From a virus, in the IMG/VR virus record IMGVR_UViG_3300032265_000712, positions 1-47,071 of that record: a stretch of 47,071 nt of DNA; one strand, written 5' to 3'. Under the pieces are notes generated by a model, which made no database searches, was not told where the DNA came from, and saw only the letters and a program-made list of their open reading frames with translations. The position numbers were made by a program, and so were the translations under genes. Positions 1-47,071 of the stretch are shown piece after piece; the stretch's first letter is position 1, and every line of letters begins with the position of its first letter.

Positions 1-2
1 AC

Positions 3-20
3 ATTAACTATGTAGTTAAT
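3..20. repeat. short palindrome at left window edge
   Basis: Perfect 8-base inverted repeat (ATTAACTA-TG-TAGTTAAT) that overlaps the stop codon of the small minus-strand gene ending at position 16. The two-base centre is too tight for a good RNA hairpin and no U-run follows, so a DNA-binding site or chance is as likely as a terminator. Confidence 0.3.
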
Positions 21-273
21 TATTTTCCTTACCCTTGCCTTTTTGAGCGGCACGCCGCTCTTTTCGTTCGTCTAACTGTTGCCTTTTTTCTATTTGCCAG
101 AGCCTAATGTCCTTGCGCCTTGCGGTGCAAGCATGCCTGATATCCGTTAGAAGATGACGTATCCTAATAGTGCTAGCATACGTGTCATTGTTGATCCAAT
201 TTTGATTTTCTTCGAAATACTTTCGAAACAATCTCAATAGTTCAGCATGAATGACTTCATCTTTTTCTTTCAA
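16..273 (-). CDS. small basic protein downstream of gp46, function unknown
   Basis: An 85-residue protein with a very basic C-terminal half rich in Arg, Lys and Gln, ending in a Lys/Gly/Glu tail. No membrane segment or signal peptide is visible and I do not recognise a domain. The start is TTG: its TTGA overlaps the TGA stop of gp46 by four bases, and a GAGG Shine-Dalgarno sequence lies about seven bases upstream, so translation is probably coupled to gp46. The basic character and its place in the gp55-gp47-gp46 operon suggest a nucleic-acid-associated role, but this is inference only. It is the last gene visible in this operon. Confidence 0.75.
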   Translation of the reverse strand: MKEKDEVIHAELLRLFRKYFEENQNWINNDTYASTIRIRHLLTDIRHACTARRKDIRLWQIEKRQQLDERKERRAAQKGKGKENN

Positions 274-2048
274 TCCACTACCTCTAAATCTGTAGCGTAA
301 CTTGTATAACCATTTTCTTTAATAACTTTTAAAACATTGTTTACACGACCGATTAATTCATCTTTGTGACTGATTAAGAATATATTCTTGTTACGTTCAC
401 GGCTCATCTTTTTAAGCACAGCCAGTGCGCCTTCTACGCCTGCGGCATCTAAGCCATTATCAATAAGCTCGTCAATAAACAATAAGTTAATACTTTGATA
501 TAGACTTTCCCATACATCACGGAAAGCCCAAGATAGTCCAAGGATAAGTCTGTTTCGTTCGCCTCGACTTAGGTTATCAAAATCTAAGTCTTGCCCTAGC
601 TGAGTAATTTCTACAGTAAGATCATTTAGGAATGTTACCTGGTGTGGTAATCCCATTTTGTCCAGATAATAAGTTAATCTGTTGTTCAAGTAAGCTAGGT
701 TTTGATCTATAATCTTCTTGCGAATAAAACTGTCTTTTGATGTTAATAATTTTAACAAAAACTCTTGATGATCTTTAAGCAAGTTCAAATTATTAACATG
801 ATCCCACGAAATAGTCTGCATAGCAGTCATTCGTAGATCTTCAATTTGTTCTTCATATTGATCTGTTTCTACTGCCTTAGTGTTTAATTGATTTTCTAAA
901 GTCTTAAGATTATTTTGATGTTTAAGTGCCTCTTCTACTGTGTCGTAATAAGTAGCTGGACGAGCTGTAAGCTCACCTACAGCAGTTACTTCAGTAAGAA
1001 TTTTTTCTAAATCTGCTTTAATTTTTTCGTGATACTTGTTAGCTTCTAATAAATTTTCTTCTGCGGTAGCAGTCATTTCTTCGTGCTTATGATCGTGAAG
1101 CTCTTGCTCGCAAGCGTGACATTTTTTATTAGCAAGACTTGCTAGTTCAGCCGCATATTTTTTTTCTGTTTTTTCCGCTTGCGCTATCGCCGCTTCTAGC
1201 GTCGCTCGTTCTTTATTCAAGCTCTTGAGCTTAGAAGCCTTTTCGTCGTATTCTTTAATTTCTACATGTTTTGCAAGTTCTGCTTCGATATCAACATTTT
1301 CTAATTCGACAATAGCTTTGCCAATTTTTTCTAATTCTTGTCTATGTTGATTTTTCCAAGCTAACTGTCTTGTAAGAAGTGCATCAATACTCTTTTGAAT
1401 ACCTTCGTTAGCTTTTTTAGTAGCTTCAATATTGGCAGTTTCCTGCATGATATCTTCTTTGCTACGTTTAATTTGCTCTTTAAGTGCTTCTGCTTTTTCA
1501 CTTAATAGTGTAATACCCAACAACTGTTCAATAATAACACGTTGGTCATTAGCCCGCATACTTAGGAACGGTTCAGTATAAGTGTTTAAGGCAACAATGT
1601 GCTTAAACATGTCATGTGACATTTCTAATAGATCGTCGATATCTTTTTGAGTTTCACGCATGTCGCCTTGAGCGTCATCTGTTTCGTCAGTTTCTTGCTC
1701 AACATCATTAACATAGAATTTTAGAATATTAGGTTTACGACCACGCTCAAGACGATAATCTACACCGTTCTTTTCAAAAGCCAGTGTAACTAACATTCCT
1801 TTATTGTTAACTTTATTAACAAGATTATCTTTTTTAATGTTAGTAAGTGCATTACCAAATAGTGCAAAACTTAAAGCATTTACAATAGTAGTTTTACCAG
1901 TGCCATTTCTACTGCCACCGTCGTCACCACCTTGGTCGATATTTTCACCTAAAACCAGCGTAAGATTTTCTGTTGCAAAGTTTACAGCTTGAGTTTGGTT
2001 ACCCACGCTCATAAAATTTTTAACTGTTAATTCTTTTAAATTGATCAT
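270..2048 (-). CDS. 46: gp46-like recombination endonuclease subunit (Rad50/SbcC ATPase)
   Basis: ATPase subunit of the phage Mre11-Rad50-type complex, which with gp47 resects DNA ends for recombination and recombination-dependent replication. It is an SMC/ABC-type ATPase of 592 residues (T4 gp46 is 560). Walker A is GSRNGTGKTT at residues 45-54. A long charged coiled coil occupies about 180-450 and is interrupted by a zinc-hook motif CHAC at 310-313. The ABC signature LSRGE lies at 493-497, Walker B LLFIDE at about 522-527, and the switch histidine in FLISHKDE near the C-terminus. The start overlaps the gp47 stop as ATGA, which supports coupled synthesis of the two partners. All key residues are present and the family assignment is secure. 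Confidence 0.97.
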   Translation of the reverse strand: MINLKELTVKNFMSVGNQTQAVNFATENLTLVLGENIDQGGDDGGSRNGTGKTTIVNALSFALFGNALTNIKKDNLVNKVNNKGMLVTLAFEKNGVDYRLERGRKPNILKFYVNDVEQETDETDDAQGDMRETQKDIDDLLEMSHDMFKHIVALNTYTEPFLSMRANDQRVIIEQLLGITLLSEKAEALKEQIKRSKEDIMQETANIEATKKANEGIQKSIDALLTRQLAWKNQHRQELEKIGKAIVELENVDIEAELAKHVEIKEYDEKASKLKSLNKERATLEAAIAQAEKTEKKYAAELASLANKKCHACEQELHDHKHEEMTATAEENLLEANKYHEKIKADLEKILTEVTAVGELTARPATYYDTVEEALKHQNNLKTLENQLNTKAVETDQYEEQIEDLRMTAMQTISWDHVNNLNLLKDHQEFLLKLLTSKDSFIRKKIIDQNLAYLNNRLTYYLDKMGLPHQVTFLNDLTVEITQLGQDLDFDNLSRGERNRLILGLSWAFRDVWESLYQSINLLFIDELIDNGLDAAGVEGALAVLKKMSRERNKNIFLISHKDELIGRVNNVLKVIKENGYTSYATDLEVVD

Positions 2049-3058
2049 AAATTATTATAAATTTCCAACAGGGTATTTTTGTCGTATGTGTCGCTATCAA
2101 TATTAATAATCTGATTGCTAACGATTTGATCTACACTTTCAAATGATTGGATATCAATATTAGTATTGATTTCTACATCTTTCTTTTCAGCAATAAGTGT
2201 TAGCTCTCGAATATCATAATCTGCAATAAACTTTTCTTTGATAAAAGTAGCTTCTTCGTAACTAATATCAATGTCTAGTGTAACACGTAAATGTTGCTTG
2301 GGCAAGATTATTGAGTCTGCTTCATCGATAAGCTGACTAAGTTTAACAGTTCGGAATGTAGGTTGTTTTGGCCAACTGAAATACTCGGGAGTTCCTCCCC
2401 ATTCCAACACCATCATACCACGTTCATCGTCCCATGCATCTGCGTAGTTGTGCGGAAATGCATTACCAATATAGATCATGTTGCCTTTTTGTTGGCGTTT
2501 ATGAAAGTGCCCGCTAAATCCAAGTTCATAATTTTTAAAACTACTAAGTTGGATCTCTCCATGGTCTGGCATCTGCACCATGGCGTTCATAAAAAAGCTG
2601 GGCAATTCAAAGTGACCAAAGATATACTTGCCACCTTTTTTAGCTACTGACTTCCATTCTTCGCCTACAAGCCATGGACAGAGTGTGACATCTCCAATGG
2701 TAGTCGGTTCGTGGACAACTGTAATCCCGGGAATATACTTGCCAAACTCGACTGAATGAATGTCCCGTTTATCTTTATAATAAAGATCGTGGTTGCCAGG
2801 AAAAAAGTAAAAATTATCAAACGCCTGCCCCAGCTTTTCCAAAGCCCTAAGGCTATAATCCATAGTAGTAATATTGAGACTATTGCGATTGTGGTGCCAA
2901 TCGCCCATAAAAATTCCTGTATCACATCCTTCCTCCTTGGCTTTTGCAATATACCAATCTACAAAGTCCTCGCAGTCTTGGTTATGTGTGTTGCTGTTAC
3001 TTTTAAGACCAAAATGGATGTCTGTAAAGCAGGCTACTTTTTTAAATAAATTACTCAC
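2045..3058 (-). CDS. 47: gp47-like recombination endonuclease subunit (Mre11/SbcD nuclease)
   Basis: Nuclease partner of gp46. It is a calcineurin-like metallophosphoesterase with all five motifs visible: DIH (13-15), GDWHH (52-56), GNHD (88-91), GHFE (148-151) and GHFHKRQ (183-189). The length of about 338 residues matches T4 gp47 (339). An open frame extends upstream to 3079, but I prefer the GTG at 3056-3058. It gives an N-terminus MSNLFKKVACFTDIHFG, places the first metal motif at the usual distance, and has GAGG nine bases upstream. With this start the gene overlaps the end of gp55 by eight bases. The protein is expected to act with gp46 on phage DNA in the host cytoplasm. Confidence 0.96.
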   Translation of the reverse strand: MSNLFKKVACFTDIHFGLKSNSNTHNQDCEDFVDWYIAKAKEEGCDTGIFMGDWHHNRNSLNITTMDYSLRALEKLGQAFDNFYFFPGNHDLYYKDKRDIHSVEFGKYIPGITVVHEPTTIGDVTLCPWLVGEEWKSVAKKGGKYIFGHFELPSFFMNAMVQMPDHGEIQLSSFKNYELGFSGHFHKRQQKGNMIYIGNAFPHNYADAWDDERGMMVLEWGGTPEYFSWPKQPTFRTVKLSQLIDEADSIILPKQHLRVTLDIDISYEEATFIKEKFIADYDIRELTLIAEKKDVEINTNIDIQSFESVDQIVSNQIINIDSDTYDKNTLLEIYNNL

Positions 3059-3890
3059 TACTTGTGTCCTCATTAGCACGTTTCATAGCCGCCGCATGTT
3101 CACCTGCGCCGGTTCTACTGTAACTTGGGTTCATACCATTCATTTCTAAAATGTCATCACGGATATTTTGATTACGTTTTTCTAAATTAATAACACGGAC
3201 AAAACTATTAGTAACTGCGGCTGTAAAATAAGCAAATGGATTATCTGATTTACTTTCATCAAATTGTAATCCAATTTGTGTTAACTGCAAGATAGCCTGC
3301 CCTTTCATTTCATCGTTATATGTGTAACCACGGACGTTACCTCGTGTGGCGTAACGTTCGCACAGTTTAATCATCATGCGGGCTAGGGTTGGAGTAATTT
3401 GACCAGCATCTTTGTCAAAATGTCCTTTGACTAAATCGCCCTTCCAATGGCTTTTTCCAACACATATTAGTTCGTCATTTTCGTTAAATTTCCAATGTTG
3501 AAAAGGCGGGAAGTTTACTTTGTCGCGACCGTCGGCTATTGTTTTTGGATTCTTTTTTCGGACACCGTTTAATGGAATATGATCGTAGCTCATAATTCTA
3601 AAAATAAGCTCGTCTTTGGTTATCTTTTTATAATCAACTTCACAGTCTGCTTGTTTAACTTTTTCTCCAGCGGCTTTGCGTCTAGCATATTCTGCATCGC
3701 CTAATCTTTTAGCTTTATTTCGTTTAGCTTCTGCAATACTACGTATATTGATCTTATCTATATTGGGTAAAATAATGTCATATTGATGATAAGATGGATC
3801 TACAAAACTACAATATGAACTCTTGCTTCTGTGTATTTCTAACAACATATCTTTGTTGTTTAGATAGTTTACTTTGGTTGGTAATGTCAT
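3051..3890 (-). CDS. 55: gp55-like late-transcription sigma factor
   Basis: Divergent sigma70-family factor that directs host RNA polymerase to phage late promoters in T4-like phages. The C-terminal half (about residues 165-245) carries the gp55-type core: the segments LCERYATRGNVRGYTYNDEM and NPFAYFTAAVTNSFVRVIN followed by a basic stretch, corresponding to sigma region 2. At 279 residues it is longer than T4 gp55 (185). The extra length lies in a Lys/Arg-rich N-terminal part and a segment around 110-160 with aromatic and charged residues. It is the first gene of its operon behind a sigma70-type promoter, as expected for a gene needed before late transcription. Late-type promoter motifs elsewhere in the window fit this function. 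Confidence 0.9.
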   Translation of the reverse strand: MTLPTKVNYLNNKDMLLEIHRSKSSYCSFVDPSYHQYDIILPNIDKINIRSIAEAKRNKAKRLGDAEYARRKAAGEKVKQADCEVDYKKITKDELIFRIMSYDHIPLNGVRKKNPKTIADGRDKVNFPPFQHWKFNENDELICVGKSHWKGDLVKGHFDKDAGQITPTLARMMIKLCERYATRGNVRGYTYNDEMKGQAILQLTQIGLQFDESKSDNPFAYFTAAVTNSFVRVINLEKRNQNIRDDILEMNGMNPSYSRTGAGEHAAAMKRANEDTSSE

Positions 3891-3913
3891 CCTTAAGGGT
3901 CCTTTGATCAGTA

Positions 3914-3942
3914 ATTATAAACTACGCACATTAAAAAGTCAA
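3914..3942 (-). promoter_or_regulatory. sigma70-type promoter for gp55-gp47-gp46
   Basis: On the minus strand, TTGACT at 3942-3937, a 17-base spacer, then TATAAT at 3919-3914. This is one mismatch from full consensus and lies 24 bases before the gp55 start codon. Its -35 box abuts the late-type motif on the opposite strand. Confidence 0.85.
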
Positions 3943-3949
3943 CTAAATA
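3943..3949 (+). promoter_or_regulatory. candidate T4-type late promoter (variant) before the tube-cap gene
   Basis: CTAAATA followed by T, a variant of the T4 late -10 element TATAAATA. It ends 22 bases before the start codon, the same spacing seen for three better matches in this window. An AGGA ribosome-binding site follows. Confidence 0.45.
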
Positions 3950-3970
3950 TTATACCAAAAGGACAATATT

Positions 3971-4942
3971 ATGGGATTATTCGACAGCGGACAAGGTATT
4001 ACAAGCACAATTGGGGCAGTATCTTCTACCTTTGGTGCTATAAACAATTTTGCCAACGGTGGTGGCATCGGTGGTCTAGTTGATAATTTAACTTCAGGTA
4101 ATTTTCCAGCAGCCGGCGAAGTAGTCGGCGATGTAGTGAGCGCAATCTCCTTGTTTAGTAGTGATACAAATAGCAATGATTGGCGTGTTAGATTGAGTCT
4201 ACCTGCGTGGCCCGCTTTTCAAAATAGCCCAGTGTTGGCACCTTTAAAAGATGCCGGCGGGTTTGTATTTCCTTACACACCTGCAATTACAATAAATCAA
4301 AGTGCAAAGTATTCCCCAATAGCAACTACGCACAATAATTATCCATTTCATGCTTATGAGAATAGCGATCCCGGAACTATTCAAATTACTGCGCCAATGA
4401 ATGTCGAAGATCCTAACCAAGCATTGTATTGGATTGCTGCCTTGCACTATTGCAGATCAGTAACAAAAATGTTTATGTCTAGCGACCCTAAAGCAGGTAA
4501 TCCTCCTCCTATTGTTATGTTAAATGGTTACGGAAATTATGTGTTTAAAAATATTCCTGTTGTAATGACTAATTTTACTACAACACTGGCTAAAGATTGT
4601 GATTACATTGGGTGCAATGTTGTAGGCAGTGCTGCCGGCGCAGTAACAGGAGTCACTGATAGTGTTGGTGGCCTTGCTAGTTTAGTTGGCGGAGCCTTTC
4701 CTGATCTAAGTGGTATTACTAGCACGATAAGTAACATTGCTGGAACAGTTGGGCAGATTTCACAACTAGCCGGCACATTTGGTTTAGGCGGAACTACAAG
4801 CGCCGGAGTTGCTTATGTTCCGACAAAGAGTGAATTTACAGTAACACTACAGCCGATGTATAGCAGAAACAGTGTTAAGACATTTAGCCTTGATAGATTT
4901 GTTCAAGGTGGATATGTTAATCAATCATTTGGATACATTTAA
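3971..4942 (+). CDS. tail tube cap / tube initiator candidate (gp48/gp54-like)
   Basis: A 323-residue structural protein that opens the tail block directly before gp53. Residues 1-60 and about 215-275 are glycine-, alanine- and serine-rich hydrophobic segments. Between them lies a compact beta-rich domain (about 65-215) with FPYTPAITINQSAKYSPI, the segment YWIAALHYCRSVTKMF and PPPIVMLNGYG. The C-terminus continues with VTLQPMYSRNSVKTFSLDRF. The size is close to T4 gp54 (320) and gp48 (364), which cap the baseplate hub and start the tail tube. The assignment rests on size, position and general resemblance to gp48-type proteins of T4-like phages, so it is moderate. It starts with ATG after AGGA and has a late-type promoter motif upstream. 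Confidence 0.6.
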   Translation: MGLFDSGQGITSTIGAVSSTFGAINNFANGGGIGGLVDNLTSGNFPAAGEVVGDVVSAISLFSSDTNSNDWRVRLSLPAWPAFQNSPVLAPLKDAGGFVFPYTPAITINQSAKYSPIATTHNNYPFHAYENSDPGTIQITAPMNVEDPNQALYWIAALHYCRSVTKMFMSSDPKAGNPPPIVMLNGYGNYVFKNIPVVMTNFTTTLAKDCDYIGCNVVGSAAGAVTGVTDSVGGLASLVGGAFPDLSGITSTISNIAGTVGQISQLAGTFGLGGTTSAGVAYVPTKSEFTVTLQPMYSRNSVKTFSLDRFVQGGYVNQSFGYI

Positions 4943-4944
4943 TC

Positions 4945-5247
4945 ATGCAAGCATCATACAATGATCTTAGTCCTTGGTCGCAAACTCCTATAGTTAACGG
5001 ATATCTTGGGTTACTAGCCATACGTCCTGTTAGCTCTGAACAAGATGATTACTTGTATACTATAGAACCTAAATTTGCTTATAGACCAGATTTATTATCT
5101 TATGCATTATATGGAACTCCGGAACTATGGTGGGTGTTTGCACAACGAAATTTAGATGTTTTGCAAGATCCTATTTTTGATTTTACTGCCGGAACACAAA
5201 TATATCTTTGCAAAAAAAGTAGTCTAACAAAAGTATTAGGGATATAA
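4945..5247 (+). CDS. 53: gp53-like baseplate wedge protein
   Basis: A 100-residue homologue of the baseplate wedge protein gp53, which links neighbouring wedges during T4 baseplate assembly. The diagnostic region is YRPDLLSYALYGTPELWWVF followed by AQRN, then DPIFDFTAGTQIYLC, the typical gp53/LysM-like ending. T4 gp53 is 196 residues, so this is a short form retaining mainly the conserved core. It lies two bases after the tube-cap candidate, and its TAA stop overlaps the next start codon as TAATG. Confidence 0.85.
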   Translation: MQASYNDLSPWSQTPIVNGYLGLLAIRPVSSEQDDYLYTIEPKFAYRPDLLSYALYGTPELWWVFAQRNLDVLQDPIFDFTAGTQIYLCKKSSLTKVLGI

Positions 5248-7832
5248 TGGGAATACAAGTATTTGATGATGGATCTAGTATTCAAACATTTGATGATGGA
5301 TCCACACTAGCAACTTCAACAGATGGTGCAACAACTGCATCTAATGCTACAGATGTAACTACTGTAACTGATTCGTCGCCAGCTTCTAGTATTTCAGGAG
5401 CAGTTAGTGATGCGGCAACATCAGTAGGAAATGCTGTAAGTTCTGCCGCTGATGCAGTAAGCGGAGCAATTGGTAGTGTAGTGGGAGGTGTAACAAAATT
5501 ACTAGGCGCAATAGGCAGTAATTTTGGTCAGGGTGCGGCACAACAAATTCCTAATCCTCTACACGATTATGCTTCTTACAATTATGTTATTTCATTAGGA
5601 TGCTTAGATACTAAAAGTTATAACTTTCCATTAACGTCATATCTTAGAGGCAAACTTCCTCCATTAATTTTTAAAAGCGGTAGCATAGACCCGAACAATC
5701 GAATAAACTCTGCTTGGGGTAAAAATGAATTTTATCTTGAAAGTTTAAAAGTTAACGGGCAATACGGATTTCAAAAATCTTCAGGTAATACTAATACAAC
5801 AAATGTTGAATTTTCAATAATTGAACCATACAGCATGGGAGAATTTCTTAGTGTTTGCCAACAAGCCGCATATCAGCAAGGTTATAGCAATTATACTGAA
5901 GCTCCTTATCTACTCATGATAGAATTTTACGGAGTTCACCAAAACGGACAAATGGGGCAAATACCGAATACTAAAAAATTTATTCCTATTCGATTCAATA
6001 AAATGGAAATGAGAGTAACTGCGGCAGGAGCTCATTATGCCTGTGAAGGATATGTGTATAACAGCCATGGCCTCACAACTGAATATAACCAATTAAAATC
6101 AACAGCAACAATAACAGGAAAAACAGTTCAAGAAATATTACAAACTGGCCAGAGAAGTTTACAAACTGTGTTAAATTCTAGATTGTCAGAACAGAAAAAA
6201 GAAAAAGGAACATCAGTCCAAGATGAAATATTAATTCTATTTCCAGCTAATGTTGCATCAAGTGCATCTGGAGCACTATTAGGAACTGCCGGTGCGAATT
6301 CTACAAAAGAAGATAAAACTGGTGCTACTATTGATCCTAAGGCTTTAATCAATGATCCTACTCTGTTTCAACAGTTAGGCGTTTCAAGAGACACTGCAAC
6401 TAAGACACTAATACAAGGAACAGGCGCAACAAATGTATTAGGCAAATCAACAATGAACTATAGTGATTTACTTAATGCTAAAGATAAACCAATAGTTAGC
6501 ACTGATAAAATGTTAGACAGTGCAGGTAATTATGTGCAGAGTAAAGTGGTAGCTACACCTGGATATGTTGACATGAAGTTTACAAAAAACTTGACAGTTG
6601 TCCACGTAATAAATCAAGTTCTACTTAGAAGCAAATATGCAACAGATGCACTAAATCAACCACCTGATGTAAACGGATTTAGACCTTGGTGGAGGATAGA
6701 TGTTCAAGTATATCATTCTACTGATAAAAGTGGAAATCCTATAACTGGAACAGTTCCTAAATTAGTTGTATATCGAGTAGTGCCTTATAAAGTGCATGCT
6801 AGTAAACTAATAGCACCAGGCACGCCACCGCCGGGCATTGCCGCCCTTAAAAAACAAGTGGCTAAAGTATATGACTACATCTATTCTGGAAAAAATGTAG
6901 ATATTTTAAAATTTGATTTTGTAATGAATCAAAGCTGGTTTCAAATGGGTTCTTCTGATTTAGGAAATAAATCAGGCGATGCTAAGACTAAAAGTGAAAT
7001 AGCGTCTGAAGATAATGATAAGAATAAAAAAACAAATTCAGTTATAATTCCAAAAGGCGGGCAAACACCAGTAAATTCTATTCCGGGTCAAACTAGCTAC
7101 AGTGCTAACAGTTTTTCAACAGACAAACATACAGGTTCACGCGGTGACACAGTTGAAACTAAGGTCGCTAGAGAATGGCATGAAGCTCTAATAGACGGTT
7201 CGGATTTACAAAATATTACAATGGAAATTATTGGAGACCCTTACTATATTGCCAACAGCGGAATGGGTAATTTTACAGATTCGGCACAGACAATTAATAT
7301 AACTAAGGGCGGTGACATAAATTATCAAGATAGCGAAGTTGATATAGTAATTAATTTTAGGACACCTCTTGACATAAACCAATCAACTGGATTGTATAAT
7401 TTTGGAAATACAAAAATTTTAAATCAGTTTAGTGGACTTTTTAAACTTGTAAATTTAGTAAGCACATTTAAAGATGGTAAATTTTTACAAAGTATCGAAG
7501 GATATCGTAGAAAACAACAAGACTTGCAAGGCGCATCAAATAAAGATGCTCTACCTACTGCAAAAACTGGAATAGGTAATATGAATAGTGCAAGCCTTGC
7601 TCCTACTGGATCTAATACTGCAACTGCTAGTCCATCTGGAGCTGCCGCAGGTGGAGGAGGAACCCCAACTTCCGCTGTGGGCATTTCAGCTGCCTTAGCG
7701 AGTGGACAATTGTCTCCATTACAGGCTAGAGATGCAATAATAGCACAAAGAGCCGCCGCAAAAGAAAAAGCGCAACAGGCAGCTGAACAGCAAGCATCTG
7801 CGGCACAATCAACTGATCAAACTAAAGGCTAA
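5247..7832 (+). CDS. baseplate hub candidate, 861 aa (gp27 position)
   Basis: Large structural protein between gp53 and the gp5-like spike, the place expected for a hub component. It begins with a repeated FDDGS motif (residues 5-9 and 14-18), then a Gly/Ala/Ser/Val-rich hydrophobic segment (about 45-105). From about 105 there is a beta-rich domain starting NPLHDYASYNYVISL, with a hub-like strand pattern to about 300. Further beta-rich domains run to about 750, followed by an Ala/Gln/Ser-rich helical tail. I see no enzymatic motif. The resemblance to hub proteins of T4-like phages is by position and general style only; a gp27 fold is inferred, not shown. The start overlaps gp53 by one base. 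Confidence 0.6.
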   Translation: MGIQVFDDGSSIQTFDDGSTLATSTDGATTASNATDVTTVTDSSPASSISGAVSDAATSVGNAVSSAADAVSGAIGSVVGGVTKLLGAIGSNFGQGAAQQIPNPLHDYASYNYVISLGCLDTKSYNFPLTSYLRGKLPPLIFKSGSIDPNNRINSAWGKNEFYLESLKVNGQYGFQKSSGNTNTTNVEFSIIEPYSMGEFLSVCQQAAYQQGYSNYTEAPYLLMIEFYGVHQNGQMGQIPNTKKFIPIRFNKMEMRVTAAGAHYACEGYVYNSHGLTTEYNQLKSTATITGKTVQEILQTGQRSLQTVLNSRLSEQKKEKGTSVQDEILILFPANVASSASGALLGTAGANSTKEDKTGATIDPKALINDPTLFQQLGVSRDTATKTLIQGTGATNVLGKSTMNYSDLLNAKDKPIVSTDKMLDSAGNYVQSKVVATPGYVDMKFTKNLTVVHVINQVLLRSKYATDALNQPPDVNGFRPWWRIDVQVYHSTDKSGNPITGTVPKLVVYRVVPYKVHASKLIAPGTPPPGIAALKKQVAKVYDYIYSGKNVDILKFDFVMNQSWFQMGSSDLGNKSGDAKTKSEIASEDNDKNKKTNSVIIPKGGQTPVNSIPGQTSYSANSFSTDKHTGSRGDTVETKVAREWHEALIDGSDLQNITMEIIGDPYYIANSGMGNFTDSAQTINITKGGDINYQDSEVDIVINFRTPLDINQSTGLYNFGNTKILNQFSGLFKLVNLVSTFKDGKFLQSIEGYRRKQQDLQGASNKDALPTAKTGIGNMNSASLAPTGSNTATASPSGAAAGGGGTPTSAVGISAALASGQLSPLQARDAIIAQRAAAKEKAQQAAEQQASAAQSTDQTKG

Positions 7833-7844
7833 AGGATATATGTA

Positions 7845-9470
7845 ATGGGAATACAACTTGAAAATTTAGGAGAAGGGCAACCATCGTTACCTCAACATCC
7901 GTTGCTAGCACGAGTAGTTGGCCACGGCGACTCTGATAACATGGGCATACTTGATGTAGAGTTACTACACGACGATGCAGGCGATGATAACGAAAATTCT
8001 CCAGGTCAAACAATCCCAGTAAGAATGATTTCTCCATTTTGGGGAAATACTAATCACGCGGCAACTGTAGCTGATCCAGATGATTATAACAATACAGTAA
8101 AGTCGTATGGTATGTGGTTTGTTCCACCGGACGTTGGTTCTGTAGTTCTTGTAATTTTTATTGGAGGTAACTCTGGTAAAGGATATTGGCTTGGCGGAGT
8201 TCCGTATGAAGATGGAAGGAACTTTATGGTTCCAGGTATTGCCGCTACAGAAGCAGTTACAGACGGTAATAGCACAAGAGTTCCTGTTGCAGAATACAAT
8301 AGTAAAGTTCCAGACAGAGCTAATATAGATGCAAATAAAATTACTAAACCTCGACATTTGTTAGCAGATACACTTGATAATCAAGGATTGTTGTTTGACG
8401 ATATAAGAGGAATTACTTCTAGTAGTGCTAGACGAGAAGTTCCTAGCACAGTATTTGGAATCAGCACTCCAGGACCAATTGATAAAAGACCTGAAAACTA
8501 TAACAATGGAACAAATCCAAAAGCCCTAAGAGGTAAAGTTGGTCAAGCGCCGAACAAAAAAGAAACTTGGGTCAGCAGACTAGGCGGCACAACATTTGTA
8601 ATGGATGACGGCGATCCTAAATTTTTAAGAACTGATAAGGCAGGAAAAGCTCCTCCTACTTATGTGGCCTTTGATGATACGTCAGCAACAGGTGATGTTA
8701 CTATTCCCCATAACGAATTAGTTCGTATTCGAACAAGAACTGGTCATCAAATTTTACTACACAACAGTGAAGATTTAATTTATATTACTAATAGTAGAGG
8801 AACTGCATGGGTAGAACTAACCAGCAACGGTAAAATAGACATATATGCTCAAGACAGCATTAGTATACATACTGGTAATGATCTAAACATTAGAGCTGAT
8901 CGAGACATTAATTTAGAAGCAGGACGCAATTTTAATTTAAAAACTGGTGGATATAGCACAACACAAATTGGCGGAGACTATCACTTAAAAGTAGGCGGAC
9001 TTGGTCAAATTGAAATAGATGGAACTATGGATATTACTTATGGTGATGATACCGCAATGACAGTTGGCGGGTCTTATAATTTAAATACTAGCACTGACAA
9101 TAACTTTACTGCCGGCGGAAATACAAATATTAATAGCGGTGGCAACCACGTTGAAACCGCTGATAAAATACATATGAACGGCCCAGCGGCTGATAAAGCA
9201 GGAAAAGCATCAAAGCCAGATGCTATTCCTACTCATAAAAATCCAACAGATCAATCTAATACTTTAGACAGTATTCTTCAGCGTGTTCCGGGAACAGAAC
9301 CTTGGCCAGGCCACGAAAATTTGGATCCTACATTCTTTACATCTGATAAAACTGACATAAATTCGCAAGATGATATTGAAGTTCCTGATGCATTTGCTAC
9401 GTATTCTACTCCGTATGATACATTTAATCCGCCACCACCTGCCGCCGTTGATACTTCTCAAGGACCTTAA
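7845..9470 (+). CDS. 5: gp5-like baseplate spike protein without lysozyme domain
   Basis: Central spike under the tail tube. Residues about 15-150 form an OB-fold-like domain (HPLLARVVGHGDSDNMGILDVEL, IPVRMISPFWG, VPPDVGSVVLVIFIGG, YWLGGVPYED) as in gp5 and VgrG proteins. Residues about 295-445 are short polar repeats such as GNDLNIRADRDINLEAGRNF and GGDYHLKVGG, typical of the trimeric beta-helix needle. T4 gp5 has a lysozyme domain between these parts. Here the linker (about 150-295) shows no T4 lysozyme-type sequence, so cell-wall cleavage would have to come from another protein. A Pro-rich tail ends the protein. ATG start; the AAGG at 7831-7835 serves as ribosome-binding site. Confidence 0.88.
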   Translation: MGIQLENLGEGQPSLPQHPLLARVVGHGDSDNMGILDVELLHDDAGDDNENSPGQTIPVRMISPFWGNTNHAATVADPDDYNNTVKSYGMWFVPPDVGSVVLVIFIGGNSGKGYWLGGVPYEDGRNFMVPGIAATEAVTDGNSTRVPVAEYNSKVPDRANIDANKITKPRHLLADTLDNQGLLFDDIRGITSSSARREVPSTVFGISTPGPIDKRPENYNNGTNPKALRGKVGQAPNKKETWVSRLGGTTFVMDDGDPKFLRTDKAGKAPPTYVAFDDTSATGDVTIPHNELVRIRTRTGHQILLHNSEDLIYITNSRGTAWVELTSNGKIDIYAQDSISIHTGNDLNIRADRDINLEAGRNFNLKTGGYSTTQIGGDYHLKVGGLGQIEIDGTMDITYGDDTAMTVGGSYNLNTSTDNNFTAGGNTNINSGGNHVETADKIHMNGPAADKAGKASKPDAIPTHKNPTDQSNTLDSILQRVPGTEPWPGHENLDPTFFTSDKTDINSQDDIEVPDAFATYSTPYDTFNPPPPAAVDTSQGP

Positions 9471-9472
9471 TT

Positions 9473-9916
9473 ATGCCGTCAAAAGTTAATTTATATAATA
9501 AAATCACACTAACAGGAGAAAGTTCAACTTCTCCTATTCCGTCTCAAACGTATGTTGGGTTCAGCTCAATAAACAAAAATGCTGAAAATTTTAAATTGTT
9601 CGATTTTGAATTAATCAAGCAGGATTTAATTAATTTGTTTAATATACGCCGAGGTGAAAGATTAATGAATCCAGAGTTTGGAACAGTAATATGGGACCTG
9701 CTGTTTGAACCTTTAACCGACGAAGTTAAGTATACAATTACACAAAATGTAAATGCAATCATTAATTATGATCCAAGAGTTAGTGCTAGCGAAGTTATTG
9801 TAACAGCTTACGATACTGGTATACAGATTCAATGTATGTTAGTATATCGTCCTTATAACATACAGCAAGCACTTCAGTTAAGATTTGATCAAACGAACGG
9901 ATTGTTGACCGCTTGA
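9473..9916 (+). CDS. 25: gp25-like baseplate wedge protein
   Basis: A 147-residue member of the gp25/GPW family, a wedge protein that helps nucleate sheath assembly in contractile tails and related injection systems. The key region is FELIKQDLINLFNIRRGERL followed by MNPEFGTVIWDLLFEPL, the canonical gp25 signature, with a C-terminal beta-alpha ending around YRPYNIQQALQLRFDQ. T4 gp25 is 132 residues. The family's older label as a lysozyme is not supported by any catalytic residues visible here. It starts two bases after the gp5-like gene and precedes gp6, as in many contractile systems. Confidence 0.93.
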   Translation: MPSKVNLYNKITLTGESSTSPIPSQTYVGFSSINKNAENFKLFDFELIKQDLINLFNIRRGERLMNPEFGTVIWDLLFEPLTDEVKYTITQNVNAIINYDPRVSASEVIVTAYDTGIQIQCMLVYRPYNIQQALQLRFDQTNGLLTA

Positions 9917-9940
9917 TAAAATACCCACTTAATAATATTC

Positions 9941-9948
9941 AATAAATA
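9941..9948 (+). promoter_or_regulatory. candidate T4-type late promoter before gp6
   Basis: AATAAATA, one base from the T4 late element TATAAATA. It ends 20 bases before the gp6 start codon in the 51-base gap after gp25, leaving just room for a short leader with an AGGA ribosome-binding site. Confidence 0.6.
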
Positions 9949-9967
9949 CTGATACTAGGATATATTC

Positions 9968-12900
9968 ATGAGCTCAACAGATAGACAAAATAATTTATTA
10001 GTTGCCCAAAATTGGCAAAAAATCTACCAGTCTTTTAAAAATGCTGACTTTACTAGCTACGATTTTAATAATCTTCGTAGAACTATGATTGAGTATATTC
10101 GAAATAATTATCCTGAAGATTTTAACGATTATATTGAAAGTTCGGAATACCTAGCTCTAATAGATGTAATTGCTTATGTTGGTCAAAGCATAGCTTTCCG
10201 TGTTGACTTAAATGCCCGTGAAAACTTCCTAGAACTTGCAGAACGTAGAGATAGTATTTTACGTTTAGCACGTATGATTAGTTATAATGCTAATAGAAAT
10301 ACTTCAGCTAAAGGTCTTTTAAAATTTACGTCAGTATCTACAACAGAAAGTGTTATAGATAGCAATGGAAGAGATTTAACTGGGCAAACAATTACATGGA
10401 ATGACAGTGCAAATTTAAGTTGGAACGATCAGTTTATTCGTATAATCAATGCGGCGGTTCCTGATACACAGCAATTTGGAAATCCTACAAATACTGCAAC
10501 AATTTACGGTATTGCTACACAACAGTATCGATTCCAGGCTTCAAATACAGATGTTCCTGTATATAATTTTACTAAAACTGTTGCTGGAACAAGCATGGAC
10601 TTTGAAATTACCAGCACAACTTTTAGCGGACAAGATTTTATCTATGAAGAACCTCCACTATTAGGAAATCATTTAGGATTTGTATATAGAGACGATGGCA
10701 AAGGAGCTGGGTCTGCAAATTCTGGATTCTTTTTAAACTTTACACAAGGCACATTAAATCAAGGAACGTTTGGTATTAGCCAACCTAGCACAAGCGAATC
10801 TGTTAATATTGATGTTACTAACATTAACAATACAGATGTCTGGCTATACAGTCTTGACTCAACAGGATTAGAAAACAATATATGGACACAAGTTCCGTCT
10901 TTGGCTGGCAATAATATCATTTACAACAGCCTAAATAAAAATATTAAAAATATATATCAAGTTGTTTCTAGAGCTGGAGACAGAATTAGTATTAATTTTA
11001 GTGACGGAACATTTGGAAACTTACCTCTTGGTAATTTTAGAGTTTACTATAGAACTAGTAACGGACTAACTTATACAATCAATCCTACTGACTTTAGAAG
11101 TATTACGATTGATGTGTTATACTTGTCTAGAACTAACAATATTGAAACATTATCTATTACATTATCTTTACAACTATCTGTTTCAAATTCTGGCCCTACC
11201 GAATCAAACACTAGTATAAAGACAAATGCTCCACAAGTATACTATACACAAAATAGAATGATTACAGGGGAAGATTATAACATAAGTCCCCTAACAGTTT
11301 CAAATGAAGTAGCAAAAGTAAAAGCAGTCAATCGAACAAGTAGTGGTATTAGTCGTTATTTTGATTTAACAGATCCTACAGGAAAATATAGTGCTACAAA
11401 TTTATTTGCAACAGACGGTGTTATATATCAAGAAAACTTTACAAATCAAACTACATTTTCTTATGCAACACAAACTGATATAGAAGGAATAATTTACAAT
11501 ATAGTATTTCCTATTCTAAAATTATATAATGTAAGAAACTTTTATTATTCAAATTTTTTAACTCAAATTTCTAATAGTCTAGCAGTAACTTGGAAATCTG
11601 TTACTAATGAAACAGGATTGTCAACAGGATATATTACTGATACGAATAGCATTGTTTATAAAGTAGGATCTTTTACTTCTAATAATTTACAATATGTTAC
11701 TACTGGATCTTTAATTAAATTTGTTGCACCTAATGGTTATTATTTTGATAAAACTAATTCAAACAAGTTAACGTCATACAGCTACACAATACCAGAAGGT
11801 GGTGTATCGTTTATATGGGCTCAAGTTGTATCAGTTGTTAATGATGGAACTGCTAGCGGCACCGGAACTTTATCAACCGGGTTAGGACCAATTTCTTTTA
11901 ATACTTCAATCCCAACAGGATCGGTTATATCTGAAATACTTCCTAAATGGCGAACTGTAATTGATAGTAGTGTTATTACTACTATGATTGATTTGATATT
12001 TTCTAATAAACCTTTCGGGTTACGTTACAACATTGTTACACAATCTTGGCAAATTATTTTTGAATCAAATCTTAATATATCGTCTTCTTTTAGTTTAAGT
12101 AAACAAGGAGATACTACTAACCAACAACAAGATGCAAGTTGGTTTTTACTCTTTACTACTAACAACGAATATTATACAATTACAAGCAGACAACAACGCT
12201 ATATCTTTGAAAGCGATAGTCAGATTAGTTTTTATTATGATTCTAGCAATAAAATTTATGACAGTAATACAGATAAAGTAGTAACTGACAATATCAATAT
12301 TCTAAATATTAATACAGTTCCTGATAACACGATTCCTTTTACAACAGATTTACTATGGGATGTAGTTAGTGAGTTTACAGGAAAAGACGGATATATTGAT
12401 AGCAAAAAATTAGTAATAACATTTGCTGACACTACTAACAGTGGGATTGTAGACAATCCTGAATTGTTTTTAAATATTGTAAATCCTCCAGCAATCGGAG
12501 AAACTGACCAAACAATTTTACAGAAAAAATATATTGTAGAACAAAAATATTTTATTTCTTTAGGCCAAGAAGATTACAAATATGTAGATAATAGCAGTCA
12601 GCTAGTTATTATTTTGCCTAATGAGAATTCAGTAGGATCTTTAACACAATATAATGACGGGCAGTATTTTTATTTTGTTGATACTGGCGTTGTTAAGCAA
12701 TTAAATTTAACAACATCAACTTTGAATTTAAGTTTAGATTATAAACTATATGTTGGTCGTGACAACCTTAAATTCCAATACACTCATAGTGCTGATTATG
12801 AATCAAGAGTAGATCCAGGACCAAGCAATATTATTGACATTTATGTTCTTACAGTTGGGTATGATACTCAATTTAGAAATTGGATATCTGGTGCAAATAT

Positions 12901-13450
12901 TTCTAAACCATTGCCACCGAGCTCTGACGAATTATATAATGCAATTTCACCAACTTTAAATTTAATTAAATCAATATCAGACGAAGTAATATACCATCCA
13001 GTAGTTTATAAGATATTGTTCGGTGCAAATGCTGTTTCTGAACTTCAAGCTAATTTTAAAGTAGTTAAAAATCCTAGCCAAGTAATCAGCGATAATGAAA
13101 TACAAGCAGGTGTATTGTCTGCCATGAATAGATTTTTTGCTTTAAATAATTGGGATTTTGGAGATACATTCTATTTTACAGAATTAGCAACTTATGTTGT
13201 TACTCAATTATCTCCTTATATTGTTAGCTTTGTTATTGTTCCAGTATTAACGACATCATATTTCGGTAGCTTGTATGAAATTAAATCAGCAGATAACGAA
13301 TTAGTAATTAACGGAGCAACAGTAGACAATATATTTGTAGTTTCAGGACTAACTTCTAACACATTAAACTCAGTGCCAGGTAACATTTTAAATTCATCAA
13401 TCACACAACAAAACATAACAAGTTCATCATACGGAGCAACTAATGGCTGA
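9968..13450 (+). CDS. 6: gp6-like baseplate wedge protein, enlarged
   Basis: Wedge protein forming the continuous ring of the baseplate. The N-terminal 130 residues match the gp6 family well, with YLALIDVIAYVGQSIAFRVD followed by LNARENFLELAERRDSILRLARM. It is 1160 residues against 660 in T4; the extra length falls mainly in beta-rich middle regions (about 480-950) that include FLLFTTNNEYYTITSRQQRY. The C-terminal domain from about 1000 (NPSQVISDNEIQAGVLSAMN) is typical of gp6/J-type dimerisation regions. The end overlaps the giant gene by eight bases, so the two are probably translated together. Assignment is strong for the N-terminus and by position. Confidence 0.92.
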   Translation: MSSTDRQNNLLVAQNWQKIYQSFKNADFTSYDFNNLRRTMIEYIRNNYPEDFNDYIESSEYLALIDVIAYVGQSIAFRVDLNARENFLELAERRDSILRLARMISYNANRNTSAKGLLKFTSVSTTESVIDSNGRDLTGQTITWNDSANLSWNDQFIRIINAAVPDTQQFGNPTNTATIYGIATQQYRFQASNTDVPVYNFTKTVAGTSMDFEITSTTFSGQDFIYEEPPLLGNHLGFVYRDDGKGAGSANSGFFLNFTQGTLNQGTFGISQPSTSESVNIDVTNINNTDVWLYSLDSTGLENNIWTQVPSLAGNNIIYNSLNKNIKNIYQVVSRAGDRISINFSDGTFGNLPLGNFRVYYRTSNGLTYTINPTDFRSITIDVLYLSRTNNIETLSITLSLQLSVSNSGPTESNTSIKTNAPQVYYTQNRMITGEDYNISPLTVSNEVAKVKAVNRTSSGISRYFDLTDPTGKYSATNLFATDGVIYQENFTNQTTFSYATQTDIEGIIYNIVFPILKLYNVRNFYYSNFLTQISNSLAVTWKSVTNETGLSTGYITDTNSIVYKVGSFTSNNLQYVTTGSLIKFVAPNGYYFDKTNSNKLTSYSYTIPEGGVSFIWAQVVSVVNDGTASGTGTLSTGLGPISFNTSIPTGSVISEILPKWRTVIDSSVITTMIDLIFSNKPFGLRYNIVTQSWQIIFESNLNISSSFSLSKQGDTTNQQQDASWFLLFTTNNEYYTITSRQQRYIFESDSQISFYYDSSNKIYDSNTDKVVTDNINILNINTVPDNTIPFTTDLLWDVVSEFTGKDGYIDSKKLVITFADTTNSGIVDNPELFLNIVNPPAIGETDQTILQKKYIVEQKYFISLGQEDYKYVDNSSQLVIILPNENSVGSLTQYNDGQYFYFVDTGVVKQLNLTTSTLNLSLDYKLYVGRDNLKFQYTHSADYESRVDPGPSNIIDIYVLTVGYDTQFRNWISGANISKPLPPSSDELYNAISPTLNLIKSISDEVIYHPVVYKILFGANAVSELQANFKVVKNPSQVISDNEIQAGVLSAMNRFFALNNWDFGDTFYFTELATYVVTQLSPYIVSFVIVPVLTTSYFGSLYEIKSADNELVINGATVDNIFVVSGLTSNTLNSVPGNILNSSITQQNITSSSYGATNG

Positions 13451-16400
13451 TAGCACAACTCCAGACCGATCAAGCAGTTATAATTTTTTACCAAATTTTT
13501 ATCAAACACCTGCTAATAAAAAATTTACACAAGCCACTGTTGACCAACTTGTTCAACCCGGGTCAGTTACTAAAGTTAGTGGATATATAGGACGTAAGAC
13601 TGCTAAATCTGCTTCTAGAAAAGATGTTTACATTCAAGCAGTAACTAATCAACGAGAAAATTATCAACTTGAACCTGCAATCACTGTTACTGATAAGCTA
13701 GGTAATAATACATTTTTTAAAGATTACATTGATTACATAAATCAAATTAATGTCTTTGGCGGCAATACTGACAACCATTCAAGATTAAACAAACAAGAAT
13801 TTTATTCTTGGGATCCGCATATTGATTGGGATAAGTTTGTCAATTTTCAAAATTATTATTGGTTACCATCAGGACCTGATGTTATTACAGTAGCAGGACA
13901 ACAAGAAGCTATCACTAGCACATATACAGTTAGATTAGACCCGAATCAGTTTGGATATGATTTTGTATTTACGCCTGACGGCTTAACACCTAATCCTACT
14001 TTAAAACTATATCGAGGGCAGACATATACATTCGATATCACTAGTCCGGGTAATCCTTTTAGTATTAAGACATTGAGAACTCCAGGTGGATTGAATAGAT
14101 ACACTACTCCTGAATTTACACAAGCGGCAATTGAGTCTGGAAAATTAACAATTACTATTCCTTATAATGCACCTGACATTTTGTATTATGTCAGCGAAAC
14201 AAATATCGATTTTGGTGGTGTATTCCAAATATTATCAATAACTGAAAACACATTCTTAGATGTAGGGTCTGATATTGTTGGAAAACAATTTTACAAAATG
14301 AGCAACGGTGAGCAATTAAGCAACGGAATGAAATTGCAATTTATTGGAAATGTTACACCTGTTTCTTATTCTACTGGACAATATTATGTTGAAGGTGTTG
14401 GTTCATCTATTCAATTAATTAAAGCATCAGACCTTGATTTAATTAGTCGTTATACTACATCTGAATCTGTATTATTTGATAGTGATAATTTTGATTCATT
14501 GCCATTTAGTGATGCAACTGCATTAGCAACTGCAATCGATTATCATGTAATAAATCGTGCAAGTGTTGATTTAAATCCTTGGACTCGCTATAATCGTTGG
14601 TTCCATAAAGATGTTATTAATACCAGCGCAACACTTAATGGTAATGTAGCATCTCTAGATCAAACTGCTAGAGCCAAGCGTCCTATTATTGAGTTTGAGG
14701 CCGGGTTAAAACTTTATAATTTTGGAACACATGCTCTCCAGGATGTTGATCTAATTGATGATTTTACAACAGATGTATTTTCAACTATTGAAGGATCAAC
14801 GGGATATAACGTAGACGGAATAGCGTTGGCACAGGGACAGCGAATTTTATTTACAGCAGACACTGATTCAACAGTTGCAAACAATATATACAGAGTTGAA
14901 ATAGTTGATGTAAAACACATTTCTATATCTGGCCACCCGCAGTATCAAATACATTTAGTGTTAGATTCTATGCCAGTGGAAAATAGTGTTGTATTGGTTA
15001 AAAATGGACAATCAAATCAAGGAAAATCATATTGGTTTGATGGATCTGTTTGGAATGTTACACAGCAAAAATTAACAACAAACCAACCCCCATTGTTTGA
15101 CATAGTAGACGACAATGGTATCAGTTTTGGGGATAAAACAACTTACCCTGGGTCTTCTTTTATAGGGACAAAATTGTTTTCTTATAAACAAGGAACCGGA
15201 GTTGCTGATAGTAATTTAGGTTTTGCACTATCATATAAAAATATTAACAATATTGGAGATATAGTTTTTAACTTTGATATTGTCTTAGATTCTTTTGAAT
15301 ATAAAATTTCATCAGATATTTTTACAGTAAAAATAAACACCGGTTATCTTGTTGATTATTCTCCACTAACTAGAGAAATATCGTTTGTAAACGGCTGGCA
15401 AAAATCTAATGCAGTATATACACAAGCTGCCGTTAGAGTATATAAAGACATTACTAATCTTAATAATTTTGATATAGACATTTTTGATGATATTTCAAAT
15501 TTAGATGATCTTGTTGTTCGAGTATATGTAAATGGTATACGTTTAGATAAAACTCAATGGAACATAATTTCAGGAGCAGTTTATAAACAACTAGTATTAA
15601 CTACTGATTTATCACCAACTGATTTATTATCAATAAGAGCATTTGCATCTCAACCTATTAATGATAACGGTTATTATGAAATTCCTATTAATTTACAAAA
15701 CAATCCTTTAAATAGTTTAATGGGAGACTTTACATTAGGTGAAGTTATAGATCATACTAATTCTATTATTGATAATTTAGACGGAAGTTTAGGCGTTACG
15801 TTTGTTGGAACTTTTCCAGGAGCTGGCAATTTAAGAGATTTAGGAAATATTTCTCAATACGGAACAAAATTTGTCCAGCATAGTGGCCCCGCAAGTTTAA
15901 GTATATACCATATTACAAATTCATCTAGCAATGTAATCCGTTCTATTGAGGAGTCTAGAGATGATTACGGTAAATTTAAAAGAAATTTTATTTCAGCTAT
16001 AAAGAATTTATCAAGTGATGTAACAGATGTTCCGGGATCAGTGGATGCAATTTTACAACACCTTAATCAAAATAAACAAAAGACTGGACCATATTATTTT
16101 ACTGATATGGTGCCATACGGCGCATCTGTTAAACGAGAGTTAACAGTTGTTGATTATAGAATTAAAACTTATCCGTTATCTAATGTTTTCACTCTTGATA
16201 CATTATCAAATAAATCTGTATTAGTATATCGTAATGGTATTCAAATGGTCCACGGCGCAGATTATACATTTGATTCTTCGTTGGCTATGATCAATATTAG
16301 TAATAACACACCATTAGAAACTGGTGATGTAATTACTACAGTTGAATACGACTCTACAGACGGATGTTTTGTTCCATCTACTCCGACTAAGTTAGGAATT

Positions 16401-19400
16401 TGGCCTGCGTATACACCCAAATTATATCTTGATACTAGTTTGGTTAACCCAGTTATGATGATACAAGGACACGACGGTAGTCAAGTATTGGCATACGGGG
16501 ATTTTAGAGATAACTTTATTTTAGAATTAGAAAAAAGAATTTTTAACAATATTAAAGTAAAATACGATCCTGAAATTTTTAATATCTTTGATTTTATTCC
16601 AAGCTACAATAGAACCACCGATTATAGTTTACAAGAATTTAATGACACACTAGCTCCTCAGTTTTACAAATGGACTAGTTTAATTAGTAGTGACTTTACT
16701 AAGCCTTTAAATTATGATAGAAATAACCCATTTACTTTTAACTATACAGGGCATGCTGCCCCGGACGGTAGACTAACTCCGGGCTATTGGAGAGGAATTT
16801 ATCGTTGGATCTATGATACTGACAGGCCAAATATCCGTCCATGGGAAATGTTGGGAATAACAATTGAACCAACTTGGTGGACTAGTGTGTATGGTCCTGC
16901 TCCTTATACTAGTGACAATATACCAATGTGGCAAGATATTGCTAATGGTTTATTAAAAGAACCAGGAGTTCCGCCAATAACACTATCTCAATTTGCAAAA
17001 CCTTTCTTAATGAACCACTTGCCGGTTGACGAGTCTGGAAATTTAGTTGACCCTATTTCTTCGAAAACTGCAAATGGCGGAATAATACAAACTTACGGCG
17101 GAGACTTTGTATTCGGCGATGTAAGCCCAATAGAAGCTACCTGGAGAAGAGGTAGTTATTTTCCTTTTGGAATGTTAATTACATTCCTATTGTTACAGCC
17201 TTCTAAAGTATTTGGATTAGTTTTAGATAGATCAAGAATAGTTAGAAATATGGCAGGGCATATAGTTGCTTCTAATACAAAGTTGCCTATAACACCTGAC
17301 ACATTGTTGTTACCTAGCATTTATTCTAGTTCTACTCGTATACAAACTGCAGGTATTATAAATTATATTGTTGATTATATTTCAAGCGATATTTTAAAAT
17401 CATATTCTCAATATGCAACTGATTTAAAAACTATTACAACACAATTAAGTTATCGTATAGGAGCTTTTACGAGCAAAGATCAATTTAATTTATTGTTAGA
17501 TTCTAAATCTCCATTAAGCACTGGAAGTATTTTTGTTCCTCAAGAAGACTATAGTATTTTCTTAAACACATCTAGTCCTATTTCTAAAATAGTTTATAGT
17601 GCGTTAATTATTACTAGATTCTCTGACGGTTTTGAAGTTAAAGGATACAATCAGACATCTCCGTATTTTTATTATTACAACTATATTAAATCTGGACCTA
17701 AGATTACAATAGGTGGTATCTCAGAAAGCTATTCTATTTGGGGACCAAATAATCAATATGTTGCTGGGTTCGTTGTTAAAAATGGTAACGGTTATTATCG
17801 AGTAAAAACTTCTCATGTGTCGATTGACACATTTAATGGAAGTTATTTTCAATTGCTGCCGACACTTCCAGTTATCGGCGGACAATCTGCTTTAACAAGA
17901 ATACTATGGGATAGATCACAACCTATTATTGCGCCTTACGGAACAAAATTTAATAGTATCCAAGAAACATATGATTTTATTGTAGGTTATGGTGAATATT
18001 TAAAAGACCAAGGATTTGTATTTGATGATTTCAATTTAAATTTACAAACAGTTTCAAATTGGGAAACAAGTGCTAAAGAATTTTTATTCTGGACTACACA
18101 AAATTGGGCAGCCGGGCAACAAAAATGGGAAGATTGGTTGCCAAATAAAGATTACCTAGCTGGAAATATAGTTCAGTATGATGGTGATTACTATCAAGCA
18201 TCTCAGAAAGTTTCATCTAATAATGCTTTCCAATACAATTATTTTGTAAAGTTGTCAGGATTAAGCACAGTAGGTAGTAGTGTAATTTCATTAAGCCCTG
18301 CCGCTAATGCAGTTACTTTTAACAGCCCATATGCAATAGTGGACGACATTACAAATCCATTTAACGGATATCAAATTTTTAAAGTTGACGGCACTGCGTT
18401 TGAACCTCAATTTATTAGTTCTTATAGAAAAGATAATCGAGTAACGTATTCCCCAACTACTACAGACGGAATATTTGGCGCCACATTCTATCTGTTACAA
18501 AAAGAACAAGTTGTATTATTAAACAATTCTACAATTTTTAATGATGTAATATATAATCCTACTAGCGGATATAGACAAGAACGCATTAAAGTGTCGGGCT
18601 ATACTACTATTGGGTGGTATGGGTCGTTTGATTCTCCTGGATTTATTTTTGATGAAGCTAAAATAAATCAATGGTCGGCTTGGACTGATTATCATTTAGG
18701 TGATATTGTAGTTTACCAACAATTTTATTATGCCGCAAATGAATTTGTATCAGGTTCTGAGTTATTTGATCCAGCACAATGGAATAGATTATCGTCAAAG
18801 CCATTTGCAAAAATTATTCCTAACTGGACAAATTTAGCCACACAGTTCCAAGATTTTTATAGTGTTGATGTTGATAGTTTTGATAGTGCTCAACAAACAA
18901 TGGCACATCATTTAATAGGATATCAGAAACGTCAATATTTAGATAATATTATTCAAGATCCTGTAAGCGAATTTAAATTTTATCAAGGAATGATTCGTGA
19001 AAAAGGAACACAAAATGTTCTTAATAAATTATTCGATGTATTAAGTGCAGACAATGAAGAAAGTTTAAAATTTTATGAAGAGTGGGCTTTGCGTGTTGGA
19101 AAATATGGTTCTTCTAATGCGTTTCAAGAAATAGAATTTATTTTAGACGAAAGTAAATTTAAAACAAATCCTCAAAGTATTCAACTATTAGAAACAAACT
19201 CTGATACAACATCTGGCGTGTCTGATTTTAATATTCGTCAAGCTCCAACAGACTTATATTTAAAACCGTTAGGTTATAATGGCAATCCCTGGCCAACAGT
19301 TAAAAACTATACACCTTATTTAAGAACTGCAGGGTTTGCAAGAGAGCATGAAGTAACTGCTATTGTAACTTATAAAACTGATATTTTGTCGTTAGATATT

Positions 19401-22400
19401 TCTAATTTTAAATTAGGATCTTATATTTGGGTAGGGTTTGTTGGCACCAGCTGGGAGATTTATAGATACTCTCCAACTTCAATTGATATAACTAGTGTGG
19501 CATTTGATTCTAAAAATAAAGAACTAGTGTTTACAACAGCAATTGATGTTACAGAGTTTGTAGTCGGAGACTATATTGCTATTGAAAATGTAGATTTTAA
19601 AGGATTTTATCGAGTTTCAGCAGTATTGTTGAATACGTTCACATTATCTGCACCATCTATTAAATCAATTACAGCTCCTGGAATTGGATCATTTATTCCT
19701 GTATTTAAATTAACTCCACAACTAGCACCAACTATTGACCAATTAGATTTAACTATTGCCCCAGACCGCGTAGCTAATGAACTTGCGTGGACTACTGACA
19801 GTGGTAACGGATATTGGGCGACTTGGCAATATAATACTGTATATTCTAAAACAACATTAGCTCCGATATTTTCTGTTCCTAATTTACAGTATGGCCGAGC
19901 AGTTGCGTCTGATGCGGCCGGCACAATTCTAGCAGTGTCAGATTCTAGCGGAACAATATCAGTTTATAACAAACCAGTTGCAGGTGCTTCTTGGATTTTT
20001 ATACAAAAAATCGAACCAGAATTTGTATCTATAAGTGATTCTAATACAATTTCTAATTTTAATTCTTCAGTTGCAATATCTCCTGACAGTAACTGGATGG
20101 CAATTGGTAGTCCCATGGTAGGTCACATTGTGACTAACTATAAAGGAGTATACAATACTTCCTCAATATACTCATACAAGCAAATAGTAACATATAACAA
20201 TGTATTGTATGAAGCTCTTAAAACAGTGCCAACAAATAAAACTCCGGCAACGTTTACAAAATATTGGAAACTAGCATCTACTATTTCAGTTGATTCTTCA
20301 GGAACAAACAATTCAGGTTTATTAGACGGCACAGCTCAAGGTGTGGTGTTTATCTACGAACGAGATATAGTAACAAACACATACGTTTTAAACACTTCAT
20401 TGACTAGCCCTGCTCCGATTGCATACCAACAGTTTGGGTTTTCACTAGCATTGTCAAATGATAAGCTATTTGTATCAGCAGTAGGCGATTCTAGTGGCAC
20501 AGGGCAAGTGTATCAAATTGATTATGCTATTAAAGATAGTGCCACGGCATTGTATAATCCAACTGGTAGCTCCGGAACTACATTGGTGCTTGGCGGAACT
20601 TTTAAAGCAATACTTACACTTGGAAGCTCAGTAATCCAACAAGTTAGTAATTTTACTAATCTTGATGTAGGCAGTTCAGTTATTGGAACAGGTATTCCTG
20701 ATAACACTAGTATTGTTAGTTTTAATCAAGGTGCCGGAACAATAACATTGTCAGCAAATGTAACTGCTTCTTCAATCGTTGTAAGCGGAAATACGATCCC
20801 AACAGTTATTACTTACGACGGCACAACACAACCATTACAAGTCGGAATGACAGTGTCTGGTCTTGGTTTTACTCAAGGGCAAAAAATTATCAGTATTGTT
20901 GATTCTCAAACAGTATTGCTTGATATGCCACCCGACGGCAATCCTTTTGGAAAACTAGTTTGTCAAATTAACGGTTGGAAATATCATAATTCATCAACTT
21001 TAGGGTTGTATAATAATTTAACAGCATCTGGTAATTTTGGATATGCATTGTCAATTAGTAGTGATTCGTCAGTGCTTGCAGTATCAGCACCTCAAGCTAA
21101 ACAAGTTTATTTCTTTGCTAATCAACAAGACATTATAGGTAATTTTATTGGAACATACACATTAGTTCAATCTCCTATCACTAGCACTGAATTGTTATTT
21201 GGTGATAGTATAAGTGTATCGGCATCTGGCAAGTATGTTGCAGTATCTTCTATGTATCATAATGATGTAAAGAATACCGCGTTAGGACAAGTAATAATTT
21301 ACAGTTTTGTAGATACATTATGGCAACCTTATCAAACTCTTGCTAATTTAAAACCTGAATCTGTTGAACTATTTGGAACAAAAGTAGCATTTATGGGAGA
21401 TAAGACACTGGCTGTGTTCAGTCAAAATGCCGATACTGATTTACAACAACCTTTGAATGACAGCACTTCGTTCGACGGCGGCCTAACAAGATTTATTACT
21501 CCAAATAAAAATAATGGAAGAGTTGATGTTTATGACAATTACAATAGTAATTGGATCTTCGGTGAAAGTTTAGATAATTTTAACATAACATCAGACAGAT
21601 ATGGCGCAAGTATAGCAGTTGGTGCAAATGAAATATTTGTTGGCGTTTCTAATGCGTTAAACAATGGTATTAATACTGGGGTTGTAGCAGAATATAGAAA
21701 AACTAATAATTCTTATAGTTGGAAAATTTTACATTCAGAGTCTGACAGGATTGATATTAGTAAAATTAAATCAGCGTTTTTATATAACAAGTCTACTAAC
21801 CAGCTTATAGATTACATAGATGTAATTGATCCTAGCCAAGGAAAAATTCCAGGACCTGCAGAAGAAGAATTAAAATACAAAACTTTTTATGACCCTGCAA
21901 CCTATTCGTATTCAAACGGAACTGCAACAGTTAATGTGGATAACGGAATGGCGTGGACTACTTCTCAAGTTGGCCGCCTATGGTGGGATTTACGAACTGC
22001 AAAATTTATCGAAAGTGTAACAGACGACAACAGTTATAATAATAGCAATTGGAATACTTTATTTCCCGGAGCAAGCATTGATATTTACGAATGGGTATCT
22101 ACACGATTAACTCCATCACAGTGGGACAGTCAAGCAGATACTATAGCCGGACTTACTCTTGGAATTAGTGGAAAGTCGCTGTATGGAGATGCAGTATACA
22201 GTTCAGTTAAACTTTATGATTCTTTAAGTAAAAAATTTACAACAATTTATTATTTCTGGGTTAAAAATAAAACACTAGTTCCTAATGTCACTAATAGACA
22301 TATGGCAGCAAGTGATGTAGCAAATCTAATAGCTAATCCTAGAGGATTTAATTATAGTTATTTGGCATTAACTTCACCTAACTCATTTAGTCTTGTTAAT

Positions 22401-25400
22401 GTAGCAAACAAATTACAAGATACTAATGTAGTGTTGTCTGTTAGATATTGGACTATTGACAATCAAAATATTCCTTCACATACCCAGTGGAAAATGATTA
22501 GCGAAGATCCTTCTACTATTATACCATCGGCGATTGAACAAAAATGGATTGATAGTTTATGCGGGAAAGATAATGCTGGCCGATTAGTTCCTGATCCAAG
22601 TTTACCTCCTAAGTTAAAATATGGAATTGAAAACAGACCTCGCCAAGGTATGTTTGTTAATAGATTTGAAGCACTTAAAGAAATTATTGAAAAAACTAAT
22701 TTAGAATTAATTAATATACAAATTGTTGGTAATGCAGACCTTACAAAATTAAATTCTTACGATGAAGAACCTAATTTGCTGTTAGGATTATATGATCAAG
22801 TTTTTGATACTGATGCAGAATTATCTTTTGCAAATATTGGAAATTTTAGCCAGGCTTCAATTACTCCTATAATTGTTAACGGACAAATTACAGGAGCAAA
22901 TATAGTATCTAGTGGAAAAGGCTATATTAATGCACCTTATGTTATTATTCAAGGTAACGGAACAGGTGCAATAGTTAAAACAATTTTAAATGCCTATGGA
23001 CAAGTTACAGGTGTAACAGTTATTTCAGGTGGCGAAGGTTACGATTCGTCAACTACTATGACTATACGTGGATTCGTTGCATTAGTTCATTCTGATTCTG
23101 AATCTTTCAACACATGGAGTCTGTGTTCATATTCAAATAAAATATGGTCAAGAATTCAAACACAAGCGTTTGATACTAGAAAATATTGGTCATATGCTGA
23201 TTGGTTTGCTTCCGGTTACAGTCAATTTACAGCCGCAGATTATGCAATTAATACTTTTGCAGATTTATACTCTATCAGCCCTAGTGTAGGAGAAATTGTA
23301 AAAATATTAACTAGTAATACCGGTTGGTTGTTATTAGAAAAATATGCAGATATCGTTTCAGTAGACTGGACAAAGAGTTATAAAGTAGTTGGCCAACAAA
23401 ACGGAACTATACAACTTAACTCTACATTATATAATACTGTTGGCACAACATATGGCTATGACGGAAATCTATATGATGCATCAGTTTTTGATAATTTTGC
23501 TTCTGTTGAATTACGAATTATTTTAGAATCATTAAAAAATAATATTTTTATAGGTAATCTTGCATCTAATTATTTAGGAATGTTTTTTACAAGCATTCGT
23601 TATATTCTTAGCGAGCAAACTTATGTTGACTGGATATTTAAAACAAGTTTTATTAAGGCACAACATAATGTAGGTTCTTTAGGACAACCTGCAACATATA
23701 AAAACGACAACTTAGCAGATTTTGAATCATATGTAGATGAAGTTAAACCTTATAGAACAAAAATTCGAGAATATGTAAGCAATTATTCCAATGTAGACAA
23801 TACTAATTCTGCTATATCAGATTTTGATTTGCAACCAGCTTATGAAAATAACTCTATTACAGTTGTAAATGCTACAGTAGAAAATGAACAAATCATTAAT
23901 AAAGACCAATCTTTAGCAGTGTATCCTTGGAAATTCTGGAAAGATAATTTATCATTCAGTGTAGTTGACGTAGTTATTACCGATAACGGATCTTTATATG
24001 AAAGCGAACCAGTTGTAAGATTTATAAGTAAATCCGGAATAGGCGCTACTGCAAGAGCATTTTTATCAAACGGTAAAGTTACTAGAATAGTTTTATTAAC
24101 TAAAGGCACTGGATATCTTAAAGCTCCTACAATTTTACTAGACGGGGGAGTTGGAGTTGGCGGAACTACAGCTAAAGCGGTTGCTATAATTGGAGAGAGT
24201 CCAGTTCGATCAACACTAGTAGGAATGAAATTTGATAGAATTTCTCCTACTTATTTTGTTACACAATTATCTGTGACAGAGACATTTACTGGAAATGGTA
24301 GTTTACTGCAATTTGCATTAAAATGGGCGCCAGACATTAGAATAGGCAAATCAACAGTTCTTATCGACGGAGTTGAAGCACTACGAAACAGTTATAAATT
24401 AGTAGTTACAAGTTCGACCAGCTTAGGATATACAACGTATGCCGGCTCGCTAATATTTAATACTGCTCCGGGAACATACTTAATAAATTCTACAATAACT
24501 GTAACCTATTTAAAAGATTGGTCTACATTAAATGCCTCTGACAGAATACAATATTATTATAATCCTGCCAGTGGTGAGCTTGGCAAAGATCTTGCACAGT
24601 TAATGACAGGAGTTGACTACGGTGGTGTAATAGTAGACGGTCTAGGATTTGATATTTCCCAAGGATGGGATAATGTTCCATTCTACAGTGATCCGTGGGA
24701 TAGTGCCGACCCTGATTTTGACGATTACATTATAACTTATACAACACCTACAACTAGTCCATTGGCATTTCCTGTTGAAAATATTCCATTCCCTTCAACT
24801 TGGATGCCTGGTGATTTGCTAAACATTTACTATTATTATACAGATGTTCATACATACACATCTGACGGAGTTGAAACTTCTTATTCATTCAGTGTATATG
24901 ATAACACTCTTACAGTAACAGTTTCAAAAGATGCAACAGCAACTGGCACAAATGCGCAAAGTTCAATTGTATTACAATTAGTAGATGCTACTGGTATTAG
25001 TGTTGGCGATAAAGTATCTATAGTTCAACCAAATACTATAACAGACATTACTTATGTAAAGGCTGTTAACACAGTAGCACATACAGTAACATTAACACAG
25101 ATGTTATATAATAATATACCATCAAATTCTATTATAACATTTACAAGAACTCTAAAAAAGAACATTGACTATACAGTTAATTTACCTGCTAGTATAGTAG
25201 TATTAACGCAACCAATTGCATCTGGTAGTGTAATTACTATATCATCACCTTATCAGCAAATTAAAATTGACGCAGAAGATTTTGACGGCACATTATCACC
25301 AACAAATCCAAATGCAGTAATGTCAACGTATACATTTACAGGTAATAACGATGTAATAACTGTTCCTTCGGGCATTACTATAAATCCAGGCGATCAGATT

Positions 25401-28136
25401 ATTATTAGAAAAATAACAAGTGATGGATCAGTTGCACCTTTAGCAGACGATTACGATACGTTAATTCAAGGTGGAGATCTAGCATATACTAGTGCAACTG
25501 GGTTGTTAGCTGAAGATATTATTATTGACGGTGACGGATTTGTTACCCCTACATCTAGTCCTGCTACAGAAGAAGTAGTTCCTGGACAGCTATTTGACAC
25601 ATTATCTATTAAAGTATACGATAAACCTAATGCAGGTTCTGCAAATATTATTGCCGATAGTTACCATGCTGACGGGATTAATACTGATTATGCGTTAACG
25701 CAAATGCCAAATAGCGCAACAGCAGTAGTTGTCAAAATAAACGGACAAATTAAAACAATTGGTGTCGATTATACAGTTAATTATAAGAAACAATTAATTA
25801 GTTTTACAACGCCTCCGACAATAAACAGTTTAGTAACAATATTAAGTTTTGGATTTAACGGATCTAACATATTAGATATTGACTATTTTGTTGGAAACGG
25901 TGCAACTTTAGAATTTATTACCAATGCAGAATGGTTGCCAACAGTAACTTATCTAATATATGTTAACGGTTTAGTTTCTTCAGCTGAAATTTTCCAAACT
26001 GATTATACATACAATAGTCCAAATAGGGTAGGTATTAGATTTAATACTCCGCCATCTATCGGAGATTTAATTAATTTTGTTATTGTATCTGGAAATCAAC
26101 AAACATTCTCAGTAATGAAAACAGAAAGATTTAGGACTGTAGGAACTACTACTGTATATAATCTTAATAATTCAATCGGCCAATTGATTCCTAGCGAAGC
26201 AAATATGCTTGTAAGAGTAGACCAACTAATACTGCAAGGCCCATCTAACAGTTATTATACGATTGATTCAGAAAATTTAAATTATAATATCGATTATAAT
26301 CATAATTTACCATATAGCGTATCAGTTTCAGATGTGCTAGTCTATGCCGATGGTAATTTATTAACTCCTGGCACTAATTATGTTATTGATTTATCTGGAA
26401 TTACTGTTACTATTACTTTAGAAGTTTATCAACTGTATGTTGGAAAAACACTATTAGTAAGTATTATTACTAATTCAGATTATTTTTACAATGACGGCCA
26501 ACTGACATTAACAACTGTATATCCATCAAATACACTAGTTGAAGTTACAAGTTTTTATAATCATAATATTTTAGATATTCAACAAACTGAATTTACAGTT
26601 TCAGCTTCGAATACATTTACGCCTAACACATTGGCTTATTTTAATTGGACCGATCTAACAGGAGGATTGATCCAATTAGATAGACCAGTGGTTAACAGCC
26701 AATATGTTTGGGTTACAAAAAATAAAATATTGCTAACACCCGAAGTTGATTATGTATTAACAAACAATAATCATGCAGTAAAATTAATATTACCTCTTAA
26801 TATAGGTGATAAAATTAGTTTAATGACTTACAGCAGTAACATATTAACATATGGCACTGCCTACATGCAATTTAAAGACATGTTAAATCGCGTTCACTTT
26901 AAACGCCTAAGCAAAAATAAACAAACAAGATTAGCAACAGCATTACATTGGAATGATACTTCTATAACAGTAGATGATGCAAGTAATTTTGCAGTGCCCA
27001 ACCCGGCTGGTAATAAACCTGGAATAATAGAAATTCGTGGGGAACGTATTGAATATTTTAGAATATCCGGTAATGTTTTAAGTCAGTTGCGTCGAGGAAC
27101 ATTAGGAACTGGCGCTGCCAATTCTTATCCTATTGGAACATTTGTTCAAGAAATTGGAATAACTGAAACTATTCCTTATAACGAAGCTCCAGTTGTGCAA
27201 CAACTAATATCTACAGGATCAAATATTGTTAATTTAAATTTTGTCCCAACTAAAGGACAACCTGATATTACACGACCTGATTATGATTCAACTGGAATAG
27301 TATCTTGGTTTAGCAACTTTGGTTATAACTATGTTGGAAATTATAACGGAGCAACCGGCTACGATTACAATGACGTTGTAATTTACAATAATGCTTATTA
27401 TTATTGTGTAAAACCAGTTCCAGTGCCTTCAGGTAGAACACTAACTGTATTATATACACCGGCAAGTGTTGTATATTGGGCACTATATCCTACAACTATA
27501 CCTGTAGGATATGGACAAGCAAACAATATAGAAGTATTCATCGGAGGTTATGACGATACTACAGTGTGGACTAGCGCAACTACATATTCAGCTGGAACTA
27601 TTATTACTCAAGGATCTTATACATACACTTGTTTAACAACACACACTAGTGGAGCAACTTTCTTTGATGCAGTTACTACAGTTACTATTAATAGCGACGG
27701 AACAACTACGACAATAGCTACAGGGGTTGACTCGTCAACAGTTTGGAAATTCTTTGTAGGAAATATTCGTTTAAAGAAACAACCTTATAAAGTCTTTAAT
27801 GTAAACAATGCTCCAACTAGTCCTGCCGGTGATGTTGCTTTTGACGCAGATTTTTCTGTAGACGGTTCTTCTGCATCAATAAGATTAACAACAGCATTAC
27901 CATATGGAACAAGAATTACTATTGTTCAGCGAACTGGACAAGCATGGGATGGAGATTATGGAACTAATATTAATGTTGTGCATGGCACTAGCAATGTAAC
28001 AACATTCTTAAAATCCACGCCAGGAATATGGTATGAAAATGACGCTAAATATGCAACTAAGTTAGACATTAAGTCAACATTTGACAGCACAATAACTTCA
28101 TTTGATACTACTAACATAACAATTGATCAAGGATAA
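13443..28136 (+). CDS. giant 4897-aa baseplate/tail structural protein in the gp7 position
   Basis: One uninterrupted 14.7-kb frame directly after gp6, where T4 has wedge protein gp7 (1032 aa). Visible parts in order: a conserved head (1-150, with YSWDPHIDWDKFVNFQNYYW); a cupredoxin-like domain (about 160-264); many beta-sandwich modules; CBM5/12-like segments near 1429-1478, 1562-1608 and 1742-1790; seven FG-GAP-like blades (about 2150-2760), with another CBM-like segment (2227-2283) inserted; glycine-rich KGY/GTGY modules (about 3140-3210, 3503-3583); a helix-rich YVDEVKPYRTKIREYVS region near 3430; about eight NG/DY-type beta-modules (3613-4466); a conserved GERIEYF region (4473-4585); and two more CBM-like segments (about 4633-4770). 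No peptidase, lysozyme or nuclease motif was noticed. A structural role is strongly implied by position; receptor or glycan binding is inference. Confidence 0.9.
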   Translation: MADSTTPDRSSSYNFLPNFYQTPANKKFTQATVDQLVQPGSVTKVSGYIGRKTAKSASRKDVYIQAVTNQRENYQLEPAITVTDKLGNNTFFKDYIDYINQINVFGGNTDNHSRLNKQEFYSWDPHIDWDKFVNFQNYYWLPSGPDVITVAGQQEAITSTYTVRLDPNQFGYDFVFTPDGLTPNPTLKLYRGQTYTFDITSPGNPFSIKTLRTPGGLNRYTTPEFTQAAIESGKLTITIPYNAPDILYYVSETNIDFGGVFQILSITENTFLDVGSDIVGKQFYKMSNGEQLSNGMKLQFIGNVTPVSYSTGQYYVEGVGSSIQLIKASDLDLISRYTTSESVLFDSDNFDSLPFSDATALATAIDYHVINRASVDLNPWTRYNRWFHKDVINTSATLNGNVASLDQTARAKRPIIEFEAGLKLYNFGTHALQDVDLIDDFTTDVFSTIEGSTGYNVDGIALAQGQRILFTADTDSTVANNIYRVEIVDVKHISISGHPQYQIHLVLDSMPVENSVVLVKNGQSNQGKSYWFDGSVWNVTQQKLTTNQPPLFDIVDDNGISFGDKTTYPGSSFIGTKLFSYKQGTGVADSNLGFALSYKNINNIGDIVFNFDIVLDSFEYKISSDIFTVKINTGYLVDYSPLTREISFVNGWQKSNAVYTQAAVRVYKDITNLNNFDIDIFDDISNLDDLVVRVYVNGIRLDKTQWNIISGAVYKQLVLTTDLSPTDLLSIRAFASQPINDNGYYEIPINLQNNPLNSLMGDFTLGEVIDHTNSIIDNLDGSLGVTFVGTFPGAGNLRDLGNISQYGTKFVQHSGPASLSIYHITNSSSNVIRSIEESRDDYGKFKRNFISAIKNLSSDVTDVPGSVDAILQHLNQNKQKTGPYYFTDMVPYGASVKRELTVVDYRIKTYPLSNVFTLDTLSNKSVLVYRNGIQMVHGADYTFDSSLAMINISNNTPLETGDVITTVEYDSTDGCFVPSTPTKLGIWPAYTPKLYLDTSLVNPVMMIQGHDGSQVLAYGDFRDNFILELEKRIFNNIKVKYDPEIFNIFDFIPSYNRTTDYSLQEFNDTLAPQFYKWTSLISSDFTKPLNYDRNNPFTFNYTGHAAPDGRLTPGYWRGIYRWIYDTDRPNIRPWEMLGITIEPTWWTSVYGPAPYTSDNIPMWQDIANGLLKEPGVPPITLSQFAKPFLMNHLPVDESGNLVDPISSKTANGGIIQTYGGDFVFGDVSPIEATWRRGSYFPFGMLITFLLLQPSKVFGLVLDRSRIVRNMAGHIVASNTKLPITPDTLLLPSIYSSSTRIQTAGIINYIVDYISSDILKSYSQYATDLKTITTQLSYRIGAFTSKDQFNLLLDSKSPLSTGSIFVPQEDYSIFLNTSSPISKIVYSALIITRFSDGFEVKGYNQTSPYFYYYNYIKSGPKITIGGISESYSIWGPNNQYVAGFVVKNGNGYYRVKTSHVSIDTFNGSYFQLLPTLPVIGGQSALTRILWDRSQPIIAPYGTKFNSIQETYDFIVGYGEYLKDQGFVFDDFNLNLQTVSNWETSAKEFLFWTTQNWAAGQQKWEDWLPNKDYLAGNIVQYDGDYYQASQKVSSNNAFQYNYFVKLSGLSTVGSSVISLSPAANAVTFNSPYAIVDDITNPFNGYQIFKVDGTAFEPQFISSYRKDNRVTYSPTTTDGIFGATFYLLQKEQVVLLNNSTIFNDVIYNPTSGYRQERIKVSGYTTIGWYGSFDSPGFIFDEAKINQWSAWTDYHLGDIVVYQQFYYAANEFVSGSELFDPAQWNRLSSKPFAKIIPNWTNLATQFQDFYSVDVDSFDSAQQTMAHHLIGYQKRQYLDNIIQDPVSEFKFYQGMIREKGTQNVLNKLFDVLSADNEESLKFYEEWALRVGKYGSSNAFQEIEFILDESKFKTNPQSIQLLETNSDTTSGVSDFNIRQAPTDLYLKPLGYNGNPWPTVKNYTPYLRTAGFAREHEVTAIVTYKTDILSLDISNFKLGSYIWVGFVGTSWEIYRYSPTSIDITSVAFDSKNKELVFTTAIDVTEFVVGDYIAIENVDFKGFYRVSAVLLNTFTLSAPSIKSITAPGIGSFIPVFKLTPQLAPTIDQLDLTIAPDRVANELAWTTDSGNGYWATWQYNTVYSKTTLAPIFSVPNLQYGRAVASDAAGTILAVSDSSGTISVYNKPVAGASWIFIQKIEPEFVSISDSNTISNFNSSVAISPDSNWMAIGSPMVGHIVTNYKGVYNTSSIYSYKQIVTYNNVLYEALKTVPTNKTPATFTKYWKLASTISVDSSGTNNSGLLDGTAQGVVFIYERDIVTNTYVLNTSLTSPAPIAYQQFGFSLALSNDKLFVSAVGDSSGTGQVYQIDYAIKDSATALYNPTGSSGTTLVLGGTFKAILTLGSSVIQQVSNFTNLDVGSSVIGTGIPDNTSIVSFNQGAGTITLSANVTASSIVVSGNTIPTVITYDGTTQPLQVGMTVSGLGFTQGQKIISIVDSQTVLLDMPPDGNPFGKLVCQINGWKYHNSSTLGLYNNLTASGNFGYALSISSDSSVLAVSAPQAKQVYFFANQQDIIGNFIGTYTLVQSPITSTELLFGDSISVSASGKYVAVSSMYHNDVKNTALGQVIIYSFVDTLWQPYQTLANLKPESVELFGTKVAFMGDKTLAVFSQNADTDLQQPLNDSTSFDGGLTRFITPNKNNGRVDVYDNYNSNWIFGESLDNFNITSDRYGASIAVGANEIFVGVSNALNNGINTGVVAEYRKTNNSYSWKILHSESDRIDISKIKSAFLYNKSTNQLIDYIDVIDPSQGKIPGPAEEELKYKTFYDPATYSYSNGTATVNVDNGMAWTTSQVGRLWWDLRTAKFIESVTDDNSYNNSNWNTLFPGASIDIYEWVSTRLTPSQWDSQADTIAGLTLGISGKSLYGDAVYSSVKLYDSLSKKFTTIYYFWVKNKTLVPNVTNRHMAASDVANLIANPRGFNYSYLALTSPNSFSLVNVANKLQDTNVVLSVRYWTIDNQNIPSHTQWKMISEDPSTIIPSAIEQKWIDSLCGKDNAGRLVPDPSLPPKLKYGIENRPRQGMFVNRFEALKEIIEKTNLELINIQIVGNADLTKLNSYDEEPNLLLGLYDQVFDTDAELSFANIGNFSQASITPIIVNGQITGANIVSSGKGYINAPYVIIQGNGTGAIVKTILNAYGQVTGVTVISGGEGYDSSTTMTIRGFVALVHSDSESFNTWSLCSYSNKIWSRIQTQAFDTRKYWSYADWFASGYSQFTAADYAINTFADLYSISPSVGEIVKILTSNTGWLLLEKYADIVSVDWTKSYKVVGQQNGTIQLNSTLYNTVGTTYGYDGNLYDASVFDNFASVELRIILESLKNNIFIGNLASNYLGMFFTSIRYILSEQTYVDWIFKTSFIKAQHNVGSLGQPATYKNDNLADFESYVDEVKPYRTKIREYVSNYSNVDNTNSAISDFDLQPAYENNSITVVNATVENEQIINKDQSLAVYPWKFWKDNLSFSVVDVVITDNGSLYESEPVVRFISKSGIGATARAFLSNGKVTRIVLLTKGTGYLKAPTILLDGGVGVGGTTAKAVAIIGESPVRSTLVGMKFDRISPTYFVTQLSVTETFTGNGSLLQFALKWAPDIRIGKSTVLIDGVEALRNSYKLVVTSSTSLGYTTYAGSLIFNTAPGTYLINSTITVTYLKDWSTLNASDRIQYYYNPASGELGKDLAQLMTGVDYGGVIVDGLGFDISQGWDNVPFYSDPWDSADPDFDDYIITYTTPTTSPLAFPVENIPFPSTWMPGDLLNIYYYYTDVHTYTSDGVETSYSFSVYDNTLTVTVSKDATATGTNAQSSIVLQLVDATGISVGDKVSIVQPNTITDITYVKAVNTVAHTVTLTQMLYNNIPSNSIITFTRTLKKNIDYTVNLPASIVVLTQPIASGSVITISSPYQQIKIDAEDFDGTLSPTNPNAVMSTYTFTGNNDVITVPSGITINPGDQIIIRKITSDGSVAPLADDYDTLIQGGDLAYTSATGLLAEDIIIDGDGFVTPTSSPATEEVVPGQLFDTLSIKVYDKPNAGSANIIADSYHADGINTDYALTQMPNSATAVVVKINGQIKTIGVDYTVNYKKQLISFTTPPTINSLVTILSFGFNGSNILDIDYFVGNGATLEFITNAEWLPTVTYLIYVNGLVSSAEIFQTDYTYNSPNRVGIRFNTPPSIGDLINFVIVSGNQQTFSVMKTERFRTVGTTTVYNLNNSIGQLIPSEANMLVRVDQLILQGPSNSYYTIDSENLNYNIDYNHNLPYSVSVSDVLVYADGNLLTPGTNYVIDLSGITVTITLEVYQLYVGKTLLVSIITNSDYFYNDGQLTLTTVYPSNTLVEVTSFYNHNILDIQQTEFTVSASNTFTPNTLAYFNWTDLTGGLIQLDRPVVNSQYVWVTKNKILLTPEVDYVLTNNNHAVKLILPLNIGDKISLMTYSSNILTYGTAYMQFKDMLNRVHFKRLSKNKQTRLATALHWNDTSITVDDASNFAVPNPAGNKPGIIEIRGERIEYFRISGNVLSQLRRGTLGTGAANSYPIGTFVQEIGITETIPYNEAPVVQQLISTGSNIVNLNFVPTKGQPDITRPDYDSTGIVSWFSNFGYNYVGNYNGATGYDYNDVVIYNNAYYYCVKPVPVPSGRTLTVLYTPASVVYWALYPTTIPVGYGQANNIEVFIGGYDDTTVWTSATTYSAGTIITQGSYTYTCLTTHTSGATFFDAVTTVTINSDGTTTTIATGVDSSTVWKFFVGNIRLKKQPYKVFNVNNAPTSPAGDVAFDADFSVDGSSASIRLTTALPYGTRITIVQRTGQAWDGDYGTNINVVHGTSNVTTFLKSTPGIWYENDAKYATKLDIKSTFDSTITSFDTTNITIDQG
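19890..21720 (+). other. seven-blade FG-GAP-like propeller region inside the giant gene
   Basis: Seven copies of a blade core of the type F/Y-G-x-S-hydrophobic-x-hydrophobic-S-x-D-x-x-x-hydrophobic-A-V begin near residues 2155, 2209, 2331, 2532, 2586, 2643 and 2720. Examples are FGYALSISSDSSVLAVSAP and FGDSISVSASGKYVAVSS. A CBM-like segment is inserted between blades 2 and 3 and a beta-rich double repeat between blades 3 and 4. The fold is inferred from the repeat. Confidence 0.7.
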
Positions 28137-28139
28137 AAA

Positions 28140-28814
28140 ATGGCTCAGCAATTAGTTAATACAGGAACAACTGCTAATGACGGAACCGGTGATTCTTTAA
28201 GGGTTGCCGCAGAAAAAATTAATCAAAATTTTACTGAGGTGTATTCGTTATTAAGAACCACAGTTCAGCAACCGGCAGATTGGAGTGCTACGACAGGTGT
28301 TACTCAAATTTTAAATAAACCTGCTATCTTTAGCGGAAGCTACAATGACTTAACTAATAAACCAACATTAGCTACGGTTGCTCTTACAGGACAATATACT
28401 GATTTAATAAACAAACCAAATTTAACAGCAGTAGCAACTAGTGGTAGTTATAATGATTTAATAAACAAACCAACATTGTTCAGCGGGCAGTGGGCTGATA
28501 TAACTAACAAGCCAGTTCTTTTTAGCGGAAGTTATGCTGATTTAACAAATAAACCAACAATTCCTAATAATACTAATCAACTTATTAATGGTAGTAATTT
28601 TATAACTTCTAGTAGTTTAACTTGGGCAAACATTTCTGGAAAACCTGTAGTTGCAACTTGGACAACTGCCCCTACGCATAGTTACGGGCAAGCAGGTGAT
28701 ATCCAAGGAAGCATTGCATACGATGGCAGTTATTTTTATATTTGTTTTCAAAACTATGTAAACAATTCTACTAATATATGGCAAAGAGTGGCAATTACTG
28801 GGACTACTTGGTAA
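28140..28814 (+). CDS. NKP-repeat tail fibre or baseplate fibre protein
   Basis: A 224-residue fibre-like protein. The N-terminus, NTGTTANDGTGDSLRVAAEK followed by INQNFTEVY, is a common attachment module of phage baseplate and fibre proteins. Residues 57-171 contain seven copies of a 14-15 residue repeat of the type GSYxDLxNKPTL, a shaft repeat seen in trimeric fibres. The C-terminal 50 residues (HSYGQAGDIQGSIAYDGSYF) form a small terminal domain. It starts three bases after the giant gene with an AAGGA ribosome-binding site. Which virion part it belongs to cannot be told from sequence; a short fibre attached to the giant protein is plausible. Confidence 0.8.
   Translation: MAQQLVNTGTTANDGTGDSLRVAAEKINQNFTEVYSLLRTTVQQPADWSATTGVTQILNKPAIFSGSYNDLTNKPTLATVALTGQYTDLINKPNLTAVATSGSYNDLINKPTLFSGQWADITNKPVLFSGSYADLTNKPTIPNNTNQLINGSNFITSSSLTWANISGKPVVATWTTAPTHSYGQAGDIQGSIAYDGSYFYICFQNYVNNSTNIWQRVAITGTTW
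28308..28652 (+). repeat. tandem coding repeats of the NKP fibre shaft
   Basis: Seven in-frame units of about 42-45 bases, each ending in a codon run for NKP or GKP. Units such as those at 28329 and 28518 are close at DNA level (TTTAGCGGAAG start), while others have drifted. Such repeats can change number by recombination. Confidence 0.75.
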
Positions 28815-28837
28815 TTAAAATAGCATTTAACTATACT

Positions 28838-28845
28838 GATAAATA
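28838..28845 (+). promoter_or_regulatory. candidate T4-type late promoter before the 202-aa structural gene
   Basis: GATAAATA, one base from TATAAATA, in the 51-base gap after the NKP fibre gene. It ends 21 bases before the next start codon and is followed by the GAGAGAG ribosome-binding site. Confidence 0.6.
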
Positions 28846-28865
28846 TAAGATAAAGAGAGAGTAAT

Positions 28866-29474
28866 ATGCAGAGTAAAGACGCAACTGGTATTCACATTCA
28901 GGGTCATATAAAAATTTATGATCCGATTTCACAAGAAGTTTACATTAATAAACGTAACGCTATTCATTACGAGAATATCAGTATTGCTCTAGCTGAGAGT
29001 ATTGCTGACAGCGGCCAGGGATTTATATACCAAATGGCATTTGGTAATGGCGGAACAGCGATAGATCCTACTGGAATTATTACATATCTTACTCCAAATA
29101 CTAACGGATCTAACGCTAGCTTATATAATCAAACTTATGCAAAAGTAGTTGACGGAAATTCTAGCAATAATACAGATCCTTCTAGGAATTATATCGAAAC
29201 TCGACACGTTACTGGCACAACTTATACTGATGTTTTTGTAAGTTGTTTGCTTGATTACGGTGAGCCTAGCGGGCAAACAGCATTTGATAATACAAACAAT
29301 AATCAAAATTTATATGTATTCGATGAATTAGGTTTAGTAAGTTACAGCTCTTCAGGTAATCCGTTATTACTAACTCACGTAGTATTTCATCCTGTGCAAA
29401 AATCACTAAACCGTTTAATACAAATTGACTATACTGTGCGTATACAAAGTTTAACTGGCCTAGCTGGAGTATAA
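28866..29474 (+). CDS. structural protein of unknown role, 202 aa
   Basis: A beta-rich protein without membrane segments, lying between fibre genes. The N-terminal part (GIHIQGHIKIYDPISQEVYI, then a helix with ALAESIADSGQGFIYQMAFG) is followed by a polar loop region with many Asn and Ser. The C-terminus contains LLLTHVVFHPVQKSLNRLIQ. I cannot assign it to a named T4 gene. It sits roughly where T4 has gp8 but shows no similarity I can recognise. It has its own late-type promoter and is followed, one base after its stop, by a fibre gene, so a virion role is likely. Confidence 0.7.
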   Translation: MQSKDATGIHIQGHIKIYDPISQEVYINKRNAIHYENISIALAESIADSGQGFIYQMAFGNGGTAIDPTGIITYLTPNTNGSNASLYNQTYAKVVDGNSSNNTDPSRNYIETRHVTGTTYTDVFVSCLLDYGEPSGQTAFDNTNNNQNLYVFDELGLVSYSSSGNPLLLTHVVFHPVQKSLNRLIQIDYTVRIQSLTGLAGV

Positions 29475-29475
29475 T

Positions 29476-31623
29476 ATGAGCTATACAATACAGTTTACTG
29501 AAACAAATAATCCGTCAAAGCAGCCTATCACAGTTCAAGATAAAACTCTTAATAATCAAACTAGTGTTACATTTGTTGGAAAAAACTATTCTGGATATGG
29601 ATCAATAATTGCTGGAGATTTTTTACACTTACTAGAAAATTTTGCTAGTCCTACTCCACCTGCTAACCCTGTTCAAGGGCAATTATGGTTTAATAACAAT
29701 GCAGGTATAAGTCAACTTAATGTTAACATTGACGGAACTACAACTGGCTGGCAATCAGCTGGGGGTATTAAAAAATCTACAACTACTCCTACATCTGCCA
29801 TATCGGGAGATTTATGGGTAAACACTAGCACACAACAACTGTGGGTATATTCAGGTAGTGCATGGATATTAATTGGTCCTCAATATACTGCTGGAAATAA
29901 AACTGGTCCTGATATTATAGATATTGTTGATACCTTAAATGTTGCTCATACAGTATTTGGTATTTTTGCTAACAATAACTTAATGGCTATTGTTAGTAAA
30001 GAAGCATTTACACCAAAAGCAACATTGACAGGATTCCCTACAATAGGTCAAGGTATTAATTTAAGCACGGTAGATGCAACTAGTGCAACTAGCCCAACAA
30101 AGATATGGGGAACAGCAAGCGCCGCTGACTCGTTGAATATTTCAGGGTCTCCTGTTTTAGCCGCTAATTTTTTAAGAAGTGATATTCCGACAGTTGCAAA
30201 TGCGCCATTAAGTGTTAGAAGTAATGGCGGTATAAGTGTAGGAAGTGATTTAAGTTTCAATATTGGAACAGTGGCAAATTCAACTATTTTATATTCTAAA
30301 AATAGTGGAAATAGTATTGACCTTCGTGTAACAAATAACGTTGGAATTTCTTCAACAGCATTACACATTGATTCATCTTCATCTATCGGCATCGGAGCTA
30401 ATAATACTGCACCTCAAGCAACATTAGATGTATCAGGAACTGCAAAAATTTCTGGCATTGTTACACTTACTAATACTACAGATTCTACAGCATTAGGTGT
30501 TGGCGGCATTATATCATCTGGTGGTATTTCTGTAGCTAAAAAATCAAATTTTGGCGATGATATTACTACATATGGACAGATATTTTTAAACAATTTAGAT
30601 AATACTGGATCACCGACTCCTATCTCTATATTACAACCTGGATCAGATCTTGCCAGCGGATTGTATGATATTGGAACATCGACTAGACGTTTTGGTGCAA
30701 TTTATGCAAATACATTTAATGGAAATTTTACAGGAACATTTGTAGGATCTGTAACTGGAAACGTATCAGGTCTAGCATCGGGATTAGTAAGTCCGACTAC
30801 ATTTAGTATAACTGGTGATGTATCAAGTAATAGTGTTAGCTATAACGGACAACCTGGCTCATTGCCAGGAGGTGCCGCAACATTTACAACTTCAATAAGT
30901 CCTAATTTTATCACTAACAAGACGTTAACAACGACGTCTTTAAATTCAGATATAATGTTGATATACAGATCTGGATCAGGTGCAGGATTATACAGCACTA
31001 CTAAACAAAGTTTTATTTCAAATATTCCTACAGTGCCTGTTGGTGCTATATTTCCGTATGCTGGAACATCTGCTCCAGCAGGATATTTGTTATGTGACGG
31101 TTCAGAAGTGCCTATTGGAAAGTATTCTATATTGTTTGGTATTATTGGATATACATATAAACGAACAGGATTAGTAGGAAGTAACACATTTGCGTTACCT
31201 GATTTGCGAGGACGTTTCCCATTAGGTCCTGACAATATGAACAATAACTTAACTGTTCCAAGTTATGCAAATACAGCCGTAAATATCAGTGCTGGTGGCG
31301 GAACAGCTGGTCGAGTAACGGATTCAAGTGCGTTGTCGGTTGGGTTAGGTTCAGGATTTAACCAAGTAACTATTTCTATAAGCAATTTGCCAGACCATCA
31401 GCACAATTTGCAAAGTCAATCAGGCACACAATATTTTGCTGGAGGTATACCGGGAGCCAATTCAGACAGCGGAACACGAGCTGGATTAGGTGCACCTTTA
31501 TCTACTACAGGATATGGTTTACCTAACAGCGGAAGTGTAATATCATCAGCTATCGGGCAACCATTAAATGTTATGAATCCATATTTAACAATGAACTATA
31601 TTATATACACTGGTGTCCAATAA
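29476..31623 (+). CDS. tail fibre protein with C-terminal collar domain
   Basis: A 715-residue fibre. Residues 1 to about 210 form an N-terminal domain shared with the next two genes (MSYTI, VGKNYSGYG, LLENFAS, GQLWF, GDLWVNTSTQQLWVYSG). The middle is a repetitive Ser/Gly/Thr-rich shaft, including NFTGTFVGSVTGNVSGLASG. Near 520-575 lies a phage tail collar domain: VPVGAIFPYAG, PAGYLLCDGSEV and LPDLRGRFPLG. The Gly-rich tip ends in HQHNLQ and MNPYLTMNYIIYTG, as in many collar-domain fibres including T4 gp12. This suggests a receptor-binding short fibre. The start follows one base after the previous stop, and the end overlaps the next gene by one base. Confidence 0.88.
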   Translation: MSYTIQFTETNNPSKQPITVQDKTLNNQTSVTFVGKNYSGYGSIIAGDFLHLLENFASPTPPANPVQGQLWFNNNAGISQLNVNIDGTTTGWQSAGGIKKSTTTPTSAISGDLWVNTSTQQLWVYSGSAWILIGPQYTAGNKTGPDIIDIVDTLNVAHTVFGIFANNNLMAIVSKEAFTPKATLTGFPTIGQGINLSTVDATSATSPTKIWGTASAADSLNISGSPVLAANFLRSDIPTVANAPLSVRSNGGISVGSDLSFNIGTVANSTILYSKNSGNSIDLRVTNNVGISSTALHIDSSSSIGIGANNTAPQATLDVSGTAKISGIVTLTNTTDSTALGVGGIISSGGISVAKKSNFGDDITTYGQIFLNNLDNTGSPTPISILQPGSDLASGLYDIGTSTRRFGAIYANTFNGNFTGTFVGSVTGNVSGLASGLVSPTTFSITGDVSSNSVSYNGQPGSLPGGAATFTTSISPNFITNKTLTTTSLNSDIMLIYRSGSGAGLYSTTKQSFISNIPTVPVGAIFPYAGTSAPAGYLLCDGSEVPIGKYSILFGIIGYTYKRTGLVGSNTFALPDLRGRFPLGPDNMNNNLTVPSYANTAVNISAGGGTAGRVTDSSALSVGLGSGFNQVTISISNLPDHQHNLQSQSGTQYFAGGIPGANSDSGTRAGLGAPLSTTGYGLPNSGSVISSAIGQPLNVMNPYLTMNYIIYTGVQ

Positions 31624-33296
31624 TGAGCTATACAATAAATTTAACGAACGGTTCGACGCTAACTCAAATAGTTGACGGAACTATAGATCAAACAGCAACT
31701 AATCTTACTTTGATAGGTAAGAATACTAGCGCATACGGTCAATTTTATAATGAGAATTTAGTTTACTTATTAGAAAATTTTGCAAATTCTAGTCAACCAA
31801 CTAAACCTATTACTGGGCAACTATGGTTTGATACTAGTGAGAATCGTTTAAAAGTTTATGATGGACTTGAGTTTACTGTCACAGGTGGAACAATTGTATC
31901 AAACTCTTTACCTAGCACAATTGCACAAGGTGATTTGTGGATTGACAGTTTTCGCGAACAACTTTATTTCAATGATGGAGTTAATACAGTTCTAGCAGGG
32001 CCTATCTATTCAGCACAGCAAGGTATATCAGGTTTTAAAATTGTCGATGTATTAGACACAAGTCAAAATTATCACACAATTGCAGAACTATATGTCGGAG
32101 GAGTATTATTAGGAATTTTTAGTTCTACTGAGTTTACTCCGGCAAGTTCTATTACAGGATTTTCTGGAACTATATTTCCTGGACTTAACTCAAGCACATT
32201 AGCTACACAGAAAGTTTATATTAGATCTACATCATCTGATACAGTAGCAGACGGTAACGGAAATTTATATACTGCCGATAATTTTATTAAAACTCAAGGG
32301 AATGGTTCAGTTAACGGCCAGTTGATTATAACAGGCGGAACAACAGGAACTCCATTGCAACTAGGAAGCTCTGCTCAAAATAAAGTTCTTATTAGCGACA
32401 CTTTGTTTAATTTATACTCTAATAAATCTAATCAAAATTTCCAAATAAGCGTTCTTCAAGGAGTAACTAGTCAGCCTGCATTGTTTGTAAATACCGCACC
32501 TCAAAACAGTGAAAATTTTGGTCGAGTCGGCATTTATAATAATAATCCTCAAGCAACACTTGATATAAACGGTAGTGTAAATGTAGCCGGAAATTTAACA
32601 GTCCTTGGTTCAACAACATATCTTGAAACAACAAATCTACAAGTGGTTGATAAAAATATTGAACTTAATAAAATTGTATCAGGGTCAAATACTAATGTAT
32701 TGGCAGACGGCGGCGGTTTAACCTTGCACGGAGCTACTGATAAGACACTTACTTGGTTAAATGCAACGGGAGCATGGACAAGTTCTGAAACATTTAACTT
32801 AGTTGCCGGAAAAACTTATCAAATTAATGGACAAGATGTATTAAGCTATAATTCTTTAGGAACTGGTGTAACCACATCGTCTTTAACTAGTGTTGGAATA
32901 TTAACAAATTTACAAGTAAGTAATTTGTTTATTAGCGGAAGCACTATTAGTTTTGTTAACTCCGGAATTCCTAATAACGATGTAACAATAGCTCCAAAAG
33001 GAACCGGCACAGTTAACGTTAGCAGTGCAAGAATTTCAAATCTTGCAAGCCCTGTAAGTGGAAACGATGCAGTAAATCAAACATATTTAAATACAGCTTT
33101 AGAAAGCATTCCGTTAGGAGTTGGATTAATTACAACTGGTCTTACAAATACGCAGATTGGAACTACTATTTTAGCTAAAATGTTTCCAACCAGTTATTAT
33201 CAAAATGGAACAATTTGTCGTGTGCAATGTAGCGACAGCTCAATTAGACAATTTCAGCTAGTGTCCGGGGTTTGGACCTATCAATCGACACTATAA
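31623..33296 (+). CDS. tail fibre paralogue, 557 aa
   Basis: Second of three fibres with a common N-terminal domain (MSYTINLTNGSTLTQIVDGT, LIGKN, YLLENFAN, GQLWFD, GDLWID). After about residue 210 the shaft contains NNPQATLDINGSVNVAGNLT and a DKNIEL-type motif (LQVVDKNIELNKI), common in fibres of T4-like marine phages. The C-terminal 70 residues (NDAVNQTYLNTAL, TSYYQNGTICRVQCSDSSIR) differ from both neighbours, so the receptor-facing end is likely specific. There is no collar domain. It starts within the stop of the preceding fibre gene (TAATG). Confidence 0.85.
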   Translation: MSYTINLTNGSTLTQIVDGTIDQTATNLTLIGKNTSAYGQFYNENLVYLLENFANSSQPTKPITGQLWFDTSENRLKVYDGLEFTVTGGTIVSNSLPSTIAQGDLWIDSFREQLYFNDGVNTVLAGPIYSAQQGISGFKIVDVLDTSQNYHTIAELYVGGVLLGIFSSTEFTPASSITGFSGTIFPGLNSSTLATQKVYIRSTSSDTVADGNGNLYTADNFIKTQGNGSVNGQLIITGGTTGTPLQLGSSAQNKVLISDTLFNLYSNKSNQNFQISVLQGVTSQPALFVNTAPQNSENFGRVGIYNNNPQATLDINGSVNVAGNLTVLGSTTYLETTNLQVVDKNIELNKIVSGSNTNVLADGGGLTLHGATDKTLTWLNATGAWTSSETFNLVAGKTYQINGQDVLSYNSLGTGVTTSSLTSVGILTNLQVSNLFISGSTISFVNSGIPNNDVTIAPKGTGTVNVSSARISNLASPVSGNDAVNQTYLNTALESIPLGVGLITTGLTNTQIGTTILAKMFPTSYYQNGTICRVQCSDSSIRQFQLVSGVWTYQSTL

Positions 33297-33301
33297 AACA
33301 A

Positions 33302-33309
33302 GATAAATA
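33302..33309 (+). promoter_or_regulatory. candidate T4-type late promoter before the third fibre gene
   Basis: GATAAATA in the 33-base gap between two fibre genes. It ends 21 bases before the start codon at 33330 and is followed by an AGGAATAAGGAATAAG ribosome-binding region, itself a short direct repeat. Confidence 0.6.
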
Positions 33310-33329
33310 ATAGGAATAAGGAATAAGAG

Positions 33330-34868
33330 ATGCCATATACAATTAATTTAACTAACGGAAATGTGTTAACAACAGTGGCTGATGGCACTGTTGATAATAC
33401 TACTAGCCTTAGTTTAGTAGGTAAAAACTATGCAGGATACGGAGTAGTTCAAAATGAAAACTACGTATACATGTTAGAAAATTTTGCAAATACAACTGCA
33501 CCTCTACGTCCTATTTCCGGCCAAATTTGGTATGATAGCGGTAATAAAAAATTAAAATTTTACGATGGTTCTAACGGAGGACAATGGAAAATTGCAAGCG
33601 GTGCAAGCACTAGTTCTGTTCAACCTTCTAATCAAACAGCTGGTGATTTTTGGTGGGATACTGTTAACGAACAGTTATATACTTTTAATGGATCAACGTA
33701 TACATTGATCGGACCGCAAGTAGCTGGCGCTAATCAAACGCAGATGGTATCTAAAACAGTGTTAGACACTAGCGGCATATCATATGCAATCATCGAAGCT
33801 ATTACAAATGGTGTAACAACTTTTATTATTAGCACAAATGCACAGCCATTTTTACTTGGAACAAACTATCAAATTTCAGGATTTGATTGGATTCATCCAG
33901 GAGTAACATTAGCTGGAACTACTGGATATTCAACTCCATCAGATAAAACAATTCCAACACCGCCTGCTGGTTATGGTATCAGCACAGGCACATATAGATT
34001 TTACGGAACTGCTACAAATTCAGAAAAATTAGGCGGATATACTTCTGCAGATTTTGTTTTAAATGTTGGAACTCCGAGTTTCGCTAATCAAGTAGCTTTT
34101 GGAAATGCAGGATTTACTGTTGGGCTGCCAGTTAGAGAATTATATGTTTCTATTAACGGTTTAGGTAACCCAGTTATACAAACACAAACAGACACAATGG
34201 TGTTTGAAACTACAGTTCCATCAGGAACAGGAGCTCAAATTAGTCCGTTAACATTAAATGGAACAGATATCCTTCCAGGACAAACTCTTGTTTCAAATAT
34301 AGGATCACAAACTTTACAATATAACACTATTTGGGCACAAAATTTTAAAGGTGGAAATGCTGATGTAGCAAAGAGCCTTTTAGTAGGAGTTACTGCTCGA
34401 TACCCAACAGTTGACAGCCCAGGTAATGGAACCCCTAACACTATTGTAGTTCGAGACAGTTCAGGAAATGTTAACGCTACGAATTTTAATGGTGTTGCAA
34501 CTACGGCTAAATATGCTGACTTAGCAGAAAAATATTTGCCTGATGCAACATATGAACCTGGAACAGTTATGGTAGTTGGCGGGTCAGCCGAAGTTACTGC
34601 TTCAACTGATGGCGATTTTGCAATAGGTGCAGTATCTACTAATCCAGCTTACATGATGAATAGCGAATTAGAAGGTGGCGTATATGTTGCATTAAAAGGA
34701 CGAGTTCCTGTAAAAGTTTCAGGTGCTATTTCTAAAGGACAACAATTAGTTCCTACTAATCACGGTGCAGGCATTGCGGCTCCAGCTGGAGCATTTAACG
34801 TGTTTGCTGTGGCATTAGAAGATAATGACAATTTAGGAATTAAATTAGTCGAATGTGTAATACTATAA
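33330..34868 (+). CDS. tail fibre paralogue with AEKYL-type C-terminal domain, 512 aa
   Basis: Third fibre with the shared N-terminal domain (MPYTINLTNGNVLTTVADGT, LVGKNYAGYG, YMLENFAN, GQIWYD). The C-terminal 120 residues are distinct: AKYADLAEKYLPDATYEPGT, then GDFAIGAVSTNPAYMMN, ALKGRVPVKV and KLVECVIL. This ending recurs in fibres of T4-like marine phages and resembles self-processing or chaperone-type C-terminal domains of fibres (peptidase G2-like). Cleavage here is unproven. It has its own late-type promoter, so it may be made in a different amount from the other fibres. Confidence 0.85.
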   Translation: MPYTINLTNGNVLTTVADGTVDNTTSLSLVGKNYAGYGVVQNENYVYMLENFANTTAPLRPISGQIWYDSGNKKLKFYDGSNGGQWKIASGASTSSVQPSNQTAGDFWWDTVNEQLYTFNGSTYTLIGPQVAGANQTQMVSKTVLDTSGISYAIIEAITNGVTTFIISTNAQPFLLGTNYQISGFDWIHPGVTLAGTTGYSTPSDKTIPTPPAGYGISTGTYRFYGTATNSEKLGGYTSADFVLNVGTPSFANQVAFGNAGFTVGLPVRELYVSINGLGNPVIQTQTDTMVFETTVPSGTGAQISPLTLNGTDILPGQTLVSNIGSQTLQYNTIWAQNFKGGNADVAKSLLVGVTARYPTVDSPGNGTPNTIVVRDSSGNVNATNFNGVATTAKYADLAEKYLPDATYEPGTVMVVGGSAEVTASTDGDFAIGAVSTNPAYMMNSELEGGVYVALKGRVPVKVSGAISKGQQLVPTNHGAGIAAPAGAFNVFAVALEDNDNLGIKLVECVIL

Positions 34869-34878
34869 AGGATAAAAA

Positions 34879-35835
34879 ATGTCACAAGGTGTAGGCCAAC
34901 TAGTTCAAGCAACTGATTATAATACAGTTCAAGCTGATGCGGCATTAGTTCTTGGCACAGGATCCGGAACTTACGGATACGGACAATCTGTAGCAAGTAG
35001 TCAAATTGTTGCAACTGGGTCTCCTCCACAATATCCTGTTATTAGTGCATTACAGTGGAACAATTTAAGATCTGATATTCTTAAATGTATTCAGCATCAA
35101 GACGGTATTGATCATTCTGCCGGAATTCCAGTTGCAAATAGCACAAACTATACTTTGATATCAAATACAATTTATGCTGATTGTATTTCTTTAATGGCAA
35201 CAGCAAAGGCAAATAGTCTTGTAGCACCGCCGGACCCATCTACAGGAGTAACAGGGCAAGCAACTTTAGCAAATTTAGTTGCAGTTCAAATTCGTTCTAG
35301 TGCATGGAACGCAACAATTAGTCAAACTATAACTGTAACTTGGCCAAGTGCAGATGCCGCCCGTTATTTCTTTAATACTGGAAGCGACATTAGAATTAGT
35401 TCAGTTCGTGGCGATAACTCAGACGGATCAGGATCTGGGTCAGCTGGGACAAAAAATTATACTTGGAGTCAAATGCTGTCTGGAATGGGCACAATTGTAT
35501 TCAACTATAATCAAACTAGATCTACTGGAACAGGAACTGGTTCAAGCTACGGATGGAACAACCTTCCAGGAACTAGCACTCAGATTTTCCAACAAACTGC
35601 GCCAGCCGGCAATTATTCACCAAACGATTACTACATTTATGCTACAAAACTTTCATCATCTCAATTGCAAATTGTTATTCAATGGCAAGATAATGATGTA
35701 GGACATATAGGAACTCCTGGCACGATTGATGAAGCCGTAACTGGTTATTTGTATAGCTACGTTCAATCTCATTATGCTACAGGTTCAAATGTAGCAATTT
35801 CTTTGCCTCCTGCAACCACTTCGAGCATCGCCTAA
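34879..35835 (+). CDS. virion structural protein, 318 aa, last gene of the tail block
   Basis: Likely tail-associated protein. The N-terminal part (MSQGVGQLVQATDYNTVQAD) resembles fibre attachment segments, followed by a helical section with ILKCIQHQDGIDHSAG. The C-terminal half is a beta-rich domain (TITVTWPSADAARYFFNTGS, a Gly/Ser/Thr-rich loop, then YYIYATKLSSSQLQIVIQWQ). No enzymatic motif is seen. It starts ten bases after the third fibre gene with an AAGGA site, and a sigma70 promoter for the next transcription unit follows its stop. Assignment as structural rests on composition and position. Confidence 0.7.
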   Translation: MSQGVGQLVQATDYNTVQADAALVLGTGSGTYGYGQSVASSQIVATGSPPQYPVISALQWNNLRSDILKCIQHQDGIDHSAGIPVANSTNYTLISNTIYADCISLMATAKANSLVAPPDPSTGVTGQATLANLVAVQIRSSAWNATISQTITVTWPSADAARYFFNTGSDIRISSVRGDNSDGSGSGSAGTKNYTWSQMLSGMGTIVFNYNQTRSTGTGTGSSYGWNNLPGTSTQIFQQTAPAGNYSPNDYYIYATKLSSSQLQIVIQWQDNDVGHIGTPGTIDEAVTGYLYSYVQSHYATGSNVAISLPPATTSSIA

Positions 35836-35839
35836 ACTC

Positions 35840-35868
35840 TTGACAAGATAATTAAAGTAGTGTATTAT
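35840..35868 (+). promoter_or_regulatory. sigma70-type promoter for the glycosyltransferase cluster
   Basis: TTGACA at 35840-35845, a 17-base spacer, then TATTAT at 35863-35868, 20 bases before the start at 35889. It begins five bases after the stop of the last tail gene, marking a new transcription unit of a different class. Confidence 0.8.
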
Positions 35869-35888
35869 ATACATTACGGAGTTTATCT

Positions 35889-36233
35889 ATGGACGAAAGA
35901 ATTGAAAAAGCGTTTGAAGTTGCCAATTATATGGCAACACTTAGCAATCAACGCAAATTAGCCACCGAAGAATTTAATCAAAAAATTGTATATTATACTA
36001 ACGGTGCTACTTTTAAAATCACACCTGAACTAATTGGATTTGTATTTACAATGGCAGATAGGCCATTTGATTTAATTTTATTAGATTCAAATAATTTTCC
36101 AGTAAAAATTGAAAATCCTAAAAAGTTTTTAGCTGATATTATTGCAGTTTATGACAAGGCATCTAAAGAATATTTTGATAAAATTACAGCAATTAAATTA
36201 AAACGTAAAATTGCGGATATGGTTGATCTATGA
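35889..36233 (+). CDS. small helical protein of unknown function heading the glycosyltransferase operon
   Basis: A 114-residue, mostly helical charged protein (MDERIEKAFEVANYMATLSN, a short hydrophobic middle with ITPELIGFVFTMADRPFDLI, and a Lys-rich C-terminal helix KEYFDKITAIKLKRKIADMV). No signal peptide or transmembrane helix is evident and I do not recognise the family. A GGAG site lies just upstream. Its stop overlaps the next start as ATGA, so it is translationally coupled to a glycosyltransferase-like gene and may be a partner of it. That link is inference. Confidence 0.75.
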   Translation: MDERIEKAFEVANYMATLSNQRKLATEEFNQKIVYYTNGATFKITPELIGFVFTMADRPFDLILLDSNNFPVKIENPKKFLADIIAVYDKASKEYFDKITAIKLKRKIADMVDL

Positions 36234-37066
36234 CAACTGGGGCAGTAATTTTTGCTCAAAATAATGATACTGTTGATTATGTAAAATTAGCAGTATTTGC
36301 CGCTAGCCGTATTCAGAACCATTTAAATATCCCTGTTAGTATTGTTACAGATAGTAGAGGATGGTTAGAGAAAACTTATCCTAATCACGGGTTTGATAAA
36401 ATTATAGATGCTGAGCCATCTAACAAATATTTTCGTAAACGGTTTCATGACGGATCCTTAGCTTCTAAAACTACCGAGTGGAAAAATCTTTCTAGAACTA
36501 CAGTATACGATTTAACTCCATACGACAAAACTTTAGTCATTGACAGTGATTATATTATTAATTCGAATATATTAAAATCTGCGCTAGATAAAGATGAAGA
36601 TTTACAAATATATAGTAAAAGTTTAGATTTATCAGGTTGGAGAGAAGGCAAAGAATTTCAACGTATAAATGAATTTTCTATTCCGTTTTATTGGGCTACT
36701 ACTTTTATTTTTAAAAAAAATAATGTAACAGAATCTTTTTTTGCCTTAATAAAATACATAAAAGAAAATTGGGATTACTATACAGCCTTGTATAATATTG
36801 AATCTATATTGTATAGAAATGATTATGCTTTTAGTATTGCTATACATATTATGAATGGTAATAGAGAAGGTTATTTTGCACAAGAACTTCCAGGCACTAT
36901 GATTTATACCACAGATAAAGATTTATTAATTAATATAGATGATAACAAATTAAAATTTTTAGTTGAAAAACAAAATCATTTAGGCGAATATATTGCGGCA
37001 ACTACTACCGGTCTTGACGTGCATGTTATGAATAAAATAAGTTTAAGTCGGTGTTTAGATGAGTAA
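36230..37066 (+). CDS. glycosyltransferase-like protein, pair A copy 1
   Basis: A 278-residue GT-A-type protein. The N-terminus GAVIFAQNNDTVDYVKLAVF and the segment YDKTLVIDSDYII contain a beta-strand plus DxD motif (DSD), the usual metal and nucleotide-sugar site. A Trp/Tyr-rich region and VHVMNK near the end may form the acceptor side and the C-terminal metal ligand, as in family 8-like enzymes. Its nearest relative in the window is the next gene. Donor and acceptor are unknown. Coupled to both neighbours by overlaps of four and eight bases. Confidence 0.7.
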   Translation: MTTGAVIFAQNNDTVDYVKLAVFAASRIQNHLNIPVSIVTDSRGWLEKTYPNHGFDKIIDAEPSNKYFRKRFHDGSLASKTTEWKNLSRTTVYDLTPYDKTLVIDSDYIINSNILKSALDKDEDLQIYSKSLDLSGWREGKEFQRINEFSIPFYWATTFIFKKNNVTESFFALIKYIKENWDYYTALYNIESILYRNDYAFSIAIHIMNGNREGYFAQELPGTMIYTTDKDLLINIDDNKLKFLVEKQNHLGEYIAATTTGLDVHVMNKISLSRCLDE

Positions 37067-37886
37067 AGGTTTTTTAGTTTTTGCACAAAATACAGATTCT
37101 GTTGACTATGTTCAACAAGCCTACGCATTGGCATTAAGCATACACAATAGTCAAGAAGAAGTTACAAATATATCATTAGTTACAAATAGTTCTGTTTTGA
37201 ACAAATACAAATCTGCTTTTGATCAAATAATTCCTATTCCATATTTTAAAGATGTAGAAAATAGTCCTTTACAAGCAGAGCATCGATACCAGTTATATAG
37301 TGCAACACCTTATGATGAAACTATTGTGTTAGATGCTGATATGTTAGTATTAGAAGATATAAGTAATTGGTGGGAATTTTGTAAAGATTATAATATTAAA
37401 TTTTGTTCAAAAGTTAGAAATTATAAACAAGAAATAATATCAGTTGATCCATATCACAGAAAAGCATTTATTGCTAATAAATTATCTAATCCATATTTTG
37501 CCCTACATTATTTTAAAAAATCAGATCAAGCTAACACTTTTTATAAAATGTTAGAGTATGTTGTAAATAATTGGGAACTATGCTGTGGACAGTTCGCTCC
37601 TAAAGAATATCAAAAATGGATTAGTATGGATTTAGCTACTGCAATTGCTATTGATATTTTAGATATGCAATCTATTGTAGATCCAATTAATCCTTTAGAA
37701 TTTGTTCATATGAAATCCATGTTGCAAGGTTGGACAATGCCTCCTTTGAGTTGGCAAGATATTACTGTGTCTTATTATACAAATAAGACTTTGTTTATTA
37801 ATAATATACAACAAGGGAAAATTTTTCATTATGTAGATAAAACTTTTTTAACAGAATCGTTAATTAAGGATCTTGAAAATGTCTAA
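37059..37886 (+). CDS. glycosyltransferase-like protein, pair A copy 2
   Basis: A 275-residue paralogue of the preceding gene: FLVFAQNTDSVDYVQQAYAL matches its N-terminus, and YDETIVLDADMLVLEDI carries a DAD version of the DxD motif. The C-terminal half includes FVHMKSMLQGW and IFHYVDK, both with His residues placed as in retaining GT8-like enzymes. The middle diverges strongly from copy 1, so substrates probably differ. It starts inside the previous gene (eight-base overlap), and the end overlaps the next gene by eight bases. Confidence 0.7.
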   Translation: MSKGFLVFAQNTDSVDYVQQAYALALSIHNSQEEVTNISLVTNSSVLNKYKSAFDQIIPIPYFKDVENSPLQAEHRYQLYSATPYDETIVLDADMLVLEDISNWWEFCKDYNIKFCSKVRNYKQEIISVDPYHRKAFIANKLSNPYFALHYFKKSDQANTFYKMLEYVVNNWELCCGQFAPKEYQKWISMDLATAIAIDILDMQSIVDPINPLEFVHMKSMLQGWTMPPLSWQDITVSYYTNKTLFINNIQQGKIFHYVDKTFLTESLIKDLENV

Positions 37887-38379
37887 TTATTATCTACATT
37901 ACAATTCTGATACCGGAGAAGTATTATCAATAAGTAATGAACAATCACCTGATTCATTGTTTATTGAAGTAGATGCGGGTGTAGCTGGAGAATTTATGAG
38001 TGGTGCAAAAAAGTTTTTGCATTACTATGTAGATATAAATTCAAAAACACTTAATTCAAAGATATCTGATAATATAACACCTGCAAATGGATTAACTATA
38101 ATAGATAAATCTGTAGAAACTGGAAACATAATAATTCAATGGCTGGAAAATCATGGCTGGAAAATCCTTTCAAGTAAAGAAATTATTCCTGTGGATTTCT
38201 ATATTTCTTATAAAAATTTAAATTTAATAGTGAAAAAAATAACTGTAAATAACGAAAACTTAAATCAATTGATTCCCTTTGAACATGATTTTGAAAACGA
38301 CATTGATAATATTTTTATTTCAACAAAAACAACAGACATTAAATACGGATTCTTAAAGTGGAGGCCCGATGACAATTAA
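37879..38379 (+). CDS. unknown protein between the two glycosyltransferase pairs
   Basis: A 166-residue protein starting MSNYYLHYNSDTGEVLSISN, followed by beta-rich sequence and a segment with IIIQWLENHGWKILSSKEII. I chose the ATG at 37879 over an upstream TTG because an AAGGA site lies ten bases before it and the resulting overlap is like its neighbours. No DxD motif or membrane segment is seen, and the family is not recognised. Its position inside the glycosyltransferase operon suggests a related role, perhaps target recognition. Confidence 0.7.
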   Translation: MSNYYLHYNSDTGEVLSISNEQSPDSLFIEVDAGVAGEFMSGAKKFLHYYVDINSKTLNSKISDNITPANGLTIIDKSVETGNIIIQWLENHGWKILSSKEIIPVDFYISYKNLNLIVKKITVNNENLNQLIPFEHDFENDIDNIFISTKTTDIKYGFLKWRPDDN

Positions 38380-39262
38380 AATTATAGAACAAGATATCAT
38401 TTATCTTAGCTATGACGAACCTAATGCTGAAAAAAATTATGCAGATTTGCTAGCAAAAGTTCCTTGGGCAAAACGTGTGCATGGCGTTAAAGGATCAGAT
38501 GCCGCGCATAAAGCCTGTGCCAAACTTAGTGACACAGAATATTTTGTCACAGTAGACGGTGATAATATTATTGATCCTAAATTTTTAGAAGTAGAAATTG
38601 ATCTAGACAAATTAGGTCTAACATCTAATCATGTGTTTAGTTGGTGTGGTAATGTCCATGTGAACGGGCTTATGTATGGAAACGGTGGACTTAAATTATG
38701 GACACGTAAGTTTGTTAATGAAATGAAAACACATGAAAATAGTGATCCAACTGATACTAAAGGACTAGTAGAGTTTTGTTTTGATGATTTATATTATCAG
38801 TTTAACGAAAACTATAGCGAGAGTTTTACTAACGAAACGCCATTCCAAGCATGGCGAGCTGGATTCCGTGAAGGTGTAAAGATGTCTTTAGATCAAGGTG
38901 CTAAGGTAACAGATTTGAAGACAGTATGGTGGCAAAATTATCATCGTTTATTAGTTTGGTGTTCAGTTGGTGCAGATGTAGAAAACGGAATTTACAGTAT
39001 ACTTGGCGCCAGAGAAGGTGCCGCCCTAACTAATTGCACAGACTGGGATTATGCTAATGTAAGAGATTTTGATTACTTGACAAATTATTGGAATAAACAC
39101 TATGAAAACGCACCCGATGAAGAAAAGGTAAAACAGATAAATTTTTACGGAAATGAACTTAGGGAAAAATGCGGTCTAGAAATTGCCAATTTAGATCCAG
39201 CCGGTAGTAAATTTTTTAAGACAGTTTATAACAACACACCCCGTATTATTAGGAAACGCTAA
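38369..39262 (+). CDS. glycosyltransferase-like protein, pair B copy 1
   Basis: A 297-residue protein with an N-terminal nucleotide-sugar-type domain: IIYLSYDEPNAEKNYADLLA, then VHGVKGSDAAHKACAKL and YFVTVDGDNIIDPKF, with DGD as the DxD motif. It continues with a conserved YGNGGLKLWTR segment. The C-terminal part has WRAGFREGVKMSL, a pattern repeated in the next gene. It differs clearly from pair A, so the cluster holds two unrelated or distantly related transferase types. Overlaps both neighbours (11 bases and 1 base). Confidence 0.7.
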   Translation: MTIKIIEQDIIYLSYDEPNAEKNYADLLAKVPWAKRVHGVKGSDAAHKACAKLSDTEYFVTVDGDNIIDPKFLEVEIDLDKLGLTSNHVFSWCGNVHVNGLMYGNGGLKLWTRKFVNEMKTHENSDPTDTKGLVEFCFDDLYYQFNENYSESFTNETPFQAWRAGFREGVKMSLDQGAKVTDLKTVWWQNYHRLLVWCSVGADVENGIYSILGAREGAALTNCTDWDYANVRDFDYLTNYWNKHYENAPDEEKVKQINFYGNELREKCGLEIANLDPAGSKFFKTVYNNTPRIIRKR

Positions 39263-39978
39263 TGTATGATATAGCATTTATATCCTATGATGAGAAAACA
39301 GCAAATGAAAGGCTGTATGATTTATTATTTCGATTAAATCCTCCTAATGTAGTTGTTAGAGTCAACGGGGTAAAAGGTATACACTTAGCTCACGTAGAGG
39401 CAGCAAAACTAGTGTCTACTTCAATGTTTTATGTAGTTGACGCTGATGCTAAAATTCTTCCAACTTTTAAATTTAATTTAAAATTAGATACTAGTGAAGA
39501 AGATATTGTGCATGTTTGGCGTAGTCGCAACCCAGTTAATAATTTAGAATACGGGTATGGAGGAGTTAAACTGCTACCTACAAATTTAACTTTAAATATG
39601 AATTTATCTAATCCGGATATGACTACAAGTATATCAACTAGATTTAAAGTCATGCCCGAAGTGTCTAATATTACAGCATTTAATGTAGACCCTATGAGCA
39701 CTTGGCGTAGTGCATTTAGGGAATGTGCCAAACTAGCCAGTAGGGTAATCACTGATCAGTATGATGCAGAAACTGAACAAAGATTAGCTGAATGGAGATT
39801 TAATTCAAATACAGCACCATTTGCTGAGTATGCCCGTGCCGGTGCTAGTGCAGGAGAATGGTTTGGCAGGACATATAAAACAGACAAAAAAATGCTAGCC
39901 AATATAAATGATTATAATTGGCTAGCATCGGAATATTACGGGCATATTGAACAATACCCGCCCGAGACTTTTAAGTAA
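39262..39978 (+). CDS. glycosyltransferase-like protein, pair B copy 2
   Basis: A 238-residue paralogue of the preceding gene: IAFISYDEKTANERLYDLLF, VNGVKGIHLAHVEAAKL, MFYVVDADAKILPTF (DAD as DxD motif), YGYGGVKLL and WRSAFRECAKLAS align with copy 1 in the same order. It is about 60 residues shorter, having lost part of the C-terminal region. It starts one base inside the previous stop (TAATG) and ends convergently with thyX, overlapping it by eight bases. A perfect 12-base inverted repeat lies near its 3' end. Confidence 0.7.
   Translation: MYDIAFISYDEKTANERLYDLLFRLNPPNVVVRVNGVKGIHLAHVEAAKLVSTSMFYVVDADAKILPTFKFNLKLDTSEEDIVHVWRSRNPVNNLEYGYGGVKLLPTNLTLNMNLSNPDMTTSISTRFKVMPEVSNITAFNVDPMSTWRSAFRECAKLASRVITDQYDAETEQRLAEWRFNSNTAPFAEYARAGASAGEWFGRTYKTDKKMLANINDYNWLASEYYGHIEQYPPETFK
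39892..39928 (+). repeat. perfect 12-base inverted repeat with 13-base loop
   Basis: ATGCTAGCCAAT at 39892-39903 and its exact reverse complement at 39917-39928, inside the coding sequence and 50 bases before its stop. There is no U-run after either arm, so it is not a standard terminator. It could act as an RNA hairpin between the convergent operons. Confidence 0.7.
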
Positions 39979-40654
39979 CAAACTCTCCAGCCATCGGAAA
40001 TATAGTAGATATTACTTGGGCACACGCTTTAGCTACTTCTTGATGTTCTAATTGGGTTCCATTAGACGAGCGCAGTTCGATAAAATGTATCCAAGAACGT
40101 AGTGTTCCGTTCATATAAATTCTACTTTCAATAAGTCCTTCTGGTAACACAGCACGAGCTTGTTCTTTAGCAATACCTTTGCTAATAGCCCATTCATATG
40201 CATCACGACTTTGTTTAATAACAAGGTCTTGCATACGTTCCCACTGATATGCAATAAACCTATCTTCGTCGTTATTTTGAATATCTAGCTCTATACTGTT
40301 TTGTCTATTTTTGGTATCCTGCTTGCGAGCATCTCTATATACAAAGTTGAGATCCTTTGTTGGGTCAGCATAACGCTGGGAGAATTCTTGAAAGCTGAAA
40401 CTTCTGTGTCTAAGGATTTGTCTTGCGATATCTCTTGTAGTAGTAATCTCGATGCAGGCGGACACCATTTCGAGAGGACTCCAATGTTGGTGCTTAATAA
40501 GATATCGTATGAGCTTTTCTGAAGTTTCGGTATTGAGTTGATTACTTGGGTTTGACACTCTTGCACAGTAGGCAATGAGTTCTTGCGCATCTGCAATTCC
40601 CATGCTTGCAAATTCTTTAGTTGGCTGGCTATAACTAAGCAATTTAACATTCAT
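39971..40654 (-). CDS. thyX: ThyX flavin-dependent thymidylate synthase
   Basis: Makes dTMP from dUMP with methylene-tetrahydrofolate, FAD and NADPH, supplying thymidine for the AT-rich phage genome. The family signature RHRX7S is intact (RHR at 82-84, Ser at 92, in RHRSFSFQEFSQRYAD), with HQHWSPLEM at 55-63 and the substrate-binding ending MNGTLRSWIHFIELRS. At 227 residues it has normal family length. The start codon immediately follows the TAA of the upstream gene. It is the last gene of the minus-strand operon and overlaps the convergent glycosyltransferase by eight bases. Confidence 0.97.
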   Translation of the reverse strand: MNVKLLSYSQPTKEFASMGIADAQELIAYCARVSNPSNQLNTETSEKLIRYLIKHQHWSPLEMVSACIEITTTRDIARQILRHRSFSFQEFSQRYADPTKDLNFVYRDARKQDTKNRQNSIELDIQNNDEDRFIAYQWERMQDLVIKQSRDAYEWAISKGIAKEQARAVLPEGLIESRIYMNGTLRSWIHFIELRSSNGTQLEHQEVAKACAQVISTIFPMAGEFVT

Positions 40655-40972
40655 TTACAATTTCTTTCTTTTTAAAAATTTATTAGTGCTATTCTCAATA
40701 TCTTTTTTAACACGATCAGTATCTAATTTAAAATTTATGCTTTCAATACTATCTTCATAAGAATTTAAAAGTTCTGACAGCGTTCCTTCAAAAGACACCC
40801 ACCCATCTCGTTTGGTTTTTGCTGTTATTTTTATTTCCCAAATCTTGCCATCTTTAAATTGAATTAAAACCGCGTGAAGATATTTGATAGGTAAAACATT
40901 TAGTTCTACCTCTCCAAATACTTCTGGCCAACAATCTATGACTTCTTTGGGAAGAACTCTTCCCTGAATCAT
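40655..40972 (-). CDS. conserved phage protein of unknown function, 105 aa
   Basis: A soluble protein beginning MIQGRVLPKEVIDCWPEVFG, with a beta-rich middle (LHAVLIQFKDGKIWEIKI) and a charged helical, Lys-rich C-terminus. The style matches small proteins often seen in T4-like phages of aquatic bacteria, but I know no function. It starts in the stop of the preceding gene (TAATG) and runs directly into thyX, so expression of the two is linked. Confidence 0.75.
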   Translation of the reverse strand: MIQGRVLPKEVIDCWPEVFGEVELNVLPIKYLHAVLIQFKDGKIWEIKITAKTKRDGWVSFEGTLSELLNSYEDSIESINFKLDTDRVKKDIENSTNKFLKRKKL

Positions 40973-41628
40973 TATGCTGGTTCTTTAGTTTTTTTCTTAG
41001 TAGGAACTAATGCTTCTGCTTGGCGTCTAAGTTCGGCAGCTTCTTTGCTTAATCGATCTGCATCACTACGAAATTTCTTAGCTTGATCTTCCGGACTAAG
41101 AATAACTTTGGCCGTAACTGCTGGTTGTTCGTCCTCATTAATAGAAGCCGAAGTTGTCCTAGTAGGATCATCTTTTGACGATGCTTTAACTTCTTGAACT
41201 TGAGCAACTTCTTTTACTTCAGCAGTGTCTTGTGAACCAGGCTTGATTGATAGTTCATCTACTGGAACTCCGCGTTGTTCAGCGATAATTTGATTAAGCT
41301 CTGATAACAACACGGAAACACCGGGTGCAGGAATCATTTCAACATCGGCGGTAGAAACTTTAACTAAACGACCCTTAACATGCAAACTTGGCAACATTCT
41401 GCTTCCATCTGGAAATTGTGTTCGATCGAGAGCTTCAGCAAACTCGTATGCTTCTTGAGCGGCAGGACTTTCTACTAGATTAATTATAGCATTATGATAT
41501 TGATCGTCAAGGCTTTCTGTTGGAACTACTAGTGCGCTATATGCATCACCGGGTAGGGTTCGATATGCAACTAACACTTTTTTGTTAGTGCCTATCATCC
41601 GTCCTACGTGTTTTAAATTTTGTGCCAT
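40972..41628 (-). CDS. conserved phage protein with disordered, helical C-terminal half
   Basis: A 218-residue protein. Residues 1-130 form a compact domain (MAQNLKHVGRMIGTNKKVLV, LPGDAYSALVVPTESLDDQY, LVESPAAQEAYEFAEAL, FPDGSRMLPSLHVKGRL). Residues 130-185 are a Ser/Thr/Glu-rich linker, followed by a helix with heptad-like pattern (AKKFRSDADRLSKEAAELRR) and a Lys-rich end. This domain type recurs in T4-like cyanophage and pelagiphage genomes as far as I recall, without a known function. The GGAG site overlaps the end of the upstream gene. Confidence 0.75.
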   Translation of the reverse strand: MAQNLKHVGRMIGTNKKVLVAYRTLPGDAYSALVVPTESLDDQYHNAIINLVESPAAQEAYEFAEALDRTQFPDGSRMLPSLHVKGRLVKVSTADVEMIPAPGVSVLLSELNQIIAEQRGVPVDELSIKPGSQDTAEVKEVAQVQEVKASSKDDPTRTTSASINEDEQPAVTAKVILSPEDQAKKFRSDADRLSKEAAELRRQAEALVPTKKKTKEPA

Positions 41629-41629
41629 A

Positions 41630-41875
41630 TTAAGCTCCAGTTGGTGCGGCAGGTTGTGCGGCTTTTTGTGCTTCTGCTTGTTTTGCTACTGTGTCTAAAA
41701 AGTTTGTTAACTTGATATAAGTTTGACCAATGGTAACCATTTCGTTTGGTTTAAATGCGCCACGTGAGCTAGCAATATCAATAATAACCTTCATAGCATT
41801 TAAATCGTTAATGCTAAGATCAGCCGGACCTTCTGCTTGTGGTGCTTCTTGTGTTTGAGTAACTTCGTCAGTCAT
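41630..41875 (-). CDS. RGAFK-type small protein, tandem copy 2
   Basis: An 81-residue acidic protein with an Ala/Gln/Pro-rich tail. The core LSINDLNAMKVIIDIASSRG then AFKPNEMVTIGQTYIKLTNF matches the neighbouring upstream gene position by position, so the two are tandem duplicates. It is probably all-helical, without membrane segments. Function is unknown; a scaffold or adaptor is possible but unsupported. It begins seven bases after GGAG, and the preceding gene ends two bases upstream. Confidence 0.75.
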   Translation of the reverse strand: MTDEVTQTQEAPQAEGPADLSINDLNAMKVIIDIASSRGAFKPNEMVTIGQTYIKLTNFLDTVAKQAEAQKAAQPAAPTGA

Positions 41876-41877
41876 TA

Positions 41878-42153
41878 TTATTCTCCTTGGAATTGATATG
41901 TGCCTTCGGGAGCGGCTTCGTCAGTTGGCTCGCTTGTTTCTGGCGGAACTAAAGTTTTGATAAATGCTGTTAAACGATCATACAAAGTGCCAGCCGCAGT
42001 CATTTCTTCTGCTTTAAACGCACCTCGTTGTGTAACAACATTAATTAAATTTTGAATGTCAATTAAATCTTGTAAAGATAACATTGCTTGTGGTTGATTA
42101 GTTTCAGCTGTAGCTTCAGTATCAACGGTTGTATTTTCTACTGTGTCAGTCAT
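41878..42153 (-). CDS. RGAFK-type small protein, tandem copy 1
   Basis: A 91-residue acidic protein with a Thr/Glu-rich N-terminal tail and a core LSLQDLIDIQNLINVVTQRG then AFKAEEMTAAGTLYDRLTAF. The core aligns without gaps to the next gene, with RGAFK, EM and G-Y-L-T-F positions conserved. Both termini are low-complexity and differ between the copies. It begins after a strong AAGGAG site. Unknown function; see the finding on the duplication. Confidence 0.75.
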   Translation of the reverse strand: MTDTVENTTVDTEATAETNQPQAMLSLQDLIDIQNLINVVTQRGAFKAEEMTAAGTLYDRLTAFIKTLVPPETSEPTDEAAPEGTYQFQGE

Positions 42154-42191
42154 GATTTCTCCTTTTTCGAACTGCTTATTAATTATCTGTT

Positions 42192-42470
42192 TTATAAATG
42201 TGGACAGGCAATTGTGAAGAAGCTGAGTTCTTTTTCGGATTCAAACCCTATGCGAGTAGTGTATATTATAGTGTTTGTATTATCTAATGAAATGCTTTGA
42301 CCTATGTAGTATCTACTATTTAAATTTTGTTTAATCCATGAATTAATGGATTTAATTAAATGCGGATTATACTTGTCTAATGTTGTGTATTTAAAATGAG
42401 GAGCGGCAAACTCAACCCTACGTAAGTTAAAATAATTTAAAGGATTGGGTTTGCCGTTTTTTAAAGCCAT
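42192..42470 (-). CDS. conserved phage protein of unknown function, 92 aa
   Basis: A small alpha/beta protein, basic at the N-terminus (MALKNGKPNPLNYFNLRRVE), with a central helix (LIKSINSWIKQNLNSRYYIG) and a C-terminal beta part (NTIIYTTRIGFESEKELSFF). No cysteine pair or catalytic pattern points to a function. Its start overlaps the stop of the VWA-metallopeptidase gene as TAATG, so it is co-translated with that gene and may work with it. Confidence 0.72.
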   Translation of the reverse strand: MALKNGKPNPLNYFNLRRVEFAAPHFKYTTLDKYNPHLIKSINSWIKQNLNSRYYIGQSISLDNTNTIIYTTRIGFESEKELSFFTIACPHL

Positions 42471-43651
42471 TATGCCGTTTCCGTAGCAAATTCGTAATAC
42501 GCATATTCTCCGAATGGAGGAACAATGGTATTATTACCATGGATAATGAATACTGTATCACAGTAGTTTTCATCACCCCAGCTACCCCAGGGATAACCGT
42601 CTGTGAACATGATAAACTTCTTAGGCTGAATATCATTTTCCTTCATGTATTCCCAGTTGGCATCAAACTCAGTTCCGCCACCGCCCATAACTTCGTAGTT
42701 ATCGAAATCGTCCATGGTGTAACCATCATAGTCAGCTTCATTGTATACACGAGTATCAAAACACCAAACTTTAATTTTAAAGTCTTTATACTCTTGCATA
42801 ATGCCTTTAATTTCTGTTAAGAAATCTTTTGCTTGTTCATCTCCGATACTACCAGACATATCAATTGCTACGCAGATGTCGATAGTTTCTTGGAATTGAG
42901 TTCCAGGCAATACAGCGTTCATGTGCCAGCCCTTACGGTTAGGACGCATAAAAGAGTAGTCGTTCTTAATAGTGCTTTGAATTTGTTGACGTAAAATTTC
43001 ACGCCAATTCATTTTAGGCTCTGTTAAGTCCTTAATCATTCTTTGAACACTTGCAGGAGTATTTCCTGCACCCGCCGCCTGAGCCGCCGCAATAGTCGCT
43101 TCGCGAATCTCGTCACGGATTTGTTTTAGTTCTTCTTTGCTATACTTTGGCTGTCCATCTTTGCCTTTTTCGCCCCAGTCAATGTGATCATCTAACAATT
43201 GGCCTAGAGCTTGCAATTCTTGCTCATCCATCTTTTCGTAGATGTCGTCATACACTTGCTCAGCTGACCAGTTGTAATATTTTTGGTCATGGAAGATTTC
43301 TGGCTCAGCAGGTTTCTCTCCAATGCGGTCTCTAATCAATTGTCCGTTAACACAATAGTCAGCGGCAATGTTAAAGATACGAGGATCACGCCCTTCTCGA
43401 CGACCCATGTGATCAAATACGTTATGTAGGATCTCGTGTGCAATAACAAACTCAACTTGTTTTACAGTCATTTTGTTAAAGAAATCACGGTTAAAATAAA
43501 TGGTTCTGCCATCTGTTGCGGCAGTGGTCATCCATTCTGAGCCTTCTTCAATTTTTAAGCGTGTAGCCATGTTGCCAAAGAAAGGATGGCGAAGTAGTAG
43601 ACCCACACGGGCTACGATAATTTTGTCGATAACTGGATCTGTATGTGACAT
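42470..43651 (-). CDS. VWA-domain protein with N-terminal zinc-metallopeptidase-like domain (DUF2201 type)
   Basis: A 393-residue two-domain protein. The N-terminal domain has the zinc motif HEILH at 72-76, followed by FDHMGRREGRDPRIFNIAAD, with the further conserved N/AAD region expected in this family. A helical linker with basic residues runs about 130-250. From about 255 a von Willebrand A domain carries the MIDAS motif DMSGS (264-268) and a later FTDGYPWG. This architecture commonly pairs with MoxR ATPases, and the MoxR gene is indeed directly upstream. The pair probably works as a chaperone-like or assembly-remodelling module; the target is unknown. It has its own sigma70 promoter. Confidence 0.92.
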   Translation of the reverse strand: MSHTDPVIDKIIVARVGLLLRHPFFGNMATRLKIEEGSEWMTTAATDGRTIYFNRDFFNKMTVKQVEFVIAHEILHNVFDHMGRREGRDPRIFNIAADYCVNGQLIRDRIGEKPAEPEIFHDQKYYNWSAEQVYDDIYEKMDEQELQALGQLLDDHIDWGEKGKDGQPKYSKEELKQIRDEIREATIAAAQAAGAGNTPASVQRMIKDLTEPKMNWREILRQQIQSTIKNDYSFMRPNRKGWHMNAVLPGTQFQETIDICVAIDMSGSIGDEQAKDFLTEIKGIMQEYKDFKIKVWCFDTRVYNEADYDGYTMDDFDNYEVMGGGGTEFDANWEYMKENDIQPKKFIMFTDGYPWGSWGDENYCDTVFIIHGNNTIVPPFGEYAYYEFATETA

Positions 43652-43680
43652 TTATGCTCCTGAATGTTTACTATGTATAT

Positions 43681-43709
43681 AGTATAACACCACCCTAAGG
43701 TGGTGTCAA
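43681..43709 (-). promoter_or_regulatory. sigma70-type promoter for the VWA-metallopeptidase gene
   Basis: On the minus strand TTGACA (43709-43704), a 17-base spacer, then TATACT (43686-43681). The transcript would start near 43673 and reach the start codon at 43651 after an AGGAG site. Most of the spacer is an inverted repeat. Confidence 0.85.
43687..43706. repeat. 8-base inverted repeat filling the spacer of the VWA promoter
   Basis: ACACCACC-CTAA-GGTGGTGT, a perfect palindrome lying between and partly over the -35 box. It is the most GC-rich spot in the gap and could be an operator or, less well, the terminator of the upstream MoxR gene (no U-run follows). Confidence 0.75.
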
Positions 43710-43725
43710 ATAGTGTTAAACCAAA

Positions 43726-44814
43726 TTACTTTTCAGTTGCGGCTGAAATGTATTTGCCAAACTTAGCATGGAAATCATCAAAACACTTGATCTCATCTGG
43801 ATCCAAAGGCAACTTGTAACTAGACAATGCCAATTTAGTTCCCATGATAACCAATTCTGTTTCAAAGTTATTCATCATAAACTCAAAGAAACAGTTAACT
43901 TGGTCATTCCAATTTTTAGCTTTCTTTTCGCAAGCATCTTTGAGCTCGTAGCACAATGATACAGTTAAAGAATACATGGCACTAATTTCTTTAGAATCCA
44001 TTTTCTTAACTTTGCCTGACAAGATATCAGTTGGGTTTGGCATCTTGCTAGCAATCTTACGATGCGCCATAAAGCTAACAGCAAGACCTTCACCGACTGA
44101 ACCAGCTGTTAAGTCTGCCAAAGTGCTTTCGTCAGTGTCATTGTCTTCCAATAACTCACTTACAAATGACCAGCTACGTGGAGTAGCAAATGCACGTGAG
44201 CTAGATTTTGGATCAAAATCATACAAGCTCTTTTTGCTAAAAGTCAAAAAGCCTACGACATCCTTATGGACTTTATTTTCAGTAGCCCAGTCAAACCAGT
44301 CATCCCAGTCAACTGCTAGTTCCAAGTGAACAAAACGGTTAGCCAACGGAGCAGGCATACGATAAGTAACACCCTTGTCAGTTTCACGGTTTCCAGCGGC
44401 AACCATTACTACGTTATCTGGCAATTCGTATGTGCCAACACAACGATTCAATACCAATTGATAAGCCGCGGCTTGAACACTAGGTGCGGCACTATTCATT
44501 TCATCTAAGAACAATACAATATTCTTATGTTGTTTAGCAAATTCTTTGCTAGGCAATTCGCTAGGTGGTGCCCAACGCATTGTGCCATCATTGCTGTCAA
44601 AATATGGGATACCTTTAATATCGGTAGGCTCCCACAAGCTCAAACGCACATCGATAACATGAGCATCAAGCTCTGCACCTAGTTGTTTGATAATATCGGA
44701 TTTACCAATTCCGGGAGGACCCCACATAAAAATTGGACGTTTGTTTTTGAACGCCTTACGCAAACTGTTTTTTGCAGTTTTGGGTCCAACTGTGCGACTG
44801 GTAATTTCGGCCAT
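43726..44814 (-). CDS. MoxR-type AAA+ ATPase
   Basis: A 362-residue AAA+ ATPase. Walker A GPPGIGKS lies at 32-39, Walker B LFLDE at 101-105, and a sensor-1 asparagine in VMVAAGNRE at about 142. WEPTDIKGIPYF and the PSVQAAAYQLVLNRCVGTYEL stretch (shown in parts) are typical of the MoxR/RavA group. These ATPases usually act on a VWA partner and help mature or remodel protein complexes. The VWA protein next door is the expected partner. It has a full-consensus sigma70 promoter of its own, so it can be expressed independently of the upstream genes. Confidence 0.92.
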   Translation of the reverse strand: MAEITSRTVGPKTAKNSLRKAFKNKRPIFMWGPPGIGKSDIIKQLGAELDAHVIDVRLSLWEPTDIKGIPYFDSNDGTMRWAPPSELPSKEFAKQHKNIVLFLDEMNSAAPSVQAAAYQLVLNRCVGTYELPDNVVMVAAGNRETDKGVTYRMPAPLANRFVHLELAVDWDDWFDWATENKVHKDVVGFLTFSKKSLYDFDPKSSSRAFATPRSWSFVSELLEDNDTDESTLADLTAGSVGEGLAVSFMAHRKIASKMPNPTDILSGKVKKMDSKEISAMYSLTVSLCYELKDACEKKAKNWNDQVNCFFEFMMNNFETELVIMGTKLALSSYKLPLDPDEIKCFDDFHAKFGKYISAATEK

Positions 44815-44869
44815 TTTGCTTCCTATCTTAGTTAAAAAAGTGTGTTGTGAATTAACTCTCTATGTATCT

Positions 44870-44898
44870 ATTATACAGCTATGTCTTGAAAGTGTCAA
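44870..44898 (-). promoter_or_regulatory. full-consensus sigma70 promoter for the MoxR gene
   Basis: Minus strand TTGACA (44898-44893), exactly 17 bases, then TATAAT (44875-44870). A leader of about 50 bases precedes the ATG at 44814, with an AGGAAG ribosome-binding site. Confidence 0.9.
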
Positions 44899-44914
44899 CA
44901 ACTTTTTAGGAAGT

Positions 44915-45322
44915 TTATTCTGTTTTGGCTAATTCTTTTTCACGTTCGTTCATTGCTTTAATTAGTCCAAATTTTCGAATGTCGTCCGAAAACATGTAAA
45001 GCTCAAAACTTTTACGTTCTGAAAAAACGGTAATACTTTGGGTTGTAAGAAAATATGGACAATCAATGTATCTTTCCAAAAATACAATTGTCTGAGGACT
45101 AAGCTCAATTGGCTCAGTAAATGGAACATCATACATTTTAATTTCCAATTCTGTAGTTAAAAAATCGTAACCTTCTTCACTTAGGCGAAATGAATTGGTC
45201 TTGCCATGGCGGGTGCTTTGCCACCAACGTCTATTAAAAATTTCAAAATTTGCATCGTCGACACTCTTACCCCATTGTTGTAAAAATATTTTTGTTAGCG
45301 CATCTCTTGAAATGACGTTCAT
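44915..45322 (-). CDS. conserved phage protein of unknown function, 135 aa
   Basis: A soluble protein with [20 protein letters not shown] near the N-terminus, followed by [10 protein letters not shown], which looks like a winged-helix-type ending, and a C-terminal half with [20 protein letters not shown] and [20 protein letters not shown]. The basic WW/R patch could bind nucleic acid, but no family can be named. It overlaps the upstream gene by four bases (ATGA) and is the last of a small coupled gene string before the MoxR promoter. Confidence 0.75.
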
Positions 45323-45642
45323 TTAATAATGGTTCCTTGAGTTAATTTAACTACTTGAAAATCTTCACATCCAAATGTAAGATTTAATTTTTTAGCTAGA
45401 TTGATGGCATGTCCTGGATTGCTAAAACTGACCTTTTTATATTTCGGTCCTGGATAACTTGTGAGGCTATTAAAACTCTTTAAATTAAAAGGTTCGTTTT
45501 TATAGAAGACAGCCCAAATTGCTTCAGCTTCTAAAATCTGTTCAGATTTGTAATTCTTCTTGTTTGTGTGTTCAAGAAGTATTCGTGGTTTAGGTCGACT
45601 CATAATATGCGCATCCAAATATACGCATATATTTATCCTCAT
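45319..45642 (-). CDS. small basic protein of unknown function, start uncertain
   Basis: The open frame gives 107 residues from an ATG whose ATGA overlaps the upstream stop, with GAGG just before it. An internal ATG at 45603 would give 94 residues starting [20 protein letters not shown], a more natural N-terminus. A late-promoter-like GATAAATA lies 27 bases before that internal ATG. The body includes [20 protein letters not shown] and [20 protein letters not shown]. The function is unknown. Both starts may be used, early by coupling and late from the internal promoter. Confidence 0.7.
45630..45637 (-). promoter_or_regulatory. possible late promoter inside a coding start region
   Basis: GATAAATA on the minus strand, located just after the upstream start codon of the 107-aa frame and 27 bases before its internal ATG. 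Given how often AT-rich DNA makes this motif by chance, the call is weak. Confidence 0.3.
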
Positions 45643-45884
45643 TTGTCCTCGAAACCGCCGCCATCCATACTAACAGTAATTACATCAGTTGATATACCTG
45701 CTTTAATGGTATTAAATATGGTTTCATAGTCTTGAAGCAATTTATCTTGAATTTCTAATAGGGCAAGATTTAGTAATCTAGCCTGTTGTATAGTCATTTT
45801 AACTTCTTTTTGTTGGGCTAATTCTGCAGCCTTGAGGGTTTGTGCAAATTGGCTTATTGGTAATGTATTAATCTGACTTTGCAT
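45639..45884 (-). CDS. small helical protein of unknown function, 81 aa
   Basis: An 81-residue, mostly helical protein rich in Gln, Leu and Ala ([20 protein letters not shown], then [20 protein letters not shown]), probably with a coiled-coil part, ending in a glycine pair and acidic residues. Its start lies inside the end of the upstream gene (17-base overlap) after an AGGTG site. Its stop overlaps the next start. I recognise no family. Confidence 0.72.
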
Positions 45885-46350
45885 TTGCTAGCACCTGTTT
45901 CATTTCCATTTCGTTTTTAAATGGACCTTTGTAAGGATAACGTTCAATTGTAATTGCTTTAGGACAAAAACTCTTTACCCAACCTTTATCAAATTTAATT
46001 GTGTAGTAGCCTGCACAATATAAACTTTTACTTGCATTACTTTTTGTAAAAAGTGGAAGTTTACGTCTAACATCATACATGGCATTGTATGGTGTGCAAC
46101 TAGTAGGATATCCGTGGCATTCTCTAGGTTCAAGATTTACAACTTTAACTTTTGAATTAGTTAGGAAAAATCCATCACCAAATTGTTTAGTAAGATCTTG
46201 TTTTTTATTAAACATAACTTCACCTGTAGTGCTACTTAAGATGAATTTGTTATTTTCTTTCTTGTGCAGTGTGGCAACCTTTTCGCCATTCTGCTCTACT
46301 ATCCAAAACTTGCCATCCACGATAGGCTTGGCATGTAATTCTGCTATCAT
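45868..46350 (-). CDS. conserved phage protein of unknown function, 160 aa
   Basis: A beta-rich protein. The N-terminal half (KFWIVEQNGEKVATLHKKEN, then FILSSTTGEVMFNKKQDL) looks like a small barrel. The C-terminal half has several cysteines in LEPRECHGYPTSCTPYNAM and LYCAGYYTIKF, ending IERYPYKGPFKNEMEMKQVL. The paired cysteines might bind a metal, but spacing does not match a motif I know. It has a strong AAGGAG site, a UUCG-type hairpin just upstream and a late-type promoter before that. Confidence 0.75.
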   Translation of the reverse strand: MIAELHAKPIVDGKFWIVEQNGEKVATLHKKENNKFILSSTTGEVMFNKKQDLTKQFGDGFFLTNSKVKVVNLEPRECHGYPTSCTPYNAMYDVRRKLPLFTKSNASKSLYCAGYYTIKFDKGWVKSFCPKAITIERYPYKGPFKNEMEMKQVLANAKSD

Positions 46351-46366
46351 ATATTTCTCCTTGAGT

Positions 46367-46396
46367 ATTACTCAGCCCCGAAGGCGCCAGAGTAAT
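46367..46396 (-). promoter_or_regulatory. UUCG-tetraloop hairpin in the 5' leader of the 160-aa gene
   Basis: On the minus strand, ATTACTC pairs with GAGTAAT, then GGCGCC with GGGCT around a TTCG loop closed by C-G (one bulged T and one bulged G). It begins six bases after the end of the AATAAATA motif, exactly at the predicted late transcription start. It could protect the mRNA 5' end or terminate upstream transcription; the lack of a U-run argues against the latter. Confidence 0.7.
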
Positions 46397-46401
46397 ATAT
46401 G

Positions 46402-46409
46402 TATTTATT
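46402..46409 (-). promoter_or_regulatory. candidate T4-type late promoter before the 160-aa gene
   Basis: AATAAATA on the minus strand, overlapping the stop codon of the upstream gene. It ends 52 bases before the next ATG; subtracting the 30-base hairpin gives 22, the spacing seen at the other late-type motifs. Confidence 0.5.
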
Positions 46410-46902
46410 CCTTAAAATCGACAACATTGCCATCTTCATCTGCACAAATAATACGCACAGTTTCACCAGCTTCGTTTTTGATTTCAATAGGACCCCAAAT
46501 CCACCATTCAGTTTCATCGTTATACCAACCGTCTTCGCGATCTTCTAATTCGTAGACGCTGTTTTCTTCAATAAAGTCTTCTAACTCTGCTCGTTCTTCT
46601 TCGGTAACATCTTCAAACTCAGTGTCAAACCAGCAACCGCCGTCAAACATTTCTACAAGTTCAACACTTTCAATATTGTTGATTTCACAGTCTAACATAT
46701 TGATACTGTCTTTACGGCCATCACCGCCAGGAACTTCAGTGAACTCAAACTCTGGAGGGTTGTCGTCTGTAGTTTCTACAGTCCATTCACCATAACGGAA
46801 ACCGTTAGTAGTTGTAAGTTTACCTTCGCCTTCACGTCGAACCCAATGTTCAACTTCTTGACAAGATTTTTTATAATATGTGTTAACGGTCCATATTGCC
46901 AT
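46405..46902 (-). CDS. acidic conserved phage protein, 165 aa
   Basis: A strongly acidic, aromatic-rich protein starting MAIWTVNTYYKKSCQEVEHW. It contains FTEVPGGDGRKDSINMLDCE, a Glu/Asp-rich middle (EFEDVTEEERAELEDFIEEN) and WYNDETEWWIWGPIEI. The open frame could be extended upstream through a TTG, but the ATG at 46902 has a strong AAGGAG site and follows the upstream stop by one base, so I use it. The acidic surface could mimic DNA or bind basic proteins, which is speculation. No family recognised. Confidence 0.75.
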   Translation of the reverse strand: MAIWTVNTYYKKSCQEVEHWVRREGEGKLTTTNGFRYGEWTVETTDDNPPEFEFTEVPGGDGRKDSINMLDCEINNIESVELVEMFDGGCWFDTEFEDVTEEERAELEDFIEENSVYELEDREDGWYNDETEWWIWGPIEIKNEAGETVRIICADEDGNVVDFKE

Positions 46903-46903
46903 T

Positions 46904-47071
46904 TTATTCTCCTTGATATTTGGCTTGAAAGGGTTCAGCATATGATTGGATATTGTCTGCAATCTTTTTCATATCCCATGCATTGCAAAATTTTAACATA
47001 CGAATACCTACTTGGTCGACAGTTTTAGGAACAGCGTGTGTTTTAATTGTTTCTTTAATTAATTCTTTAAT
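46904..47071 (-). CDS. partial gene at right edge, C-terminal 55 aa visible
   Basis: An open minus-strand frame enters from beyond the window and stops at 46904. The visible end includes IKETIKTHAVPKTVDQVGIR and MLKFCNAWDMKKIADNIQSY, a helical, Lys-rich C-terminus. Its last codons carry the AAGGAG ribosome-binding site of the next gene. The N-terminus and function cannot be seen. It is probably the upstream gene of the same operon. Confidence 0.65.
   Translation of the reverse strand: MKELIKETIKTHAVPKTVDQVGIRMLKFCNAWDMKKIADNIQSYAEPFQAKYQGE

Follow-up and report, generated by a model that had tools for sequence, protein, structure and literature searches.

What does a phage do with a MoxR-type ATPase, a VWA protein fused to a metallopeptidase domain and a small protein coupled to the latter? 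The question arises from three consecutive genes in an IMG/VR virus record of 47,071 bases (the window, the whole stretch of DNA analysed). Baseplate and tail genes on the plus strand and a late sigma factor on the minus strand confirm the phage setting of the window, in which a single open reading frame of 4,897 aa (13443-28136, plus strand) occupies part of the baseplate/tail-fibre region. The first-pass annotation had described the genes as a MoxR-VWA chaperone-type pair with a 92-residue protein coupled to its VWA member through TAATG. All three open reading frames were recovered, the overlap is exact (AAACGGCATAATGGC), the 92-aa frame starting within the VWA stop codon, and the pair itself is borne out by Pfam and PHROG domains and by motifs (Table 1). 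The order MoxR, VWA, 92-aa was kept in all IMG/VR relatives with enough flanking sequence, and the arrangement is therefore not a matter of chance.

Table 1. Positions in the window of the module, its motifs and regulatory elements, and the downstream block
Feature	Position	Strand	Details
MoxR AAA+ ATPase gene	43726-44814	minus	362 aa
Metallopeptidase-VWA fusion gene	42470-43651	minus	393 aa; DUF2201_N + DUF2201
Coupled protein gene	42192-42470	minus	92 aa
Walker A	44698-44721	minus	GPPGIGKS, MoxR residues 32-39
Walker B	44500-44514	minus	LFLDE, MoxR residues 101-105
HEXXH zinc-binding motif	43424-43438	minus	HEILH, VWA residues 72-76, in predicted helix
MIDAS DxSxS	42848-42862	minus	DMSGS, VWA residues 264-268; completed by T327 and D351
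MoxR promoter, sigma70 type	44870-44898	minus	TTGACA-17-TATAAT, 12/12
VWA promoter, sigma70 type	43681-43709	minus	TTGACA-17-TATACT, 11/12, TG extended -10
Hairpin filling VWA promoter spacer	43685-43708	minus	stem-loop, 10-bp stem
phrog_13789 protein, conserved downstream block	41878-42153	minus	91 aa
phrog_13789 paralogue	41630-41875	minus	81 aa
phrog_15894 protein	40972-41628	minus	218 aa; homologue of 121Q gp566
Thymidylate synthase	39971-40654	minus	block end, facing tail-fibre genes

Domains and conserved sites of the ATPase and its VWA partner

The 362-aa protein matched the Pfam families AAA (1.3e-7) and AAA_3 (MoxR family; 1.1e-6), both above cut-off, the latter with 28.9 bits against a cut-off of 27. 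It also matched the ATPase family phrog_1297 (2.5e-101) and is 54% identical to the ATPase of Pseudomonas phage 30-3/PA5oct. Residues G37 and K38 of Walker A and D104 and E105 of Walker B are invariant across eight divergent phages, and GPPGIGKS was found in all 75 unique close homologues. The Walker motifs together with the AAA_3-class domain mark the protein as a MoxR-type AAA+ ATPase, for which a hexameric ring and ATPase activity are predicted.

In the 393-aa partner, the "putative metallopeptidase domain" DUF2201_N (E = 1e-43; 150.2 bits against a cut-off of 23.2) and the "VWA-like" domain DUF2201 (E = 2e-14; 54.4 bits against 26.4) both exceeded their Pfam cut-offs within a single chain, and the protein matched phrog_1314 (4.7e-114). 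The predicted VWA fold matches VWA domains, among them the MIDAS of MDN1/Rea1. The name given to phrog_1314 in PHROGs and in many phage and GenBank records is "HNH endonuclease"; no HNH family was detected in Pfam at E values up to 0.1, and that function was rejected. The family is DUF2201 metallopeptidase-VWA, for which the public label is misleading.

A set of 22 divergent homologues (19 phage and 3 plasmid) was used to gauge how far the functional sites are conserved. The first-pass annotation had claimed an intact zinc site and had named loss of the HEXXH or MIDAS residues in most relatives as evidence against its proposal; the HExxH was intact in 21 of the 22 and the DxSxS of the MIDAS in all of them, so that this objection falls away, and the zinc site of the window protein, a HEILH form of the conserved motif, is probably intact. 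An Asp located 22 residues past the second zinc His was likewise present in 22 of 22, and D264, S266, S268, T327 and D351 of the MIDAS were invariant in the divergent homologues compared, so that catalytic and MIDAS residues are retained at 25 to 45% identity. Among 91 unique close homologues, HExxH and MIDAS were retained in every one, and only a single sequence failed to match the search pattern for the Asp motif. Candidates for the third zinc ligand are D98, which is invariant, and H81, which is nearly so (RHph_Y2_6 has D). The identity of the module as a predicted MoxR ring with a zincin-VWA partner is thus well supported at the level of sequence.

The one divergent homologue with an altered zinc motif is that of phage Atu_ph07 (L003:4953-6242), in which HQILH replaces HEXXH and the catalytic Glu has thus been lost in nature. 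Proteolysis is consequently not essential in every phage, and the zincin domain may be noncatalytic in some of them. The module could accordingly be a pure co-chaperone, in which the zincin domain binds zinc and serves a structural or substrate-holding role while the machine only remodels its target and has no need of cleavage. The Atu_ph07 substitution, which should abolish catalysis, accompanies a MIDAS and a MoxR protein that are both kept, and the available portions of the literature describe NorQD and the p618/p892 pair of ATV (Acidianus two-tailed virus) as acting without a peptidase (PMC7824862, PMC4124505, PMC9976466). However, an HExxH as pervasive as that seen in the divergent and close homologues, combined with the invariant Asp, usually signals catalysis, and we consider a machine that never cleaves unlikely.

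Coupling of the 92-aa gene and an unusual promoter

A scan of IMG/VR viral contigs identified 360 loci encoding relatives of the 92-aa protein, of which 80 were retained. In the loci examined, the gene was always 3' of the VWA gene, and in the few VWA loci that lacked it the contig ends at that point. The two genes overlap by 1 nt in 115 of 152 loci and by 4 nt in 22, with some loci representing the same contig twice, and in five of the 152 they are separated by an insertion of 531 to 537 nt. Extra genes were seen between VWA and the small gene in L061, L062, L063 and L068 and between MoxR and VWA in L033; by eye, one type of inserted gene is methyltransferase-like and the other 2OG-Fe(II) oxygenase-like, with no significant Pfam match for either. 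The 92-aa frame has a median dN/dS of about 0.07, similar to that of MoxR, and is under strong purifying selection. More distant marine relatives, with VWA proteins 61 to 64% identical to that of the window, occur in contigs assigned to Puniceispirillum and Neomarinimicrobiota bins and in additional IMG/VR contigs; they retain a 93-aa homologue, which either abuts the VWA gene or overlaps it. One of the Neomarinimicrobiota-binned contigs (L193; PBPT01000016.1, 335 kb) carries the same phage gene block and could derive from a jumbo phage whose sequence was placed in a bacterial bin.

Conserved features of the 92-aa family include W45, an R-aromatic-aromatic-x-G stretch and GFE...F..ACP. Pfam and PHROG searches gave no match for the protein. 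An AlphaFold2 model has a beta-alpha-beta-beta-alpha fold (pLDDT 83), and fold searches with it returned nothing at E values of 0.001 or lower in either of two libraries. A Macro_2 assignment, made for 18 of 61 family members with a best E value of 0.008, was judged to be noise. No convincing homologue was found in sequenced phages with queries from either end of the family; weak matches in 121Q and phi30-3 were partial and far from the pair. GTDB genomes yielded none with the close 92-aa alignment as the query, and the GTDB relatives came up only through the VWA query.

Outside this lineage, the position after the VWA gene is occupied by an unrelated small gene, of 92 aa in locus L182 and 94 aa in Atu_ph07, or by none, as in 121Q, where no small gene precedes the phrog_13789 gene. 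Homology with the 94-aa gene in the same slot of Atu_ph07 was rejected, there being no similarity. The three-gene order noted by the first-pass annotation holds in IMG/VR relatives with enough flank and breaks down in other lineages, where the slot holds unrelated small genes. Since those genes are unrelated, the 92-aa protein is at most a lineage-specific accessory: the gene is real and tightly coupled to VWA, yet it is no general part of the machine, which weakens the earlier suggestion of a substrate or adaptor.

Both the MoxR and the VWA gene have sigma70-type promoters that are conserved in relatives, that of MoxR scoring at least 11/12 in 72 of 73 unique relatives. In the VWA promoter, the 17-nt spacer itself forms an inverted repeat around a tetraloop that is commonly TTCG, and the MoxR-VWA intergenic stretch has an RNA minimum free energy of -19.5 kcal/mol (z, -2.9). 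Across 34 aligned relatives, standard pairs made up 99.4% of the pair cells of the hairpin and four pairs had changed on both sides, with a covariation score of 0.346 compared with 0.080 after shuffling and a maximum of 0.119 in slid versions. Within the MoxR-VWA interval, 137 of the 138 matches to the promoter consensus contained the palindrome, versus 0 of 56 elsewhere in those loci. Rfam returned nothing for the intergenic region. In marine relatives, the two elements lie side by side in this interval, first a hairpin behind MoxR and next to it a TTGACA-17-TATAAT promoter, and a hairpin is likewise found there in 121Q, K64-1 and Atu_ph07. Read most simply, these arrangements would mean that a hairpin at the end of the MoxR transcript shifted into the VWA promoter; termination by it is putative, because no T-run follows the hairpin in the lineage of the window.

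These features suggest a tentative proposal specific to this lineage, which we regard as rather doubtful taken as a whole. The 92-aa protein would serve the VWA-peptidase specifically, as its adaptor, inhibitor or substrate, with overlapping translation keeping the ratio of the two constant. How much VWA is made relative to MoxR would be set by a fused 29-nt element that acts as the VWA promoter in DNA and as the MoxR 3'-end hairpin in RNA.

Distribution, gene neighbourhood and the probable target

About 1.5% of sequenced phage records contain the pair, which is among the core genes of the N4-like phages. VWA-peptidase homologues were detected by tblastn in 754 of 50,697 phage records, all at less than 60% identity, and MoxR homologues occur in 814. 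Seventeen named phages were picked for encoding the VWA-peptidase (N4-like, Vequintavirinae, jumbo, cyanophage and roseophage); all 17 encode MoxR at E values of 1.5e-68 or lower, and in most the two genes are adjacent or one to three genes apart. Greater distances were seen in 30-3/PA5oct and CRP-7; in DrSchubert the genes occupy opposite strands with several kilobases between them, and in NINP13076 tens of kilobases intervene. The three plasmid homologues have an ATPase gene adjacent or nearby. The sequences thus show directly the domains, the conservation of their catalytic and metal sites, the joint occurrence of MoxR and VWA and the coupling of genes.

From these observations we infer complex formation, proteolysis, a target and a role for the 92-aa protein, as follows. 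The hexameric MoxR ATPase would engage the VWA protein, whose MIDAS would grip a phage protein complex; ATP hydrolysis would remodel the gripped complex, and the peptidase domain would cleave, or at least bind, a segment exposed by it. The most likely target would be one of the large structural assemblies of the phage (the tail, the baseplate or an ejected protein). Expression would start in early or mid infection from host-type promoters, and the 92-aa protein would be a lineage-specific accessory co-made with VWA through overlapping translation. The account we favour, at about an even chance of being correct, is that the module uses ATP to remodel a structural assembly of the phage, with cleavage likely and virion morphogenesis the most likely setting.

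Gene neighbourhood is consistent with such a target. Escherichia coli jumbo phage 121Q shares with the window the order MoxR, VWA, phrog_13789, phrog_15894 and thymidylate synthase facing tail-fibre genes, although the two thymidylate synthases are too dissimilar to match each other. The phrog_13789 gene is present as two neighbouring small paralogues in the window versus one (gp565), directly after the VWA gene, in 121Q. The 121Q pair comes directly after several consecutive genes with structural annotations and precedes long tail-fibre genes, and in S-TIM5 the pair lies between Hsp20 and a structural gene.

Virion data point in the same direction for the ATPase. The available part of the phAPEC6 paper reports a virion-associated "ATPase," gp265c, of 49.52 kDa by mass spectrometry. 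With 121Q, a near-identical relative, used in place of phAPEC6, MoxR (gp563) computes to 49.51 kDa, and the masses of the phrog_15894 protein (25.03 in phAPEC6 versus 25.02 in 121Q) and of thymidylate synthase (35.51 in both) also correspond; by mass and order, the three virion proteins probably equate with these 121Q products. The presence of thymidylate synthase in the same preparation means that detection can reflect carry-over. The accessible portion of the phAPEC6 virion table does not list the VWA protein. The record of PA5oct MoxR (gp149) carries an ESI-MS/MS note. The available virion-protein passages on the N4-like phages CB1 and RPP1 do not name a gp24/gp25-type pair.

Timing bears on the main rival, in which a pair expressed early or in mid infection remodels or cleaves a host complex, for instance to switch off a process or a defence of the host, and plays no part in the virion. 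The T4 late octamer (TATAAATA) occurs 0 times in the window versus 10 expected by shuffling. ATAAATA lies 26 to 27 nt before three virion gene starts (9942, 28839 and 33303, plus strand) and is possibly a variant late promoter. Because the pair has host-type promoters instead of ATAAATA elements, and because the homologous N4 pair, gp24/gp25, belongs to the middle genes, a role in virion assembly is not required by the timing. Near-consensus, conserved sigma70 promoters on both genes, the middle-gene status of the N4 pair and its position near DNA-replication genes (e.g., helicase and DNA polymerase) in several N4-like phages would all suit a takeover of the host. Core conservation in N4-like phages of unrelated hosts, however, fits a shared phage substrate better; the structural neighbours in jumbo phages and the detection of MoxR in two virion data sets (phAPEC6 and PA5oct, as far as the available sources go) also argue against it, as does the lack of any match for the VWA protein in a defence-system library. 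A host target is thus possible but rather unlikely. A literature search returned no genetic or biochemical test and no experimental function of the pair in any tailed phage; the available passages of a CRISPRi-ART paper that includes N4 concern rIIA/rIIB, not gp24/gp25.

Relationship to known MoxR-VWA systems

On a cellular replicon, Synechocystis pSYSA has a MoxR gene directly before a metallopeptidase-VWA gene with intact motifs, as in the window, but at 27% identity and with a different small ORF next. RavA/ViaA, NorQ/NorD, CbbQ/CbbO and midasin likewise combine an AAA+ ring with a MIDAS-bearing VWA partner; their targets are cellular, and to our knowledge their partners lack a DUF2201_N peptidase domain. 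NorQ/NorD shows how a VWA protein binds to a MoxR ring (PMC9976466). That system, which serves nitric oxide reductase, is also the analogue for insertion of a metal cofactor into a phage or host enzyme, cofactor insertion having been among the suggestions of the first-pass annotation. Beyond this mechanistic analogy (PMC9976466) the sequences offered no support for it; no linked metalloenzyme partner accompanied the pair across the lineages examined and its variable neighbours are structural, nucleotide-metabolism or small unknown genes; cofactor insertion is very improbable.

Among viruses, p618/p892 of ATV is a MoxR-VWA pair for which interaction and ATPase stimulation have been measured and which has been assigned to tail development (PMC4124505). 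Compared by description, it resembles the window in pairing a viral MoxR ATPase with a VWA partner; it differs in belonging to an archaeal virus and in having no peptidase domain, according to the available part of PMC7824862. N4 gp24/gp25, listed among N4-like core genes (PMC4193335, PMC7650795), are a homologous adjacent pair (32% and 28% identity to the window proteins) with HEXXH and MIDAS intact. In N4, a dCTP deaminase gene follows where the window has the 92-aa gene, and the pair is transcribed by a phage RNA polymerase, whereas the window pair has host-type promoters. With catalytic and MIDAS residues pinned down and the pair carried by the model phages N4 and 121Q, its function is open to experiment.

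The closest description is that of Iyer et al. (2021), in whose group 2.2 jumbo phages a MoxR-vWA pair is "fused to a N-terminal metallopeptidase domain" and, as a proposal and not an experiment, is linked in the available text to virion assembly with peptidolytic processing (PMC7824862). The window shares the fusion in the VWA partner and the MoxR partner, and the 121Q neighbourhood is also alike, but the accessible description mentions no coupled 92-aa gene. The jumbo relatives examined here are without a 92-aa homologue, and unlike in the window their MoxR-VWA spacer hairpin has no promoter around it. A putative ATPase-controlled protease in a phage is therefore less of a novelty than the first-pass annotation had supposed, the fusion, the pairing and the virion-assembly idea having been published (PMC7824862, in the part available) and the pair being that of N4 gp24/gp25. 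Because the pair was already known from jumbo phages and N4, the window adds only details: new here are the conserved, lineage-specific 92-aa gene after VWA and the unusual promoter-hairpin, both of which are handles in an uncultured lineage.
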